The position numbers and the translations under genes are program-made. This document shows positions 1 through 64,000 of a DNA stretch of 64,000 bases, one piece after another. Origin of the DNA: Lentisphaeraceae bacterium. Its GTDB lineage: Bacteria; Verrucomicrobiota; Lentisphaeria; Lentisphaerales; Lentisphaeraceae. The notes under the pieces were generated by a model. That model had not been told where the DNA came from and made no database searches. It saw nothing but the letters and a program-made list of their open reading frames with translations. Within the stretch, counting starts at the first letter, position 1. Each line of letters begins with the position of its first letter. The stretch is taken from positions 1 to 64,000 of the forward strand of contig JAJPOQ010000039.1 in assembly GCA_021232515.1 (NCBI GenBank). The letters are read 5' to 3'.

Positions 1-22
1 TTAAACTTTCATAGTCTTTCAT
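1..22 (-). CDS. N-terminal start of a minus-strand gene cut by the window edge
   Basis: A minus-strand reading frame opens with ATG at 22 and runs off the left edge, giving MKDYESL. An AAAGGAG ribosome binding site at 35-29 lies six bases before this ATG. Another ATG at 28 sits directly against the binding site and is less likely. Too little protein is visible to name it. The binding site is part of a perfect inverted repeat, described separately. Confidence 0.5.
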
Positions 23-30
23 AGACATCT

Positions 31-64
31 CCTTTACGTGATACTTTGGCGGTTCACGTAAAGG
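31..64 (-). promoter_or_regulatory. Inverted repeat enclosing the ribosome binding site of the left-edge gene
   Basis: The arms at 31-40 and 55-64 are perfect 10-base inverted copies (CCTTTACGTG / CACGTAAAGG) with a 14-base loop. In the minus-strand transcript the second arm ends in AAAGG, the core of the AAAGGAG ribosome binding site for the ATG at 22. A folded stem would hide that site. Translational control, by temperature, ligand or protein, is inference. Confidence 0.5.
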
Positions 65-105
65 ACTTTAACAGAATGCCGCAAAAGTAAAACTTGGAGA
101 GTCCA

Positions 106-120
106 CCCGGGAAACCCGGG
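106..120. repeat. GC-rich hairpin between two minus-strand genes
   Basis: CCCGGG at 106-111 and again at 115-120, separated by AAA, forms a compact six-base stem in otherwise AT-rich sequence. It lies just downstream of the small secreted-protein gene on the minus strand. There is no T run after it on either strand, so it is not a classical terminator. It may stabilise an mRNA 3' end. Confidence 0.4.
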
Positions 121-123
121 GGT

Positions 124-237
124 TTACCTATTAGTAATTAATTCAAAAGGAGGAGCTGGAAACTTTGGTGGTTCGACAGACAAAAGAGTTGAAGCAAGAG
201 AGATAGTTAGTGCAAGGATAAGTTTTAAGTAGGACAT
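124..237 (-). CDS. Very small secreted peptide, 37 residues
   Basis: A 37-codon frame reads from ATG at 237 to TAA at 124. The product starts MSYLKLILALTISLAS, a good signal-peptide core, and continues with a short proline-rich tail (VEPPKFPAPP) ending in ELITNR. A GGA element lies about eight bases before the ATG. It follows the beta-propeller gene by 11 bases on the same strand, so the two are probably cotranscribed. I recognise no family. The signal peptide, binding site and operon position support a real gene, but its size leaves doubt. Confidence 0.45.
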   Translation of the reverse strand: MSYLKLILALTISLASTLLSVEPPKFPAPPFELITNR

Positions 238-248
238 GTTTTTCCAGG

Positions 249-1331
249 TTATTTGAAGCAATAGAGTATGCCATCTGTTGAACCGATGACAATTGAATTA
301 TGAGCTATAGCAGGAGCTGCAATGATGGCTTTTCCGACATCGAACTGCCATAGTTCTTTGCCATCTTCAGCATTTAAAATATAAACTCTGCCGTCTGAAG
401 AACCGAAGATTACTTTACCATCTGAGAGTAGAGGCGAAGAATCGTTCTTTCCTTTAGTTCTGAAACTCCAAGTTCTTTTGCCAGTTTCTTTGTCTAAGCA
501 GTAAACTCGGCGGTCTCGACCTCCAAAGATGATTTGTTTTTCACCGATGGCTGGACTAGAGAAAAAAGGAAATGTGGATTTAGAGAATTCCCAAATGATT
601 TTCTTTGTTTTGACATCGACTCGAAAGTATTTGTGGTCGTAGTGACCAATATAAGCATTGCCATTTTCCATCCCTGGAGATCCGGCGATATATGAACCTA
701 AATCAATTTCATTCTTAATTTTACCATCAGTTCCTAGGACATAGAGAAAGTTGTCACAGCCTCCAAAAACTATGTTATCACCATCAACTGCTGGAGTACC
801 GTTTATGAAGTTTTCAGTTTCATATGTCCAAGTTTTTTTACCAGTCTTGAAATTAACTGCATGAACGAAGTTATCATAGTTTCCCGCAACGACAACTTTT
901 TCACCATTTAGCTCAAACCAATTTGCTCCTCCAGCAAATCTATCTTCAGCTTTGTATGTCCATAGTATTTTACCTGACTTACTATCGAGTCGATGAAGAT
1001 TTCCGTCAGCAGTACCGATGACGACGTCGTTTTCTAGAATAAGCGGGGAAGATTCGATGATGTCACTTAACTCGATAGACCAACGCTCTTTGCCGTCAGA
1101 TAAGTTGAGGCAGTAAAACTTGTTATCTTCTGAGCCGATAAAGACTTTATCTTTGGTGATGGCAGCAGTTCCTTTTATGGGGCCGCCAGTAGTAAACTTC
1201 CAAGTAAGTTTTGGGGCATCGCTTATTTTTACATTTGCTCTGCCAATATTTGATTGTGAACCACGAAAAGAGAGCCAATCTTCTGCGTAAATGTTACTTA
1301 GCAAAAGTATGAAAATAGTCAGGTATTTCAT
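249..1331 (-). CDS. Secreted PQQ-like beta-propeller repeat protein
   Basis: The 360-residue product begins with a signal peptide (MKYLTIFILLLSNIYA) and a WLSFRG motif like the W-x-x-FRG opening of many planctomycete and lentisphaeral PQQ-repeat proteins. The rest is tandem beta-propeller blades, each with variants of G-x-x-Y-x-L/V-D-x-x-(T/S)-G-K-x-x-W, for example LDSKSGKILWTY and LDKETGKRTWSF. The family includes BamB-like scaffolds and PQQ dehydrogenase propellers. No dehydrogenase catalytic part or cytochrome motif is present, so a periplasmic scaffold or binding protein is more likely than an enzyme. GGAG lies five bases before the ATG. The substrate is unknown. Confidence 0.8.
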   Translation of the reverse strand: MKYLTIFILLLSNIYAEDWLSFRGSQSNIGRANVKISDAPKLTWKFTTGGPIKGTAAITKDKVFIGSEDNKFYCLNLSDGKERWSIELSDIIESSPLILENDVVIGTADGNLHRLDSKSGKILWTYKAEDRFAGGANWFELNGEKVVVAGNYDNFVHAVNFKTGKKTWTYETENFINGTPAVDGDNIVFGGCDNFLYVLGTDGKIKNEIDLGSYIAGSPGMENGNAYIGHYDHKYFRVDVKTKKIIWEFSKSTFPFFSSPAIGEKQIIFGGRDRRVYCLDKETGKRTWSFRTKGKNDSSPLLSDGKVIFGSSDGRVYILNAEDGKELWQFDVGKAIIAAPAIAHNSIVIGSTDGILYCFK

Positions 1332-1390
1332 GTGGTCTCCAATAAATTTTCTAAACTTTAATGCGTGATTTTGGTTTAATCAATATTGTT

Positions 1391-2377
1391 CTATTTTGTC
1401 AGATGCCAATAGACAAAAACTAAAGCTCCAATAAGCCCCCATGCGAGAATAATCCCCGTGTATAATAAAGGCGCAGTCGCGGCCATGATGCTTGAGGTAC
1501 CGGCAGCCAGCAAAAAGGTTTTACCAATAGTGTCTCTTAGTCCAAGTCCACCAGGTAGTGGGAACACAGCAGATAAGGCATTTGAGATTTGCATCGATAG
1601 GATAAAGAGTACAGGGGAAACTTCTAGGCCAAGTGATTTGCCAATCAAATAAAAGCTTATACCTAGGCATAGATGAGCGAAAATAGAAAGAAAAAGTAGG
1701 CCGAGACAGGCTTGCCACTTGTTTTGATAGAGGTCGCCGGCTTTGATTATCTCATTGAATGCGACTCCAAGTCTTGGAAATTTGTTATTAAACCAAGATG
1801 TGATGCGATTGATCAGAGAGACTTTGAGAAGAGAGCTTTTAAAGCAGTAGGCGATTATGCAGAAGAGACTGGCTAATGCACCCAAACTAACCGTGAGGAC
1901 AGCTAACTTGATTTCATGATCTTCGGTAGATAGTAAGAAGTCTTTGGCTGGGATGAGTGCAAGAAGGACAATGATGAGCAAAGCAGTTAAGCCTATGAGC
2001 CTATCGACAAAAATAGACATAGCCGCGACTATCTTTTCATCAGACTTTTTCATGACGGCAGCAACTTTTATAAGATCTCCCGTGACTGCGCCAGGTGTAG
2101 TTGTATTGAAGAAATAACCAGAGTAATGAAGTTTCAAGACTTCAGAGTGCGGTAGGTGAATCCCTTGGAGTTTTAAGAGCACATGCCAGCGAAAACAGGT
2201 GATGTATAAGGCGACTCCATAAACTAAAAATGATATGAATAGAGTCGCTTTGTTGGCTTTCTTGGTGGTGTCAATTATATCTTGCCATTGTCCACCAATA
2301 GTCCAGTAAATAAGAGCAAATACAGCTGCGACCGCCAGTAGTTTTATGGCGATCCTTCTTGGCTGCTTTTCGGACAA
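1391..2377 (-). CDS. Flippase-like / lysylphosphatidylglycerol-synthase-type membrane protein
   Basis: This 328-residue polytopic membrane protein has about eight hydrophobic segments. It has the layout of the UPF0104 / LPG_synthase_TM family: a first helix after a basic N-terminus, the motif FFNTTTPGAVTGDLIK in the early part, VDRLIGL in the middle, and FPLPGGLGLRDT near the C-terminus. Members are membrane parts of aminoacyl-phosphatidylglycerol synthases or glycolipid and polyprenol flippase-like proteins. There is no soluble aminoacyltransferase domain, so it is the TM-only type. The start is TTG at 2377, with AGGA about eight bases before it and the upstream lipoprotein's TAA three bases away. 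The two genes form an operon. Confidence 0.75.
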   Translation of the reverse strand: MSEKQPRRIAIKLLAVAAVFALIYWTIGGQWQDIIDTTKKANKATLFISFLVYGVALYITCFRWHVLLKLQGIHLPHSEVLKLHYSGYFFNTTTPGAVTGDLIKVAAVMKKSDEKIVAAMSIFVDRLIGLTALLIIVLLALIPAKDFLLSTEDHEIKLAVLTVSLGALASLFCIIAYCFKSSLLKVSLINRITSWFNNKFPRLGVAFNEIIKAGDLYQNKWQACLGLLFLSIFAHLCLGISFYLIGKSLGLEVSPVLFILSMQISNALSAVFPLPGGLGLRDTIGKTFLLAAGTSSIMAATAPLLYTGIILAWGLIGALVFVYWHLTK

Positions 2378-2380
2378 TTT

Positions 2381-2911
2381 TTAGTCCTGAGGCTTTTCGG
2401 CAGCAGCTTGATCGTGGAGAGCTTTAAGAGCTAGACGAGACTGTGTATATTGATCGTAAATAGCGTTTCTTTTTTTGCGTACTTCTAAAGACTTAGTAGT
2501 GAATTCGCGTGTGTTCTTTAAAAATAGCTCAGCTTCAGCTTCTAACTCAACTTTTTCTTCTTCAAAACCAGCTAGTTTCTCTCTATGAGGAGCGATGAGC
2601 TTTTCAGGAGCTGCTTGAACTTCTTCGCCTTCTTTTGCTTCAGGGTTTTCCATAGAGGAAATACGCTTTTTGCGAGAAATGATTTTAGCGTTTACTTCGC
2701 GAAGTTCATTCTTAGTTTTTGTTAGCTTGCCATAGAAATAGTTTTTTTCTTCGATAAGATCGATCAACTCATCATTTATTTCTTCATAGTTTTCGAATAG
2801 CTCTTCAGTTATATCATTTCTGTTTTCAATTTGAGCGAGTAAGTTTGGGTCTATATTTGAAGAACAAGAAAAGAGTAAAAAAGCTAAAGTGATAAGGTTT
2901 AAAAGTCTCAT
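2381..2911 (-). CDS. Coiled-coil lipoprotein
   Basis: From the internal ATG at 2911 the product is about 176 residues and begins MRLLNLITLAFLLFSCSS, a lipoprotein signal peptide with its lipobox cysteine at residue 16. A longer start at 2929 exists but adds six polar residues before the signal and so is less likely. The mature part is highly charged (Glu, Lys, Arg rich) with heptad-like spacing, suggesting a long coiled coil, and has an Ala/Pro/Glu linker. It recognises no enzymatic family. It lies three bases upstream of the flippase-like gene on the same strand. Confidence 0.7.
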   Translation of the reverse strand: MRLLNLITLAFLLFSCSSNIDPNLLAQIENRNDITEELFENYEEINDELIDLIEEKNYFYGKLTKTKNELREVNAKIISRKKRISSMENPEAKEGEEVQAAPEKLIAPHREKLAGFEEEKVELEAEAELFLKNTREFTTKSLEVRKKRNAIYDQYTQSRLALKALHDQAAAEKPQD

Positions 2912-3015
2912 TTTATTTGGGATATCCATGCTTAAAAATTTGCCTTACCATAGCTACGAGGTGTGTTCTTTACAAGTCAATTGAGGTTAATCCTGAGTAT
3001 TCCAAATAAGGTTAG

Positions 3016-3561
3016 TTGCACATGCATAGAAATAAGATTTTAAATTTATTGAAACAATATCCAGAACAAGTCGAAGTAAGGTCGAAATTTATTAATTTTA
3101 TTGAAGAATATGAAGATTGTTTTGATCGAGAAAATGAGTATGGCCACTTTACTGGATCTGGATGGTTGGTGAATAAACAAGGGGATAAAGTTTTACTGAC
3201 TCATCACCGAAAGCTAAATATGTGGCTTCAACCTGGAGGGCACTGTGATGGTGAGAGCGATGTAGCTAAGGTTGCATTGACAGAGGCCGTGGAGGAAACA
3301 GGGGTCGAGGATTGGACCTTTGTTAATGATGCTATTTTCGATATCGATTGTCATATCATTCCTGCTAGAAAATCAGAGCCAGAGCACTTTCACTTTGATA
3401 TACGTTTTGTTTTTGTTTGTGGAGAAAATGAAGACTATATAGTGAGTGAAGAGTCCCATGATCTCGCTTGGGTGCCTATCTCAGACTTGAGTGACTACAC
3501 GACAGAGGAATCGATACTTAGAATGGCCCGTAAGTGGCAGGACTATTCACAGAGCTTGTAG
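3016..3561 (+). CDS. NUDIX hydrolase
   Basis: The 181-residue protein contains a NUDIX box after LQPGG, reading G-H-C-D-G-E-S-x7-T-E-A-V-E-E-T-G-V. Compared with the consensus GX5EX7REUXEEXGU, the first glutamate is Ser and the arginine is Thr, but the metal-binding EAVEE core is intact. NUDIX enzymes cleave nucleoside diphosphates linked to another group; the substrate cannot be told from sequence. The start is TTG at 3016 (AAGG five bases upstream) or ATG at 3022. Its 3' end overlaps the converging acyl-activating-enzyme-like gene by 19 bases. Confidence 0.8.
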   Translation: MHMHRNKILNLLKQYPEQVEVRSKFINFIEEYEDCFDRENEYGHFTGSGWLVNKQGDKVLLTHHRKLNMWLQPGGHCDGESDVAKVALTEAVEETGVEDWTFVNDAIFDIDCHIIPARKSEPEHFHFDIRFVFVCGENEDYIVSEESHDLAWVPISDLSDYTTEESILRMARKWQDYSQSL

Positions 3562-4961
3562 TAGCCAGATGGAAGTTCTTCAATGACATCGTCCAAATAT
3601 AAGTAGTCAGAAATGGCTTTTGGTTTTTTAATAGCTGGAGTTGACCCTAGTAATGGTAAGTGAAGTTTTGTTCTTTGGTCTTTTTCGAGTGAAACTTCAG
3701 AGCCAAGGGTTGGAGTTGAAAATTGGCATGGGAAAACACTTTTTATCAATGATCCAGTTAAGTAAGCGCCAGAGAGTTCTGGGTGAATAAGATACTCGAT
3801 AATTGGTTTGCACTCGCCACTTAGTTTCATTAGATACTCTGCGGATTTAATATCGCGATTGTTACCAGTTGATATGTAGTTTTTAATCGCTGACCAGTCA
3901 GAGCCTTCCATCTTCTTAGACTTGTGCCAATCCGAAATTAATTCTGGCATTGCTCCTAGAATATTAACTTGAGCATTAGCAATGAATTTTGAGAAATCAC
4001 TTTTCTCAGGACAATCATAGTATAGCGCAATTGTTCCTTGGTTGATTAAGGTGCTAAATATAAGCCAAGTACTTATGGAGTGATCGAAGTCAGAAGGAAA
4101 ACAAACAGTGTCGCACGGTTGGATGTTTATATGGTAAAAGCCATCTGCAGCCATTTTTATCGGACTGGTATGATTCCAAGTGATAGGAGATTCACTGTTT
4201 GTGAAAATGGAAATGGGTGTTTCTGGAGATGTGGCTTTGGGGCTAAATATTTTTTTTGAAGATAAAAAAGTAGCCCATGCCTTATCATCTTTTTGCAAAT
4301 CTTGGCAAACGGATTCTTTTTCTGGAATAACTACTGTTCTGATGCTCGTGGCATCGGTCACCTTTGTGTATATATCTGTGACTTTATTGCTTCTAGTATG
4401 AATGTCCTGGGTGAAGACTAAGTGTGGAGATTCTTGAGATAGTACTTTAGAGATCTCCTCAGTTGATGAGTCTGCAGAAATAGGGATGATTATAAGTCCG
4501 TATAGAACTGACGCTATGTAGATTGCCACAGCCTCTGCAGTCATAGGGCATATAAGAGCTATTTTTTGCCCTGCTTCAAGGTGATCATGTTCAAAGCTAT
4601 TCGCAATTCGGTTACAATATTCTTTGAGTGTCCCATAGGTGATTTGCTTTAACTCTGCATCTGGATTCTCTTGAAACTTTATGGCTATAGCATCTAGAGA
4701 TGTCGTAAAACATGACTTGGCGATGTTGAGCTCAGCGCCTTTAAGCCAGATGGACTTTTCTTTCTCTTCATGAATCTCTAGAAAGGTGTCTGGACGTTTG
4801 TCGTAGACTATTCCAGTAAGCTTAGTCGTGAGAGTCCAGAACTTAACTTTTTGCTGTATGGACCACTGGTAAAACTTCTCATAATCAGTGAGGAAAACCC
4901 TTGCCATAGCAACAGAAATATTTGTGTTTTGAGCTAAATCTTTATTTGGGGCCCATTCCAT
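3543..4961 (-). pseudogene. Eroded, C-terminally truncated acyl-activating enzyme (AMP-binding family)
   Basis: The 472-residue frame resembles the acetyl-CoA-synthetase-like acyl-activating enzymes of the plant AAE17/18 type. Matching regions include an ACAS-type N-terminus (residues about 25-85), ITYGTLKEYCNRIAN, ALICPMTAEAVAIYIASVLYG, and GAMPELISDW to FSTPTLGSEV. Three things argue against activity. The P-loop that normally reads S-S-G-T-T-G-x-P-K is shortened to TNSESPITW at about 254-262. The YGGTE-type motif is replaced by YLIHPELSG. The protein stops at GYYKLCE, just where the hinge (G-R-x-D-D) and C-terminal lysine domain should begin. Normal length is about 650-700 residues. The frame itself is uninterrupted, so a non-catalytic protein is possible. 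Confidence 0.65.
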
Positions 4962-5050
4962 GCGTATATAAAACCAATATTATTTTTGAATAAGGTAAGA
5001 TCAGTTCGACATATTTTATAGACGAAGTCGCTGATTAAGGGGATTTTAGT

Positions 5051-6250
5051 GTGAAAAGGTTAGTTTTTATATTATTGATGATCTCGATTTCAAATGGATG
5101 GTCTCAGGATTTTAAAGATTATTTCGGACCAGTGTATAAAGCAGAACAAACTCTTCAGGGGATTGCATCCTTTGATATTGGCGATGGAGTAAGTAACACT
5201 CAATTACAAAAAGTTTTTGCTCAAAATGGCATTCAAGTTAACTTGGCCGATGCAGCAAAAATTCTTAAGGCTATAGATATTTTGGAAGATGACGTGATTC
5301 CAATGAGCGTTAAGGCTCCTGGTGGGATACAGATATTTTTTCAAAATGCAGGCTTTCCTATTTCAATACAGGAGGCTCAAGATATAGCAGACCATTTTAG
5401 TGCTGGTACCAAAAAGGGTCAAAACTCTCATGTTTATGTGATGGCCTTATTTGGTAAAAAGGTAGGAGCAAAGTTTTTAGCGATCATTGAACAGATTGTG
5501 AAAGAATCTCAAAGACCAGCAAGACCTGACTCTCCCACAAGTATTTCAGTTAAACGAGTTGTTAAGCGAGGCTTACAGCTTCAAAGAATAATGATGCCGC
5601 GATCATCTGGCGATGACTGGTTAGGAGAAGCCTATACTCAAGTCAATACAACTTATGTTTCTTACGATGATAAACTAGCCAATGGGTCAGGTAAAGAAAA
5701 AGGTTTTAATATGGTTTTGGGCGGAGAATTGACCGAAAAAACTTCACTTTCATTTTCATTAGGAAGAAGTAAGAATCATCGAGGAGGAGAAAATAAAACT
5801 ACCAGTACCTCTTATGGCGGAGATGTCATGGTTCATTATAAGTTCAATGATAACTATGGACTTGGAGCTTATACTTTTTATCAAGAGACAGACATAGAAG
5901 ACTTTAATTCAAATGCCTATGGTTATGGCGGTGGTATGGTTTTTAGTACTTGGCATGAGTTTGAGCACTTTTATGCTTCTACTGCTCATTCTGTGACGCG
6001 GACATTTTATGAATATGGCAATGATACTCTATATGTAGGAGCTTTTTGGCTTGGGAAGAATTGGACGGACTCATTTGCCACGGCATTTACCGTTGGCTTT
6101 GTTGATTCTCTAACGACGAGTGCAGAAGGAGATAATACTTACTGGACTATGGGTGGAGAAGTAAGTTACGTCGTAAATGATAAGGTTGATGTGATATTGG
6201 GTTATGAAAAGACTTTAGCCTTAGATGACTATAAGTCGGACTTATTTTAA
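5051..6250 (+). CDS. Secreted protein with probable C-terminal outer-membrane beta-barrel
   Basis: The 399-residue product starts at GTG 5051, with AAGGGG eight bases upstream, and carries a signal peptide (MKRLVFILLMISISNGWSQ). Residues about 25-160 look helical and soluble. From about residue 190 onward the sequence has alternating aromatic and polar residues with GG turns (FNMVLGGELTEKTSLSFSLG, YGGDVMVHYKF, YGYGGGMVFSTW). It ends in phenylalanine, as many outer-membrane barrels do. This suggests an autotransporter-like or porin-like barrel with an N-terminal passenger. I recognise no specific family. It stands alone and diverges from the acyl-activating-enzyme remnant. Confidence 0.65.
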   Translation: MKRLVFILLMISISNGWSQDFKDYFGPVYKAEQTLQGIASFDIGDGVSNTQLQKVFAQNGIQVNLADAAKILKAIDILEDDVIPMSVKAPGGIQIFFQNAGFPISIQEAQDIADHFSAGTKKGQNSHVYVMALFGKKVGAKFLAIIEQIVKESQRPARPDSPTSISVKRVVKRGLQLQRIMMPRSSGDDWLGEAYTQVNTTYVSYDDKLANGSGKEKGFNMVLGGELTEKTSLSFSLGRSKNHRGGENKTTSTSYGGDVMVHYKFNDNYGLGAYTFYQETDIEDFNSNAYGYGGGMVFSTWHEFEHFYASTAHSVTRTFYEYGNDTLYVGAFWLGKNWTDSFATAFTVGFVDSLTTSAEGDNTYWTMGGEVSYVVNDKVDVILGYEKTLALDDYKSDLF

Positions 6251-6277
6251 TTGGGCTTCACTTGGAAATTTTGACAT

Positions 6278-6303
6278 AAAAAAAGGCGGCCGAAGCCGCC
6301 TTT
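6278..6303 (-). terminator. Rho-independent terminator with UUCG loop
   Basis: On the minus strand AAAGGCGGC, loop TTCG, then GCCGCCTTT forms a nine-base perfect stem, followed by further T residues (complement of the A run at 6278-6284). It is 24 bases beyond the stop codon of the large repeat lipoprotein. Because the stem flanks are A- and T-rich it may also help end the plus-strand gene at 5051-6250. Confidence 0.85.
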
Positions 6304-6326
6304 AGATCAATTTTCTGAGAGAAAGA

Positions 6327-8768
6327 TTAACGCTTCTCTAGTTCCCAGATAACAGTTGAAGTTTGTTTGTCATCAGAAAGCTCAAATAGCTCACCTACGT
6401 GACCAACTTCAACGAAGTCTGTTGGATCTTCTGGAACGAAGAAAGTAACGTTACAGTTCTTCTCAGGGAAAACAGCGCTCTTACCAAACTTGCTGTAAGT
6501 ATTCAAAATGTAGTTTTTGAATTCTAGCTGAGTGAAGTTTGTATAAGTACCGAACTTCCAATCAGAATCATTTTCTCTTGGAACTTCTAGTGTGAATCTG
6601 TTTTCATCAAGTTCATTCTTTTTGAACTCAGGAACATCACCTGCTAGAGCAGCATAACCTTCAACGTGGTCAGCTGGAGCAAGAGATTTACCGAATGTGA
6701 TTTTGTCAGGTCTAACGAACTGAGTAAGAGTCACAGGACCGATAAGGTACTTGTGAGTTTCTGCTTCAGTTTTAACTAGAGCTGTATCAACAATCAGTTT
6801 ATTCTTTTTGATTTGGTAAGTTCTTTCGATCGCACAATCATAAGCATCGCTTGAGAAGTGCTGAACGATAACTCTATCACCACTGATGATTACATTCTTA
6901 AATGGTGCGCCATCAACTTCATATGCCGGTGGGAACTTTTTGCCAGTTAGAACTGGTCTTACTAGAGTAGGTGCAACCCAAACTCTTGATCCACCTTTGT
7001 CAGCCCAGTCTTCTTCAGCCTGAGTTTTAGAAGTCATGGTACCTTTGTAGTCTTCATTCAACCACAGAAGGTTTGTTTTGTTATCTGGCGAACCGAAGTA
7101 AACAACACGGCCAGCTTCAGGACTGATGATTGCTTGTGCAAATGCAGTTCTGATTCTAACGCAGTTCTTCCAACCTTCGAAATCAACAGTTTGGATGCTA
7201 GACTTGTCGTCTTTAGCAACTTTCTTAGCTGTTGGAACTGCTGACATGCCGTCAACTTGTCCTTTAAGGTCTTTCTTATCTAGAACCATACGTACGCCGT
7301 CGTTTACGAAGCGAATGTTTGGAACGTTGTGTGAAGCTTTATCAGTGTTTAGGTGTTCGAAAACATCTGGCTGATTATCAACTTCATTGTTAAAAGTAAG
7401 GTTGTGCATAACTGGGTTTAAGTTAGCAACTAGCTCAAGTGGCTTTGTAACTTTAACAGTTAGTGGATATTCACCGCGTTTATCTTTAGGAATGTCGCCA
7501 GTCCAAGAATAAACTTTTTCAGGATTTGTTTCGTATTTAACAAGAGCGATCTCGTAGTTTTTGAGTTCTTCGCCTTCTTTGACCCAAACTTCACCTAAGT
7601 CAGTAACAGCTTCGCCGTTGCTTTTAGCAACTTTAACGCGGAACTCTTTAACCCACTTAATATTGATTGTTTGATCTTTAGTCATTTCAGCAACACCAGA
7701 TGCAGGAACTGCAGCTAGTCTGACAGCTTCATCATCAGTCGCAACTGGAGATGTTACTGACCACTTTGCATTTGAACCAGTAGGCTGAAGACCAGCACCA
7801 GTCACTTCACCGTTTTCAGAGTTAACGATAAGGTTATACTGTTTCTTAGCGAAGATAGCCTTAAGATTTGCAGGCTTGTCAACTTTGAGTGTTAGAGGGT
7901 TTGCAGTCGCTTGAGCGCCTTCAAGACCTTCCCATTTTACAAAACCGATAGTTTCGTCACCAGGTACAGCTTCTAATACTGTGTCAGCTCCTTGAGAAAC
8001 CCAGTTGTTTCCGCCGTTGACTGAACCAAGGTCATTGCTGCTTGCCTTAACCATGAATTCTCTTTGCCAGTCAATCTTAACTGTTTTGTCATCGTCTAAA
8101 TCGATAACGCCGCTTGTGACCGCTGTTGTTACTCTTTCTACATCGGAGATATTGTAAGGAGAAGTAACAGACCACTTAGCTTTTTGACCTCTTTTGTAAG
8201 TTCCAGAACCTTTAGGGTCACCAAACTTAGAGTCAACGCTTAATTCATTTTCGTTGGAGGCAAAAACAGCGTAGACAGTTCTAGGTCTGTCCATAACAAC
8301 GCTTATTTCATTACCTTTGATGACAACACCTTCTTTGATGTCGCCTTCCCAACCAGTAAAAGTCGCTTTGTCGTCAGAAATAGCTTCGAAAGAGATTTTA
8401 TCTCCAACTTTAAGCCACTGACTAGAAATGGATACAGATCCATATCCTTTAGAGTTTTTCGCTTGAACGTTTAGTGCAAATTGCTTGGCATATTTAAGGT
8501 TGACTTCACGGTCCGTAGACATGTCAACTTTAACTTCAACGTTATCAGGATCGATGTGATCAGATAAAGCTTTGTTTTTATCCCAGTCTTTTCCAAGCTT
8601 CTCAGCTCTTTGTTCTGGGGTCATAAATTTAACTTTATTTACATCGATAACACGAGGTTTGTAAATATTTTCTTCAGCAACAGCGTCAGTTGCAGGCTTC
8701 TCATCAAGTTGCTTACAGCTAGCAACTGTTAACACCACTAGGGCTGATGCAGATAAGCGCTTAATCAT
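6327..8768 (-). CDS. Large lipoprotein with InlB-type beta repeats and a DUF4380-like C-terminal domain
   Basis: From ATG 8768 the product is about 813 residues and opens with a lipoprotein signal (MIKRLSASALVVLTVASCKQ, lipobox cysteine 18). GGAG lies nine bases upstream. A GTG at 8804 also has a binding site (CGGAG) and would add 12 residues before the signal. Three or more repeats of the divergent InlB B-repeat / Flg_new_2 type follow, each with W-x-G-D/E and a K-x-x-x-x-A-x-F ending: FTGWEGD to VYAVFAS, FVKWEGLEG to LKAIFAKK, YSWTGD to LVANL. The last 260 or so residues (GRVVYFGS, GGSRVWVAP, FPPAYEVDG, FVEVGHVGELFEL) resemble DUF4380, a galactose-mutarotase-like fold. Probably surface-exposed and perhaps carbohydrate-binding (inference). 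Confidence 0.75.
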   Translation of the reverse strand: MIKRLSASALVVLTVASCKQLDEKPATDAVAEENIYKPRVIDVNKVKFMTPEQRAEKLGKDWDKNKALSDHIDPDNVEVKVDMSTDREVNLKYAKQFALNVQAKNSKGYGSVSISSQWLKVGDKISFEAISDDKATFTGWEGDIKEGVVIKGNEISVVMDRPRTVYAVFASNENELSVDSKFGDPKGSGTYKRGQKAKWSVTSPYNISDVERVTTAVTSGVIDLDDDKTVKIDWQREFMVKASSNDLGSVNGGNNWVSQGADTVLEAVPGDETIGFVKWEGLEGAQATANPLTLKVDKPANLKAIFAKKQYNLIVNSENGEVTGAGLQPTGSNAKWSVTSPVATDDEAVRLAAVPASGVAEMTKDQTINIKWVKEFRVKVAKSNGEAVTDLGEVWVKEGEELKNYEIALVKYETNPEKVYSWTGDIPKDKRGEYPLTVKVTKPLELVANLNPVMHNLTFNNEVDNQPDVFEHLNTDKASHNVPNIRFVNDGVRMVLDKKDLKGQVDGMSAVPTAKKVAKDDKSSIQTVDFEGWKNCVRIRTAFAQAIISPEAGRVVYFGSPDNKTNLLWLNEDYKGTMTSKTQAEEDWADKGGSRVWVAPTLVRPVLTGKKFPPAYEVDGAPFKNVIISGDRVIVQHFSSDAYDCAIERTYQIKKNKLIVDTALVKTEAETHKYLIGPVTLTQFVRPDKITFGKSLAPADHVEGYAALAGDVPEFKKNELDENRFTLEVPRENDSDWKFGTYTNFTQLEFKNYILNTYSKFGKSAVFPEKNCNVTFFVPEDPTDFVEVGHVGELFELSDDKQTSTVIWELEKR

Positions 8769-8926
8769 ACCAAGGCACTCCGTTTTAGGCAAACTATTTT
8801 TCACAGTTCAATCTCCGTAGAAACTGTTAATTCCAAAAAAAAACTTAACATGCTACTTTCTTTTTGCCAGTATTAGGATAATAATTTTGTCATTTTCAGT
8901 GCAAAAAATCAGTTTTAAAGGAAATT

Positions 8927-9673
8927 ATGCATCAAAAATTGCCAAATTCTCTCGAGAAAGAGATCAAAAAGTATCAATCTCGACAAGGTCGAAAGAAAGC
9001 GACCTTCTACATAGTCGAAGGTGAAAGGTGTTGCAATGAAGCTGAATTAGCCTTGGACTTAGTACGGTTTGTTGTTGCCACTGAAAAGGGGATAGAACGC
9101 TTGGATATTTCACTCAAGTGCCCTGTTTATTTGGTGTCAGAAAAAGAGTTTTCGTCGTTATCTCTGACAGAAAATGGACAGGGAATAATGTTAATAGTGG
9201 AAAAAACGCCAATTTCGAAACCTTTGCTTAAAGATCCTTTTGCTTTGGTCCTTGACGGGTTACAAGAGCCTGGAAATGTCGGGACGATTATTCGTACGGC
9301 TCTGGCAATCGGCCTTAAGGAAGTCATCCTGACAAAAGGAACAGTTGATCCTTATAACCCTAAAGTTGTTCGCTCAGCAATGGGAGCCCATTTTAAAATG
9401 AAGCTGTCGCAAATCGATGATATATCTTCTTTGAGCAAATTGGTGGAAGGTAAAGTATGGCTGACGACTCCAAGAGATGGTTTGAGTTGCTATGCCGATG
9501 ACTTTGACTTAAAAGGTGGAGCATTAGTCTTTGGCGAAGAAGGTGGCGGTATATCCGATTTTTCGAATGGAGAGAAAGTGACGATTCCTATGCCAGGAGA
9601 CGCAGAGTCTTTAAATGTAGCTCAAGCTGCAACAGTTTTTCTCTTTGAAGGTGTTCGCCGAAAACTTCTATAA
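8927..9673 (+). CDS. TrmH/SpoU-family RNA 2'-O-methyltransferase
   Basis: The 248-residue protein has the family's N-terminal substrate-binding segment (KATFYIVEGERCCNEAEL) and the three SPOUT knot motifs. Motif 1 is LDGLQEPGNVGTIIRTA, motif 2 is LVFGEEGGGI, and motif 3 is VTIPMPGDAESLNVAQAA. These bind S-adenosylmethionine and the ribose being methylated. The target may be 23S rRNA or tRNA and cannot be assigned from sequence. Length is normal for the family. AAAGGAAA precedes the ATG. It ends six bases into the converging mqnB gene. Confidence 0.9.
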   Translation: MHQKLPNSLEKEIKKYQSRQGRKKATFYIVEGERCCNEAELALDLVRFVVATEKGIERLDISLKCPVYLVSEKEFSSLSLTENGQGIMLIVEKTPISKPLLKDPFALVLDGLQEPGNVGTIIRTALAIGLKEVILTKGTVDPYNPKVVRSAMGAHFKMKLSQIDDISSLSKLVEGKVWLTTPRDGLSCYADDFDLKGGALVFGEEGGGISDFSNGEKVTIPMPGDAESLNVAQAATVFLFEGVRRKLL

Positions 9674-10261
9674 GTTATTATAGTGAGTGTGTAAGTCAAT
9701 AATTGCTAGTTTGGCGTTTTGGATAAAGCTAGTTTGAGATCTTTTAACAAGAGAATCACTTACAGATTTGATAAGTGTTGGTTGGATATTCATTTCTTTG
9801 CAGCTTTGAGCAAAGGCGTAACCTTCCATATCAATAAAATCAAAACTTGATTGATTCGCGGCGTCTCTCGCATTATCACTCCAAACTGGATGGAGAGATG
9901 ATCCTAGTGAGTATTTCCCAGTAAGTAGGACCTCAGGGTATGATTGTTGCCAGATCTGTTGACTCGATTCGGAATGTTCTTCCGTCGTAAATATGTTGAC
10001 TGTTTTTATTGTAGCGACATCACCAAGTTTAAATTGACTATTAGCAGAACCGGCGATTCCAAGATTTATAAATTGGTCGCTTGAACTTATGTCTATACTT
10101 TGTAAATACTTAAGTGTAGATATAGCCGCATTGACTAAACCAGTCCCGATAATAATGATGTTGGTATGACCTTCAAAAATATTATTTTTTTGAGTCAATG
10201 GCGAAAGGCTTTCGATAAAAGGTTGAGCTTCAAACTCTGTCGCAAAGAATAAGTGCTTCAT
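9668..10261 (-). CDS. mqnB: Futalosine hydrolase (nucleosidase), menaquinone biosynthesis
   Basis: This 197-residue protein belongs to the MTA/SAH-nucleosidase-like phosphorylase fold. It has the NLGIAGS loop, the FIDMEGYAFAQ motif with the ribose-binding glutamate, and SVSDS with the catalytic aspartate near the C-terminus. MTA/SAH nucleosidase itself is an alternative. Two genes upstream in the same operon lies MqnD, which strongly favours the futalosine hydrolase MqnB that releases hypoxanthine from futalosine. It is slightly short for the family. Its ATG overlaps the TGA of the lipoprotein gene (ATGA), so translation is probably coupled. Confidence 0.8.
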   Translation of the reverse strand: MKHLFFATEFEAQPFIESLSPLTQKNNIFEGHTNIIIIGTGLVNAAISTLKYLQSIDISSSDQFINLGIAGSANSQFKLGDVATIKTVNIFTTEEHSESSQQIWQQSYPEVLLTGKYSLGSSLHPVWSDNARDAANQSSFDFIDMEGYAFAQSCKEMNIQPTLIKSVSDSLVKRSQTSFIQNAKLAIIDLHTHYNNL

Positions 10262-10692
10262 AAGTAGCTCTCATCTTTTGGCTCTTCGATTTTCTTCTTT
10301 TTGAAATAACTTATGTAGACTTTAACTTTTCTGGGATTTAAGGACATGAGAAGTCTTTTTGCCCTATCGTGCTGAACATGTTCTTCGTCAATAATCATGA
10401 CAATAGTGATGCGACCTTTGAAAAGCTTATCTAAACCATCGGATAAATTTGCTATATAAAAGTCAGCTTCCTTTCGTTCTCCTCTGTGTGTCGTACGGAT
10501 AACGGCATCTTCAGACATCTGGTGCCAAGCAACTACGGCATTTGCTTTATCTAGATATTTTCTGACAGTAGCATGATTGATGACTTGGTATTTTCGCTTT
10601 CCAATGATGACTGTCCCGCCATTGCTCGAAGAGGTGGTAGAGCAGGACGATCCGAAAAGAAGCAGGAGTAATAATGAAAGAGTTTTAATCAT
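10258..10692 (-). CDS. Small lipoprotein inside the menaquinone operon
   Basis: From ATG 10692 the product has 144 residues and starts MIKTLSLLLLLLFGSSCSTT, a clear lipoprotein signal with cysteine at 17. A longer frame from 10719 would place nine residues before the signal and lies inside mqnD. The ATG at 10692 forms an ATGA overlap with the mqnD stop, and its own TGA overlaps the mqnB start the same way. The mature part has alternating strands and helices (NGGTVIIGKRKYQVINHATV, RITIVMIIDEEHVQHDRAKR). I do not recognise the family. Being translationally locked between MqnD and MqnB is its most notable property. Confidence 0.75.
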   Translation of the reverse strand: MIKTLSLLLLLLFGSSCSTTSSSNGGTVIIGKRKYQVINHATVRKYLDKANAVVAWHQMSEDAVIRTTHRGERKEADFYIANLSDGLDKLFKGRITIVMIIDEEHVQHDRAKRLLMSLNPRKVKVYISYFKKKKIEEPKDESYL

Positions 10693-11540
10693 TTTGGGGC
10701 AAATAGTGGTAGGTCGCATTTTGGTATAAAGCCTCTTTCTTCAGCAACAGAAAATAGTTTTTCGATTCCTTTTCGTCCTTCCATTGAGAGGTCGATGGAC
10801 TCGTCATTGACATAAGTTCGAATATGTGAGTTTAACACTTCTGGTAATATTTCTTGGCTATTTGATAAGATGAATTTCATCATATCGTCATTTGTTTGCC
10901 AGTTAGACTTTAGTGCAGAAGTAACAGAATACTTGAGAGCTGTATCAATTTTTTTAATAAGCTCGGTTGGTAGAGAGCGTTTAGCGATGATACCTCCAAG
11001 TGGAATTGGTAAACCACTATAAGTTTCCCACCATTCTCCTAGGTCCGCAATGAGCTCTAAACCTTCGTCTCTATATGTAAAGCGGCTTTCATGAATAATG
11101 AGGCCCGCGTCAACGTCTCCATTTTTTACTGCAGGCATGATGTCAGAGAAAAGCATTTCTTTGATCTCGATGTCATCTGGAGCATAACACTTGAGTAGTA
11201 GATAAGCAGTCGTATTTAATCCTGGAACTGCAATAGTTTTTCCCGAGAGTTGTAGATTTTTCTCACTACAGATGATTAGAGGACCACAACCTCGGCCGAG
11301 TGCACTTCCGGAGTTAAGTAAAAAGTATTTTTCTCGTAGTTTTCCCAATACGTGAAAAGACACTTTTGAAACATCAATTGACTCACTTAGGCAAAGCTTA
11401 TTTAATTCTTCGACATCTGCAATCGTCAGGTTTGCTTTGAGTTTTTCGGCCCACTCGCTTTTATGGAGAAGCTGATAAAACATAAAAGTGTCATTTGGAC
11501 AAGGGGATATTCCTAAAGAGATGTCGTTCATATTTGCCAT
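10689..11540 (-). CDS. mqnD: 1,4-dihydroxy-6-naphthoate synthase, menaquinone (futalosine) pathway
   Basis: The 283-residue protein carries the family's hallmarks. These are LGISPCPNDTFMFYQLL at the N-terminus, D-V-E-E-L-N-K-L, the segment DVSKVSFHVLGKL, SGSALGRGCGPLIIC, and the IHESRFTY motif near residue 150. MqnD cleaves cyclic dehypoxanthinyl futalosine to 1,4-dihydroxy-6-naphthoate and has a periplasmic-binding-protein-like fold. Length is normal. It is the first gene of an mqnD-lipoprotein-mqnB operon. The other enzymes of the pathway (MqnA, MqnC, MqnE) are not in this window. Confidence 0.92.
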   Translation of the reverse strand: MANMNDISLGISPCPNDTFMFYQLLHKSEWAEKLKANLTIADVEELNKLCLSESIDVSKVSFHVLGKLREKYFLLNSGSALGRGCGPLIICSEKNLQLSGKTIAVPGLNTTAYLLLKCYAPDDIEIKEMLFSDIMPAVKNGDVDAGLIIHESRFTYRDEGLELIADLGEWWETYSGLPIPLGGIIAKRSLPTELIKKIDTALKYSVTSALKSNWQTNDDMMKFILSNSQEILPEVLNSHIRTYVNDESIDLSMEGRKGIEKLFSVAEERGFIPKCDLPLFAPK

Positions 11541-11603
11541 GATTGTTTTTTATTTGAGAAATAGCGTTAGCTTAAATTATTTCAATAGTTTTTGAGGAGA
11601 GAT

Positions 11604-13127
11604 ATGAGAATAGTCACTTCAGATACAATGCGTGCTATAGATTCTCAGACGATAAAATCGGGTCGTGTTTCAGGCTCAATTCTTATGGAGAGAGCTGGAG
11701 TTGGGGCAGCTAAAGAGATCTGCAAATTTCTAGAAAATGGAATTCATGAAAATTTTCAAAAAAGAATAGTCTGTTTTTGTGGAAAGGGTAATAACGGTGG
11801 CGATGGCTTTGTTATCGCCTCAGAAATGTTTCGAAACGGTTTTGACGTTGTAGCGCATCTCGCTTGTGAAGTAGATGAGTTAGTCGGAGATGCCCTACAC
11901 TTTTTTAAGTTACTTCCGCTTGAAGTGCAAGTTTCTACAAAAAGTAGCACTTTTGAGATCTTTAAAGGCGACGTAGTTGTTGACTGCTTGCTCGGTACAG
12001 GAATTACAAGCAACTTAAGAGAGCCATACCTATCCATAGTAACAGCAATAAATAGTAGTCACTCCATAGTTGTTGCAATTGATAGTCCAACAGGATTATG
12101 TGGTAATACGGGCAGTATTTTAGGTGAGGCGGTCTTAGCGGATCTAACTTTGACTATTGGCTTGCCCAAGATTGGTTTGTTTCGGCAAGAAGGACCAGAA
12201 AAATCTGGTGTTCTAAAGGTTATTAAGATTGGTTTCCCAGATGACATTATCAATAGTTTTTCATCTGAGGGAGTTTTGATTGACGCGGCAATGATTCAAC
12301 CTCTGTTTAAACGTAAGTCTCACTCTTCGCATAAATACAATACAGGCGTCTCTTTGATAATCGGTGGTAGTGCTAACTATAAAGGTGCGCCATCACTTGC
12401 ATCTAAAGCCTCGGCGAGAGCAGGAGCAGGCATGGTGACGTGTGTAACCCCAGGAGATGCAATAAAGTGCAGCTTTGATTCAGTTATCTGTATTGGCGAA
12501 TCAGAAACTATGGATGGGGATTTTGACGAAAGTTGCGGACAAAGAATTCTTGAGTATGTGAAAAAGTCTCCAAGTGTTGTGGTTGGGCCGGGTATGAGAG
12601 GTGTTTCTTCAGAAGAGTCGTTAGTTGCTGAGATTCTCAAGACAGACTTAGATGTTGTAGTTGATGCTGGCGCACTTGTACATCTGTCAAAATTAGTTGA
12701 TAGGCTACAGGAAAGAAAGGGGTTGACTGTTTTAACTCCACATACAGGAGAGTTGAAAAGGCTTGGGGCAAGTTTGGGTTGCTTAGAAAGCTGTAATGAA
12801 AAAATGGCAGCTAAGGTTTCTGAGAAACTAAATGCAATTGTTGTTCTTAAAGGTCAATTTAGTCGTGTCGTCTATCCAGACGGTGAAGTAGTGATTAACA
12901 GTTCAGGTAGTCAAGCTTTAGCAACTGCTGGTTCGGGAGATGTTTTGGCGGGAATAATTGGTTCTTTTTTGAGTCAATTTGATGACGGTCGTTTAGCGGT
13001 GGCAGCAGCTGTATTTGTTCATGGCCTTTGTGGCGAAAGAAGAGAAAATGGATTGCGAAGTATGGTGGCAGATGATTTAATTGCTTATTTGCCTAAGGTC
13101 TTGAAAGAGCTATCCCCTTACAATTAG
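11604..13127 (+). CDS. nnr: Bifunctional NAD(P)HX epimerase / ADP-dependent NAD(P)HX dehydratase
   Basis: The start is ATG 11604, eight bases after the strong binding site GAGGAG; an upstream TTG at 11592 would include that site in the gene. The product is about 507 residues. The N-terminal half is the YjeF epimerase domain, with CFCGKGNNGGDGFVIA, DCLLGTG and DSPTGL. The C-terminal half is the ribokinase-like dehydratase domain, with VVGPGMRG, LTPHTGELKRL and the TAGSGDVLAGI motif carrying the catalytic aspartate. Together they repair hydrated NADH and NADPH. The fused arrangement is the usual bacterial form. It diverges from mqnD across a 63-base gap. Confidence 0.93.
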   Translation: MRIVTSDTMRAIDSQTIKSGRVSGSILMERAGVGAAKEICKFLENGIHENFQKRIVCFCGKGNNGGDGFVIASEMFRNGFDVVAHLACEVDELVGDALHFFKLLPLEVQVSTKSSTFEIFKGDVVVDCLLGTGITSNLREPYLSIVTAINSSHSIVVAIDSPTGLCGNTGSILGEAVLADLTLTIGLPKIGLFRQEGPEKSGVLKVIKIGFPDDIINSFSSEGVLIDAAMIQPLFKRKSHSSHKYNTGVSLIIGGSANYKGAPSLASKASARAGAGMVTCVTPGDAIKCSFDSVICIGESETMDGDFDESCGQRILEYVKKSPSVVVGPGMRGVSSEESLVAEILKTDLDVVVDAGALVHLSKLVDRLQERKGLTVLTPHTGELKRLGASLGCLESCNEKMAAKVSEKLNAIVVLKGQFSRVVYPDGEVVINSSGSQALATAGSGDVLAGIIGSFLSQFDDGRLAVAAAVFVHGLCGERRENGLRSMVADDLIAYLPKVLKELSPYN

Positions 13128-13143
13128 GATTGTGTATTGTAAG
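13117..13143 (+). terminator. Weak hairpin across the nnr stop codon
   Basis: CTTACAAT at 13117-13124 and ATTGTAAG at 13136-13143 are perfect eight-base inverted copies with an 11-base loop that includes the TAG stop at 13125-13127. No T run follows. It may act as a weak terminator or an mRNA end stabiliser. Confidence 0.3.
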
Positions 13144-13270
13144 TTCCTGCGAGCTAAAATAGTCAATTAGTACAATTTGAAGATCTTTAGTTTATTGAAA
13201 AAAAGTCAGGAGTCACTACTTTCTGCGATACATTTAGAGGAATACCCTTAACTATCAGGTTTTAATTTTT

Positions 13271-13996
13271 ATGATTTCATTATACGAGTCTTTTTGGGAA
13301 GTTATGCAAAAGAGTGGTGCACTTATGTGGCCGATCATCTTTTGTGCTGTTATTTCTCTATTCATTGTCGTTGAAAGACTTTTCCACTACCATCGTTGTC
13401 AGATCAACACAAAAGATTTTATTCAGGGTATTTTTAATAATCTAAAACGTTCAAATGTCGTGGAAACTATAAGTATCTGCGATGATACTCCCGGGCCTAT
13501 TGCTCACATGACTAGAGCTGCGATACTTCGAGCTGGTCAAGATACTAGAGATGTCGAACAAGCTATAGAAGAAGTCAGTTTGTCCGAAATTCCTCGTTTA
13601 GAAAAAAACCTAAACATACTGGCGACTATTGCTCATATAACGCCTCTTTTAGGTCTTCTTGGAACAGTGACAGGTTTGATCAAAGCCTTTCACGCTATCG
13701 GCCAAAAAGCGAGTTATATCAACCTTCAAAACTTAGCACCTTATATTTCTGAAGCTATGATTACCACAGCAGCAGGATTAGCTGTAGCGATACCAACTTA
13801 TGCATTTTATAATTTACTGGTGACTCGAGTCGAGAGCATTGTAAATGAAATGGAAATGGCTGCGACAGAGATTGTTTATTTCCTCAGTCACAACGAAGTG
13901 AAGCTTGATGCAAATGACGAAGTTAATGAAGAAACCGCTCCGGAATATATTGAAGCGGAGCCGGAGTTAGTGGAGAACGATGCGCTTCAAGACTAA
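13271..13996 (+). CDS. ExbB/TolQ/MotA-family proton-channel protein (first cassette)
   Basis: The 241-residue protein has the three-helix plan of ExbB/TolQ. A first TM lies at about 17-35 (ALMWPIIFCAVISLFIVVERL), then a long cytoplasmic loop, then two helices around ATIAHITPLLGLLGTVTGLIKAF and EAMITTAAGLAVAIPTYAFYNLL. The motif LLGLLGTVTGLI and the TTAAGLAVAIP segment are the family signature. It works with ExbD as a proton-driven motor in the inner membrane. The acidic C-terminal tail (about 30 residues) is an extension. The gene overlaps exbD by 17 bases. Confidence 0.9.
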   Translation: MISLYESFWEVMQKSGALMWPIIFCAVISLFIVVERLFHYHRCQINTKDFIQGIFNNLKRSNVVETISICDDTPGPIAHMTRAAILRAGQDTRDVEQAIEEVSLSEIPRLEKNLNILATIAHITPLLGLLGTVTGLIKAFHAIGQKASYINLQNLAPYISEAMITTAAGLAVAIPTYAFYNLLVTRVESIVNEMEMAATEIVYFLSHNEVKLDANDEVNEETAPEYIEAEPELVENDALQD

Positions 13997-14435
13997 TGTA
14001 AGAATCTTTCGAGGTAAGATGGATCTAGCTCCATTGGTGGACATAATGTTCATCTTGGTCATCTTCTTCCTTATAAGTACTTCATATGACTTTCAGCCTG
14101 GCTACTCGGTGGATTTACCTCAAAGTGAAGCTCCTATGGTTGCAGGCGATAAGCTGGTTGTAGTTTTAGCCCCTCGAGAATCAGATAAAGAACAAGAGTC
14201 GATTGTAGTTTTCTTTAATAATGAAGAAGTGACTTGGGAAGATCTTGAAGTGAAGCTTGCAGAAAGGATCCATGATCGCACTCAGCCAACAGTTAGTGGT
14301 AATGGACGTTTACCAACGATTTCCCTAAAAGCTCATGAAAGTATTGCTTATAAGCATATCATGAGAATTAACTCTCTAGCTTATAAACTCAAAGTCAAAG
14401 TTAATCAGGTTGTCTCTAGGCCTGTAGAAAACTAA
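13980..14435 (+). CDS. ExbD/TolR-family protein (first cassette)
   Basis: The 151-residue protein has a short cytoplasmic N-terminus and one TM segment with the family motif LAPLVDIMFILVIFFLIST, including the aspartate that carries protons through the ExbB channel. This is followed by a periplasmic domain. It starts inside the end of the ExbB gene and its TAA is immediately followed by the ATG of the next gene, so all three are probably translated from one message. Confidence 0.9.
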   Translation: MRFKTNVRIFRGKMDLAPLVDIMFILVIFFLISTSYDFQPGYSVDLPQSEAPMVAGDKLVVVLAPRESDKEQESIVVFFNNEEVTWEDLEVKLAERIHDRTQPTVSGNGRLPTISLKAHESIAYKHIMRINSLAYKLKVKVNQVVSRPVEN

Positions 14436-15191
14436 ATGAAAAATCAGAAGCCCAAGCCCGTATTCTTTATGGCAGTTCTTACTGTAGGTTTCTTAGCTTT
14501 TTTGATGGTGGGTTTATTTCGCATAGAAACGTCAAATGACGCAGATGCGGTTGATGAGGATGATCATAGTTTTGTGATCATGCCTCGTTCAGATACCAAT
14601 AGATTTCTTCTGGAACAAGAAGCTCGCGATGCACTTGACGATCCAACAATTTTAAGTCTACCCAATAAGCAATTTGGTTTTAGTAAATTTGCCGAAATAG
14701 GGGACGAACCTGCAAAGCCAGCATTGCCAGACTATGAAGTTCAGACTAAAGAAGTGACTTTGACAGAAAGTGATAGAGTTCCATTAGTTGGTGTTTATCC
14801 TGATCCAAGTGTTGATGGCGATACTGCTATTTCTCGTCCTCAACTGGCTCCAATTGAGCTAAATTCTGGAATGACTACTTTTTCGAGAAGAATAGTGTGG
14901 CTTGAAGATGGGAAAGAAATACTTTCTCCCATAACTGAGGCTGATTTATCAAGCATAAAAGATCTTCAGAAATTGACAAATACGACTCAGGTAAGAGTCG
15001 TAAAACTTAAAGAAAGTCATGTTGTTTTCTTGATTACTAGTTGTGGTGTTGCGAAGCTGGATGAATTAGTATTAAAATACACTCAGGGAAAACTTAAAAA
15101 GTTTTTTACGGGTGAGGCTCAGGAAAAAGAAATTCCGCAAGACATTTTAGTAGATTGGCGTTTGATTGCGATAACACTAAGCAAGCGTTGA
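14436..15191 (+). CDS. Single-pass envelope protein after ExbBD, possible TonB-like partner
   Basis: The 251-residue product starts directly after the exbD stop (TAAATG). It has a short basic cytoplasmic N-terminus (MKNQKPKP), one TM helix at about 9-27, an acidic and moderately proline-rich stretch (PAKPALPDYEV, GVYPDPS, RPQLAPIEL) and a folded C-terminal region of about 85 residues. Topology and position match TonB or TolA, but I see no TonB C-terminal motif. I therefore leave it unnamed; a partner of the ExbBD motor is inference from context. Confidence 0.65.
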   Translation: MKNQKPKPVFFMAVLTVGFLAFLMVGLFRIETSNDADAVDEDDHSFVIMPRSDTNRFLLEQEARDALDDPTILSLPNKQFGFSKFAEIGDEPAKPALPDYEVQTKEVTLTESDRVPLVGVYPDPSVDGDTAISRPQLAPIELNSGMTTFSRRIVWLEDGKEILSPITEADLSSIKDLQKLTNTTQVRVVKLKESHVVFLITSCGVAKLDELVLKYTQGKLKKFFTGEAQEKEIPQDILVDWRLIAITLSKR

Positions 15192-15266
15192 ATACTTCTA
15201 GAATTCTGATAGGTTGCGGTTATAGTCTAATGTCTTTTAGGTACATGGTTTAAGGATTATTTAAGA

Positions 15267-16004
15267 ATGAAATTTTTTGTAAAAGCTTTGCTTTTGATGT
15301 TTTTTGTATGTTCTGCAAGCGCGCAAGACTACGGCCCGGTAGAGGTCAATCTTGATGGATACATCGATGATAAAGCTGGAGAAACTTTTAAGGCTGCTCC
15401 TGTTGTAGAGAAAAAAGAAGAGCCAAAAGAAGAAAAAGCTGAAGCTAAAAAAACTCTTGATCCATTAGAAGCCCGTAAAGCAGCTAGAAAAGCCGCCGCT
15501 GAGAAAGCTAAATCCAATACTGTCGCGAGACAAACTCCTAAAGCAACTGGCCCTATAAGCACAGTTGACTCAAGCTCTTTAACATTTGGCGGAGCAAAGT
15601 CTACAGGTTCAAACCTTGCACTTTATATCGGTATCGCCGTAGCAGTTTTACTAATTCTTATAATTATTATTGTTGTCATGATGAAGAAAAAGAAATCTTC
15701 TAGCAGCCCTTACAACTTCACTAGTGACTCAGCGTCTCTTCAAGATAAGATTGAAGCAAGTGAAAGAGTAATGATGGCAGAGACACAAGACGAAGCACCA
15801 CCACTTCAATCATCTGATGGTAATGTAGGTGATGCGAACTTTGTTCCGCATAACTCTCAAGAAATGGCTCAGAAGTTTGCCAGTGAAATGAAAGTGGACG
15901 AACGTGGTCGTAACCCGAGTGGTTTGATCATTGATGAGGACATGTATTTTACTAGTGGTGCAACTGGCTTTGTTGACGAAGACTTTGATCCAAAATCAGA
16001 GTAA
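15267..16004 (+). CDS. Type I membrane protein with Lys/Glu/Ala-rich stalk
   Basis: The 245-residue product has a signal peptide (MKFFVKALLLMFFVCSASAQ) and a highly charged periplasmic stretch (EKKEEPKEEKAEAKK, EARKAARKAAAEKAK) that may form a helical stalk. One strong TM segment lies at about 116-139, followed by a KKKK stop-transfer signal, and then an acidic cytoplasmic tail of about 100 residues. I do not recognise the family. It follows the first ExbBD cassette by about 75 bases on the same strand and is likely part of that transcription unit or near it. Confidence 0.65.
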   Translation: MKFFVKALLLMFFVCSASAQDYGPVEVNLDGYIDDKAGETFKAAPVVEKKEEPKEEKAEAKKTLDPLEARKAARKAAAEKAKSNTVARQTPKATGPISTVDSSSLTFGGAKSTGSNLALYIGIAVAVLLILIIIIVVMMKKKKSSSSPYNFTSDSASLQDKIEASERVMMAETQDEAPPLQSSDGNVGDANFVPHNSQEMAQKFASEMKVDERGRNPSGLIIDEDMYFTSGATGFVDEDFDPKSE

Positions 16005-16026
16005 ATCAGCTTTATTGGTTCTTTAA

Positions 16027-17496
16027 CTAGTTTGAAGAACCGATCGAAAACATTTCTTTTACCTCTGTACTGGAGAATGCCCTAGAGAAAATCATAAAGT
16101 CGTCGATTGATCCGTTTAGACTACGAATTGAGTGTCCGATGTTTGGGTTTGAAACCCAATTGCCTATTTCAGACTTTCCTAATCTCACAGGATAAGCCTT
16201 ATGGATTGAGCGGTTATGGACCTCTTTGCCATCTATATAATGGCGTATCTGTAGCTTTTCTGAATCATAGACAGAAACGAGATGAATCCATCGATGGATG
16301 TCTCTTTTAGAGATGACTGATGGAGAAAAAGTATTTCCATTTGTTTGGGAGCCTAAGATCATTTCGCCAATATCGCTTATTTGCCAATGAACTTCGTTTT
16401 CATTGAAATGGTCTGTAAGGAAAAGAGAACTAAGCCATCTGTCAAAACGATTGATTTTAAGCCAGCAACTGAAAGTTATATTTTCATACTTCCCAGGTAC
16501 ATCTAAGCGGACTCTGCTACCAATAGTGTTAAAACTCATTGCTGTCTTATTTGGCCAGCGACTGGTAGAGCTTTCACAGTTTGTTGCTATACCGTTTAAA
16601 GCTCCCCACTGATGACGACTTTTGTTCAGTACAGTTGAGTTCTTTATATCTTCAAAGTCGTAGTAGAGAAGTAGTGAATCATCTCCTTTAAATGAGTTTG
16701 TGTACTTTTCCCACTTTTTGAGTTTAATGATCTGATTTTGGCGGCGAGCTTCTAGTAATCGTTCTAATCGAAGTGAGTCAATGGAGCTGATATTTTTTTC
16801 TTGCCATGAAATTCCTTCTTGACTGTTGAGTGTTTTTAGCGTCTTAGCGTCATTCCTAAAGTTTATAGTCCCTTGAGTTACGTATACTTTTCCCACATCA
16901 TTTTTTTCTATAGAAAGTGAGTAGCTCGATCCAAAGCTAGAGATGGTATAGTTTGAAGTTTGAATAAATAAACCTTGAGAGTTATTCGGAACTGAGACAA
17001 GAGCGTTGCCTTGTTTAAGTTTCATAGTGACTGGATCAGTAAGCTTAAATTCGCATGGTCCTTCAATCAGAAGTTTTGTCCCAGATTCCAGTTCTATCTC
17101 ATAAGTTCCTTCAGAAAGTTCCACAGTACTGTTTTGATTAAGGGCAGTAGAGTCTTTAGGGTTTTCTACATTGATGTAAGTACCTAGATTGATAGTGTTC
17201 TGAGGCGCGGAGTCATTTTGGAAAAGGAAAAAAGAGGCAACTATGGCAATTATTGGAATTAAGCCCCATAGGGAAGGATGAAGCTTTCTTTTATGAGTTA
17301 GTTTAGAGTCGAGCTCTAGGTCAAGCGTTGATTCAGAAAGTTCACGCAGTCCAGCATCGATAGTCATGAAACTGTAGTATTGCTGGCGTAGTTGTGAGCT
17401 GTTTAGAAGAGCTTCTTCCAAAACGGTACTTTCTTCTTTAGAGATCGACCCATCACAATATTTATTGATTAACTCTTCAAATGCCTCGTTATTCAT
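16027..17496 (-). CDS. FecR-type anti-sigma-like membrane protein with LamG domain
   Basis: From ATG 17496 the product has 489 residues. The N-terminus (about 1-75) is a cytoplasmic anti-sigma-like helical segment (LINKYCDGSISKEESTVLEE). One TM follows at about 83-97 (WGLIPIIAIVASFFLFQ). Next comes a periplasmic FecR-like beta domain (VELSEGTYEIELESGTKLLIEGPCEF) and a C-terminal concanavalin/LamG domain (LLLYYDFEDI, FSCWLKINRFDRW, LNGSIDDFMIFSRAFSSTEV). This architecture is typical of Planctomycetes, Verrucomicrobia and Lentisphaerae and accompanies a small sigma factor. Its ATG overlaps the sigma gene's TGA (ATGA), so it is very likely that sigma factor's regulator. Confidence 0.85.
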   Translation of the reverse strand: MNNEAFEELINKYCDGSISKEESTVLEEALLNSSQLRQQYYSFMTIDAGLRELSESTLDLELDSKLTHKRKLHPSLWGLIPIIAIVASFFLFQNDSAPQNTINLGTYINVENPKDSTALNQNSTVELSEGTYEIELESGTKLLIEGPCEFKLTDPVTMKLKQGNALVSVPNNSQGLFIQTSNYTISSFGSSYSLSIEKNDVGKVYVTQGTINFRNDAKTLKTLNSQEGISWQEKNISSIDSLRLERLLEARRQNQIIKLKKWEKYTNSFKGDDSLLLYYDFEDIKNSTVLNKSRHQWGALNGIATNCESSTSRWPNKTAMSFNTIGSRVRLDVPGKYENITFSCWLKINRFDRWLSSLFLTDHFNENEVHWQISDIGEMILGSQTNGNTFSPSVISKRDIHRWIHLVSVYDSEKLQIRHYIDGKEVHNRSIHKAYPVRLGKSEIGNWVSNPNIGHSIRSLNGSIDDFMIFSRAFSSTEVKEMFSIGSSN

Positions 17497-18008
17497 TGAT
17501 CTACGGTCTCTTTTTTGATGCACCTGAAAAGATTGGTCCGTATTCGTTTCAGTGCTTTATAAAGCGCAGTAGCACTACGACTATATTCTTTGGCGACTTC
17601 CTTTATGCTCTTGGCAGAATAAGCTTTAAGAGTGATCTCTTGCTGCTTGGTGTCGAGTTTATTTAGACATGAGTGCAGTGCTTTTCGTTCGTGCTCATAC
17701 TTGTCGTAATTGTCTAGACTTTCATCAGCAAGTAGATTGAAGAGCTCGTCGCCAAAGTGATGCTTGTCTCTGGCTTTAGTACGCTTGTAATTGAGGCACT
17801 CAAACCGAGCTATAACACAAGCCCATTTACAGAATTCTGTACCATCTTCATAAGTTTCAAACTTTTCCCAAAGAACTAGGCTCGTGTTTTGTAGGACTTC
17901 GTCAACATCTTCCCAAGAGGGTAGTAGCTTTCGTAGGTAGGAGCGTAGAATAGGGACGCTACTGGTGTATAGCTTTATGAAGCGACTGTAGTTTTCGTTG
18001 AGTTCCAT
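17493..18008 (-). CDS. Extracytoplasmic-function-type sigma-70 factor
   Basis: The 171-residue protein has sigma region 2 (FIKLYTSSVPILRSYLRKLLPSWEDVDEVLQNTSLVLWEKF, given here as key segments around VDEVLQNTSLVLW) and region 4 (LDTKQQEITLKAYSAKSIKEVAKEYSRSATALYKAL), including a helix-turn-helix. It resembles the Rhodopirellula/Verrucomicrobium subgroup of ECF-like factors. AGGA lies eight bases before the ATG. It is followed by its FecR/LamG partner with a four-base overlap. Target promoters cannot be told from this window. Confidence 0.9.
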   Translation of the reverse strand: MELNENYSRFIKLYTSSVPILRSYLRKLLPSWEDVDEVLQNTSLVLWEKFETYEDGTEFCKWACVIARFECLNYKRTKARDKHHFGDELFNLLADESLDNYDKYEHERKALHSCLNKLDTKQQEITLKAYSAKSIKEVAKEYSRSATALYKALKRIRTNLFRCIKKETVDQ

Positions 18009-18259
18009 CTTGTTCCTGATTTACTTATCTAAATGACTACCACCCGCTAAAATAGTGCCCGGTCTTCTTATAAAACTTATAAAGATTTTTTACTTGAGGG
18101 AAGCTTAATTATCTAAGTCTTAAGGAATTTGGTTACTTTTTTGTGAAAAAAGCCGGATTATGTCACTAATATCAAAGACTTTCATCTGTTCTAACGATAT
18201 ATGTAAGGACTTTTTGAGATTTAGCTTTTAAAAGAATTTGATACGATTAAGGATTTTTG

Positions 18260-18967
18260 ATGAAAAAGATATGTTTTATTATTTTTGGTATATGCGCGCT
18301 TTTGCCAGTTCTAGCCGCTCCTGATGCTGCTACAGATGCAAGCGGTGCAAATTCTCTTATAGCTCAAGGTGGAAATACACTCTATGTTTTACTTGGCTTA
18401 TCTATCTTTTTCGTGACTTTATCATTTTTTGTATTGATGACTTTAAGAAAAGAAGTTTTAACTCCAAAGCCTTTCTTGCGTGAAGCTGAACAAGTTGCGT
18501 CAAGTCATGATCTAGAAGCGCTTAGAGCTTTGTGTGTAAATGATAGTTCGCCTGCAGCCAAGATTATTGGTGCAGCAGCAGAAGAAATAGTTTTGAATCC
18601 AACGGCATCCTACAATGTTTTGAGAGACGCTGTTGAGGATGAAGGCGCTCGCCAAGCAGGAAACCTTTGGCAAAAAATTCAGTATATAAATGATATAGCT
18701 ATAGTTTCACCGATGATTGGACTTCTTGGTACTGTTCTAGGTATGAGAGAGGCTTTTGGTGGTTTGAGAGTTGATATAGGTTCTGCAAATCCTGTTCACC
18801 TAGCAGATGGTGTTTCTAAAGCCTTGATCACAACTGCGGCTGGTTTGATTTTAGGTATCTCAGCTATGATGGTTCACTCTTACTTAAGAGGCCGGGTTCA
18901 CGATCTTATTTCAAATCTTGAAAATAGCTGTGGCAAAGTTCTAAGAGTCTTTGTTTCTAAAAACTAG
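18260..18967 (+). CDS. ExbB/TolQ/MotA-family protein with signal peptide (second cassette)
   Basis: The start is ATG 18260, with AAGGA six bases upstream; a TTG just before it is less likely. The 235-residue product adds a cleavable-looking signal peptide (MKKICFIIFGICALLPVLA) before the usual three-helix ExbB body. TM1 is YVLLGLSIFFVTLSFFVLM. The signature pair is SPMIGLLGTVLGMREAF and KALITTAAGLILGISAMM. An extra signal peptide is common in PVC and Bacteroidota ExbB proteins. It is followed by exbD nine bases later and then by a TPR protein. Confidence 0.9.
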   Translation: MKKICFIIFGICALLPVLAAPDAATDASGANSLIAQGGNTLYVLLGLSIFFVTLSFFVLMTLRKEVLTPKPFLREAEQVASSHDLEALRALCVNDSSPAAKIIGAAAEEIVLNPTASYNVLRDAVEDEGARQAGNLWQKIQYINDIAIVSPMIGLLGTVLGMREAFGGLRVDIGSANPVHLADGVSKALITTAAGLILGISAMMVHSYLRGRVHDLISNLENSCGKVLRVFVSKN

Positions 18968-18976
18968 GATCTTAAA

Positions 18977-19408
18977 ATGAATTTCAAAAAAAACCTTGGT
19001 GATACACAAAGCAGCTTTCAGTTGGCTCCTATGGTCGACGTTATGTTCTTGTTGTTGATCTTTTTTATGGTTTCATCAATTTATTATCAGCTTGAAAAGA
19101 ATCTGGAAGTTAAAGTTCCGAAAGCTGAATCAGGCACAGATGTAAATAGGTCTAGTGTCGAACTTATCATAAATATCGATAAAAAAGGTTCTTACTTTAT
19201 AAATAATATCAAGATGGATATTGATGGTGTAAAAGAAGTCTTGAATGATGTTGTGAATAAGTTCAATCAAGCTCAGCCAATCATTATTCGTTGTGATAAA
19301 GAAACTCCACATAAGTTTTTTGTAAGAGTCTTTGATATTTGCCAAGCATTAGAAATTGATGACGTGAGGATTGCCTCCGAGCCAAAACAATTGCCGGAGA
19401 AAAAGTAA
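18977..19408 (+). CDS. ExbD/TolR-family protein (second cassette)
   Basis: The 143-residue protein has one N-terminal TM with the signature QLAPMVDVMFLLLIFFMVSS, including the channel aspartate, and a periplasmic beta-alpha domain (VELIINIDKKGSYFINN, QPIIIRCDKETPHKFFVRV). This second copy is closer to the standard ExbD than the first. Its TAA shares a base with the ATG of the TPR gene (TAATG), so translation is probably coupled. Confidence 0.92.
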   Translation: MNFKKNLGDTQSSFQLAPMVDVMFLLLIFFMVSSIYYQLEKNLEVKVPKAESGTDVNRSSVELIINIDKKGSYFINNIKMDIDGVKEVLNDVVNKFNQAQPIIIRCDKETPHKFFVRVFDICQALEIDDVRIASEPKQLPEKK

Positions 19409-21792
19409 TGAAACAATTGGCTTTGTTAGCACTTTTGGTATCGACTTCAGTTTATGCTCAAGAAGCAGAGAAGAAGAAAGTTGAAAAAGAAATAGTGCTG
19501 CCACAGGCTGAAAATGAGCTTTGGCTTTTTGCTGAGGGACTTTATGGCAGAACATGGTATAAAGACGCCTTGATAGAGTACGAAGCGTATGTACAAAAGT
19601 TTCCAAATTCTCAACTTATTCAAAATGCTCGTTGGCGCATTTATGAGTGTTATGAAAAATTAGGTAATAAGCTCGAGAAGTTTTCTGCTCTTGATGCTTA
19701 TATGAAGCACGAGAAAAATCCTATTCACAAAGAGCGTGCTCGTATGAATATCGCTCGCCTTCATTTTGAAGATAATAAATTCGACGAAGCATTGAAGATT
19801 TATCAGTCGGTCAATAAAAAGCTCGACGGTGGTTCTTTATGGGAAAGTGCCCAGTATGAATCAGCTCGTATTTACTTAAAACAGGCAAAGTCTGGAGAGG
19901 CGTTTTTAAGATTTCGTCATCTGGCAAAGCTAGAGTATAAAGGTAAGAGTGAGACGAGAGCTTATGCGATATTTGCATATGCATCCCTTTTATCAGATAG
20001 AGAAAAATACGATGATGCAATTAAGCAGTTTTCCCGCTTAACGATTCAAAAAACGACAGTTCCAGAATTAGCCGAAAATGCTTGGTACAACCAGGGCATG
20101 CTTTATTTTAAGTTTAATAAAAAAAATGAAGCCAAGAAAAGTTTTGAGAGCATTGTTCAAAACTTTCCAAATGGTCGCTTCAAAGAAACGGCGATAAATC
20201 AAGCAGCAAGATGCGATCTTGGTCTTGGTCGACCACTTGAAGCCTTGCAGATTTTAAAGATGAATGAAAATACTTCTGGTGCAATTAAAATAGAGAACTC
20301 TTATCTCACCGCTTTTGCCAATCAACAACTCAAAGAATATGACAATGCCATCTACTTCTACAATGTCGTTATAAATGACGCTGGCGAAGACTTTAAAGAA
20401 GAGAGCTGGTTCAATAAACTGAATTGCTTGAGTGCGGCGGGTAAAACCAAAGAAGCTCTTAGCCATGCAAAATTGATGGTGAAGTTTTACCCAGATACAA
20501 CTTACATGCCGGACGTCTGTTATACTGCAGGATTAGATGCTGAGAAGCTTAAAGACTTTGCATCTGCAGAAACATTTTTAAGAAAAGCCCTGAAGTCAAT
20601 TGTTGGTGATTGGAGTTATACTGATAGTGCATATTTTTCTCTTGCTCGAGTATTAGAAGTTCAGAAGAAATTTTCAGATGCAGCCGAGGTTTGGCAAGAG
20701 TTAACTTTACGCAAGAAGTCTGAGTATCGCGACAGTGCTTATATTCGCGGTGCAGAAGCATGGATGTTGGCAGATAAAAATGTTAAAGCATTGGAACTCT
20801 TAAAGAAGTATTTGAAACTCTTTCCAAATGGGAACGATGCTTTTTTTGTAAAGAATCGAATAGTTGAGATTTTATTACTCGATGAACAGTTTGAGGAAGC
20901 CGTTGTCTTTTTAAAAGACATGCTGAAGAAGAAAGTATCCCAAAGCGAAAAAGCCGTTCTGCAATCAGTTCTTGGTCGAGTATTCTACTATCAAGAAAAC
21001 TATGCCGAATCGGTGAAGATTTTACAAGAGTGCTTAAAAACTGAAAAGTTAGCAGATGGTATACGCTCTGATTGTCTCGTCTTTTTGGGCTTTTCAAAGA
21101 TTTCCTTAGAGAAGGAATCTGAAGGCACTAAAGATCTTGCTTTAGTTTTTGCTGATAGAAAGGACTTTAGCTCATTGTTGTCTCTGGAAGAAGAGTTGAT
21201 GGTGGCGAACCTTTTAGAGAAGTATAAATACCAGAAAGCTGCAGCAAATATCTATAAACGTTTAGCGAAAGCGACAGACAAAAAACATAAAATGGCGGGT
21301 CTTATGGGGACAGCTAGATTGAATGTTGTGTCTAAGAAGTATGAAGAAGGTTTATCTTCTCTTAAGGAAGCTTTACAGCTTTGTGGTGATGAAGATAACT
21401 TTGAAAGAGTCGAAGCATTGTCTGTGATGGGGGAGATATATTCCGCTCAGAATAAAAAAGATCAGGCGTTTCAAACATTTGAATTTGCTCTCAAGATAAA
21501 ATCAGGTAGCGAAGAGGCTCTTTGTCGAACTTTATATGGTATGGCTCTGATTCTTAAAGAGAGAAAGGACTATGATGAGTCTAGACGTTATGCAAACCAA
21601 GTCTTCATATTATACAAAGATCCTGCTTATGCTCCCAAAGCCATGTTCTTATCAATTCAGGCATCAGTACTGAGCAAGAAGCAAAAAGAAGCCTCTCAGA
21701 TAGCCAATGAACTGAAGAAGAAGTTCCCGGTTTATTTTGCTAAAATCGAAGTTCAAGATTACCTAAAAGAAAATAAAGTGACAACAGACTAA
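19408..21792 (+). CDS. Large periplasmic TPR protein coupled to ExbBD
   Basis: The 794-residue product has a signal peptide (MKQLALLALLVSTSVYAQ). It is then built almost wholly of tetratricopeptide repeats, recognisable by W/Y-x-x-A, G/A-x-x-Y/F and P at repeat ends. Examples are AENAWYNQGMLYFKFNKKNEA, cited for its pattern, and YDDAIKQFSRL. Such proteins scaffold complexes in the periplasm. In Bacteroidota and PVC bacteria ExbBD genes are often followed by TPR proteins, but a role is not established. The last codons of this gene occur a second time downstream as a fragment (21936-22007). Confidence 0.82.
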   Translation: MKQLALLALLVSTSVYAQEAEKKKVEKEIVLPQAENELWLFAEGLYGRTWYKDALIEYEAYVQKFPNSQLIQNARWRIYECYEKLGNKLEKFSALDAYMKHEKNPIHKERARMNIARLHFEDNKFDEALKIYQSVNKKLDGGSLWESAQYESARIYLKQAKSGEAFLRFRHLAKLEYKGKSETRAYAIFAYASLLSDREKYDDAIKQFSRLTIQKTTVPELAENAWYNQGMLYFKFNKKNEAKKSFESIVQNFPNGRFKETAINQAARCDLGLGRPLEALQILKMNENTSGAIKIENSYLTAFANQQLKEYDNAIYFYNVVINDAGEDFKEESWFNKLNCLSAAGKTKEALSHAKLMVKFYPDTTYMPDVCYTAGLDAEKLKDFASAETFLRKALKSIVGDWSYTDSAYFSLARVLEVQKKFSDAAEVWQELTLRKKSEYRDSAYIRGAEAWMLADKNVKALELLKKYLKLFPNGNDAFFVKNRIVEILLLDEQFEEAVVFLKDMLKKKVSQSEKAVLQSVLGRVFYYQENYAESVKILQECLKTEKLADGIRSDCLVFLGFSKISLEKESEGTKDLALVFADRKDFSSLLSLEEELMVANLLEKYKYQKAAANIYKRLAKATDKKHKMAGLMGTARLNVVSKKYEEGLSSLKEALQLCGDEDNFERVEALSVMGEIYSAQNKKDQAFQTFEFALKIKSGSEEALCRTLYGMALILKERKDYDESRRYANQVFILYKDPAYAPKAMFLSIQASVLSKKQKEASQIANELKKKFPVYFAKIEVQDYLKENKVTTD

Positions 21793-21935
21793 GGATTGTT
21801 GAACTTATTTTTTAGATTTTACTTCAGTTCATCGTTCAAAGTCATTTCATGTTTTATAGGGCAGTGTCAAATTTTTTGATTTACTTAAGTCTTGACGAAT
21901 TCTTAACTATACCAAGCTCAAATGTGCGAAATAGT

Positions 21936-22007
21936 AAGTTTCCATTGCATTTCGCTAAGATTGAAGTTCAGGATTACTTGAAAGAGGATGGAGTTAATAC
22001 AGATTAA
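21936..22007 (+). pseudogene. Duplicated fragment of the 3' end of the TPR gene
   Basis: Reading from 21936 gives KFPLHFAKIEVQDYLKED then GVNTD and TAA. The true end of the TPR gene reads KFPVYFAKIEVQDYLKEN then KVTTD and TAA. So 18 of 23 residues match, and the stop codon matches too. No matching sequence is visible before 21936 in the gap. This is a relic of a tandem duplication in which all but the last 72 bases of one copy has been deleted or has diverged. Confidence 0.85.
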
Positions 22008-22072
22008 AAGATGTGCAGGGTAAAACAGTTTGCTACTTTTGGTTTGAATAACTTTATGATGCGGGAGATTCG

Positions 22073-22591
22073 ATGGCGATTCCACGAGTAATCATCTTAT
22101 CTGAAATAATGAGAGGTAAAACTTTTGAGTTGACCAAGGATCTGTATACCATTGGTAGAACTGACGATAAAGACGTTGTCATTCCAGATGGAACCATCAG
22201 TACTTTACACTGTGAATTAATTAAAGACGGTGATTCGTACATCGCTTTAGATAAGAACAGTACAAATGGAACCCGAATCAATGGTATCAAGATTACAGAA
22301 CAAAAACTTTGTAACAGTGACATACTCCAAGTTGGGGGTATAGAAATACTTTTTGATTCAGAGGATAAAGCAAATACGACATCTATAACGACTCAAACAG
22401 CAATTGATTTAGAACACTCTGCAGGAAGCTTTGCGAAAGGAAAGATGTCAAACATCGATCGTACAAAATCAGGTCAAGTTCCTGGCGAAGAAACAAAAAA
22501 ATCAAAAAAAGCTTTCATCATAGTTATTTCTTTTTTAGTGCTGGTTGTTATAGCGCTACTAATACTTTTGATGCAAAAACTACTTTCATAA
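22073..22591 (+). CDS. FHA-domain protein with C-terminal membrane anchor
   Basis: The 172-residue protein has an FHA domain at about 1-95 with its conserved points: the I-G-R-T loop, S-x-L-H-C-E-L (phosphothreonine-contacting Ser and His), and N-S-T-N-G-T-R-I-N-G. A basic linker follows, and then one TM near the C-terminus (AFIIVISFLVLVVIALLILLM), making it tail-anchored. FHA domains bind phosphothreonine peptides, so it probably reads out a Ser/Thr kinase such as the one at 33.3-35.6 kb (inference). GGGAG precedes the ATG. It lies 30 bases before ftsH. Confidence 0.88.
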   Translation: MAIPRVIILSEIMRGKTFELTKDLYTIGRTDDKDVVIPDGTISTLHCELIKDGDSYIALDKNSTNGTRINGIKITEQKLCNSDILQVGGIEILFDSEDKANTTSITTQTAIDLEHSAGSFAKGKMSNIDRTKSGQVPGEETKKSKKAFIIVISFLVLVVIALLILLMQKLLS

Positions 22592-22621
22592 CTAAACTTT
22601 TAAGATAATTCTGGATACTAA

Positions 22622-24751
22622 ATGAGCGAAAATAATAACGATAATAATAAAACACCAAAAGATGGTGGCGGTGAGGATAACACTCCTCCGTCATTTCCAA
22701 ATAAGCTTATTTGGTTGATCATCATCATCCTACCTATTTCTCTATTGATTTTTTCAGAGAAAAAGTCAGCGGTAGAAAATAATTTAGACCAAACTGTGTT
22801 TGAGCAGTATTTGAAAGAGGGTAAGGTTTCCAAAGTAACAGTCGTTCATGAAAAAGGCTACGCTACATCATTTACAGCTAAAGTTGAGCTTGTCCCTGGT
22901 GTTACGGGTATACAGCTACCAGAAGCGATAAAAGATAAGCCTGGCCCACTTGTTCTAACGGTAAATATCATTGATTTACCAGGCGTTAAGAACTTATGTA
23001 CAGAAAAGAACGTCCCATTTATAAGTTTGCCTCCTAAAGAAGAGACGATGAAAGAAGTTCTCGGTATGATTTTACCGTTACTTGTTATCGTTTTTATCAT
23101 CTATTTCCTTTTCTCCAGACAACTTAAAAATGCAGGCCGTGGTGCTATGCAGTTTGGTAAAAGTAAGGCTAAACTTATGTCGCCTTCATCTGAGAAAGTT
23201 ACTTTTGCAGATGTCGCAGGTATAGAAGAAGCGAGAAGTGAAGTTGAAGAGATAGTCGACTTTCTTAAGGATCCAGAAAAATATAGAAACCTAGGTGGTA
23301 GACTTCCTAAAGGTTGTCTCATGGTAGGACCTCCAGGAACAGGTAAAACTCTTTTGGCTCGAGCCATAGCAGGTGAAGCAAAAGTTCCATTTTATTCTAT
23401 GTCTGGTTCTGACTTTGTAGAAATGTTTGTAGGTGTAGGTGCTAGTCGTGTTCGAGATATGTTTGAGCAGGCTAAGAAAAGCCAACCATGTATTCTTTTT
23501 ATTGACGAAATTGACGCTGTAGGTAGAGCTCGAAACGCAAGTGCTGGTGGTGGCGGAGGTCACGACGAACGCGAGCAAACATTGAATGCACTTCTTGTTG
23601 AAATGGATGGTTTTGAAAATCAACATGGCGTTATTATCCTAGCTGCAACAAATAGAGCAGATGTACTCGACCCGGCACTTCTGAGACCTGGCCGTTTCGA
23701 CAGACGTATAGTTGTGGATTTACCTGATGTTGAAGGAAGACTTCAAATCCTTAAGGTACATGCACGCAAAGTTAAAATGGCAGCTTCAGTTGATTTACGT
23801 TCAGTAGCTAAAGGTACCGCAGGTTTTGCTGGTGCAGACTTAGCAAATGTTATAAATGAAGCAGCCCTTCTTGCTGCTGGTGCGGGCAAAAAGGCTATTA
23901 CAAGTGACGATTTAGAAGAGGCTCGTGATAAAGTTCGTTGGGGTAAAGAACGTAAAAGTCGTAAGATGAGTGAGAAAGAGCAGCGCCTTACAGCTTATCA
24001 TGAAGCAGGTCATACTTTAGTTGGTTTATATTGTGAGCATGCAACGCCATTACATAAAGTGACAATTATGCCACGTGGTAATGCTTATCTTGGTGCGACG
24101 ATGTACTTGCCAGATAAAGATCAATATACTCAGAGTCGTTCAGAACTATTGGACTCTATTGCAGTTGCAATGGGTGGGCGTATTGCCGAAGAATTAGAAT
24201 TTGGTGAGATAACCAATGGCGCTTCCTCTGACATTAAGAGTGCAACAGCTATCGCTAGACACATGGTTAGAGACTGGGGTATGAGTGATAGAGTTGGTTT
24301 TATTCAATATAGTCACGATGAACAGCAACAGCAGTATCAATTTACTAATGAGTACAGTGATACAACTGGTCGCATGCTCGATGAAGAAGTTCGAAAAATC
24401 ATTGATGAAGAATTTGAAAGAGCCAAGCAAATATTGGTTGATAACAGAGACCAGTTAACGCTTCTTTCTGAAACATTACTTAAGAAAGAAACAATGAGTG
24501 CTGTTGAGGTCAAAAAACTTCTTGGTATGAAAATTGAAGAACCTGTTTCTGAAGAAGTTGTCGATGATAAAAAAGATGACTCTGATGACGGCGAGGCTAT
24601 CACAGTTCCTGTTGAGGTTGGTGATGAAGCAAGTGCGGAAAAAGCAGAAGCGGATAACCCAGCAGAAGAAACACCTACAACCAAGCCAGTCGAAGGCTTA
24701 GCTCGATCTAAAGAAGATGACTCTGACGAGGCTGCTAAAGGTAAAGCTTAG
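22622..24751 (+). CDS. ftsH: ATP-dependent zinc metalloprotease FtsH
   Basis: The 709-residue protein has two N-terminal TM segments (about 29-44 and 147-165) around a periplasmic domain. The AAA domain has Walker A GPPGTGKT at 236-243, Walker [12 protein letters not shown] and the second region of homology ending RPGRFDRR. The M41 peptidase domain has the zinc motif HEAGH at 460-464. FtsH degrades misassembled membrane proteins and regulatory proteins. An acidic, low-complexity C-terminal tail of about 75 residues (many D, E, K) is longer than in most homologues. It probably shares a message with the FHA gene and ends at a strong terminator. Confidence 0.97.
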
Positions 24752-24779
24752 TAGACGGATCAGTATAAAATTCCCTCTA

Positions 24780-24809
24780 AAAAAACTCCTTGGAAACAGG
24801 GAGTTTTTT
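24780..24809 (+). terminator. Rho-independent terminator after ftsH
   Basis: AAAAAACTCCTTG, loop GAAA, CAGGGAGTTTTTT forms a 13-base stem with one G-T pair and a run of T at the end, 29 bases after the ftsH stop. The A run on the left arm means it could also terminate in the other direction, though no minus-strand gene ends here. Confidence 0.9.
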
Positions 24810-24840
24810 CTTTTATATTTCCTCTATTTTATATATATAA

Positions 24841-24872
24841 AAAAGCGACTTGAGTTTTTTAGATGTCGCTTT
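24841..24872 (+). terminator. Second, weaker hairpin after ftsH
   Basis: AAAGCGAC (24842-24849) and GTCGCTTT (24865-24872) are inverted copies with a 15-base T-rich loop. The hairpin lies 32 bases after the main terminator and could serve as a back-up. Confidence 0.35.
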
Positions 24873-25062
24873 ATAATATCTGCCCCAAAGCCAAAGTAGT
24901 TAAATTTGCCTAGAAAGTGAGTTGGCGCTAAGTTTAGCAAAAGGCTGTTGGGACATTGGGTTAAGTAATAATGTGTTTTTGTATGACGGTGTGATTAAGT
25001 AAGCTAAGCGAAGCTTGGGTTAGTTGGTTTGTGTTCTTTCGTGGGTGCTAAAAGGATTGATT

Positions 25063-25332
25063 TTGACTATAGAGATTGAAGTAGAAGTAGTGAATAAGCT
25101 AGGATTGCATGCTCGGCCTGCAGCTATGCTTGTGCGCCAGGCTATGGGCTCTCAGTCAGAAGTATTCCTTGAAAAAGACGGCGAAAGAGTCAATGCAAAA
25201 AGCATAATGAGTATCATGGGTTTTGCTGCGAGTCAGGGAACTTCGTTGAAAATCATAGCAAATGGCCCCGATGCAGAAGTTACAGTTGACTCACTTGCTT
25301 CATTATTTAGAGATAAATTCGGCGAGGAATAA
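25063..25332 (+). CDS. HPr-family phosphocarrier protein
   Basis: The likely start is TTG 25063, six bases after AAAGGA. The longer frame from 25024 adds a hydrophobic 13-residue stretch not seen in HPr. The 89-residue product has the phosphorylated-histidine motif LGLHARPAA (His 16) and the regulatory-serine region NAKSIMSIMG (Ser 47), so it can in principle be used by both Enzyme I and an HPr kinase. No sugar permease or Enzyme I gene is in the window. Its TAA shares a base with the ATG of a NusG-like gene. Confidence 0.92.
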   Translation: MTIEIEVEVVNKLGLHARPAAMLVRQAMGSQSEVFLEKDGERVNAKSIMSIMGFAASQGTSLKIIANGPDAEVTVDSLASLFRDKFGEE

Positions 25333-25850
25333 TGGATTTCCCTTTCTCTGAGGAACGCTTTTGGTTACCAGTACATACTCTCCCAAGATGTGAGAAAAAG
25401 TTTATTCGTTTTTGTAATAGCTACAAAATCACCTCATACCTTCCCCTAAAAATTAAAGTTAGAACTAAAGGTCGTGGTACTGTTCGGACTGAACTGCCAA
25501 TGTTCCCAGGTTATGCTTTTGCATGGGTTGACCCTATCGAGCGAAATAAACTAGCTCAAACCAATACTATCGTGAATTTTATAGCTCTTAATAGAGATCA
25601 AGAAGCTTCTCTTATTGAGACTCTAGAAAGTGTGCGGATCCTTGAGTGTATGCAAGAAAATGAAGAGATAGTTGTTAGCCCAGAGATACAGCCAGGTTCT
25701 GAAGTGAAAGTTTCTGCAGGTCCTCTTCGTGGCTTAAATGGTTTGGTTACTAAAAGAAAGGGTATCCACCGAATTGTTGTAAATGTTGAAATGATCAGCC
25801 GATCTATTTCAATGGAACTTGATTCTGCAGACGTCGAGCTAGAACACTAG
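25332..25850 (+). CDS. NusG-family transcription elongation/antitermination factor (paralogue)
   Basis: The 172-residue protein has an NGN domain at about 10-100 with FWLPVHTLPRCEKKFIRF, ELPMFPGYAFAWVDP and IVNFIALN. A KOW domain at the C-terminus has PGSEVKVSAGPLRGLNGLV. Its setting is not that of housekeeping nusG (secE-nusG-rplK), and it resembles the specialised UpxY/RfaH/LoaP-type paralogues. These usually act on long exopolysaccharide or secondary-metabolite operons. Here it overlaps the HPr gene by one base (TAATG), an unusual pairing. Confidence 0.85.
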   Translation: MDFPFSEERFWLPVHTLPRCEKKFIRFCNSYKITSYLPLKIKVRTKGRGTVRTELPMFPGYAFAWVDPIERNKLAQTNTIVNFIALNRDQEASLIETLESVRILECMQENEEIVVSPEIQPGSEVKVSAGPLRGLNGLVTKRKGIHRIVVNVEMISRSISMELDSADVELEH

Positions 25851-25946
25851 AATAGTTTCTTTAAGAATTCTCTTACTTTTCATTTTTTGATACAGATCCA
25901 GAGTGTCTATTATTTTATAATATAGATATGAATTTGGAGAAAAATC

Positions 25947-26279
25947 ATGATTGAAGAGAAATTAGCTAAAATTGAAGATAAGATTCGTCAGGCACCAGCA
26001 ATGGAAAGTGCAAACAAAGAGTTAGTTCTCAAGTTAATAGACGAGTTGAAAGCTGAAGTTGAAAACCTTGAAACTGCAGATTCCGAAAAGCTTGCTAGTG
26101 CAGGTAGTTTTGCTGAAGTTGGGGCAAATGAAGTTACTCGTGAAAACGGCAGTAAAGGCATACTAGATATCGCTCTAAAAGGTGTGAATGAGTCAGTTAA
26201 AGATTTTGAAGAGTCTCACCCTAAGCTAGTTCAAGTTATTAACTCTATTTGTACTCAATTAGCTAATTCTGGACTGTAG
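25947..26279 (+). CDS. DUF4404-like small helical protein
   Basis: The 110-residue protein is predicted mostly helical, with an N-terminal charged helix pair (KLIDELKAEVENLE) and a C-terminal segment of the form F-E-x-S-H-P-K-L-x-x-x-I-N-x-I-x-x-x-L-A-N-x-G. That matches the end of DUF4404 proteins. No function is known for the family. GGAG lies eight bases before the ATG. Its 3' end overlaps the converging transglutaminase gene by 21 bases. Confidence 0.75.
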   Translation: MIEEKLAKIEDKIRQAPAMESANKELVLKLIDELKAEVENLETADSEKLASAGSFAEVGANEVTRENGSKGILDIALKGVNESVKDFEESHPKLVQVINSICTQLANSGL

Positions 26280-28361
26280 AGCTTTTTTAAAGCAGTTCTG
26301 AACATTACTGAACTTTTCAGATGAACGGCCGCTTGTGTTATAGCGGTAGTTCTCATAGTTTTTCAAGCAATCTGCATATTCTGTAGAAGTCGAGTCTTTA
26401 CGTTTCTCGAGAAATGAAATAATCTCTCTTAATGTTGTTGATGGCTTACTTTCATAATCCTTTAAAGCTTCGACTCGCTTCATGAGTTTATGTAGATCCT
26501 TTTGTAGAGTTAGTACATCTTTCTCTTGAGTTTTCCCTTTCTTCTTTTTTCTTCTTTTTAAGTAAATATAGATCAGGATGGACAGACTTATAAAAGCCTT
26601 AATTGGCGTGTTAAATAGCCATAGGAATAGATGGAATATATTGGTTAGGAAAATTAAAACAGACTCTGCAAAAAAGCCTCTGACAATACTCGCCATGAAC
26701 TTCTGCCATTGATTCTTTGCCGAGTCCCAGTTGGCCTCAAATGATCCAAACTTACTTCTATCCCCAGGCATGAAACCAGCAGGAGTTGGTTCCATGATTC
26801 TCCACTTACTGGAAGTATTATCGTAGTACTCAACCCATGCATGTAGATCCATTGAGCGTCCGACATAGTATTCCCCATTTGGATGTTGTTCACTACAGAA
26901 AAAGCCGGTGACATAGCGAGCCGGAATGCCTTTACTTCTGAGTGCCATCACTGAAGTAGTGGCATATAATTCACAGTGCCCAACTTTCTTTTCGAGGAAT
27001 GCAGAGATGGGACCTTTTCGGTAATCGAGTTTTGCATTTAAACTATATTCAAACTTATTGTCCTGAAAGTATTTAATAATACCAGCGGCGACTGTATTTG
27101 CATCTGTCCTATCAATGTCAAAGAAAACCTCGTTTAATTCATTGACCATTTTTAGTGATGGAACTTGTAGGTAGGTTCCGCTATTTTCGGTTGTAACTAT
27201 CGGAGATTCATATGAGTCTTCTTCGCTTGAACCTTTTTCATTGTAGAGAGTGACACCACCTGAGTAATCCATGACTTTTCCAGTTACAGTGGCTGAGTCA
27301 GTCTGGTTGAGTGCCTCACATGTCATTTCTAGGTATCTACTTTTGCCCTTATGGAGAACTGTGTTAACTCTAAAGTCACTAGAGTAGTAAACTTCCATCA
27401 CATCAAAGTTTTTCTTGTCTTCTTGCTCCAGTCCATTAAAGCTGTAGGTACTGTGAGTATATTGATCTTCGTCAGTTGATAAAAGGTTCATAATAGTTGG
27501 TTTTTCTTCGCTCTTCCATGAACCTTTTTCATACGTGTTATAGATACGACTTCTAAGGTAACCAGGAGTTTTACCTGACTTGACCCTTATTAGAACTTTA
27601 TCTAAATCTAGGTTGTTGAGTAGGTAACTATTTTTAAGAGTTATTTTATCATTGAAGGCACTACGAGTTCTGTTGAAACGGTACTTTGTCGCTAATTGGA
27701 TGATCTTTGACTCAAAGTCTCTCGACATAGGGACAGCAGTGTTAATTACCGGGAAATAAAGAAAGCTTGTTGCGATGATTGCAGAAATGATCAGAGAGAT
27801 CTTAAGTGTTTTCCATTTTAAACTACCTTGTTGGACAGTCTTGAGTCTATTTTGGCTACGGTTCATTAGGTAATAAAATGAAGGCGAGACTAAGAGAAAA
27901 CTGACTAGGTAAATGATTCGTATATTCTCTAATTTACCGAAGCTCTGAGGTAAAGGGAGTTTTATTACTTCGTGACTTTTATCTATGTCTCCATTCATCA
28001 TGAGAGCAAAGACAGATAGTATAAGAATGATGGATGTAATTGTCGGCCTACTGTCAAAGAAGCACAAAGCCATGGCAAATATTAGGGCCGTTGGTATACC
28101 CATTTCTGCAGGAGTTAAGTAAAAGCGGTTTTCTATTTTGATAAATGAATTTAGTAGAACAATAAAGGTTAGACTTAAGACAATGGAGTAAATGACTGAA
28201 CGAGTTGTTATCTCTAATGGTTTTTTACGAAATGTACTAAATGCGGTTGCAACAAAAAACAGTATCATCATGTGGATGGTATCTGTAAACATAGAAAATA
28301 AGCAAGTTGGTACAAATACAGCCCAAGAGCGAAAAAGAGAGAGTTTGAATTCTTGACTCAA
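26259..28361 (-). CDS. Transglutaminase-like membrane protein (TgpA type)
   Basis: The 700-residue product has about six to seven N-terminal TM segments (to about residue 210) and a periplasmic part with a transglutaminase/papain-like core. The core's cysteine is in VGHCELYATTSVMALRSKG (Cys 463) and its histidine in DLHAWVEYYD (His 507). At the third position RIMEPTPAG has Glu 524 where Asp is usual. A C-terminal TM (about 560-595), a basic tail and a DUF4129-like cytoplasmic helix follow. It starts at TTG 28361, overlapping the DUF58 stop (TTGA). MoxR, DUF58 and TgpA form a common three-gene set of unproven biochemical role. Confidence 0.88.
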   Translation of the reverse strand: MSQEFKLSLFRSWAVFVPTCLFSMFTDTIHMMILFFVATAFSTFRKKPLEITTRSVIYSIVLSLTFIVLLNSFIKIENRFYLTPAEMGIPTALIFAMALCFFDSRPTITSIILILSVFALMMNGDIDKSHEVIKLPLPQSFGKLENIRIIYLVSFLLVSPSFYYLMNRSQNRLKTVQQGSLKWKTLKISLIISAIIATSFLYFPVINTAVPMSRDFESKIIQLATKYRFNRTRSAFNDKITLKNSYLLNNLDLDKVLIRVKSGKTPGYLRSRIYNTYEKGSWKSEEKPTIMNLLSTDEDQYTHSTYSFNGLEQEDKKNFDVMEVYYSSDFRVNTVLHKGKSRYLEMTCEALNQTDSATVTGKVMDYSGGVTLYNEKGSSEEDSYESPIVTTENSGTYLQVPSLKMVNELNEVFFDIDRTDANTVAAGIIKYFQDNKFEYSLNAKLDYRKGPISAFLEKKVGHCELYATTSVMALRSKGIPARYVTGFFCSEQHPNGEYYVGRSMDLHAWVEYYDNTSSKWRIMEPTPAGFMPGDRSKFGSFEANWDSAKNQWQKFMASIVRGFFAESVLIFLTNIFHLFLWLFNTPIKAFISLSILIYIYLKRRKKKKGKTQEKDVLTLQKDLHKLMKRVEALKDYESKPSTTLREIISFLEKRKDSTSTEYADCLKNYENYRYNTSGRSSEKFSNVQNCFKKALQSRIS

Positions 28362-29677
28362 CCGACATCTCCTAACTGATAATTCTTGAGAGAATCGTAG
28401 GTAATAAATGTTGAACCGTGAAGATTTATAGGTTTTTGGGAATCAAGGAGAAAGACTTTTGTAGAGACGCCAGATTGCTCCAGCTTCTTAATTAAACTTA
28501 ATCTACTTTCATCTATGTTTAATAATACTAAAATGACTCCCTTGGTCGCATTGATCTGGTCTAAAGCAAGATCTGAAATCTCGAGTTCTGTTAGTTTCCG
28601 ATCTTCTTTTAATTCGCAGCAGATGTCCATGATTTTTTCATGAATTTCATCAGGCTTCATATCATCAAAACTATAGACTTCATCATCTGTATAAAAGTGT
28701 TTTACTCGAAACTGTTTCTTTTGGGCATATTCGCTGATCCCAGCTAAAAATGAAACCGCGAGTTCATAGTTATATTGAATATCTTGGTATTTATTTAGAA
28801 TACTTATTGGCAGACAATTATCAAAAATTAATGATAGCGCTGGCTGGCCTTCATCACACATTTCTCTAACAATTGGTACATTTGTACGAGCCCAGCTATT
28901 CCAGTGAATGTGCTTTGGGTTATCGCCAAATCGAAATTCACGACAAGAAGTGAACTCCATGCCATTTCCTTCTACAGAAACCGCGAGGTTTTGTTCATTT
29001 TCGCCGTTGAGGAAATTAATATTTAAGTTTTGTATATGAACGGGTCTTGGTAAAACTCGAACTTCACGAGTGCCTTTGCCAAACTTACCCCATTTACACA
29101 AACCAAATGGGAAGGATGTTTCAGTAAAAACATTTGGTAACCAAAATAAACCGCGATTGCGAAAAACTATTTCAGTTTGGAGGTTTAAGGATTCTTTTGG
29201 TGACAAGCAAGGTATATGAATGATCTCTTCGTATTTACATCCAGGGTAGTGGATCGCATCTATTTTTAGATCGAAACAAGGAAGCTTACTTTGGTTATCG
29301 AGTTTGTAGGTTACTGGAACTCGAATACCTGAAATAGCTCTAGTAGGAATCTGTCTGTTGACTGACATTCTAGGTTTAAAAATAAATGCTAAGATGATGT
29401 TTACTAAGTAAGCTCCGACCAAGCTAAAAGAAATAAGCGACATAGGCAGAGCATAGGCATCGAGTAAACAGTAGGATATGGCTAAAACACCAACAAGAAT
29501 CATGATTCGACCGATCAATGTTAGATGAGTGTTTATGAAAAAGTGAAGCCAATATAGGAAGGTTAGGGTAACCGACTGGTAGCCGACAAAGCGAGGAATA
29601 CGCAAAGCACCCATATTTTTGGGACCAGCATAAAACCATTTACGGAATCGCTTATATTGAGCTACAGGATTGACCAC
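28358..29677 (-). CDS. DUF58-domain membrane protein
   Basis: The 439-residue protein has two N-terminal TM segments (about 40-75 and 78-115). A beta-rich region follows, and then the DUF58 signature EFTSCREFRFGDNPKHIHWNSWARTN, quoted for the R-x-F-x-x-G-D-x-x-x-x-I-H-W pattern. A vWA-like C-terminal domain comes next. It is the membrane-anchored type of DUF58, unlike the soluble copy at 36968-37873. The start is GTG 29677, with AAGGG six bases upstream. It lies 10 bases after the MoxR stop. Confidence 0.88.
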   Translation of the reverse strand: MVNPVAQYKRFRKWFYAGPKNMGALRIPRFVGYQSVTLTFLYWLHFFINTHLTLIGRIMILVGVLAISYCLLDAYALPMSLISFSLVGAYLVNIILAFIFKPRMSVNRQIPTRAISGIRVPVTYKLDNQSKLPCFDLKIDAIHYPGCKYEEIIHIPCLSPKESLNLQTEIVFRNRGLFWLPNVFTETSFPFGLCKWGKFGKGTREVRVLPRPVHIQNLNINFLNGENEQNLAVSVEGNGMEFTSCREFRFGDNPKHIHWNSWARTNVPIVREMCDEGQPALSLIFDNCLPISILNKYQDIQYNYELAVSFLAGISEYAQKKQFRVKHFYTDDEVYSFDDMKPDEIHEKIMDICCELKEDRKLTELEISDLALDQINATKGVILVLLNIDESRLSLIKKLEQSGVSTKVFLLDSQKPINLHGSTFITYDSLKNYQLGDVG

Positions 29678-29687
29678 TGGAGGCCCT

Positions 29688-30635
29688 TTACATTGGAGTT
29701 TTGGTTTTCTCGACTATTTCATTGATTATATCTGCTTTGCTGGTTCCACTATGCATGGATTGAGAATTGAGCATGATTCTGTGAGCAAGAACAGGAATGG
29801 CAATGGCTTTTATGTCATCGGGAATAACATAGTTTCTGTTACTTAAAAAGGCATTTGCTTGAGCACAGCGGCTGATCATGAGAGATGATCTTGGACTTGC
29901 TCCTAGTTTTAAACGGCTGTCTTCGCGAGTAGAACGAATGATCTCTAGAAGGTAGCGACTGATACTTTCATCGATGTCTATATTTTTGACGAGTCCCTGC
30001 ATATGACTTATTTCATCACAGGAAATAACAGGTTGTATGCTATCTAAAGGATTAGTTTTTTTACGTGACTGCAGCATCTCAAGTTCAGCTTCAAGACTAG
30101 GGTAGTCTAGGCCAAATTGTATCGCGAAACGGTCTAGTTGTGCTTCAGGTAATGGATAAGTTCCATGGAAATCTACTGGGTTTTGTGTCGCAATAACCAG
30201 AAAGGGTGGAGCTAGTTTATATTTATCTCCAGCAACAGTAACTTGACTTTCACTCATCGCTTCGAGTAGGGCTGACTGTGTTCGGGGTGAGGCGCGGTTT
30301 ATTTCATCAGCTAGTAAGACGTTGGTAAACACAGGACCTTCCTTAAAAGTGAACTCACCAGAGTTAGGATTGTAGACGGGGCTACCTGTTATGTCTGAAG
30401 GAAGTAGATCTGGGGTAAACTGAATTCTTTGAAAATCTGCAGTGATGGATTTTGCAAGAGCCTTAGCAAGTGTAGTCTTGCCAACCCCTGGTACATCTTC
30501 TAGAAGTGCATGTCCATTTGCCAAAAGAGCCATGATCAGTAAGTCTATAGCTTTTTCTTTGCCTTGGATGGCTTTAGCAAGACTTTGTCGAAGAGATGAA
30601 ACTTTTTCCATGTAGGTCGGTAACTCAGCAGTCAT
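29688..30635 (-). CDS. MoxR-family AAA+ ATPase (first system)
   Basis: From ATG 30635 (GAGGAG seven bases upstream) the product has 315 residues; an ATG at 30650 lies ahead of that site. Motifs are Walker A EDVPGVGKTTLAKAL, Walker B VLLADEINRASPRTQSALLEAM, sensor 1 ATQNP, and the arginine-finger region SPRSSLMISRCAQ. MoxR ATPases are thought to act as chaperones for vWA proteins encoded beside them, here the DUF58 protein. It overlaps the HTH/zinc-ribbon gene by 11 bases. Confidence 0.92.
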   Translation of the reverse strand: MTAELPTYMEKVSSLRQSLAKAIQGKEKAIDLLIMALLANGHALLEDVPGVGKTTLAKALAKSITADFQRIQFTPDLLPSDITGSPVYNPNSGEFTFKEGPVFTNVLLADEINRASPRTQSALLEAMSESQVTVAGDKYKLAPPFLVIATQNPVDFHGTYPLPEAQLDRFAIQFGLDYPSLEAELEMLQSRKKTNPLDSIQPVISCDEISHMQGLVKNIDIDESISRYLLEIIRSTREDSRLKLGASPRSSLMISRCAQANAFLSNRNYVIPDDIKAIAIPVLAHRIMLNSQSMHSGTSKADIINEIVEKTKTPM

Positions 30636-31065
30636 CTTCACTCTCCTCATTTTGAGTTTGCTCTACTAGGTTTTCTAAGTGTGTTTTATCGCCAATGAAG
30701 TTAATATTGCCACACTTTGAACACATGATAGATTTTATGCCGACATTACTTGTTTTTAGGGTCCAGAATTTTGCTTGTTCGGGAACAAAGTAGAGGAGAC
30801 CAGTACTTTGGCATTTTCCGTGAACTAACTTGGAGGAGCCACAAAGTTGGCAACGAGGGTTATTATTGACGGAGCGGTCAGATTGGTGAACGACGACTAT
30901 CTCATCTAAGTCTTGTTGAAGGAAACGTGTTGAGTCTCCAATCTTTCTAAAAGTTATTTTACCATCGCGCATCCAGCGGTAGAGAGTAGGCTCACCTATT
31001 TGAAGATAGTCAGCGGCTTCTTTAATTGTGAACCATTCAGGTTTCTCGATATTTTTTTTAGACAT
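30625..31065 (-). CDS. HTH (MerR/excisionase-type) DNA-binding protein with zinc ribbon
   Basis: The 146-residue protein has an N-terminal helix-turn-helix of the excisionase/HTH_17 type (WFTIKEAADYLQIGEPTLYRWMRDGKI, key segment EAADYLQIGEPTLYRWM). A C-terminal region with two CxxC pairs (CQLCGS, CSKCGN) plus HGKC suggests a zinc ribbon. The end is acidic. The HTH family includes phage excisionases, but no integrase is nearby, so this is more likely a local regulator. It is the first gene of the MoxR-DUF58-TgpA operon and overlaps MoxR, suggesting coupled expression. Confidence 0.75.
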   Translation of the reverse strand: MSKKNIEKPEWFTIKEAADYLQIGEPTLYRWMRDGKITFRKIGDSTRFLQQDLDEIVVVHQSDRSVNNNPRCQLCGSSKLVHGKCQSTGLLYFVPEQAKFWTLKTSNVGIKSIMCSKCGNINFIGDKTHLENLVEQTQNEESEDDC

Positions 31066-31141
31066 TTATATCTCTGTTATCTGCTTTCTTTCAATATATA
31101 AAAATTATTATATACTGTCAAATACTTTCACATGATATATT

Positions 31142-32527
31142 TTAGTCTAGGTTTAGCTTTATATCGAATTTCTTAATTAAATCATAAAGAGCTTTGCGAC
31201 TAAGCTTACTTTTCTTGGCTATATTACTTATATTTCCCTTCTCTTCTTTATATAAGCGTTGAAGATAATTATTTGTAAAGTTGGATAAAACTTGCTCTTT
31301 CGCCTCTTTATATTCAGCGCCAGTATCGGTATAAGCTTCAATTATATTTTCGGCACCAACTTGTAGGTTTTGTGGTAAGTCAGATGTTTCTATGGTTTCG
31401 CCAGAAAGAATTAAAAGACGTTCAATGACATTTTTTAATTCACGGATATTTCCTGGCCATGAGTACCGTTCTAGAATATGCAGAACTTGTGGAGCTATTT
31501 TTTTTACTTCTACTCTATTTTTACTCGCAGCTTGGCTAATAAAATGGTGTGTTAGCAAAGATATATCTTCACGACGTTCTCTAAGTGGTGGAACTTCTAG
31601 TGGTATGACGCTCAAACGGTAGTACAAGTCGTCTCGAAAAGTACCCTTTTCGACTTCTTCTAATGGATCTCTTCGAGTGGCGGAGACTATGCGTATATCA
31701 AGGTCTATCAATTCACTACCACCAACCCGACGAAACTTTCTCTCTTGTAAAACTCTCAAGAGCTTTGCTTGTAGGTCAAAATCCAATTCTGTGACTTCAT
31801 CAATAAAAAGTGTTCCACCTTGAGCTTGCTGTAGAAGGCCTTCTTTGCGGCTTTCAGCACCAGTAAATGCACCTTTTTCATAGCCAAACATTTCACTTTC
31901 AAAAAGAGTTCTCGGTAAAGCTACACAGTCAACAGCAACGAATGGTTTTTCGGCTCGTGGACTGTGATTGTGGATGGACTTTGCAATCATTTCTTTACCG
32001 GTACCACTTTCACCACATACCATTACATCAGTTTGTGAATCTGCGACTTTGCGTATGACATCTAAAAGTCTTGTAAGTTTTTGACTTTTACCGATTATAT
32101 CAGTCGAATTTTGAGTGGAGAGCATGCTTTTGAGTTCAGCATTTTCTTTAATAAGGGCACTTTTGTCGATGCTCTTTTGAATTGAGTGTCTAATGAAGTC
32201 AAGATTTAGTGGTTTTTGTATGTACTCACTGGCACCTAGTTTTATAGCATCTATTGCAGACTCGATACTTCCATAACCGGTCATGATTATGTAATCGACT
32301 GTAGTCGATTTCTCACGAATGCGGCTGAGTACTTCTATACCGTTCATTCCTGGCATAGTTAAGTCACTAAAGATTAAAAATGGTTGATGTTTATTGAATT
32401 CACTGAGGGCCATTTTCGGTTCAAAGACGAGAATAGGTTCTAATTCAAACTCTTTGACTATTTCACCAACTAACCCTGCGATGGCAGGCTCATCATCGAT
32501 GATCATAATTTTATTAGTATCAAGCAT
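31142..32527 (-). CDS. NtrC-family sigma54-dependent response regulator
   Basis: The 461-residue protein has three parts. The receiver domain has acidic pocket IIDDEP and phospho-acceptor Asp 55 in IFSDLTMPGMNG. The AAA+ sigma54-activation domain has Walker A GESGTGKE and the sigma54-contact loop GYEKGAFTGAE. The C-terminal Fis-type HTH has NISNIAKKSKLSRKALYDLIKKF. It should activate sigma54 promoters after phosphorylation. No histidine kinase is adjacent, so it is an orphan in this window. It is separated from the HTH/zinc-ribbon gene by about 75 bases and may have its own promoter. Confidence 0.95.
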   Translation of the reverse strand: MLDTNKIMIIDDEPAIAGLVGEIVKEFELEPILVFEPKMALSEFNKHQPFLIFSDLTMPGMNGIEVLSRIREKSTTVDYIIMTGYGSIESAIDAIKLGASEYIQKPLNLDFIRHSIQKSIDKSALIKENAELKSMLSTQNSTDIIGKSQKLTRLLDVIRKVADSQTDVMVCGESGTGKEMIAKSIHNHSPRAEKPFVAVDCVALPRTLFESEMFGYEKGAFTGAESRKEGLLQQAQGGTLFIDEVTELDFDLQAKLLRVLQERKFRRVGGSELIDLDIRIVSATRRDPLEEVEKGTFRDDLYYRLSVIPLEVPPLRERREDISLLTHHFISQAASKNRVEVKKIAPQVLHILERYSWPGNIRELKNVIERLLILSGETIETSDLPQNLQVGAENIIEAYTDTGAEYKEAKEQVLSNFTNNYLQRLYKEEKGNISNIAKKSKLSRKALYDLIKKFDIKLNLD

Positions 32528-32884
32528 TTGAGTAAATCTTCTTTAAGCTTAGAAATCTAGATTTTTGACTGTGTAACAAAAAGTATACAAAAAATATATG
32601 ATCATTAAATATGCCAGATTCTTAAAACTTTAAGATTACTTTATTCAGATGTGTAAAGTTTGTGTAACGGTTTGAGGAGACTATTGAACGGTAAACTTGT
32701 CAATTTACCAAAACTAAACAGGACTGTTATTCTTGTTACTTAAACTTAACAGATGGAGAGGTTGATAAAAAGATAAATGAATTAAAATTATTTTTAAGTT
32801 ATTTATTTTAAGTGGTTTGTGACTTTTAAAGAGCTCCTTGGTTATGTCATTGCATTAAGAGATGTCAAAACCAAGGACTTAAAA
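32528..32884. other. Divergent intergenic region upstream of the small secreted protein
   Basis: About 357 bases lie between the start of the response-regulator gene and ATG 32885. It must carry both promoters. A weak sigma70-like pair on the plus strand is TTGATA (32762-32767) and AATTAT (32786-32791), spaced by 18 bases. I found no TGGCAC-N5-TTGCA sigma54 site. The last 50 bases contain the leader inverted repeat described separately. An upstream in-frame GTG at 32819 reads through this repeat and is probably not used. Confidence 0.4.
32835..32877 (+). promoter_or_regulatory. Leader inverted repeat that includes the ribosome binding site
   Basis: TCCTTGGTT at 32835-32843 and AACCAAGGA at 32869-32877 are perfect nine-base inverted copies. 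The second arm contains the AAGGA ribosome binding site for ATG 32885. The 25-base loop contains ATGTCA twice. In the mRNA the stem would hide the binding site. This recalls the arrangement at the left edge of the window. Regulation by an unknown signal is inference. Confidence 0.5.
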
Positions 32885-33271
32885 ATGAAAAGCATAATCT
32901 TAACAATCTTCTTACTGGCTCCAGCAGCATTCTCTGCGACAAACAGCGATCCACTAACAAGTATGCCTCTTTCAAAAATGTTCTGGTCTTTATTTCAAGA
33001 AAGAAATGTTATCGGTCAAAATGACTGTTCTAACAAATGCGGTCGCTACCTTAAAGCTTTAGTTGCTCAAGGGCACGAAGCAGAAATAGTAGTGATCAAA
33101 CCTCACCGCTCTCGTATGCTACACGCAATCGTTAAACTAACAATTGAAGATAAAGTAACTTACTTAGATCCAACAAAAGGAACAGTAAGTTTCGATCTTG
33201 AAGCTCTAGGAAGCTTCAAAAAATCTATCGACCATACTGAACTCGCAAGCTTAGGCGCTCAGTATAAATAA
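32885..33271 (+). CDS. Minimal secreted transglutaminase-like protein
   Basis: The start is ATG 32885, seven bases after AAGGA. The 128-residue product begins with a signal peptide (MKSIILTIFLLAPAAFSA). The mature part shows a transglutaminase/papain-like order of residues: Cys 48 or Cys 52 in NDCSNKCGRYLKALV, a strand (AEIVVIK), His 80 in MLHAIVKL, and Asp 95 in TYLDPTKG. It is much shorter than usual transglutaminase-like proteins, so it may be a minimal peptidase, a transferase or a non-catalytic fold relative. The assignment rests on the C-H-D pattern only. It converges with the kinase gene one base apart. Confidence 0.6.
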   Translation: MKSIILTIFLLAPAAFSATNSDPLTSMPLSKMFWSLFQERNVIGQNDCSNKCGRYLKALVAQGHEAEIVVIKPHRSRMLHAIVKLTIEDKVTYLDPTKGTVSFDLEALGSFKKSIDHTELASLGAQYK

Positions 33272-33272
33272 T

Positions 33273-35615
33273 TTAGTTGTGTGGGTTTTCGAATTTGCGA
33301 ATCTTACTCTTTGAATCATCTTTAAAAGTTATCTGAACAAACACGTTCTTGGTTTTACGTGGGATATTTAGGTAAGAGTTACTGAAGTGATTGATAGGAT
33401 CTATAACCAATTCCTTATTAAGAGAATTGCTCTCCAAAGAGTACATGATACTTTTAATATCTTTGGCATAAGCAATGATAGTACTGAAATGAATATTAAG
33501 TTTGCCGTCATATTTTTGAAAGTGTATCCAGCTAGAAGCAGTCATCTGTAATATTCTTTTGCTAGCAGCAATCTCTTCTATTTTAGAATTAAAAACAATT
33601 TTGTGTGGCCCGTTGGTCATACCTTTTTTGTCTATATACTTGATGTATATATTCATCGGTTTTTCTTGACTTTTAAGTGTGAATGTCTGGTTAGGTAGGT
33701 TTGGGTTTCCCGGGTTTCTTCCTAGTTTAATAAAGTCGCCTTTGTCTGAAATTCGATAGAAAATGTCTTTGATATGCTGGGGCTCATAGGTATTTATCAT
33801 GATATAAAGAGTGGAACTTTTATACTTACTAGCGCCAAATATCACAGTAGGATTCTCTGGTGCTTGTCGACTAGCTACTGCTAATGTTACGGGGGAATTT
33901 AATTGTGGAGCTTGTAGCTCAAGCGCTTTTAACCTTTCTAGAGCAAAGTTTTTGAAGCCTTCAGCTTTTGTTTTATTAATGAAAAACTTAAGGAACTTGC
34001 CTTCTTCATTTAAAGTTTTAAACCTACGGAGAAGCTTTAATTCGATTAGCTTTTCTGCAAATGTTTGGTTAGTAGGATCTATTTGCCAGCTTAACGTCGA
34101 GAAGTAAAAAAGCGGGCCATAGTTGGGGAACTCTTTTGTTAACTTTTCAATATTCTTGGCTTTTTCTTTTGTTCTCATCAATAAAAATTTATTGAGGTGA
34201 ATTGAAGGTGAATCCATAGTGTCTGCTAATAAATTGTACTCTGCGCGTGCTCCTTCTATACCTTCCTGCTGTTTAAGAAGTGCAGAGTAAGCTAGATGAA
34301 TGTCTATAAAGTCTGGATTTTTTTTGATGGCGTCTTTATAGAAGTTTCTTGCTTCCATATACTGACCAGCATGTTCTGCTGATTTGGCGCTGTTTAGCAA
34401 TTGGTTGATTGGTCCTGCATCTCTATTTGTTGTAGTAGATACCGGGTCTTTCATGAGCACAGCTAAGGTAACAGCCAAAGCAATGGTGATGACGACAATG
34501 CTTAATATTTTTTTGTGGAAAGATATTTCTTTTTTAGCTTTGTAGGGGACTGCATTTACTGGAGAGTTAAGCTCTTTTTGGTTGAGGTTATTGAGTAAGC
34601 CTTGAATCAGTTTTGAGATATCGCTCATTTTCTGATAACGCTCTTCTGGTTTTTTAGCCATCATCTTTTGAATCATGTCACTTAAAGCGATGGGAAGGTT
34701 TTTGTTATCTCTTCTTGGGTCAGGAATAGCTTCCGTTAAGTGTTTATGAACTGTGTCAAAGCTATTTTTCCCTGGGTAGGGAACTTGTCCACAAAAGATT
34801 CTGAAAATGGTACACCCTAAAGAGTAGATGTCTGTGCGGTGATCTACATACTTGGCACTGGTTGCTTGTTCTGGCGAGATATAATATGGAGTTCCCATAG
34901 ATGAAGTTGTGGTGGTCATGCCTTGTTCTTCATTTAAATCTTTAGCTAGTCCAAGGTCGCCAACTTTTGCATTGTTTTGTTTATCAATAAAAATATTTTC
35001 AGGCTTTATGTCGCGGTGAATTATACCGTTGTCGTGAGCATGTTGAAGTGCTTGGCAAACCTGAAGGAGTACCTCTAGTGTTTCTTTGAGTGTTTGGGCA
35101 TACGGACGACTGAGTATTTCATTTAAATTCTCTCCTTCCACAAGTTCCATGACCATAAAGTATAAGTCATGTTCCATACCAGCATTAAATGCGGAGACAA
35201 TGTTGGGGTGGTTTAGCCTAGCGATTGACCGCGCTTCTTTTAAAAATCTTTCAACAGCATCGAGGTTTTGTCGAGCAAACTCTTTATGTAGTATCTTTAC
35301 AGCAACAGGTTTATCAAGAATGTTGTGATGAGCGAGGTATACACAACCCATACCACCGCGGCCAATTTGCTTTTTGAGAGTGCAACCGCCAATACTAAGA
35401 TTGAGTAAAGAGTCCCCAGGTTTTGGAGCGTTATTTTTTGTTATTTTCTTTTGATCGACAACAAAAGTTTTATCTATTGGTGCAGGAGGGGTTTCTTGAA
35501 TCATCGTTTCGACTATTTCTATGTCTAACGAAAAGTTTAATTTTGAGCCGCACTGGGGACAGCTTTCAGTAGCTTCTGTTACTTCTGTCTCACAGACAGT
35601 ACATTGTTGGCCCAT
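33273..35615 (-). CDS. Membrane Ser/Thr protein kinase with N-terminal zinc ribbon and periplasmic TPR
   Basis: From ATG 35615 (GGGA six bases upstream) the product has 780 residues; a TTG at 35627 would add four. A zinc ribbon comes first (CTVCETEVTEATESCPQCG). The kinase domain has the glycine loop IGRGGMGCVYLA, lysine in VAVKIL, catalytic loop HRDIKPENIF, DLG in place of DFG, and SPEQATSA. One TM follows (KILSIVVITIALAVTLAVLM), then an outer part with TPR-like repeats and a beta domain. DLG variants are common in this Hanks-type group. Threonine phosphorylation could be read by the FHA protein at 22.1 kb (inference). Confidence 0.92.
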   Translation of the reverse strand: MGQQCTVCETEVTEATESCPQCGSKLNFSLDIEIVETMIQETPPAPIDKTFVVDQKKITKNNAPKPGDSLLNLSIGGCTLKKQIGRGGMGCVYLAHHNILDKPVAVKILHKEFARQNLDAVERFLKEARSIARLNHPNIVSAFNAGMEHDLYFMVMELVEGENLNEILSRPYAQTLKETLEVLLQVCQALQHAHDNGIIHRDIKPENIFIDKQNNAKVGDLGLAKDLNEEQGMTTTTSSMGTPYYISPEQATSAKYVDHRTDIYSLGCTIFRIFCGQVPYPGKNSFDTVHKHLTEAIPDPRRDNKNLPIALSDMIQKMMAKKPEERYQKMSDISKLIQGLLNNLNQKELNSPVNAVPYKAKKEISFHKKILSIVVITIALAVTLAVLMKDPVSTTTNRDAGPINQLLNSAKSAEHAGQYMEARNFYKDAIKKNPDFIDIHLAYSALLKQQEGIEGARAEYNLLADTMDSPSIHLNKFLLMRTKEKAKNIEKLTKEFPNYGPLFYFSTLSWQIDPTNQTFAEKLIELKLLRRFKTLNEEGKFLKFFINKTKAEGFKNFALERLKALELQAPQLNSPVTLAVASRQAPENPTVIFGASKYKSSTLYIMINTYEPQHIKDIFYRISDKGDFIKLGRNPGNPNLPNQTFTLKSQEKPMNIYIKYIDKKGMTNGPHKIVFNSKIEEIAASKRILQMTASSWIHFQKYDGKLNIHFSTIIAYAKDIKSIMYSLESNSLNKELVIDPINHFSNSYLNIPRKTKNVFVQITFKDDSKSKIRKFENPHN

Positions 35616-35745
35616 AATTAATCCCAAGTATTCTCTATATCTATAGCATCTACATTGGAGTTAGTTCTTAGAATGTCATTTCATAGTGCTTATTTTCTTT
35701 TAAAAAGCAGTAAGGCTCTCTATCTGAATTTTAACGCAATAGTGC

Positions 35746-35774
35746 TTGCTTATTTTAAGCATACTCTGCATAAT
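35746..35774 (+). promoter_or_regulatory. Candidate sigma70 promoter for the MoxR-BatA operon
   Basis: TTGCTT at 35746-35751 and CATAAT at 35769-35774 are separated by 17 bases, matching the sigma70 consensus at four and five positions. Transcription from here would give a leader of about 185 bases before the MoxR start. Confidence 0.4.
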
Positions 35775-35936
35775 ATATTCAGGAGCTAAAAATAGGGACG
35801 TTTTTACTTCACACTACTGCAACATATTTTTTGTTGTGGAGTCTAGTAATTACCCTGCCTTATGGATACTGTTATGCCAGCGTCACTCCACCATTTTATT
35901 ATGTTGTAACTCTAGGGCAAAATGAGTTACTTTTGA

Positions 35937-35948
35937 TCGATTAATCGA
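35937..35948. promoter_or_regulatory. Palindrome before the MoxR operon
   Basis: TCGATTAATCGA is a perfect 12-base palindrome located just before the AAGGA ribosome binding site and 18 bases before the ATG of the MoxR gene. It could be an operator or a leader hairpin; chance cannot be excluded. Confidence 0.3.
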
Positions 35949-35966
35949 AATACAAGGATTTCCGAT

Positions 35967-36968
35967 ATGTCAGATGTTGCTAATCAGGACGATGTACAAG
36001 CCATTGACGAGCTAAAAGCTTCTTACGATAGAATAGTTTCAGAGATGAAGAAAGTGATTCACGGGCAAGAAGATGTTATTGAGAAACTGCTTATCTGTAT
36101 CTTTGCTCAAGGACATGGTTTGTTGATGGGAGTCCCAGGCTTAGCGAAGACTTTGATGGTTCAGTCTTTGGCAAAAACAATGCACTTGGATTTCAGTAGA
36201 ATTCAGTTTACTCCTGACCTTATGCCCTCAGATATAACCGGTACAGATATACTTCAGGAAACAGAAGCTGGTCGTAAAGAATTCCACTTTGTTAAAGGTC
36301 CTGTATTTTCAAATATTGTCCTCGCGGATGAGATAAACAGAACATCGGCTAAAACTCAGGCTGCTTTGCTTGAAGCAATGCAGGAGCATAAAGTGACTGT
36401 TGTTGGAAGAACGCATGAACTTCCATTGCCATTTTTTGTTCTAGCAACTCAAAACCCGATTGAGCAGGAAGGTACTTATCCATTGCCGGAAGCACAACTT
36501 GACCGCTTTATGTTTTTTATTGAGGTTGGTTATCCATCAAAAGAAGATGAATTGAACGTTGCGAAGAAGACGACTGGTGGAGAAAAACCAGAGCTTGAAG
36601 CGTTGATTACTGGTGAAAAAATCCAAGAGTTTCAAAAGCTTGTAAGAAGAATTCCAGTGCCAGATCACATTTATGAGTATGTTGTAAATTTAGTTCGTTT
36701 TACTAGACCGGGCGATGATTCTCCAGAGTGGGTGAATAGTCTGATTAACTGGGGCGCTGGCCCTCGTGCAGTTCAATACTTGATCTTGGGTGCGAAAACA
36801 CACTCAGCTCTAAATGGTAGTTATATGGTCCGCATGGAAGATGTAAATGCTGTGACAGAAGCGGTTTTAGTTCACAGGCTTCAGCTAACATTTCAGGCGG
36901 AAAGTGAGGGCATCACAGCAAGTGAAGTCGTTCGTAGACTAGTCAAGGAAGTTAGTGGCAGTAACTAG
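35967..36968 (+). CDS. MoxR-family AAA+ ATPase (second system)
   Basis: The 333-residue protein has Walker A GVPGLAKTLMVQSLA, Walker B IVLADEINRTSAKTQAALLEAMQE, sensor 1 ATQNPIEQEGTYPLPEAQLDRF (quoted for ATQNP and DRF), and GAGPRAVQYLILG with the conserved arginine. The GLAKT form of Walker A is typical of the MoxR subgroup linked to DUF58-BatA operons. It is the first gene of a plus-strand operon that continues to about 47.6 kb. AAGGA precedes the ATG. Presumed role: chaperone-like remodelling of the vWA proteins downstream. Confidence 0.93.
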   Translation: MSDVANQDDVQAIDELKASYDRIVSEMKKVIHGQEDVIEKLLICIFAQGHGLLMGVPGLAKTLMVQSLAKTMHLDFSRIQFTPDLMPSDITGTDILQETEAGRKEFHFVKGPVFSNIVLADEINRTSAKTQAALLEAMQEHKVTVVGRTHELPLPFFVLATQNPIEQEGTYPLPEAQLDRFMFFIEVGYPSKEDELNVAKKTTGGEKPELEALITGEKIQEFQKLVRRIPVPDHIYEYVVNLVRFTRPGDDSPEWVNSLINWGAGPRAVQYLILGAKTHSALNGSYMVRMEDVNAVTEAVLVHRLQLTFQAESEGITASEVVRRLVKEVSGSN

Positions 36969-37873
36969 TGAAAGAGATCAAGAAAAGAGATTTCCTTGAC
37001 CCTGAACTATTAGCAAAACTTGGCCGTTTAACTGTAGAAGCAAGAAGGTTCATGGAAGGAGGCTTTGCCGGAAGGCATAAAAGCCCACATAGAGGCTCTA
37101 GCGTAGAGTTTTCCCAGTACCGTAAATATGTTCAAGGCGACGATATTCGAAATATCGATTGGCGAGTTTTTGCTCGAACGGAAAAGCACTTTGTTAAAGA
37201 ATTCGAGGCAGATACAAATCTAAGAGCTTATATGGTCTTTGACTGCAGTGGTTCTATGAATTTTGCTGGCGAAGATGACACTAAGTTTAAGTTTGCTCAA
37301 AAACTGGTCGCGACTCTAGCTCAACTACTCGTTCAACAAGGCGATTCTGTTGGCTTACAGGCTTTTAACGATAAGATGATTAAGGATTTGCCGCCAAGAA
37401 CAAGTCCTAAACACCTTTATGCTATTTATGAAACCTTGGGTGATTTACAGCCAAGCGGACAGACAGACCTCATCACAACTCTACATAACCTTGCAGGCAA
37501 GATTCGTCGTAGAGCAATGGTCATTATCTTTTCAGACTTTTTCTCAGATGTTAATAAGCTAATTGATTGTTTTTCTCATCTTCACTATAAGAAACACGAC
37601 GTAGCAGTTTTCCATTTAATCGACAAAGCTGAAATGGAGTTCGACTTAACTCGTCCAGTTCGCTTTGAGGATATGGAAGGTGGAGAATCTTTAATTGCTG
37701 ATCCTGCTAGTATTAAGGGCAGATACTTAAAAGAATTTAATAATTATCTCAAAGAATTTCATGATGGCTGTTTATCTCATAACGTTGAGTATCACTTAGC
37801 AGTTCCTGGAGAAGGCGCTGAAGGCGTACTTTCAGAGTTCCTCTTAAATAGACTTAGAGGTTCTAAGAAATGA
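36968..37873 (+). CDS. Soluble DUF58 / vWA-like protein
   Basis: The 301-residue protein has no TM segment. The DUF58 signature is VEFSQYRKYVQGDDIRNIDWRVFARTE, seen here as R-K-Y-x-x-G-D-D-x-R-x-I-D-W. It is followed by a vWA-like domain with the metal-site motif FDCSGSM (D-x-S-x-S type). It starts at GTG 36968, sharing its first base with the MoxR stop. It partners with MoxR in many operons of this type. Confidence 0.92.
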   Translation: MKEIKKRDFLDPELLAKLGRLTVEARRFMEGGFAGRHKSPHRGSSVEFSQYRKYVQGDDIRNIDWRVFARTEKHFVKEFEADTNLRAYMVFDCSGSMNFAGEDDTKFKFAQKLVATLAQLLVQQGDSVGLQAFNDKMIKDLPPRTSPKHLYAIYETLGDLQPSGQTDLITTLHNLAGKIRRRAMVIIFSDFFSDVNKLIDCFSHLHYKKHDVAVFHLIDKAEMEFDLTRPVRFEDMEGGESLIADPASIKGRYLKEFNNYLKEFHDGCLSHNVEYHLAVPGEGAEGVLSEFLLNRLRGSKK

Positions 37874-39822
37874 CGTTTATTGAACCGCTTTTATTTTGGA
37901 TTTTAGTCCCTTTTGTTGCATTGCCTGTTTTGATTCATCTAATCAATAGAATGCGTTACACGCCGATGAAATGGGCCGCCATGGATTTCCTTTTTAGAGC
38001 AAAGAGAAGTTCTACCAAGTTTGCTAAACTGCGAGAAATTTTGATCTTGACCTGTCGTTGTTTAGCCTTGTTATTTTTAGCAATGGCTTTAGCTCGACCA
38101 TTAAGTGGAGGTTGGTTAGGCTCAGCGTTTAGTGGAGACTCTGAGACCGTTATTATTTTATTGGATAGATCTTCTAGTATGTCTTCTTTAGATGATTCAG
38201 GTCAGGTCAATAAGGTACAGAAGTCTGTCGCACTCATTCAGGAAACAGCGGCAAAGATGCCTTCCGGAACAAGCTTTGTGGTTATTGATAGCAGTACTTT
38301 AAAACCAATTTTTTTAAAAGATACAAAGTCATTGAGCGATCCAGTTTTGTTTGGCGTAACAGATGCAGGAGCAAGTATGAAGGATATGGTCTCTTCAGCT
38401 TATGATTATATCCTCTCTGCGAATCCCGGTAATTGTGAATTATGGTTGACTACAGATCTGCAGATGAACAGTTGGCAGCCAGAAAGTCAAGACTGGGCAA
38501 CTTTGAATGCCGATTTTAAAAATTTGAAATCTAACGTTGCTTTTAGAGTTTTAGCACTAAGTAATCAACCAAGTAAAAATAAGTCGATTTCGATTAAAAG
38601 CACGAGAAGAGTTAAGCTTGAGAAAAGAGAGATCTTAGAAGTGACTCTTCAGGTAGCACGAAACTACACAGGTCCTGAAACTATCCAGTTAGCAGTAAAC
38701 TTAAATGGTGCAGAGACTGTTAAGCAAATAAGTATGACTCAAGACTCCCTCTTGTTGACACATCAGTTTGAACTAGCATCTGGAGATGACGGCGGTTTTG
38801 GATCTTTTAGTTTACCAGATGATAAGCAACCTGGAGACAATTTTGGTTACTTTGCTTATGGCAAACATGTTGAACTAAATACAGCGATAGTCTCTCAGGA
38901 AAAACACTCTCGATTATTAGCTCTTGCTGCAGCTCCTCCTCGTGGAGGGTTTTCAAACTCAGAAGTCCTAGACTCAAATGTACTGCTAACAAAAAGTATA
39001 AATGACTATTCGCTAATTATTTGGGATAAACCTGAAATAGAAGAGCAGTTAGAGTTGCAGCTGATCAGGTATGTAAAAAATGGTGGCCAGCTTTTAGTTT
39101 TTGCCCAGCATGTAAAAGATTCTAAACTCTTTTCTCAATTAGAATTTGGTGCTATCGAAAATGCAGAAGAGTATAAAATTGGTGATTGGAATGAAGCTAT
39201 CGGCCCTCTCGCAGACAGCTTGCAAGGAGAGTCTTTACCAGTTTCAAAGTTAAAAGTGACTACAAGACAGTTAATCAAAAGCCCTGGTCAAGTATTGGCT
39301 TCATATGAAGATGGACAAGCTTTTTTGAGCCGCATAGGTCTTGGTCGAGGGACGATCTACTATTGCTCTACAAATTTATCTAAAAAATGGTCCGACTTGT
39401 ATAAAGGTGCAGTTTTACTACCAATGCTCAGTCGTTTGGTTTCTGAGGGTTCAAAGAAATTTAGTTCAGTTTACTTTGAGAGCTCTCGTTATGATCAGCA
39501 ATTGGCTAATCTTGAAGTATTACTTGGTGATAAAGATAGTGCGGTGAAGTCACTTCACGCGGGTGTTTACCAGAAAGAAAACGATGTTTACGTTCTAAAT
39601 AGACCAGCCTATGAAGATGGCGAAGCCTTAGTTGATGAAGAAAGTTTAGAGCAAATCTTCGATGGTCATGAGTTTAGTATGTTTAACAACTCGAGTAGTG
39701 CAGAAGAAGACGATACTCAAAGTGAAATGTTTTCTTTGTTTGCATTGTTGATACTTATCTTCCTTGCAGTTGAAGGGTTTTTAACACTGCAAAGACCTCT
39801 AGTGAAAGAGGTGACCGCATGA
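37870..39822 (+). CDS. BatA-type membrane protein with vWA domain
   Basis: The 650-residue protein begins with the BatA N-terminal pattern: a TM, then PVLIHLINRMRYTPMKWAAMDFL, then R-E-I-L-I-L-x-C-R-C and a second TM ending LARPL. A vWA domain follows with the MIDAS motif LLDRSSSMSS. A beta-rich part comes next, with a ThuA/glutamine-amidotransferase-like stretch (YVKNGGQLLVFAQH). A C-terminal TM lies at about 625-642 (MFSLFALLILIFLAVEGFL). It overlaps the DUF58 stop by four bases (ATGA). Confidence 0.88.
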   Translation: MTFIEPLLFWILVPFVALPVLIHLINRMRYTPMKWAAMDFLFRAKRSSTKFAKLREILILTCRCLALLFLAMALARPLSGGWLGSAFSGDSETVIILLDRSSSMSSLDDSGQVNKVQKSVALIQETAAKMPSGTSFVVIDSSTLKPIFLKDTKSLSDPVLFGVTDAGASMKDMVSSAYDYILSANPGNCELWLTTDLQMNSWQPESQDWATLNADFKNLKSNVAFRVLALSNQPSKNKSISIKSTRRVKLEKREILEVTLQVARNYTGPETIQLAVNLNGAETVKQISMTQDSLLLTHQFELASGDDGGFGSFSLPDDKQPGDNFGYFAYGKHVELNTAIVSQEKHSRLLALAAAPPRGGFSNSEVLDSNVLLTKSINDYSLIIWDKPEIEEQLELQLIRYVKNGGQLLVFAQHVKDSKLFSQLEFGAIENAEEYKIGDWNEAIGPLADSLQGESLPVSKLKVTTRQLIKSPGQVLASYEDGQAFLSRIGLGRGTIYYCSTNLSKKWSDLYKGAVLLPMLSRLVSEGSKKFSSVYFESSRYDQQLANLEVLLGDKDSAVKSLHAGVYQKENDVYVLNRPAYEDGEALVDEESLEQIFDGHEFSMFNNSSSAEEDDTQSEMFSLFALLILIFLAVEGFLTLQRPLVKEVTA

Positions 39823-41999
39823 ATAGGTTTTCAACAAGTATAGAGACCTTAGATATAATTGCGGTTGTACTGACCTTGATGTTATTCCTTTGGTTTTTTG
39901 TAAATAATGTTAGGCACGCGGTTAACAAGAAATCGATGATCTTTGTGGAAACACTTCGTTTACTATTGGTCGGTATGGTTTTATTTACACTTTTTGAACC
40001 TGAGTTGGTGAAGATAGTAGAGAAAAAGGAAAAGCCTCAACTTAAAATTCTTTACGATGTATCTGGAAGTATGAAAACAAAAGATGTTCTTGCTAGTTCT
40101 GGAGATGTGATCAGTAGAGAAACTCAAGTTAAGGCTTTATTGGGTTCAGGATTCAATGACGACCTTTCTGAAAAGTTTAATGTAACGATAGAAAGCTTCG
40201 CAGGTAACCACAGTAACACAACGTCAACAGATTTATCCGCTCCTTTAAAATCAACTCTTGATCAGTTAGATAAACTTAGATCAGTTGTTTTGGTTAGTGA
40301 TGGAGCTTGGAATGAAGGTGAGAACCCGCTTGATGCGGCGATAAAGTACAGATCTCGTGGTGTACCGGTATTTACTGTTTCTTCAGGCAGTGATAAGTAC
40401 TTACCAGATCTGATTGTCGAAAAAGTGGATGCTCCTACTTTTGGTTTGGTTAATGAGAAAGTAATGATTCCGTTCACGCTAAGAAATTATTTAGATCGAG
40501 AAGTTTCAGTGACGGTTACTTTGAAAAATTCCCGTTTAATTCAATTAACCAAATCAGTCAGAGTTCCTGCTGGTAAGCAAATTTCAGATTCTATAGTTTG
40601 GCAGCCAAAGTTTGAAGGAAAATATGACTTTGAGCTATCTGTTCCTACTTTTAGAGAAGAGATAAATACTAAGAATAACAAGAAAGCCTTTTCTATAAAT
40701 GTTCGCCAAGAACAATTGAAGGTTTTAGTGGTAGATACACTGCCAAGATGGGAGTACCGCTACTTAAGAAATGCTCTTATGCGAGACCCTGGAGTGACAG
40801 TTCATACTGTTCTCATGCACCAAAAAAATATGAAACAGGGAGCCGGTGAAGGTTATCTAGCGACATTCCCTGAAAGTAAAGAAGAGCTTTCGTCTTATGA
40901 TGTGGTCTTTTTAGGTGATATAGGAACCGGACCAAACCAACTTAAGAAAGAGCATTTTGATATGATTCGAGCTTTAGTTGAGAAACAGGGTAGTGGTGTT
41001 GTTTTTATGCCAGGGAATAGCGGTAACCACTTGAGTGTTTTGGACACGAGTTTGGAAGAGCTTATTCCAGTTATATACGATGAAAAGTCTCCAAGTGGTA
41101 AAGCTTTTCAAGTAGAGTCTAAGTTACTTTTGACGACTCAAGGCCGCGATCATTTACTTACTTTATTAAGCGATACAGTTTCAGGGAACTCGGCTCTATG
41201 GAAACAGCTTCCAGGATTTTATTGGAATACAGCAGTTAAGAAAGCCAAAATAGGCTCAAACGTTCTTGCGGTTCACAGTAGTTTAAGAAATGAATGGGGA
41301 CGGATGCCTTTGTTAGTTACTCGCCCATTTGGCAATGGTAATACTTTATTTCTAGGAACAGACAGTGCTTGGCGTTGGCGAAAAGGTGTTGAAGACAAGT
41401 ACCACTATCGATTCTGGGGGCAAGTAGTAAGATGGATGGCGAATAAGCGTCATATGTCATACTCGAAACAGGTTAGACTTTTTTATAACCCAGAAAGAAT
41501 CACAATCGGAGATCAGGTTGATTTACAAGCTACTATTTTGGATAAAGCAGGCTTCCCCAAAACAGAAGCAGAGATCATTTGCCAGGTAGTTTCTCCAGGG
41601 AAAATTGAAAGTCAGTTTAGTCTGACAGAAGAAAAGGGTGATTGGGGTTTATATAAAGGCTTCTTCAAGGCTGAAGAGATAGGTGAGTATAAGGTCTCCA
41701 TAAAGTCTAAAGATAAAAGTGTGACTTACGAAACTGTCTTAAATGTTTCAGGAGAAACTCTGGAAAAGGTTGGAGAGCCCGCGGACTTTGAAACTCTTAA
41801 AGACATCTCGAGAATCAGTAATGGTAAGCACTTCGATGTCACTCAAATAGATAAAGTTGTTTCGCTAATAAAGAACCTTCCAGAAGAGAAACCTAGAGAA
41901 TTGCGATTTAGAATTTGGAATCAATGGTGGTGGGGATGTATAATTGTCTTACTGTCAGCGGTTTACTGGGTCACTCGTAAAAAGATTGGCTTAGTATGA
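39819..41999 (+). CDS. Membrane protein with vWA-like and glutamine-amidotransferase-like domains
   Basis: The 726-residue product has two N-terminal TM segments (about 13-32 and 45-60). A vWA-like domain follows with the motif ILYDVSGSMKT and, later, VVLVSDGAWNEG. A CARDB-like beta region comes next, and then a class-I glutamine-amidotransferase-like domain (VLVVDTLPRWEYRYLRNAL, GSGVVFMPGNSG, GNGNTLFLGTDSAWRWR) and a C-terminal TM (about 703-718). The catalytic cysteine of true glutaminases is not evident. It overlaps the previous gene by four bases (ATGA). Confidence 0.85.
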   Translation: MNRFSTSIETLDIIAVVLTLMLFLWFFVNNVRHAVNKKSMIFVETLRLLLVGMVLFTLFEPELVKIVEKKEKPQLKILYDVSGSMKTKDVLASSGDVISRETQVKALLGSGFNDDLSEKFNVTIESFAGNHSNTTSTDLSAPLKSTLDQLDKLRSVVLVSDGAWNEGENPLDAAIKYRSRGVPVFTVSSGSDKYLPDLIVEKVDAPTFGLVNEKVMIPFTLRNYLDREVSVTVTLKNSRLIQLTKSVRVPAGKQISDSIVWQPKFEGKYDFELSVPTFREEINTKNNKKAFSINVRQEQLKVLVVDTLPRWEYRYLRNALMRDPGVTVHTVLMHQKNMKQGAGEGYLATFPESKEELSSYDVVFLGDIGTGPNQLKKEHFDMIRALVEKQGSGVVFMPGNSGNHLSVLDTSLEELIPVIYDEKSPSGKAFQVESKLLLTTQGRDHLLTLLSDTVSGNSALWKQLPGFYWNTAVKKAKIGSNVLAVHSSLRNEWGRMPLLVTRPFGNGNTLFLGTDSAWRWRKGVEDKYHYRFWGQVVRWMANKRHMSYSKQVRLFYNPERITIGDQVDLQATILDKAGFPKTEAEIICQVVSPGKIESQFSLTEEKGDWGLYKGFFKAEEIGEYKVSIKSKDKSVTYETVLNVSGETLEKVGEPADFETLKDISRISNGKHFDVTQIDKVVSLIKNLPEEKPRELRFRIWNQWWWGCIIVLLSAVYWVTRKKIGLV

Positions 42000-42009
42000 G
42001 GAGGAAAAT

Positions 42010-45000
42010 ATGAAACTCGAAAAAATGAATTTGCCTGAAGAGTTAGCGAAGAAGCTGAACTCTACGGAGAGACGTTGGTTGAACGTTGAGTTCTCTTCTA
42101 TTTTCTTTGCCAGTGTAGCAGTCTTTTTACTTTCAATTTGTTGTTTGTATGTCTCTGATCGCCTATGGGATACTAGTCCATTTGTTCGATTGGTTTTGTT
42201 AGTTGCAACTCTTGGTAGCTTCATCGTTAGTTTGGTGGCTTATTTCAAACAGAGAGCACAAACCAAGAAATCGCCATTTGAAATAATTGGTCTTATTCAA
42301 AAACATTACCCACAATTGGGAGATTCTCTTCAGGGGGCAGTTGAGTTATCTGATGAAAAAGCTCGCCCAGACAATATTTCCCCAGAACTGTGTCGAGCCG
42401 CGGTGAAACAAGTTGCAAATGAAACTAACGATCTGAACTTTGAACAGGCAGTTTCTATTTCAAATAGAAATGGGAACCTGAAGAAGATGCTCATTGGTAT
42501 AGTCGTGTTAATTGCTTTTGTGATGATTGATAATCGCGCTGTAGTAAATACTTTTCAGCGCTGGGTAAACCCTTTTAGTGAAGTAAGTCGTTTTACTTTT
42601 GTACAATTAAACGACTTGCCAAAAGAGATGATTGTTCTTCACGGTGAAGCATTCACCGTGGACGTATCTGTGCACGAAACATCGTCAATGAAGCCAGATG
42701 AAATTAGTTATAGGTTTGAAGGACAAAAAGAGTTTGTTGCTAGTTTAAGCGATGAAAAAGTGACTCTTGAAATAGTTGGGCAGACAGAAGAAAACTTTTT
42801 AGTTATATCTTCATTTGACTTCACTCAGAAAGTGAAAATTATCCCGGTTCACCGTCCTGCATTAACAGAGATACAAGCGGTTGTAAGTATGCCAACGTAT
42901 TTACAGCATGAAGCTAAGATTATTGATTTACAGGGTAACTCTCTAGATCTCTTAGAGGGAAGTAGCTTAAAGATCCAAGGGCAAAGTAGTAATGACTTGA
43001 AACAAGTAGAGCTTTTTAAGTTGAAACCTAGTGATGCCGCGAAATTAGCAAAAATAGAAGTGGATGATCAGTTAGCATTTATAGAGAAAACTTTGGCTAA
43101 TTATAAACAGGAAAAACTTTCACTCATTAAGAAAGTTGAAGAGAAAACTTTTGAGAGTTCGCTTATCTCAGCAGCAGATAAAAGCCAATTTTTTGTTACT
43201 TGGTTGGACAAGTATGACTTCAAAGAAAAAGAGCCGTTTAAATTGAATGTAAATACATTTGTAGATGAAGCTCCACAAGTTGAATTTAAAAATGTAAGTA
43301 GAGCAGTAGCTCTTTTAGCAGCAGAAACACTTCCTTTGCCTATTTCAGCATCAGATAACTATGGCGTGCGTTACATCCATTTAGAATACGAAGTTCAAAT
43401 CGGTAAAAATGCCAATTATTCAAAGACTTATAAGCATGTAGTGATTACTGGTTCTCCGAAGAGTAAGACTTTGGACGGTGAATTCATCTTTGCTCCTAAG
43501 CAGCTTGGTATTCCAGAAGGAAGTAGTGTCAAAATTCGAGCTTTAACCAATGATTATTTACCAGATAGAAAAGATATAGTTTCTGCTGAATATAAAATAT
43601 TTGTTTTGAGCAAAGAAGAGCATGCAAAATTGATTCAAGAACGTTTTGATTCTCTTAGTTCGAAGCTTGAAGGAATAGGTATGCAAGAAGATGAGAACTT
43701 GCAAAAGAATTTACAGCTTGCGGATATGGATCTAGATGATCTAAACTCGGAAAAAGGAACTGAAGGTTTAGAAGAAGCTTTAGATGCAGAGAAAGCCAAT
43801 GCTCGTAAAATGGAGCAGCTCATCGATGAAGGGATGGGGCTTATTGAAGAAGCTCTTAAGAATGATGAATTTCAAGAAGATCAGCTTCGTGAGTGGACTG
43901 AAATGATGGATGAGCTCAATGAACTCGAAGAAAATGAAATGTCAGAGATTCAAGAAAGCTTGGCACAAGCAGGTCAAGAAGAGAGCGCCTCATCTGGTTT
44001 GCGTTTAGAAGGCTTAAAGTCGGCGATAAAGAAGCAGCAAGAAGTTCTGCGTAAGCTGAGAAGGTTATCTAAAGACTTCGATGAGAATATGAAGAAAGCC
44101 ACACTTCGAAACTTTGCTGCTCGTTTGCGAAGTATGAGCAAAAAAGAAAAGTCAGCTTCTAAAGACCTTCAAAAATTGTTTGTTCAGTCTGTTGGTATGA
44201 ATTTTGAAGACTTGCCCAATGAACTGAAGCAGTTAAATGATAAAGTGTTAAAGGTTCAAAAAGAAGAAATAAACAAGCCTCTTACGAGTATTCGTTTAGA
44301 GATAGCAAGTTTTTATGCGAGAACAAAGATTGATAAATATAAGCTCGTTATTGACGACATGGAACAGAAAAATGTCGATGAAGAACTAAAAGAATTGGCA
44401 ATGCTGATTGAGCTGAATAAAGCGAGTGCAGCGATCAAGCCTACTCAAAAGTGGGCTAAGCAAATAAATGATTGGGCTGAGATGCTTGATTCTAAGCCTA
44501 AAGAAGACGATAAGAATCAAGATCAAAATGAGAGCCAAAATCAGCAGGATAATATGGAGCTCCTGTTAGCGATCATAAGAATAATTGAAGAAGAGCAAGA
44601 TCTTCACAATGAGACAAAATTTGTTGAATGGAAGAAAGAAGAAGAAAAGGATAAAGAAAAGTCCAAAAAGGATCACGAGAAGGCGACGGAAGAGTTGAGT
44701 GGTCGCCAAAAAGAGAATCGTGAAAAGTTAGTCGAAATTCACAAGAAACTTAAAGAGTCAAAATCTACAGAATTAATAGACGGTGCTGCAAATGCTATGG
44801 ATGAAGCAGAACGTTTACTCAAGCGACACAAAAGTGGAGTGAACACTCTAGCTGCAGAGTCCGCCGCTATTGAACTGCTAATTTCTTTATTCGACGCAAA
44901 TAATCAGGGTGGTGGCAGTGGTTCATCTATGATGTCTATGATGATGCAGCAGATGATTCAACAGCAAGGAAGAGGACAAGGCGGCACTCAGCCAGGTGGT

Positions 45001-45177
45001 AATAACAGTGGTGGGCAAGTTTCGGATGTAAGTGACGTGAGTGGTTCTTCTAAAGGGGATCAAGTAGCAGATAAATCGTCAGAAAAGAGAACTGGTATTT
45101 CTCTCGATGAAGTTCCTGTAGAGTTTAGAGAAGCACTAGAATCATACTTTAAAGAAGTGGAGGCCGAAATTGATTAA
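42010..45177 (+). CDS. DUF4175-like large coiled-coil membrane protein
   Basis: The 1055-residue product has N-terminal TM segments (about 30-50 and 58-76) and another near 155-170. A beta-rich extracytoplasmic domain to about 530 is followed by a very long charged helical part (about 535-980). The C-terminal linker is rich in Gly, Gln and Met, with runs such as MMSMMMQQM and GGNNSGG. This layout is that of DUF4175-like proteins found after vWA genes in PVC and alpha-proteobacterial genomes. A strong binding site (GAGGAGG) precedes the ATG. The partner and function are not known. Confidence 0.82.
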   Translation: MKLEKMNLPEELAKKLNSTERRWLNVEFSSIFFASVAVFLLSICCLYVSDRLWDTSPFVRLVLLVATLGSFIVSLVAYFKQRAQTKKSPFEIIGLIQKHYPQLGDSLQGAVELSDEKARPDNISPELCRAAVKQVANETNDLNFEQAVSISNRNGNLKKMLIGIVVLIAFVMIDNRAVVNTFQRWVNPFSEVSRFTFVQLNDLPKEMIVLHGEAFTVDVSVHETSSMKPDEISYRFEGQKEFVASLSDEKVTLEIVGQTEENFLVISSFDFTQKVKIIPVHRPALTEIQAVVSMPTYLQHEAKIIDLQGNSLDLLEGSSLKIQGQSSNDLKQVELFKLKPSDAAKLAKIEVDDQLAFIEKTLANYKQEKLSLIKKVEEKTFESSLISAADKSQFFVTWLDKYDFKEKEPFKLNVNTFVDEAPQVEFKNVSRAVALLAAETLPLPISASDNYGVRYIHLEYEVQIGKNANYSKTYKHVVITGSPKSKTLDGEFIFAPKQLGIPEGSSVKIRALTNDYLPDRKDIVSAEYKIFVLSKEEHAKLIQERFDSLSSKLEGIGMQEDENLQKNLQLADMDLDDLNSEKGTEGLEEALDAEKANARKMEQLIDEGMGLIEEALKNDEFQEDQLREWTEMMDELNELEENEMSEIQESLAQAGQEESASSGLRLEGLKSAIKKQQEVLRKLRRLSKDFDENMKKATLRNFAARLRSMSKKEKSASKDLQKLFVQSVGMNFEDLPNELKQLNDKVLKVQKEEINKPLTSIRLEIASFYARTKIDKYKLVIDDMEQKNVDEELKELAMLIELNKASAAIKPTQKWAKQINDWAEMLDSKPKEDDKNQDQNESQNQQDNMELLLAIIRIIEEEQDLHNETKFVEWKKEEEKDKEKSKKDHEKATEELSGRQKENREKLVEIHKKLKESKSTELIDGAANAMDEAERLLKRHKSGVNTLAAESAAIELLISLFDANNQGGGSGSSMMSMMMQQMIQQQGRGQGGTQPGGNNSGGQVSDVSDVSGSSKGDQVADKSSEKRTGISLDEVPVEFREALESYFKEVEAEID

Positions 45178-46159
45178 GTTATTTTTCATTTTTGCCTTAA
45201 TGGTTTTACCGAGCAGTATACTTGGTCAATCTATTTTTGGTAAAACAGTGGGCGATCCAGTACCACCACAAGTCGAGAAGATGTATAAAAAAGGTTTAGA
45301 GTATTTAGTTAAAAACCAACAGCCAAATGGAACGTGGGGGAGTGATTATTACTCGAGAGAACCGGGTGTGGTCGGTTTGGCAATTTTGGCTTTACTTGCG
45401 CATGGAGAAGATCCAAACTATGGACCTTATGCTTCGACAATTAAAAAATCGATAGACTATGTTTTAAAACAGCAAAACTCTTCAACTGGTATGATTGGTT
45501 CGTCTATGTACAACCATGGCTTTGCAACTTTGGCTTTGGCTGAGGTGTATGGCGCAGTTACAGACCCTAAGGTCGGTATAGCTTTGGAAAAAGCTGTGAA
45601 ACTCTTATTGTCATCTCAAGCTCGCAACCCTTATAATTCATGGAGATATAGTCCTTCTGGCAGGGATGCAGATACAACTGCGGCGGGGGCATGTATGGTT
45701 GCTTTATTTGCTGCTAGAAATGCAGGAGTAGGCGTCCCACAAGATGCTTTGAATAAAGGGATGGACTACTATAAACGTTGCCAGAGTAGTGATGGCGGTT
45801 TTGGCTATACTAGTCCTGGTGGCTCAAATACTCCACGGACAGCTATTGGTACTTTGGTTTATGCCTTAGGGAAAAGAAAGACGTCCAAAGTTTGGAAAGG
45901 CGCTCTAGGTTATTTAAAGAAAAAAGGTTATGACTCCGACCACTATTATTACTATTATGTTTACTATGCTCCACAAGCTCTTTTTCAGTCAGATATTGAA
46001 GAGTGGAAAAAATGGAATAAAATCAATATAAAGGCCTTAGCATCTCGTCAGAGCCCAAATGGAGCTTGGAGTGGTAGTCATGGAATAGTTTTCTCAACGT
46101 CTTCAGCGCTATTGTCGCTGGCGTTGAATTATAGGTTTTTACCAATTTATGAACGTTAA
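45170..46159 (+). CDS. Secreted prenyltransferase/terpene-cyclase-like alpha-alpha toroid protein
   Basis: It starts at TTG 45170, six bases after GGAGG and eight bases inside the previous gene. The 329-residue product has a signal peptide (MIKLFFIFALMVLPSSILG). Tandem squalene-oxidase/prenyltransferase repeats follow, including LEYLVKNQQPNGTWGSD, IDYVLKQQNSSTGMIG, MDYYKRCQSSDGGFGYT and LASRQSPNGAWSGSH. The D-x-D-D-T-A cyclase motif is absent, and the protein is exported and half the length of squalene-hopene cyclase. So the toroid is probably a binding scaffold and not a cyclase. Such genes recur in MoxR operons of this phylum. Confidence 0.85.
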   Translation: MIKLFFIFALMVLPSSILGQSIFGKTVGDPVPPQVEKMYKKGLEYLVKNQQPNGTWGSDYYSREPGVVGLAILALLAHGEDPNYGPYASTIKKSIDYVLKQQNSSTGMIGSSMYNHGFATLALAEVYGAVTDPKVGIALEKAVKLLLSSQARNPYNSWRYSPSGRDADTTAAGACMVALFAARNAGVGVPQDALNKGMDYYKRCQSSDGGFGYTSPGGSNTPRTAIGTLVYALGKRKTSKVWKGALGYLKKKGYDSDHYYYYYVYYAPQALFQSDIEEWKKWNKINIKALASRQSPNGAWSGSHGIVFSTSSALLSLALNYRFLPIYER

Positions 46160-46172
46160 AAAGAGGTAGTAC

Positions 46173-47576
46173 ATGTTTAAGCAAGGATTAGTTGCGTTCA
46201 CATCAGCTTTGATGATCGGCAGTTCATTATTCGCTCAATTAGAAATAAACGAAGCTGAAAAGAGTGAAGTTAAAAATGTAATAGAAGTTGCCGGGCCACA
46301 AGAAGATGGTGAAGCAAAACGTGAAAAACCTGATGATATCAAATTTATCAGTGGTGACTACTTTAAAGGGAAATTAGTTACAATTGATGACAAAGCTTTA
46401 ACTTGGTCTCATCCAGATGCCCTCTCAAGTATTTTGTTCAAGAAAGACAACTTAGACAAAGTTTCATTTGGTCATATACCAGTTACTCTTCGTCGTTCAG
46501 GTGTTACTGATATAACACTTACAAATGGCGATAAACTATTTGGTTTAATTGATGAACTCAATGAAGAATACCTTATTTTGGATACTTGGTACGCAGGTAA
46601 AATAAAACTCGAGCGCCCAATGATTCAAGCGATCCATTCAGGTGGAGGAGAAAGTAAGGCCATTTTTGAAGGCCCAAATAGTTTAGATGAGTGGCAAGTT
46701 GCGAACCGTGGATCTTGGTCATTTAAGGATGACTACCTATACAATACAAGACAATATGGTGGCGTTGGTAAAGACGTGAAGCTTCCAGATAAGTCTAACT
46801 TAGAATTTACAATCTCTTGGAAGAGCCGTCTAAACTTTCAAGTTCACTTCTATACAGACAGAGTGCACAGTTCTGGTGGTAACTGCTACCAACTAGTTAT
46901 GAATAACCGTTATTGTTATGTTCAAAGATACAGTAATCATGAAGGTAGTGACCAACTTGGTTCGTTTAATCTAAATAGCCTGAATGACAAGTTTAAAGTA
47001 TCGATTCGTACTGATAAAGAAAAGAAAAGCATTCTTATTCTAATCGATGATAAAGTTGTGAAACAGATAAATGATCCCGGTAATTTTGCTGGAAAAGGAA
47101 CCGGGGTTTTATTCTATTCTCACCAAGGAGATATACGACTTTCCAATATTCGTGTTAATCAATGGAATGGCGCAATTGGTAATAAAACTAAGCAAGAAAT
47201 AAAAAGTAAAGATTCCATTTTATTTGTGAACAAAGACAACGTAACTGGTGCACTGAAAACAATTAAAGAAGGTAAAGTTGTTTTTGAGACTCCATTTGCT
47301 CCTTTAACTATTCCTACTGATCGCATCGCATCTATTGTTCTTGGAGAAGAAGGGTACGAAAAGCCACGTCGAAATAGAGGCGATGTTGAAGCTTATTTTG
47401 CAAATAGTATGGGACGTATAACTCTGAAGCTAAAGTCATTTAAAGACGGTAAAATCACTGGTAGTAGTGAGAATTTTGGTGATGGAGAGTTTGACTTGAG
47501 AGCTTTCGAAAGAGTGATCTTTAACATCTATACTGACAAAAAAGGTGGCGCTGAAGTTGAGAAAGAAGATTGGTAA
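46173..47576 (+). CDS. Secreted protein with LamG/DUF1080-like beta-sandwich
   Basis: The 467-residue product has a signal peptide (MFKQGLVAFTSALMIGSSLFA). Beta-rich segments look like SH3- or Sm-like strands (DIKFISGDYFKGKLVTID, DITLTNGDKLFGLIDEL). A jelly-roll domain lies at about 165-335 (SLDEWQVANRGSWSFKDDYLY, LNFQVHFYTD, GKGTGVLFYSHQGDIRLSNI). The jelly-roll resembles 3-keto-disaccharide hydrolase/DUF1080 or LamG domains. No catalytic motif was identified. It is the last gene of the operon and has AGAGG before the ATG. Confidence 0.75.
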   Translation: MFKQGLVAFTSALMIGSSLFAQLEINEAEKSEVKNVIEVAGPQEDGEAKREKPDDIKFISGDYFKGKLVTIDDKALTWSHPDALSSILFKKDNLDKVSFGHIPVTLRRSGVTDITLTNGDKLFGLIDELNEEYLILDTWYAGKIKLERPMIQAIHSGGGESKAIFEGPNSLDEWQVANRGSWSFKDDYLYNTRQYGGVGKDVKLPDKSNLEFTISWKSRLNFQVHFYTDRVHSSGGNCYQLVMNNRYCYVQRYSNHEGSDQLGSFNLNSLNDKFKVSIRTDKEKKSILILIDDKVVKQINDPGNFAGKGTGVLFYSHQGDIRLSNIRVNQWNGAIGNKTKQEIKSKDSILFVNKDNVTGALKTIKEGKVVFETPFAPLTIPTDRIASIVLGEEGYEKPRRNRGDVEAYFANSMGRITLKLKSFKDGKITGSSENFGDGEFDLRAFERVIFNIYTDKKGGAEVEKEDW

Positions 47577-47612
47577 GACTTTTACAATCCAAATTATTAG
47601 ACTCGAGACTTT

Positions 47613-48785
47613 ATGCCGCTAGTTGAAACTTTAAGCGAGTGGTTAGATGAATTTAAAGAGTGGCGCCATGAAATTCATGCTAACCCAGAAACTGCTTTTG
47701 AAGAAAATAAGACATCTGCCTTTGTCGCAGAGAAACTAAAATCATTTCAAGTAGATGAACTCCATACGGGTATAGCAACGACTGGTATTGTCGCAGTTAT
47801 TCGTGGTAAATATAAAAGCGATGACTCGATTGCTCTTAGAGCTGATTTAGATGCTCTGGATATACTTGAGAAGAACGATTTCGACTACTCTTCTAAAAAT
47901 CATGGGAAAATGCATGCTTGTGGACATGACGGTCACACTACCATGTTGCTTGCTGCTGCAAAGTATCTTGCTAAGTATCGTGAATTTTCAGGCACTGTAT
48001 TTTGTATCTTCCAGCCAGCAGAAGAAAATGAAGGTGGCGCAGGCTACATGATCGACGAAGGCTTATTCGATCGTTTCCCAGCCAAAAGAGTTTATGGCAT
48101 GCATAACTGGCCAGGTCAAAAAGCTGGTAGTATTTCAATACGAACAGGGCCTGTTATGGCCGCTGCAGATAGATTTGACCTCGTTGTTAAAGGTAAAGGT
48201 GGCCACGCGGCTATGCCTCATTTAACCAATGATCCTTTGATTACTGCAACTCACTTAGTTACTGCTCTTCAGCAAATTCACTCTCGGAGTATGAACCCAC
48301 TAGAACAATCGGTGGTTTCTATTACGCAGATACACGCAGGTGAAGCCTATAATGTTATTCCAGACGAAGCAGTTATTCGTGCATCGGTGAGAACTTTTAA
48401 GAAAGATGTTAAAGAGCTTATTGTTCGTCGAATTCATGAAATAAGTAAAGGTATATGCGAGTCAAACAATTGTAGTTATGAATTGGAATACCGCGAAGGC
48501 TACCCTCCGACAGTAAATGATAAAGAGGCAGCAGCTATTTCAACTAAAGCAGCTTTAGCAACTATTTCTAAAGAAGATGTTTTGCTGGATGAACCTCCAA
48601 GTTTAGCAAGTGAAGACTTTGGTATGATGCTTCAAGAAAAGCCAGGTTGTTACGTTTGGCTTGGAAATGGCCCAGGAGAAAGTGGCTGTATGCTTCACAA
48701 TCCTCATTATGATTTTAATGATGACGTCATCATTACAGGTACGAGTTACTGGATCAATCTTGTTTTAGAAGAGCTTCCTGCATAG
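47613..48785 (+). CDS. M20-family amidohydrolase (hippurate hydrolase / N-acyl-amino-acid type)
   Basis: The 390-residue protein has the M20D metal-site signature: LRADLDAL, then HACGHDGHTTMLLAAAKYL, then QPAEENEGGAGYMI with the catalytic glutamates. GMHNWPG and the lid region KGKGGHAAMPHLTNDP follow, and SEDFGMML near the end supplies a last ligand. Family members remove acyl or other groups from amino acids such as hippurate, N-acetyl amino acids or indole-acetyl amino acids. The substrate cannot be told. Length is typical. The next gene (a cupin) begins two bases after its stop. Confidence 0.92.
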   Translation: MPLVETLSEWLDEFKEWRHEIHANPETAFEENKTSAFVAEKLKSFQVDELHTGIATTGIVAVIRGKYKSDDSIALRADLDALDILEKNDFDYSSKNHGKMHACGHDGHTTMLLAAAKYLAKYREFSGTVFCIFQPAEENEGGAGYMIDEGLFDRFPAKRVYGMHNWPGQKAGSISIRTGPVMAAADRFDLVVKGKGGHAAMPHLTNDPLITATHLVTALQQIHSRSMNPLEQSVVSITQIHAGEAYNVIPDEAVIRASVRTFKKDVKELIVRRIHEISKGICESNNCSYELEYREGYPPTVNDKEAAAISTKAALATISKEDVLLDEPPSLASEDFGMMLQEKPGCYVWLGNGPGESGCMLHNPHYDFNDDVIITGTSYWINLVLEELPA

Positions 48786-48787
48786 AA

Positions 48788-49099
48788 ATGAATATTTTTG
48801 ATGTTTCTTCACTTCCCTTAAAAGAAGAGTTTCTTGAAACTATTTTGAATGAAAAAAACTTTCGTTTAGAAAGAATAGTTTCAAAAGGCCATGTAACTCC
48901 TGATGACTATTGGTACGATCAAGAAGATAACGAGTGGGTAGTCCTTTTGGACGGCGAAGCGACTATTGAGTACAAGGATGGATCTAGAAAAGTCCTGAAG
49001 AAAGGGGATAGTTTACTTATTCCTAAACATGAAGAGCATAAAGTGGTTGAAACCAGTAGTTCACAAGAAACTATTTGGCTGGCTCTTTTTTGGCAGTAG
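48788..49099 (+). CDS. Small single-domain cupin
   Basis: The 103-residue protein is a minimal cupin barrel. Motif 1 is E-W-V-V-L-L-D-G-E-A-T-I-E-Y, with few of the usual histidines. Motif 2 is K-K-G-D-S-L-L-I-P-K-H-E-E-H-K-V. With an incomplete metal site it may be a binding domain or depend on the remaining His. It lies two bases after the M20 gene and is probably cotranscribed. Its last 29 bases overlap the small converging gene at 49071-49262. Confidence 0.82.
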   Translation: MNIFDVSSLPLKEEFLETILNEKNFRLERIVSKGHVTPDDYWYDQEDNEWVVLLDGEATIEYKDGSRKVLKKGDSLLIPKHEEHKVVETSSSQETIWLALFWQ

Positions 49100-49262
49100 T
49101 CTTTATATTCTTACTAGATTTCTTTTCAGAAATATCCATATGGTTTTCAATCCAATCGAGAAAAGCTTCTTGACCAAGGTCGTAGCCAGCTTTTTCGGAT
49201 TCAATCCATTTATGACGATCCATTTCTTGGATCTGTTGTTTGATCAAACCTTGAGTATTCAT
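49071..49262 (-). CDS. Small basic-tailed protein, 63 residues
   Basis: The product has a compact segment (QEMDRHKWIESEKAGYDLG, then QEAFLDWIENHM) with conserved-looking Trp, Gly and acid residues, followed by a lysine-rich tail (KKSSKNIKTTAKKEPAK). The first part reads like a short conserved bacterial motif (H-K-W-I-E-S-E-K-A-G-x-D) and not like a random shadow. No family name is certain. The binding site is weak (GG nine bases upstream). It overlaps the cupin 3' end by 29 bases on the opposite strand. Confidence 0.6.
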   Translation of the reverse strand: MNTQGLIKQQIQEMDRHKWIESEKAGYDLGQEAFLDWIENHMDISEKKSSKNIKTTAKKEPAK

Positions 49263-49347
49263 TAAATAACCAAATTTTAATTATAACTCATATAATCTAT
49301 ACTGAAAATTAACACAAGAAAAGTTTTTTCTGAAAATAATCAACAGA

Positions 49348-49770
49348 TTATGAATTAACCATCCAAGGAGAAAAGCCCTTGAGGAAATTTAAGAAACCAG
49401 GAAGACAGTCTTCTGGAAAATTATATTTTTCCTTGGAGTCCACTAAAACCTTCTCAAAACAGTTAAGCCAAACATCTTTAGCTCTTTCATCTATTGTAAA
49501 AGGCATATGACGAGCGCGTAATCGTGGGTGACCATAGAGTTGGTGATAAAGAGGAGGGCCACCACAAAGCCCGATAAAGAAGGCGGCGGATTTTCTGGAT
49601 GCAGCTTTTAAGTCTTCGGGAAACATTGACTTTATTTCTGATTGACCCAGTTCATCATAAAAATCTTCAAGTAGTTGAACTATATTTTCAGAGCCCATTT
49701 CTTCAAAAATTTTATGGCTTGGAGGGTCAACTTGTGGAGGGCCAAACATAGACGATGTATACCTAGTCAC
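49348..49770 (-). CDS. Truncated haemoglobin (globin group II)
   Basis: The 140-residue protein matches truncated globins of the YjbI/GlbO type. It has FPEDLKAASRKSAAFFIGLCGGP at the E-helix side, GGPPLYHQLYGHPRLRARH, and the proximal histidine in LRARHMPF (His 88). A tryptophan in VWLNCF occupies the G-helix position typical of group II. It binds haem and probably oxygen, or handles nitric oxide or peroxide. It starts at GTG 49770 or ATG 49749; neither has a strong binding site. It is a single gene with no evident partner. Confidence 0.92.
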   Translation of the reverse strand: MTRYTSSMFGPPQVDPPSHKIFEEMGSENIVQLLEDFYDELGQSEIKSMFPEDLKAASRKSAAFFIGLCGGPPLYHQLYGHPRLRARHMPFTIDERAKDVWLNCFEKVLVDSKEKYNFPEDCLPGFLNFLKGFSPWMVNS

Positions 49771-49936
49771 TTTAAATTCGATGCAAGAATATTCCCATAC
49801 CTGTTAAAGTTGCAACCTCTAATTTTAATAGTGTTGTGTTTTTGTTTAGTAGAATCATTTTAAAGTTATTTCCTTGATTGTTTATAGTTGTTTTGGTGTT
49901 GTTATCTATATGAATTATGAGTAGGTAGTTATAAAT

Positions 49937-49953
49937 CTTCATGGATCATGAAG
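49937..49953. promoter_or_regulatory. Operator-like palindrome upstream of the metal-related genes
   Basis: CTTCATG GAT CATGAAG is a perfect seven-base inverted repeat with a three-base centre, in the intergenic region 72 bases before the ATG of the Sel1 lipoprotein gene. Its size and spacing fit a dimeric repressor site. The repressor is unknown. Confidence 0.35.
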
Positions 49954-50024
49954 TAGGAGATTTGTAGATGAGTTAATAGAAGTTAATATTTTTTGTAACT
50001 CAAATTTAATTCTAAAGACTTAAT

Positions 50025-50444
50025 ATGAAATACTTAAGCTTATTATGCCTACTTTTTATGATGACTTCTTGTAGTTGGTTTGACAGTGAAGACGTAAAGA
50101 AAGAGCCAATTGATGAGGATCAAAGAAACGAAGAATATTTACGTCAGCGAAATGACGCTCTTGCTGCAGCAAGAAGTAGACAAGGTAATTCTGTTCAAGA
50201 CACTCCAAATTTATACTTAGGTACTAAACCTAAATTTCTGATTGAGGCTGAGAAAATGAAAAGCCTTAAAATAAAAGCTAGAAAGGGTAATAAAGATTCT
50301 CAATATTCTCTTGGGCTATGTTATAAATATGGTATAGGGGTAAAACCGGATAATGAAACCGCAGCTTTTTGGTTTGAGAAAGCGGCCAACCAAGGACACT
50401 TGCAGGCAAAGAGAGTTTTATTTTCTCTTTTAAATAGCAAGTAA
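50025..50444 (+). CDS. Lipoprotein with Sel1-like repeat
   Basis: The 139-residue product has a lipoprotein signal (MKYLSLLCLLFMMTSCSW, cysteine 16) and an acidic linker. One Sel1-type helical repeat follows, of the form A-x-x-G-x-x-x-A-x-x-x-L-G-x-x-Y-x-x-G-x-G-V, here KGNKDSQYSLGLCYKYGIGV, and then part of a second (AAFWFEKAANQGHLQA). Sel1 repeats mediate protein contacts. It probably starts a plus-strand unit that includes the Cys-rich protein 46 bases downstream. Confidence 0.82.
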   Translation: MKYLSLLCLLFMMTSCSWFDSEDVKKEPIDEDQRNEEYLRQRNDALAAARSRQGNSVQDTPNLYLGTKPKFLIEAEKMKSLKIKARKGNKDSQYSLGLCYKYGIGVKPDNETAAFWFEKAANQGHLQAKRVLFSLLNSK

Positions 50445-50490
50445 TTCATTAGAGGTTGGAATTCTTGCTTTTTAGAAGTATTAAGATTCC

Positions 50491-50994
50491 ATGAAAAAAT
50501 TATCACAGTACTCACGAAGCATAACTCTAGCATTGACAATGATATACCTTTTGTCTTCAGGAGGCTTTAGTTCTGTAGTTCGAGAGGTTTGTGATAGATT
50601 TGAAGTTGCCTATTTATTTCCCTGCAAAGGTCATGGTTGTCACTGTGACATCATAGGTAAAGAACTCCCAAATTGTATGTGTGTTCATACTGCTGAAGTT
50701 TCCATAGAGTGTTGCTCAGAGCCAAATGATAAATTTAAAATCGTTGAAGAAGTTACTTGTTGTAGTGATGAAAATTCAGAAACACAGCAGTTAATAGTTA
50801 TTAAGAAAAGTGGTTGTGGAGGGTTAGACTCAGACGAGTCTTTTTTAGTCCAAAAGCATTTGGGTTTAGACTCAGAAAAAGCTACAGAAAAGCTTTATGT
50901 ATACACATTAGTTAATATAGCTAATAAAATGGATTTCATATTAATAGAAGTAATCAATAAGATTCATAAAGTTCCTCTAGAAACTCTCTCATAA
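50491..50994 (+). CDS. Cysteine-rich secreted protein, possible metal binder
   Basis: The 167-residue product has a signal anchor or signal peptide (SITLALTMIYLLSSGGFSS). A Cys/His-rich core follows: CKGHGCHCDIIGK, CMCVH, ECCSE, TCCSDE, SGCGG, with over a dozen cysteines in about 80 residues. The C-terminal part is helical. I recognise no family, but the spacing suggests metal ligation and not disulphides alone. The next gene encodes a His/Met-rich outer-membrane protein of a copper-associated type, which supports metal handling (inference). Confidence 0.65.
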   Translation: MKKLSQYSRSITLALTMIYLLSSGGFSSVVREVCDRFEVAYLFPCKGHGCHCDIIGKELPNCMCVHTAEVSIECCSEPNDKFKIVEEVTCCSDENSETQQLIVIKKSGCGGLDSDESFLVQKHLGLDSEKATEKLYVYTLVNIANKMDFILIEVINKIHKVPLETLS

Positions 50995-51065
50995 TCAAAA
51001 GTTATAACCCATCATCAAATGAGTTGGGAAGAAGTACCAAATAATTTCAATTATAAGAGATAAGA

Positions 51066-52121
51066 ATGAAAATATTTTCTATATTTTTAGTATTTTTCAC
51101 TTTCGGTCTTAGTGCCGAAGAGCATGGTTCACATATTGATCACAATCATCATAACCAAGCTCATCAACACGCGCCAATAGGTGTGATGGGTAGTCATTTA
51201 CACGAAGAAGGATCTTGGATGTTCTCATACAGGTTCATGTATATGGATATGGATGGTTTGAGAAAAGGGACAGACCGTGTTAGTCGTTCAGATGCTAATG
51301 GTCCTATGATGGCGGGTAAATACCCTATGGTTCCTCGTCAAATGACAATGAAAATGCATATGCTTGGTACTATGTACGGCGTAACAGATGATCTCACCAT
51401 GAGCTTGATGATTCCATGGCTTGAGAAAAGTATGGATAGTTCGGCTAGAATGATGGGTGGAACTGGACCAGAGAATAAATTCTCAACGAGAAGTGATGGT
51501 TTTGGTGACATAAAACTCGGTAGTTTGTATCGACTTTATAAGAATGATGACCTAGAAGTTATATTTAATCTTGGCCTAAGTTTACCAACCGGTAGCTATG
51601 AAGAACAGGGTAAAAACCCTATGTCTATGGGAAATGAATTACGTCAAGGTTATCCTATGCAGCTTGGTTCTGGTACATTTGACCTTATGCCTGGTATAAC
51701 GATTGCCGGTCATACAGACACACTTGGTTATGGCGCACAAGTAATCGGTACAATTCCTTTGGGTAGAAATAGCCAAGGTTATAGCCAAGGTGACAGCATA
51801 AAGTTTAACACTTGGTTATCTAGAAAAATCACTAGAAACTTTAGCCTTTCAGGTCGTATTGAGCTAAATAGTTGGAATGACTACAATGGTCACGATGATG
51901 AGCTTGTAGGCCGTGTAAATATGATGCCTACAGCAGATCATGATTTACGGGGTGGAACTAGAGCAGATGCTTATATTGGTGGTAATTATCTTTTCACTGA
52001 AGGAGCTTTAAAGGGGCATAACTTAGGATTAGAGTTTGGTATGCCATTTTATCAGCAGCTTGAAGGACCAAACCTTGAAACGGATTATATCCTAACAGTT
52101 GGTTGGCGCGTAAGTTTTTAA
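51066..52121 (+). CDS. His/Met-rich outer-membrane transporter-like protein, probably copper-associated
   Basis: The 351-residue product has a signal peptide (MKIFSIFLVFFTFGLSA) and then a histidine-rich stretch (HGSHIDHNHHNQAHQH). Next is the segment EGSWMFSYRFMYMDMDGLR and methionine-rich MTMKMHMLGTMYGVTDDLTM. The rest alternates like a beta-barrel (FGDIKLGSLYRLY, LTVGWRVSF, ending in Phe). Relatives are annotated as phenol-degradation-MetA-like or copper-cluster outer-membrane proteins. His and Met richness fits Cu binding. It precedes a terminator at 52134-52158. Confidence 0.8.
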   Translation: MKIFSIFLVFFTFGLSAEEHGSHIDHNHHNQAHQHAPIGVMGSHLHEEGSWMFSYRFMYMDMDGLRKGTDRVSRSDANGPMMAGKYPMVPRQMTMKMHMLGTMYGVTDDLTMSLMIPWLEKSMDSSARMMGGTGPENKFSTRSDGFGDIKLGSLYRLYKNDDLEVIFNLGLSLPTGSYEEQGKNPMSMGNELRQGYPMQLGSGTFDLMPGITIAGHTDTLGYGAQVIGTIPLGRNSQGYSQGDSIKFNTWLSRKITRNFSLSGRIELNSWNDYNGHDDELVGRVNMMPTADHDLRGGTRADAYIGGNYLFTEGALKGHNLGLEFGMPFYQQLEGPNLETDYILTVGWRVSF

Positions 52122-52133
52122 TATTGTTTATAA

Positions 52134-52158
52134 ATCTCCCAAGTTTATCTTGGGAGAT
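52134..52158 (+). terminator. Rho-independent terminator after the His/Met-rich protein
   Basis: ATCTCCCAAG (52134-52143), loop TTTAT, CTTGGGAGAT (52149-52158) is a perfect ten-base stem, followed by a short GTTTT. It lies 12 bases after the stop codon and just before the binding site of the zinc-ribbon gene. Confidence 0.75.
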
Positions 52159-52172
52159 GTTTTAGGAGAAAA

Positions 52173-52631
52173 ATGTCAACATTAGCAGTAGTAAATCACG
52201 GGCCTCTTTTAGCCTGTAAGTGCCCAGAGTGTAAGACTCATGGAGAGTTTCACCTAACGGAGAAACTTATCCCATCAAACTTTATAAAGAAGATGATGCT
52301 CATTTTTGATCGTAAAGAGTGGAACCTTGAGTGTCAAGATTGTCAGCACAATCATAAAGTTCCGACTCAAGAAGGCGTCTTCATTAAGCAAGTTATGACT
52401 GAAACATCGAAAGATACGTCTCCAGAGAAAATGGAAACGTTTCAAAAGAAGATGGAGCAAGTCACATTTGTCGGAGAACTTTTCAACCAGTCTTTAGGTT
52501 GGGATTGTCCTAAGTGTAAAGAGTCTGTTGCATATAACTTTCAAGCTTGTTGGAACTGTTCAGAACCTCATCCTGAATATGAAGGTGGGAATGAACCGCC
52601 TAAGTTTATCCCACCTATGGGATGTTGCTAG
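52173..52631 (+). CDS. Multi-CxxC zinc-ribbon protein
   Basis: The 152-residue protein has four CxxC-type sites: CKCPECKTHGEFH, CQDCQHNH, CPKCKES and CWNCSEPH. These form two probable zinc ribbons separated by a helical region (SPEKMETFQKKMEQ). It ends GCC. There is no signal peptide, so it is probably cytoplasmic. The family is not recognised. AGGAGA precedes the ATG. Its end overlaps the converging coiled-coil gene by four bases. Confidence 0.7.
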   Translation: MSTLAVVNHGPLLACKCPECKTHGEFHLTEKLIPSNFIKKMMLIFDRKEWNLECQDCQHNHKVPTQEGVFIKQVMTETSKDTSPEKMETFQKKMEQVTFVGELFNQSLGWDCPKCKESVAYNFQACWNCSEPHPEYEGGNEPPKFIPPMGCC

Positions 52632-53842
52632 TTTAGAGGGACAGCAGTAAAGCCTGTTGTCGGTAGCATGAGCTCTTTTGTCGCAGCGTTTGGTAGTATA
52701 TCACAGACAGCTTGCCCCTTTAGAACTTTTGTAACTACTGCCTTACAGACAAACTTGCCATTATCATGAATGATGAGATTAGCGTTTCTGACTAATCCAT
52801 TGTTCCTGCCTTTATCAATTATAAAAAAGTTAAATCGATCATTAACCTCTATAACTTTTGCGTTTAGATCAGTAGGGAGTTTTTGACTTGAAAGTCGTTT
52901 GCGTTCCTCCAGGTCTCTTCTGAGTCTAGCAACTTCAGCTTTCATTCTACCGTGATTGTTTTTAAGTTCGTCATTTTCGCTATTTAGTTCTTGGATAACA
53001 TTTTCTTTTGTCGCAAGTTGCGATCGTTGTTCTTCTAGTTGTTTGTTTGCGATTGTCAGTTCATAAAGCTTCTTGCTAAACTTATTAAAGTCACTTTGAA
53101 TCATAAGAAACCCTTGGCGTATTTCATCTGGACTAGCTTTATTAAAGTCTAGAGTCCTCCAACTTGGGGTAAAAAGAACTTCGCCATCTTTTGTCGCAAG
53201 GTCTTTGTTTAGATCATTGAGACTAGAAGCTAAAAGATTTTTTTGAGTAATGAGTTCATTTGTTTTAGCATTCATTTTCTCTAATGATTTTTGAATGTCA
53301 TCAGAAGCGGCTTTAAGACTAATGCGAGTATTACTACCGTTTAGAATACTGTTGCTATTTAAGTGATTTAGGATAGTGACTTGTTTGGCGTTAAGTAGAT
53401 CAATTTCTTGGCTGATAAGCTTTAAGTTTTGTTGATAAGTTAAAACAGAATTTAGTGAATGCTCATCTATCTCCTTAAGCTCAAACTTTTGATTGATAGC
53501 AATTATCTCTTTTGCTAAATCTTGTTTTAAAGTCAGCAGCTGTTCGGTGGCTTCGTTTATTTTATCAACTTCACTTTCCCATGCAGAGAGGTCTTTTAGT
53601 TTTGCGTCTTTATAGCTTTGCCAGTTGAGTTTTTCATCAGTTATAGTATCAGAAATACCTATCTCAGTTGAAAGTTTGTCATGAGAGTCAATCACATTGG
53701 CATTTTTGACTATGACTTTAGAAAGGTAATTGGCTCGCTCTCGCAGTTCGATTCTTTGTTGATACAGGACATACGAAAATATGCATGCTGCACATGCGGT
53801 GATTAGAATGAGACCATTCAGTATTTTGTTGACGACTGGCAT
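52628..53842 (-). CDS. Membrane-anchored coiled-coil protein
   Basis: The 404-residue product has one N-terminal TM (about 7-26, LNGLILITACAACIFSYVL). A very long coiled coil follows (about 30-325), and then a small beta-rich C-terminal domain (AKVIEVNDRFNFFIIDKG, VCKAVVTKVLKGQAVCDIL) like the SH3-like ends of MreC-type proteins. GAGGAG precedes the ATG. I do not recognise the family. It follows the ceramidase-like gene on the same strand after 173 bases containing two hairpins, so it may be separately transcribed. Confidence 0.7.
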   Translation of the reverse strand: MPVVNKILNGLILITACAACIFSYVLYQQRIELRERANYLSKVIVKNANVIDSHDKLSTEIGISDTITDEKLNWQSYKDAKLKDLSAWESEVDKINEATEQLLTLKQDLAKEIIAINQKFELKEIDEHSLNSVLTYQQNLKLISQEIDLLNAKQVTILNHLNSNSILNGSNTRISLKAASDDIQKSLEKMNAKTNELITQKNLLASSLNDLNKDLATKDGEVLFTPSWRTLDFNKASPDEIRQGFLMIQSDFNKFSKKLYELTIANKQLEEQRSQLATKENVIQELNSENDELKNNHGRMKAEVARLRRDLEERKRLSSQKLPTDLNAKVIEVNDRFNFFIIDKGRNNGLVRNANLIIHDNGKFVCKAVVTKVLKGQAVCDILPNAATKELMLPTTGFTAVPLN

Positions 53843-53872
53843 GTTATACTCCTCAATTATTTATGCACATAA

Positions 53873-53928
53873 CTGTTCAAAAGTTGCACATTTGAACAGC
53901 GCTACGAATCTCAAAAAAACTTTGAGAT
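53873..53928. repeat. Two adjacent hairpins in a 173-base intergenic gap
   Basis: CTGTTCAAA (53873-53881) and TTTGAACAG (53891-53899) form a perfect nine-base stem. ATCTCAAA (53908-53915) and TTTGAGAT (53921-53928) form an eight-base stem 9 bases further on. On the minus strand the second hairpin lies after the ceramidase gene's stop and could end transcription, but its T run is in the loop. The first could be an operator or leader structure of the coiled-coil gene. Confidence 0.45.
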
Positions 53929-54015
53929 AAAAACATAAACATCCGGAGTTTATTATTTAGAAAAGACTTATTTTTTCTCTCTCTAATAAATCTGATCTGT
54001 ATAAGTTATAACAGC

Positions 54016-54753
54016 TTAGTCACTCGAACCTGTCATAGGAGTCGATATTTTTTTTGTTAAGAGGACAACAATAAGTATCGAAAGGCTGGCGCTTATATGC
54101 TTTAAAGAATGGCCGCTGACAAGATGCTGAGTAGCTTCATAAATGATCCGATCTCCCATTTCTAAAGCTTTTGCGAATGTGTAGAAAATGATCAGTTTCC
54201 AAAGGTAGGGAGCATATGAAGTTTTCGATTTGATGATGTGTATGGGAATCCAGATCATCGGTACAAATTGGACAAGTATATAAGGTTTAAGATCGTTATA
54301 AATTGCCCAATAAATGACGCTTGAAATTCCACAAATTAATAATGGCAGAAAAAGCTTTTTCGCAAGGTTTGCTAGATCTGTTATATGCATTATTAAACAG
54401 ACGAGACTCATAAATGAAATAGTCATGGGAAGCCTATCCCAAACGAGGGTTTCTGAATTTGGTTTTAGGTGATAATAGCCTGAGCCCAGTCCTACCAGAA
54501 TTGAGCCTATGAAAAAAGTAATTAGGTAAGTCTTTAGGTCCTTACTATGGTGAGATATGAGTGAAATAATCAAACCCCAAATACCAAAAAGAATAAAAGG
54601 TAGGTTCGAAAGAACATCCCAAGTATTTGTACACAAAATAACATGACGTTTATCGGCAAAATTATGGTAGAGCTCGTCTTGTTGTAGCGGCGGAGTAACT
54701 GCAAATAGCCCTATGATTAAGGCGATGATGATAATTAAGTTTTTTTTAGTCAT
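54016..54753 (-). CDS. Ceramidase-superfamily (CREST) membrane protein
   Basis: From ATG 54753, which overlaps the LRR gene's TGA, the product has 245 residues and about seven TM segments. It has the conserved points of the alkaline-ceramidase/CREST group: YHNFADKRH, N-T-W-D-V-L-S-N-L-P-F, GSGYYHLKP, WDRLPMTISFMSL, and a late His pair (SGHSLKH). Histidine, aspartate and serine in these motifs build the zinc site of alkaline ceramidases. Bacterial members are uncharacterised. The likely role is cleavage of an amide or ester in a membrane lipid (inference). Confidence 0.8.
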   Translation of the reverse strand: MTKKNLIIIIALIIGLFAVTPPLQQDELYHNFADKRHVILCTNTWDVLSNLPFILFGIWGLIISLISHHSKDLKTYLITFFIGSILVGLGSGYYHLKPNSETLVWDRLPMTISFMSLVCLIMHITDLANLAKKLFLPLLICGISSVIYWAIYNDLKPYILVQFVPMIWIPIHIIKSKTSYAPYLWKLIIFYTFAKALEMGDRIIYEATQHLVSGHSLKHISASLSILIVVLLTKKISTPMTGSSD

Positions 54754-57107
54754 GGTAAGAAATCCCAAATTAAGGGTGCCTCATATTTTTCAGAGATAGC
54801 TTTGTCGGTAATTCTAGTTCCAAGTATGCTTAGTTTATAGAGCGTCGGAATCCGTTCTAAATGAGTAAGTATTTCTTGATTTATATTTTCATTGATGGGG
54901 AGTTTTAAAACTTCAAGAGATCCGAAATTTTCAAGAACAATAAGGTCTTTTGAGCTTAAAGGCGCATTGGATAAATCGAGTGCATTTAAGGCTATTATTT
55001 TGCCCCAAGAGCTGAGTATTTCTTTATTAAGTTTCTGACAATTACATATGAGCTTAAGCAAGCCTGTTAAGTTGCTGATTGATTCTAATACCTCAGTATT
55101 CAGATTTCCCATTGTCTTTAAAAACTCAAGAGACTCTAGCTTTGGAAAGGTGCCGGAAAGTTTTATAAATGGACCTATTATAAGAGACTTAAGCCCTGTC
55201 GCATGCTTTAAAGAGTTTAGCTCAAAACTTCCAGAGCCATCGATAATTAATTTTTCGCAGCTACCATTTTTAAAGCTAATTATACTTTTGGCATCTATTC
55301 CCTTAGGTAAATGGACTCGGCAAGACTCTAATTGATTTGTAAGGTGTATTGGAGTGTCAGGTGGAACGTTTATTTCTAGAGAATGAATTTTCTTAAGTAT
55401 TACACTTTCATTTATAGCGTTACCACTTTGTTGGGAATTGAGCACAACATTATAGAGTAAACGAATTTTTGTGAGATTGTCCCATTCTTTAGTGGTTATC
55501 TTCTTACCAGTAAATGACAGTGTAGATAGTTGAGGGAAGAACTCTTCTAAATTCTGTAGATGGCCAGTTCGATCATGAACTACATTTTTAGAAGTGTGAA
55601 CTGCCCAGGTAGGAAAGGATATATTTCTATCTAAGTGACTAGAGAAGATTTGGAGCATTCCCCACTGGTGAACCCTTTTTAGAAACTTTAAGCGTTTCTT
55701 TTCTGGTATATTTCTATCGCCAAAACTTACCTTGATGCGCTCTTTTGGGTGACCTTCGTAGAAGTTCATAAGTAAATCCAAGGATGCATCAGTGATTTTT
55801 GTATTATCTAAGAATATGACTCTTGGAAGAGTTTGAGTTAGTAGCTGTTTAAGGTCTTCATCGTTAAAGTCTGTATTTGAGAAGTCGAGTACTTCATACT
55901 CTTGGTTATTGAGTTTGGTTATAAGTGAAGAACTGAATACTTCTTTACTGAAATGGATTCTGTTAAATTTTTCGAAAGGTAAACTCGAAATATTTTTTAG
56001 AGAAGTCCCTCTGAAATCTATTGAAGTCGGTGGAAACTTTGAGAGAAACTTTAAGCTTTTGTCTGTAACTTCAGAATTGTTATAGAGGCTAACTTTATCA
56101 ACTAGTCCCATGCGCAAGAAGTTATTCTTCTCCGGGATCTTTTCGAGAAAGTCTTGGAATGTAGCTATGAATGAGTCATCAATTTTTGCTGGTAAATCAT
56201 AATAAGCGATAGGGACACTTTTCATTTTAAGAATCTTCTGCAGATTCTCTTTCGTTAGCTTTATATTTACATCAGCAGATTCAAGTTGTGTTTTATTGGT
56301 GATCAGTTGCAGTGCATCAGACAAGTCGTAGTACTTGGAAAGTACCTGACCTTCGGCACGACCTTCTCTGAGCAGTGTTTTTGTTGGAGTTCCTAAACTG
56401 AGGAATTTTAGCTTCGTCATTCCTTCTAAAAAACTCAATTCTTCAGGTTTTGCGAAGACATCCTCCAGAGATAAGTGCTCAAGTTTATTTAAGCCTAGAA
56501 GATGCTGAAAGTGTTTAGGTGAAATGAAAGTGGATGTACGCAAAGTAAGTTTTTTTAAACTTTGCATATGTTGAATGCTGTTAAATACAGAGGGCGCTAT
56601 GTCGGAACCTGAAATACTTAATTCTTCAGTATTCTTAAAACTCCTAAATTGATCATTTAAAACTAATCTTTCGCCATGGATATGAAGTGTTTTTGGCGAT
56701 GACTTTAACTTAAAAATAAAGTCCAGTGAACTTAGTGAATCTGCTTCTTGATTATTAGTTAGGTTTAAAGAAAGTTTGTTAATAGACTCTAAACCTTGAA
56801 TTGCAGAGATTAACTCCTGCGCACTTATCTGTTTCTTTTCTTGTACATTCCCAAGTATAAGGTCGACATTTTCTTCATAACTAAAGTCTATATCAATCGC
56901 AAAAGAAGTCTTCAGCATTTTTTTGATTTGAGCGGGTAGCTTTGAGTACCATTTGGGAGGTAAATAAGAGACACTTACATTTGAGGCTGTACTTAAATAT
57001 TCTAAAGCTTTGGATCGTTTTTGAATTTTTTGAAACAAGAAAAGAATAAATAAGATACTTAAAAAAGCTACGCTGAAGAGAATCCTTTTTTTATATTTAC
57101 TGATCAA
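54750..57107 (-). CDS. Membrane-anchored leucine-rich-repeat protein
   Basis: The 785-residue product has a basic N-terminus and one TM (about 10-27, LFSVAFLSILFILFLFQ). Irregular leucine-rich repeats fill nearly the whole outer part. Typical units read L-x-x-L-x-L-x-x-T/N, such as LKFLSLGTPT, LKALHIHG-like strands, LDLSNAPLSSKDL and ILGTRITDKAI. Repeats of this loose kind are common in planctomycete and verrucomicrobial surface proteins and bind other proteins. It is 45 bases after the C39-like peptidase gene and overlaps the ceramidase-like gene by four bases. Confidence 0.8.
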   Translation of the reverse strand: MISKYKKRILFSVAFLSILFILFLFQKIQKRSKALEYLSTASNVSVSYLPPKWYSKLPAQIKKMLKTSFAIDIDFSYEENVDLILGNVQEKKQISAQELISAIQGLESINKLSLNLTNNQEADSLSSLDFIFKLKSSPKTLHIHGERLVLNDQFRSFKNTEELSISGSDIAPSVFNSIQHMQSLKKLTLRTSTFISPKHFQHLLGLNKLEHLSLEDVFAKPEELSFLEGMTKLKFLSLGTPTKTLLREGRAEGQVLSKYYDLSDALQLITNKTQLESADVNIKLTKENLQKILKMKSVPIAYYDLPAKIDDSFIATFQDFLEKIPEKNNFLRMGLVDKVSLYNNSEVTDKSLKFLSKFPPTSIDFRGTSLKNISSLPFEKFNRIHFSKEVFSSSLITKLNNQEYEVLDFSNTDFNDEDLKQLLTQTLPRVIFLDNTKITDASLDLLMNFYEGHPKERIKVSFGDRNIPEKKRLKFLKRVHQWGMLQIFSSHLDRNISFPTWAVHTSKNVVHDRTGHLQNLEEFFPQLSTLSFTGKKITTKEWDNLTKIRLLYNVVLNSQQSGNAINESVILKKIHSLEINVPPDTPIHLTNQLESCRVHLPKGIDAKSIISFKNGSCEKLIIDGSGSFELNSLKHATGLKSLIIGPFIKLSGTFPKLESLEFLKTMGNLNTEVLESISNLTGLLKLICNCQKLNKEILSSWGKIIALNALDLSNAPLSSKDLIVLENFGSLEVLKLPINENINQEILTHLERIPTLYKLSILGTRITDKAISEKYEAPLIWDFLP

Positions 57108-57152
57108 TGCTATGGATCCTCATCATGTATGATTGTTTAGGAAAGAATTCTT

Positions 57153-60149
57153 TTACCTTGGACGAATTTCCCAAAGTGCCATACTTACCCAAAATGCATC
57201 TGTCATCTTCATTGCTTTCAGCTCATGGCCAGCGCCCCAACTGTCAGTATAAAAAATGATGTCTTCAATTTCATTGTAGCCGATAATTAAACGCATGTGG
57301 CCACCACGTGCTTGAGGAACATCACTTTCAGGGATTATCCCAAGCATCAGAGCCCAGACTACAGGTTGTCCTTTATTTATGAGCCTAATTATACCGCGTT
57401 TAAAGTCTTTGTAGCGACTCTCATCGGTGGACATTATTTTAAATGCTTCTTGTAACTCAGAAACTTTAAAAGGTGATTGATAGGTGTAACCAAGTTTCTT
57501 ATAGGTTCTTTCGAGTTTCTGTTCAAATCGTTGTTTGTCTCTATCGCTACTCATATAACATTTTACTATGTCATTTGTATGTAAGCGAAGTTTACTAGAA
57601 ATAACCTCAAGAGCTTTCTTTAACTCATCAGGATCAGTTCCCATTGCACTACTGGAAGCTAACTTAGCTATATCATGCTGATCAATTTCTTTGCCATAGT
57701 AATTGAGTACCCGTGCTGTCGCAGCACATGCACAATAGCCCTTAGCTCCTTGGTCAACCATTGGTATACCCTGTATGACGACAGAACCATCTTTAGTCTT
57801 GGTAATCATCTGTAGTAGCTCTTTGCTAGACAACACATCTTGGTTAGCTTTGTCTATATTGACTTGGTTTAGTCCGTCGACTATGGGAGAAAAACTAAGC
57901 CTTATATATTCACTAGAAAAGTTTTTTCTAGTTTCAGTGTAGTTGGCCTCAAGTTTGATCAGAAAGTTTTTGGCTTTCCACCAGTATAGGAAGTTTTTTG
58001 CTAGTCCAGCATTTGGCTTATAGAATGGATCCGTACCAGTAATTAACTTAACTGCAAGTTTAGCAGTATTTAGTTTTGAGATATAAACGTTTTTACTGAT
58101 GACATCTTCATCACCTTTATTATAAAACATCATTACAATTTTATTTAGTTTTTTCTTTCTGAATTGAAAAATAGTCTCTAAAGAAGTCGATTTATTGAAG
58201 TCAAGAGGCGTGACGGTTCTCGCCGATCTTTTAAGGTCATCTGTCCAGACTGCATCGAGTGGCTTCATGTATTTGGCTTCAAAGTCGTTTGTTTTAACCT
58301 GAGTGAAAACCTTTGTTGCCATCTTACCAGTAAAGAACTTTTTAAGATCTTTACCCACGATGGTTTCAGAAGTGCTCGTATTTGTCTCTTTTATGAGTGT
58401 TGGAGGCTTTTCTTTATTTTGTGCGATCGTTGGTTTTACTTTTGTATCTCGAGATAAAGGTGGAGCGTTTCGGTCACGAGTTACGAGAAGGTTAGTTTCC
58501 TTGAATGCTGTTAAAGATCTTTTTGTTAGCTTTAAGATGTTATCTGACAATTCATCGTGTGAGTAACTAAGAAGAGGTTTCCAGCGAAAACCATTGGCAT
58601 CTCCATAAAGAATATTGCCTAAGTCTATATCATCTCTTAAAAGTTTAGATTTGCCTTCATAATTGTACCTGATGTTATTGTCCCAAAAGGAGCTCAGGAG
58701 CTTATGAGAACTTTCTCTGTATTGTGGATCATCCGTGTATTGATAAAGAGAGTTTCCTGCAAATTTAAAATTACTACGTATAAGTTTCTTCTTAGCGTTG
58801 AACGTATAATTGATGTTTCGCGAGAGGTATGTGTACTCTAAGATTTTATAATTTGGGGTGAGGTTGGTACCACTGCTGCCTTCTTGGTTGGAACTACTGA
58901 TTTTGTAAATTTGGGATAGTCGGCCACTTGAAAAACCATAGACATATTGAAGTTTTTTAGAATATCCTGGTAAGCATATTTCTGAAATTTTAGGGTGGCC
59001 TAAGTGGTGCCAGGTTTTGCAAATTGTAGAAGCTACACTGCCGTTGATGACGTCAACTTGTTTAATCTTTCCATTTTGGACAGTCCATTTTAGGTATGAT
59101 TCAAGTTGCAAGGGGCTCAAGCTAACTTGTTTTGGATCTGAAATAATTGGAAACCCTTCGTCAGATATCTTAACTGAAAATAAGCTACTTTGGTCAACAG
59201 GAGAATAAAAGACTTTTGTTTTGAGTGTTTTAATAATGTGTGGATTTCTCTTTTCACTATGTATTTGAGTGAAAAATTGCTCCTGCCGAGTTGAATCCAG
59301 TTGCCAGTTTCTATTTAGCTCAATAAAGTTTGCAAAAGCTCTCAATTCTATATTCGGTATTACAGTTGGAGCATTCGGTTCAGGTATTTTCTTAAAACTA
59401 TCGCTGAATGCAACTATAAGTCTTCCATTAGGGCTATTCGCGTAGCTATTTGGGGGTAAAAAGTAAGAATGCACGACCAAGCCATTATTGAGTAGTGCTT
59501 TATTTATCTCTACCCCATTGCCTTTGAACTCAGAAGTGAAAGTCCCGCCAAATAGAGTTGATACTTTATTAAGTGCATTTTTTTTAAGTGTTAACCATGC
59601 TCTCTTAGTGTTAGAATCAAAAGGCTTTAGCTCATGTATTAAGCTTGTTAACCCGTCTTCAGTTGTATAATTTATTGTACTTTGAAAGGAATTAGGGAAT
59701 AACTTAGAATCATATGAAGACCTTCTTTGATATGTAGATTCTGATATGTGTATAAAGTGTCTTTGAAGCTTATTGAAACTGGCTTTGAATAAGTTGCCAT
59801 CATACAACCAATCAGTTTTAAAGGGGAATTTCTTATTGATATTAGAAACTTGAAGGAGATAAGGTCTATCGGTCTTTTTTTTGGCCTGTACGTCTTTGTT
59901 GATTGATTTAGTAACTGGACCTTCTTTTTTCGTCTCTACAGTCTTAAAAAAGTCATCTATGTCTTTTGCCGATGCGGTTTTTTCGGTATCTTTCTTTGGA
60001 GATACTTTTGCCGTTATAACATTTTGTTGATTATCTTCAATTGAAACTTTTTCTGAATCGCCCTTATTGCCAACGAAAAGTAATGCGGCGGCAAGTACTG
60101 CAATTGTCGCCATGAAGCCTGTAAGTATCTTAAGTTGTGAAGTGTTCAT
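57153..60149 (-). CDS. Large membrane-anchored protein with C-terminal C39-like peptidase domain
   Basis: From ATG 60149 the product has 998 residues. It has an N-terminal TM (about 8-28, TGFMATIAVLAAALLFVG) and a Lys/Glu-rich linker. A central region of about 700 residues is rich in aromatic and polar residues and matches no family I know. At about 791-998 lies a papain-like C39 domain. Its cysteine is in GAKGYCACAATARVLNYYG (Cys 806 or 808), its histidine in RGGHMRLIIGYN (His 951), and its aspartate in FYTDSWG (Asp 969). C39 domains cut leader peptides at Gly-Gly in exporters, but C39_2 domains also occur as free secreted proteases. Here it is not fused to an ABC transporter; the ABC genes are adjacent. 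Confidence 0.78.
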   Translation of the reverse strand: MNTSQLKILTGFMATIAVLAAALLFVGNKGDSEKVSIEDNQQNVITAKVSPKKDTEKTASAKDIDDFFKTVETKKEGPVTKSINKDVQAKKKTDRPYLLQVSNINKKFPFKTDWLYDGNLFKASFNKLQRHFIHISESTYQRRSSYDSKLFPNSFQSTINYTTEDGLTSLIHELKPFDSNTKRAWLTLKKNALNKVSTLFGGTFTSEFKGNGVEINKALLNNGLVVHSYFLPPNSYANSPNGRLIVAFSDSFKKIPEPNAPTVIPNIELRAFANFIELNRNWQLDSTRQEQFFTQIHSEKRNPHIIKTLKTKVFYSPVDQSSLFSVKISDEGFPIISDPKQVSLSPLQLESYLKWTVQNGKIKQVDVINGSVASTICKTWHHLGHPKISEICLPGYSKKLQYVYGFSSGRLSQIYKISSSNQEGSSGTNLTPNYKILEYTYLSRNINYTFNAKKKLIRSNFKFAGNSLYQYTDDPQYRESSHKLLSSFWDNNIRYNYEGKSKLLRDDIDLGNILYGDANGFRWKPLLSYSHDELSDNILKLTKRSLTAFKETNLLVTRDRNAPPLSRDTKVKPTIAQNKEKPPTLIKETNTSTSETIVGKDLKKFFTGKMATKVFTQVKTNDFEAKYMKPLDAVWTDDLKRSARTVTPLDFNKSTSLETIFQFRKKKLNKIVMMFYNKGDEDVISKNVYISKLNTAKLAVKLITGTDPFYKPNAGLAKNFLYWWKAKNFLIKLEANYTETRKNFSSEYIRLSFSPIVDGLNQVNIDKANQDVLSSKELLQMITKTKDGSVVIQGIPMVDQGAKGYCACAATARVLNYYGKEIDQHDIAKLASSSAMGTDPDELKKALEVISSKLRLHTNDIVKCYMSSDRDKQRFEQKLERTYKKLGYTYQSPFKVSELQEAFKIMSTDESRYKDFKRGIIRLINKGQPVVWALMLGIIPESDVPQARGGHMRLIIGYNEIEDIIFYTDSWGAGHELKAMKMTDAFWVSMALWEIRPR

Positions 60150-60188
60150 ACCCTTATTCCCCGATCTAACCAATTTTCTTTATAGAAA

Positions 60189-62759
60189 TTAAGCTTCAGA
60201 ACGCAATAAATCCAGTGATGTCTTTGTATAAGTTTTTCTAGAAACGAGTAAGCCGATAACGATTGTTAATGTGCTTAGAATGACGTTTGTATAAATTACT
60301 AATTGCCAATCAAAAGGCATGTAGTTTTGAAAGACAAATTTTGACAACATGAAATTTGCAGTATAGGCAAGTGCTAAGCCTGCATTTGCGGACAAAATTG
60401 CCAAGAAAGTAAATTCGGAAAAGAGAATTGAGCGGACTTGTTTTTGAGATGCTCCAAGTACTTTCAAGAGAGTATTCTCTCTTAGGCGTTGAGATTGGCT
60501 CAGGTGTAGTGAAGAGATAAGAATGATTAAGCCTGTGATGATGCTAAAGCCAGCCATGACTTTGACTGCGAGTGACGCTTTATTGAGCATGTTACTCACT
60601 GTCGCAACGACCAACGAGAGATCTAAGACAGATATGTTTGAATAGCTTTTAGTGATAGACTTTTGTAGCTCTACAGCTGTTTTGGTGTCCGGCGTTCTCG
60701 TAATAGAAACGATCATTTGAGGTGCATCGTTTAAGACGCCATCTGGGAAAAGAACAAAAAAGTTTGGGCGCATTTGCATCCATTCAACACTTCTCTTACC
60801 AGAGATAACGCATGGAAGCTCAATTCCCCCAAGGTCAAAAGTCATGGTATCACCTACTTTTAACTTCATTTTTTGCATTATGCCTTCTTCAACGGTAACA
60901 GGGACAGGATTTTTGGAGTTTGAGAAGTCTTCGTCATATTTTGGGATGAAGTTACCTTCCAATAGTTTTTCAGAATCCAGTAACTTGTCGCGATAAGTTG
61001 ACCTATAGGTTCTAGTCAAAGTCCAAGAAGGTATTCTTTGTTTTCTCTTCACTTTCTTATTTTCAGATAACCAGAACTCTACAGGTTTTCCTTTCATACT
61101 TTTGAGCTGCATGCCGACTATTGGTATGACATCTATTGCACTAAGGTTTTTCTCTTTTAGAATACTTTTTACACCAGCGACTTGGTCTGTTTGTATGTCA
61201 AAGAGAATGAGATTTGGGTTATTGCCATTTTCCGTTTTTCTGACTTGATAGAGCATATTTTCTTGAGCTAAGTACAAAAGGCAAATTAAGAAAGTCCCAG
61301 TGCCGAGAGAGCAAATAAGTGTTAGTGACTGATTTTGTGGACGGAATAGATTTTTTAATCCTTGTTTCCAGATGAAGGGTAAAGTTTCGGATACGGTTTT
61401 CTTAACAATTTTAATCATGATGAAAGCAAAAAGAGCTAGACAGCAAAGAGCTCCTAACATGCCGAGACCCATGTAGAGACCTATTTTAAATGTACTCGCA
61501 CTTAAAATAGAAAAGATAACGATAAGACTAGCAAGAAACAGTTGGATAGGTATTTCCCAAACAGTTTTTACACTGTTGATGTTTAGTTCACTTTTTAAAC
61601 TATCTGCTGCACTAAGTTGGTTGAGCTTAAGTAGTGGGGTTAAAGCAAAAAGAACTGTAATGATTGTACCGGTGACTGTGCCTAAAAGTAATGCCGAAAT
61701 AGAGAAGCTTGTTTCAACGGTTATTGGCAAAAATGAAGAGATCAGGACTGGAATGAACTCTTGAAGTAGTAAGCCAAATAGACTCCCAAGAAGTCCGCCA
61801 ACGATACCCATAATAAGAGCTTGGATGAAGTAAATGGTTAGGGCTTGTGATCTTGATGCTCCAAGGCAACGGAGTATTGCGGCATTTTTTAGTTTTGAGT
61901 TTATGTGAACTCTTATGGCGCTACCTATACCTGTGCCGCCGAGTAATAAGGCAATGAAAGCGACTAAGTTTAGAAAGTGAAACAGGTTTGATAAAGTTTT
62001 ATCTATGGCTTCTTGTCTATCTTCGGTAGTTTCATAACGGACACCATAGTCAACTTGAGCATCGTCCATTTTATTTTTTAGAGCTTTTTTGTCGGTATTT
62101 TCAGGGAGCTTAAAATAGTGACGGTACTTAACTCGACTTCCAAAACCGATAAGGCCAGTTTTTGGGATGTCTGTAAAATTAATAAGAACTCGTGGCGAAA
62201 GCTCGGAAACAATAAAGCTTTCTCCAGGTAGTGACTTTATATAACCGGCGACTTTAAAGGTATGTTTTCCAAGAACTATAGGGTCTCCAACTTTTATACC
62301 GAACTGAAGTATAAGCGATTCATCAATAAGTGCAGAATTTTCAATGGTACGAAATTTTGCTGAAGCATCTTCTGGAATGGTGTCGATATTTCCGTAGAGC
62401 GGGAAAGCATCCTCAATTCCTCTTAACTGTATTAGTCTTGAATTATCTTCAGAGTTTGGAAACTTTGCCATGGAGGCAAAACGCCATTCTTTGGTATCGC
62501 TAACAGAATTTTTTTGTAGGCTTTTTGTTAATTTATCCGGAATTGGCTGACGGCTCTTAACCAAGAGGTCGCCACCAAGTAATGCTCGAGATTGTTCAAT
62601 TATACCACCTCTAACAGAATCACCAAAGGCTCTAAGTGCGACTAAAGCAGCAACGCCTAGACATATACACGAGAGAAAAAGAAACATACGTTTTCTGTGA
62701 GCGCGACTGTCTCTCCATGCCATGGTCCAACACCACTTTGAGAAAAATTTTTTAATCAC
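60189..62759 (-). CDS. FtsX/LolE-type ABC transporter permease, long form
   Basis: The 856-residue protein has the duplicated MacB_PCD/FtsX plan. A TM near 25-50 (FLSCICLGVAALVALRAF) is followed by a periplasmic domain. A first TM cluster is at about 255-470 with LRCLGASRSQALTIY, then comes a second large periplasmic domain, and a second cluster near the end has LLKVLGASQKQVRSIL. This is the YbbP-like layout. Partners export lipids or lipoproteins, or act mechanically on periplasmic proteins. It starts at GTG 62759, overlapping the ATPase stop (GTGA). Downstream are the C39-like and LRR genes. Confidence 0.9.
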   Translation of the reverse strand: MIKKFFSKWCWTMAWRDSRAHRKRMFLFLSCICLGVAALVALRAFGDSVRGGIIEQSRALLGGDLLVKSRQPIPDKLTKSLQKNSVSDTKEWRFASMAKFPNSEDNSRLIQLRGIEDAFPLYGNIDTIPEDASAKFRTIENSALIDESLILQFGIKVGDPIVLGKHTFKVAGYIKSLPGESFIVSELSPRVLINFTDIPKTGLIGFGSRVKYRHYFKLPENTDKKALKNKMDDAQVDYGVRYETTEDRQEAIDKTLSNLFHFLNLVAFIALLLGGTGIGSAIRVHINSKLKNAAILRCLGASRSQALTIYFIQALIMGIVGGLLGSLFGLLLQEFIPVLISSFLPITVETSFSISALLLGTVTGTIITVLFALTPLLKLNQLSAADSLKSELNINSVKTVWEIPIQLFLASLIVIFSILSASTFKIGLYMGLGMLGALCCLALFAFIMIKIVKKTVSETLPFIWKQGLKNLFRPQNQSLTLICSLGTGTFLICLLYLAQENMLYQVRKTENGNNPNLILFDIQTDQVAGVKSILKEKNLSAIDVIPIVGMQLKSMKGKPVEFWLSENKKVKRKQRIPSWTLTRTYRSTYRDKLLDSEKLLEGNFIPKYDEDFSNSKNPVPVTVEEGIMQKMKLKVGDTMTFDLGGIELPCVISGKRSVEWMQMRPNFFVLFPDGVLNDAPQMIVSITRTPDTKTAVELQKSITKSYSNISVLDLSLVVATVSNMLNKASLAVKVMAGFSIITGLIILISSLHLSQSQRLRENTLLKVLGASQKQVRSILFSEFTFLAILSANAGLALAYTANFMLSKFVFQNYMPFDWQLVIYTNVILSTLTIVIGLLVSRKTYTKTSLDLLRSEA

Positions 62760-63433
62760 TGAGAGATAACTCCACCTTTTAAGCGAATTATCTGTTGCAT
62801 CTTTGCTGCTAAGTCATTGTCATGTGTGACCATGATTAGCGTCGTGCCGTATTGCTCATTTAGTTTTAGCAAACTTTCTTCAACAGCTTTGCCTGTTTCG
62901 GTATCGAGGTTCCCTGTCGGTTCATCAGCAAAAAGTATTTCAGGTTGATTTATAAAGGCACGGGCGATAGCGACCCTTTGTTGTTCACCGCCAGATAATT
63001 GTCCAGGGTAGTGGTCGAGGCGCTCTTTGAGTCCAACCTCTTCCAAAAGTTGTATTGCTTTTGCTTTAGTGCTGGCTTCAGCTTTACCTTGCAGTTCCAT
63101 AGGGACCATCACATTTTCCAATGCAGTGAGAGTTGGAAGTAGTTGAAAGGCTTGAAAGATGAAACCAACTTTTTTACTGCGTAGTTCAGCTCTTTCGTCT
63201 TCACTCATTTCTTGAAGGTTTTTGCCACATAGATTCACTATTCCCGAGCTTGGGTCATCCAAACCCGCGGCGATGCTTAAGCAAGTGGATTTCCCACTTC
63301 CAGATGGCCCGACTATAGCAGCAGTCTTACCTTTTGTGATAGAGAAACTAACATCTTTGAGAACGTGAAGTTGGTGATTCCCCATTTCGTAGTAACGATT
63401 GAGTCCATTGGCTTCGAGTATTAGTTCTTCCAT
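62756..63433 (-). CDS. LolD/YbbA-type ABC transporter ATPase
   Basis: The 225-residue protein has Walker A GPSGSGKST, Q-loop FQAFQLLP, ABC signature LSGGEQQRVAIARAF, Walker B ILFADEPTGNLD and the switch histidine in VTHDND. The LPTLTALENVMVP and PGQLSGGEQQR segments are typical of the LolD/MacB/FtsE subgroup. AAGGA precedes the ATG. It is translationally coupled to the permease and diverges from the MscS gene. Confidence 0.95.
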   Translation of the reverse strand: MEELILEANGLNRYYEMGNHQLHVLKDVSFSITKGKTAAIVGPSGSGKSTCLSIAAGLDDPSSGIVNLCGKNLQEMSEDERAELRSKKVGFIFQAFQLLPTLTALENVMVPMELQGKAEASTKAKAIQLLEEVGLKERLDHYPGQLSGGEQQRVAIARAFINQPEILFADEPTGNLDTETGKAVEESLLKLNEQYGTTLIMVTHDNDLAAKMQQIIRLKGGVISQ

Positions 63434-63547
63434 TCAAAATCCTTTTGTATGTACGGGGCTCTAGAAATTCTCTATTGAGGCAGCATAATAATCAAATTAC
63501 ATCTCTTTTGAACACTTTGTAGTATTTCAGTTCTTAACTTTTTACTT

Positions 63548-64000
63548 ATGGTTTTTATTATGTATCCAAATCTATTTTTTATTGCCGCCGCCTCACTAGA
63601 TGAAAAAGCGAAAGAGTTTCTAAACGAACAAGCGCCTATTTTTGCCAAAAATATAGTTTTTGCATTACTTATTTTCTTTGTCGGTAGAATTCTTATTTCA
63701 GGCATACTTTCCATGACAGATAAAGTTATGGAGAAATCAAAAGTAGAAGATACTCTCAAGTCGTTCATCCGTGCTTTGATTAAGATCACTTTGATGGTTG
63801 TAGTTATACTTGCAGCTTTAGAACAAATTGGAGTTAAGACTACTTCATTTGTCGCTATACTTGCAGCGGCGGGTTTAGCTATAGGTATGGCTTTGAAAGA
63901 TACTTTGGGAAACTTTGCATCTGGGGTGATGATTATTCTTTTTAAACCCTACAAGGTTGGTCATTTTGTTGAAGTCGCAGGAACTTCAGGTGTTATCGAA
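63548..64000 (+). CDS. MscS-family mechanosensitive channel, N-terminal part
   Basis: The frame starts at ATG 63548 (or 63560) and runs off the right edge; 151 codons are visible. Two or three TM segments are seen. The pore helix and following beta domain are recognisable from VAILAAAGLAIGMALKDTL, then GNFASGVMIILFKPYKVGHFVEVAGTSGVIE (quoted in part for the N-F-A-S-G-V and G-H-F-V-E motifs). It releases solutes on osmotic down-shock. No strong binding site precedes either ATG. It diverges from the ABC ATPase over about 114 bases. Confidence 0.9.
   Translation, partial: MVFIMYPNLFFIAAASLDEKAKEFLNEQAPIFAKNIVFALLIFFVGRILISGILSMTDKVMEKSKVEDTLKSFIRALIKITLMVVVILAALEQIGVKTTSFVAILAAAGLAIGMALKDTLGNFASGVMIILFKPYKVGHFVEVAGTSGVIE

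Follow-up and report, generated by a model that had tools for sequence, protein, structure and literature searches.

FtsEX is known to pair with peptidoglycan hydrolases. The closest described counterpart of the transporter considered here is YbbAP-TesA, a lipid-hydrolase complex of E. coli built on a Type VII ABC transporter and described in 2025 (PMC12646458). In the mechanism put forward there, ATP hydrolysis by YbbA would move the periplasmic domains of YbbP, which would pull a lipid-like molecule from the inner membrane and hand it to the GDSL hydrolase TesA. For the CREST superfamily, the defining motifs have been set out (PMC3146951), and the corresponding residues in ACER3 include S77, H81, and D92 (PMC9436119).

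The window analyzed here, a 64,000-nt stretch of contig JAJPOQ010000039.1 from a Lentisphaeraceae bacterium, carries six neighboring minus-strand genes, encoding YbbA, YbbP, a C39-family protein, an LRR-like protein, a ceramidase-like protein, and a coiled-coil membrane protein. A sequence-only reading of this DNA had joined the six into one unit; all of them are indeed present at the coordinates that it gave. Its description of the junctions was also correct when these were read directly: ybbA and ybbP overlap by 4 nt, the C39-family and LRR-like genes are separated by 45 nt, and the LRR-like and ceramidase-like genes share an ATGA overlap. In addition, ybbP is followed after 39 nt by the C39-family gene, with a purine-rich site ahead of its ATG, and 173 nt lie between the ceramidase-like and coiled-coil genes. 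With spacings this tight (39 nt, 45 nt, and the ATGA overlap), a single transcript could run from ybbA to the ceramidase-like gene; promoter and terminator scans performed no better than shuffles. Nevertheless, the region very likely marks where three independent modules meet and does not encode a single system. This reading is based on gene content, on conserved residues, and on synteny, which was assessed by matching the genes of the window's contig one by one to those of a second genome of the genus (the sister genome, G001); co-transcription, substrates, and biochemical activities at this locus are predicted.

On the evidence of profile and structure-linked sequence matches, the ABC pair is YbbA-YbbP. 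In Pfam profile searches, the 225-aa YbbA (62756-63433, minus strand), the ATPase of a Type VII ABC transporter, matches ABC_tran at 126 bits, and the 856-aa YbbP (60189-62759, minus strand), a duplicated FtsX/MacB-type permease, matches FtsX at 86 bits, in two stretches, and MacB_PCD at 55 bits. Residues 8-823 of YbbP align to the solved E. coli YbbP (9ge6) with an E value of 3e-78. The best NCBIfam matches are to YbbA (NF007879, 282 bits, below the cutoff of 336) and YbbP (NF041854, 331 bits, below the equivalog cutoff of 999); both equivalog cutoffs are narrow, and missing them argues against an E. coli-type equivalog label, not against homology. The pair had previously been classed as LolD/FtsX-type, which holds for an ABC transporter with an FtsX-type permease but not for LolD/FtsX proper, given the matches to 9ge6 and the NCBIfam models. 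The sister genome has a YbbA orthologue in the same position (77% identity), and the two YbbP copies are 72% identical. The sister ybbP (G001:C13:72045-74606) contains one in-frame TAG, representing a pseudogene, readthrough, or an assembly error.

A tesA gene lies just outside the window, at contig positions 64409-65011; the gene inserted between it and ybbA codes for an MscS-like channel and has its 5′ part at 63548-64000 on the plus strand. Aligned with E. coli TesA, the encoded protein is 41% identical and keeps all five of the active-site residues tested (D35, S36, N99, D180, and H183). The sister genome lacks an MscS-like gene at this place, and tesA and ybbA are direct, divergently oriented neighbors there. 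A phylum-wide sample of 20 YbbP loci showed YbbA beside YbbP in 18 and tesA divergent from and adjacent to ybbA in 16; two further YbbP loci from the same class also have tesA. At the contacts between TesA positions 141/142 and YbbP positions 148/145, the pair here has V/D with V/K, and the salt-bridge residues are not kept one-for-one. Charge complementarity at these contacts among relatives amounted to a net 13 pairs versus 3.2 in shuffles (fraction 0.005), which weakened to a fraction of 0.097 once E. coli and two near-duplicates were removed, so that this signal is suggestive only. Judged by its sequences, YbbA-YbbP with tesA alongside is most likely a system of the YbbAP-TesA complex type, for which a physical complex and hydrolysis would be expected here as well. 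The sequence-only reading knew of no described system with this gene set, and for the core it was mistaken, as the ABC pair together with tesA corresponds to YbbAP-TesA (PMC12646458). Its notion of an FtsX-type transporter working with a lipid hydrolase was right in kind, since YbbAP-TesA has been proposed as exactly that, but does not extend to the full gene set.

Comparison with the sister genome separates the remaining neighbors. Positions 57153-79682, which hold the C39-family gene, ybbP, ybbA, tesA, and the genes beyond, match G001 contig 13 in colinear order at 69.0-92.3 kb, a locus also present on JAKVBD010000011.1 of Lentisphaerales bacterium ALOHA_ZT_19. The sister LRR-ceramidase pair is found at 101.0-103.5 kb of contig 13, approximately 29 kb from the C39-family gene and on the opposite strand, and the coiled-coil gene ends a colinear block (35967-53842) that lies on another contig in the sister genome (G001 contig 217). 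The six genes thus map to three places in the sister genome, so that the locus is made up of three pieces that meet at two synteny breakpoints. With the LRR-ceramidase pair and the coiled-coil gene at two other loci, the proposed six-gene unit falls apart for three of its six genes. With one other genome of the genus compared, the genes may alternatively have been gathered recently in this lineage. The search for this gene order that the sequence-only reading had called for gave a divided answer: the sister genome retains YbbA-YbbP-C39, but none of 27 YbbP loci from other genera (a few on short contigs) has a C39-family, LRR-like, ceramidase-like, or coiled-coil gene nearby. Other-genus genomes with both the YbbP and C39 families carry them at separate loci, among the matches listed. 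YbbAP is therefore a known system type with accidental neighbors, and the C39-family gene beside it is a genus-level association.

The C39-family gene (57153-60149, minus strand) encodes 998 aa counted from its ATG. Hydropathy places a single hydrophobic N-terminal anchor at residues 8-26, followed by an unrecognized region to approximately residue 600, a conserved domain at ~607-765, and a papain-like domain at ~780-998. Pfam assigns Peptidase_C39_2 to residues 794-971 (45 bits versus a cutoff of 24), and the oxyanion glutamine, nucleophilic cysteine, histidine, and aspartate (Q800, C806, H951, and D969) are invariant across 63 sequences. In a Foldseek search, residues ~600-998 matched papain-like enzymes, including Alr0975, xylellain, and C39 peptidase domains, with E values of 2e-5 to 7e-4. 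These results bear out the earlier description of a 998-residue anchored protein with a papain-like C39 domain, although the domain had been confined to the last ~200 residues and the confident C39-family region is instead ~600-998. Structure prediction with AF2, which had been advised for the central part of the protein, was confident solely for that same region, and no confident structure was obtained for residues 1-600. A proposal that residues 100-600 are diverged copies of the 607-765 domain had a plausible hhalign register but an E value of 0.16, and was set aside as unsupported; designed repeat proteins that the C39 profile matched among PDB sequences were likewise discarded as artefacts of a helical stretch. 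With no ABC domain in Pfam and a single N-terminal TM segment, the protein is not a fusion of the bacteriocin-type PCAT kind. The family is present in 39 of 60 relatives, and its profile found >550 contig stretches, which, among the matches listed, are nearly all from Verrucomicrobiota, Kiritimatiellota, and Lentisphaerota. A contig scan with the 998-aa protein alone as query gave no match, and no paper on the C39 family in Lentisphaerae came up in a literature search. The N-terminal region of one sister paralogue (L033:9988-11937) resembles a LamG/concanavalin-type domain by appearance, which suggests that the family is modular.

Based on its domains, the C39-family protein is most likely an anchored, predicted periplasmic papain-like enzyme separate from YbbAP-TesA. 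It likely acts on its own outside the cytoplasm, as a peptidase or transpeptidase of PVC bacteria, and its position after ybbP would have come about by chance and been inherited within one genus, a reading that is compatible with the three modules. The contexts of the family vary among the 201 of 388 phylum genomes that have it, and, of the two copies in this genome and the three in the sister, a single one in each is adjacent to ybbP and the others are unlinked to YbbAP. However, both genomes have retained the adjacency even though a rearrangement took place immediately beside it, and the C39-family gene, directly after ybbP, is probably co-transcribed with it. By analogy with FtsEX, the protein might instead be a true accessory of YbbAP in this genus, acting as a mechanotransmission-gated periplasmic peptidase added to or replacing TesA. 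The conserved order and strand of YbbA-YbbP-C39 in both genomes, the gap of only 39 nt, and an anchored, predicted periplasmic protein with an intact Q-C-H-D set would all fit, yet this is unlikely: the adjacency is seen in no other genus examined, TesA is still there, no YbbAP is found near the paralogues sharing this catalytic domain, and the N-terminal part diverges fast. Specifically, identity to the sister protein is 25% over the N-terminal 600 residues, compared to 66% for the catalytic domain and 72% for YbbP, so this region is not constrained equally with YbbP. It is quite unlikely that YbbAP of this marine Lentisphaerales genus gained a second periplasmic partner in the form of a papain-like peptidase anchored to the membrane; if true, this would be a Type VII ABC machine coupling lipid or lipoprotein extraction to proteolysis.

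The LRR-like gene (54750-57107, minus strand; 785 aa) and the ceramidase-like gene (54016-54753, minus strand; 245 aa counted from its ATG) are their own overlapping two-gene unit, separate from YbbAP. The former product had been described as a membrane LRR protein; a single N-terminal TM segment is indeed predicted by hydropathy, and strands and helices are spaced at ~24 residues, which fits LRRs, but no Pfam cutoff was reached, the LRR match being sub-cutoff at 13.5 bits. A single-sequence AF2 model was poor (pLDDT of 49). Its homologue, found in the sister genome only and 48% identical, overlaps a ceramidase fragment there. As previously proposed, the ceramidase-like protein is predicted to be an integral membrane protein of the CREST superfamily, with a match to Ceramidase (PF05875) of 37.9 bits, above the cutoff of 32.5, and a complete CREST signature: S91-x3-H95 (SxxxH), D106, and H215-x3-H219 (HxxxH). 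The S-H and H-D spacings equal those of ACER3. Hydropathy gives approximately five clear hydrophobic segments, the CREST core having seven TM segments, and a search of solved structures returned no relevant match. The complete signature makes hydrolase activity likely, and the protein is probably, from these motifs, a zinc-dependent intramembrane lipid amidase or acyl hydrolase. Among 388 phylum genomes, including this one, ceramidase relatives amount to three clear cases, and relatives of the LRR-like protein are rarer still. In the sister genome, the overlap of the two genes is retained and the ceramidase homologue ends after ~85 codons, followed by an integrase-like C-terminal fragment; because the sister ceramidase is broken, the pair is not obligatory. 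Toxin/antitoxin-looking reading frames also follow the cut gene (L061:13281-14828, corresponding to G001 contig 13 at ~103.3-104.8 kb). A single lineage-specific operon for surface lipid or lipoprotein processing, spanning all five genes from ybbA through the ceramidase-like gene as in the sequence-only reading, agrees with their common direction, short gaps, and ATGA overlap but is highly improbable, with the sister LRR-ceramidase pair located elsewhere, inverted, and broken in its ceramidase, and with both families seldom seen in the phylum, where they do not neighbor YbbP.

The coiled-coil gene (52628-53842, minus strand; 404 aa) is outside the unit and is part of the left syntenic block, with its own upstream region. 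The protein received no family assignment in Pfam and NCBIfam profile searches, and its family occurs in 42 of 60 relatives. The element AACTCCGG is found upstream of the gene in both genomes, and its retention next to different adjoining genes suggests that the coiled-coil gene has its own promoter. The 173-nt gap also contains, at 53872-53898, a 9-bp perfect inverted repeat, CTGTTCAAA-N9-TTTGAACAG, which is absent upstream of the sister genome's coiled-coil copy. Both the sister genome and another genus of the family have a coiled-coil paralogue adjoining a TrmL-like gene. Farther left, window positions 35967-46159 are colinear with G001 contig 217 and include two proteins that are ~90% identical; by appearance only, this stretch resembles MoxR/DUF58/BatA-type genes.

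These results carry the recently described YbbAP-TesA arrangement over to bacteria on the Lentisphaerota/Verrucomicrobiota side. They expose as a question a large PVC-wide papain-like family with a conserved unnamed domain ahead of its papain-like domain, and they serve as a warning that co-direction and short gaps alone may suggest a system that synteny dissolves.

In comparison with known systems, the ceramidase-like protein shares with CREST/alkaline ceramidases (PMC3146951, PMC9436119) the SxxxH, D, and HxxxH motifs, ACER3-like spacing, and an above-cutoff PF05875 match, but it is a bacterial protein of ~245 aa with a putative activity, for which ceramide is only a candidate substrate. The C39-family protein resembles the Peptidase C39 and other papain-like families (PCAT and ComA peptidase domains, xylellain, and Alr0975) in its fold match and Q-C-H-D residues; it differs in being unfused to an ABC exporter, predicted to be periplasmic, and preceded by a conserved unnamed domain. 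A Type VII ABC transporter beside a papain-like periplasmic protein recalls FtsEX with its peptidoglycan hydrolases, in resemblance only, as the permease here is YbbP, not FtsX. Relative to E. coli YbbAP-TesA, an MscS gene splits ybbA from tesA, contact residues are altered, and a C39-family gene follows ybbP; nonetheless, the two share a ybbA-ybbP operon with tesA divergent beside it, a YbbP homologous over almost its full length, and the full set of five TesA active-site residues.
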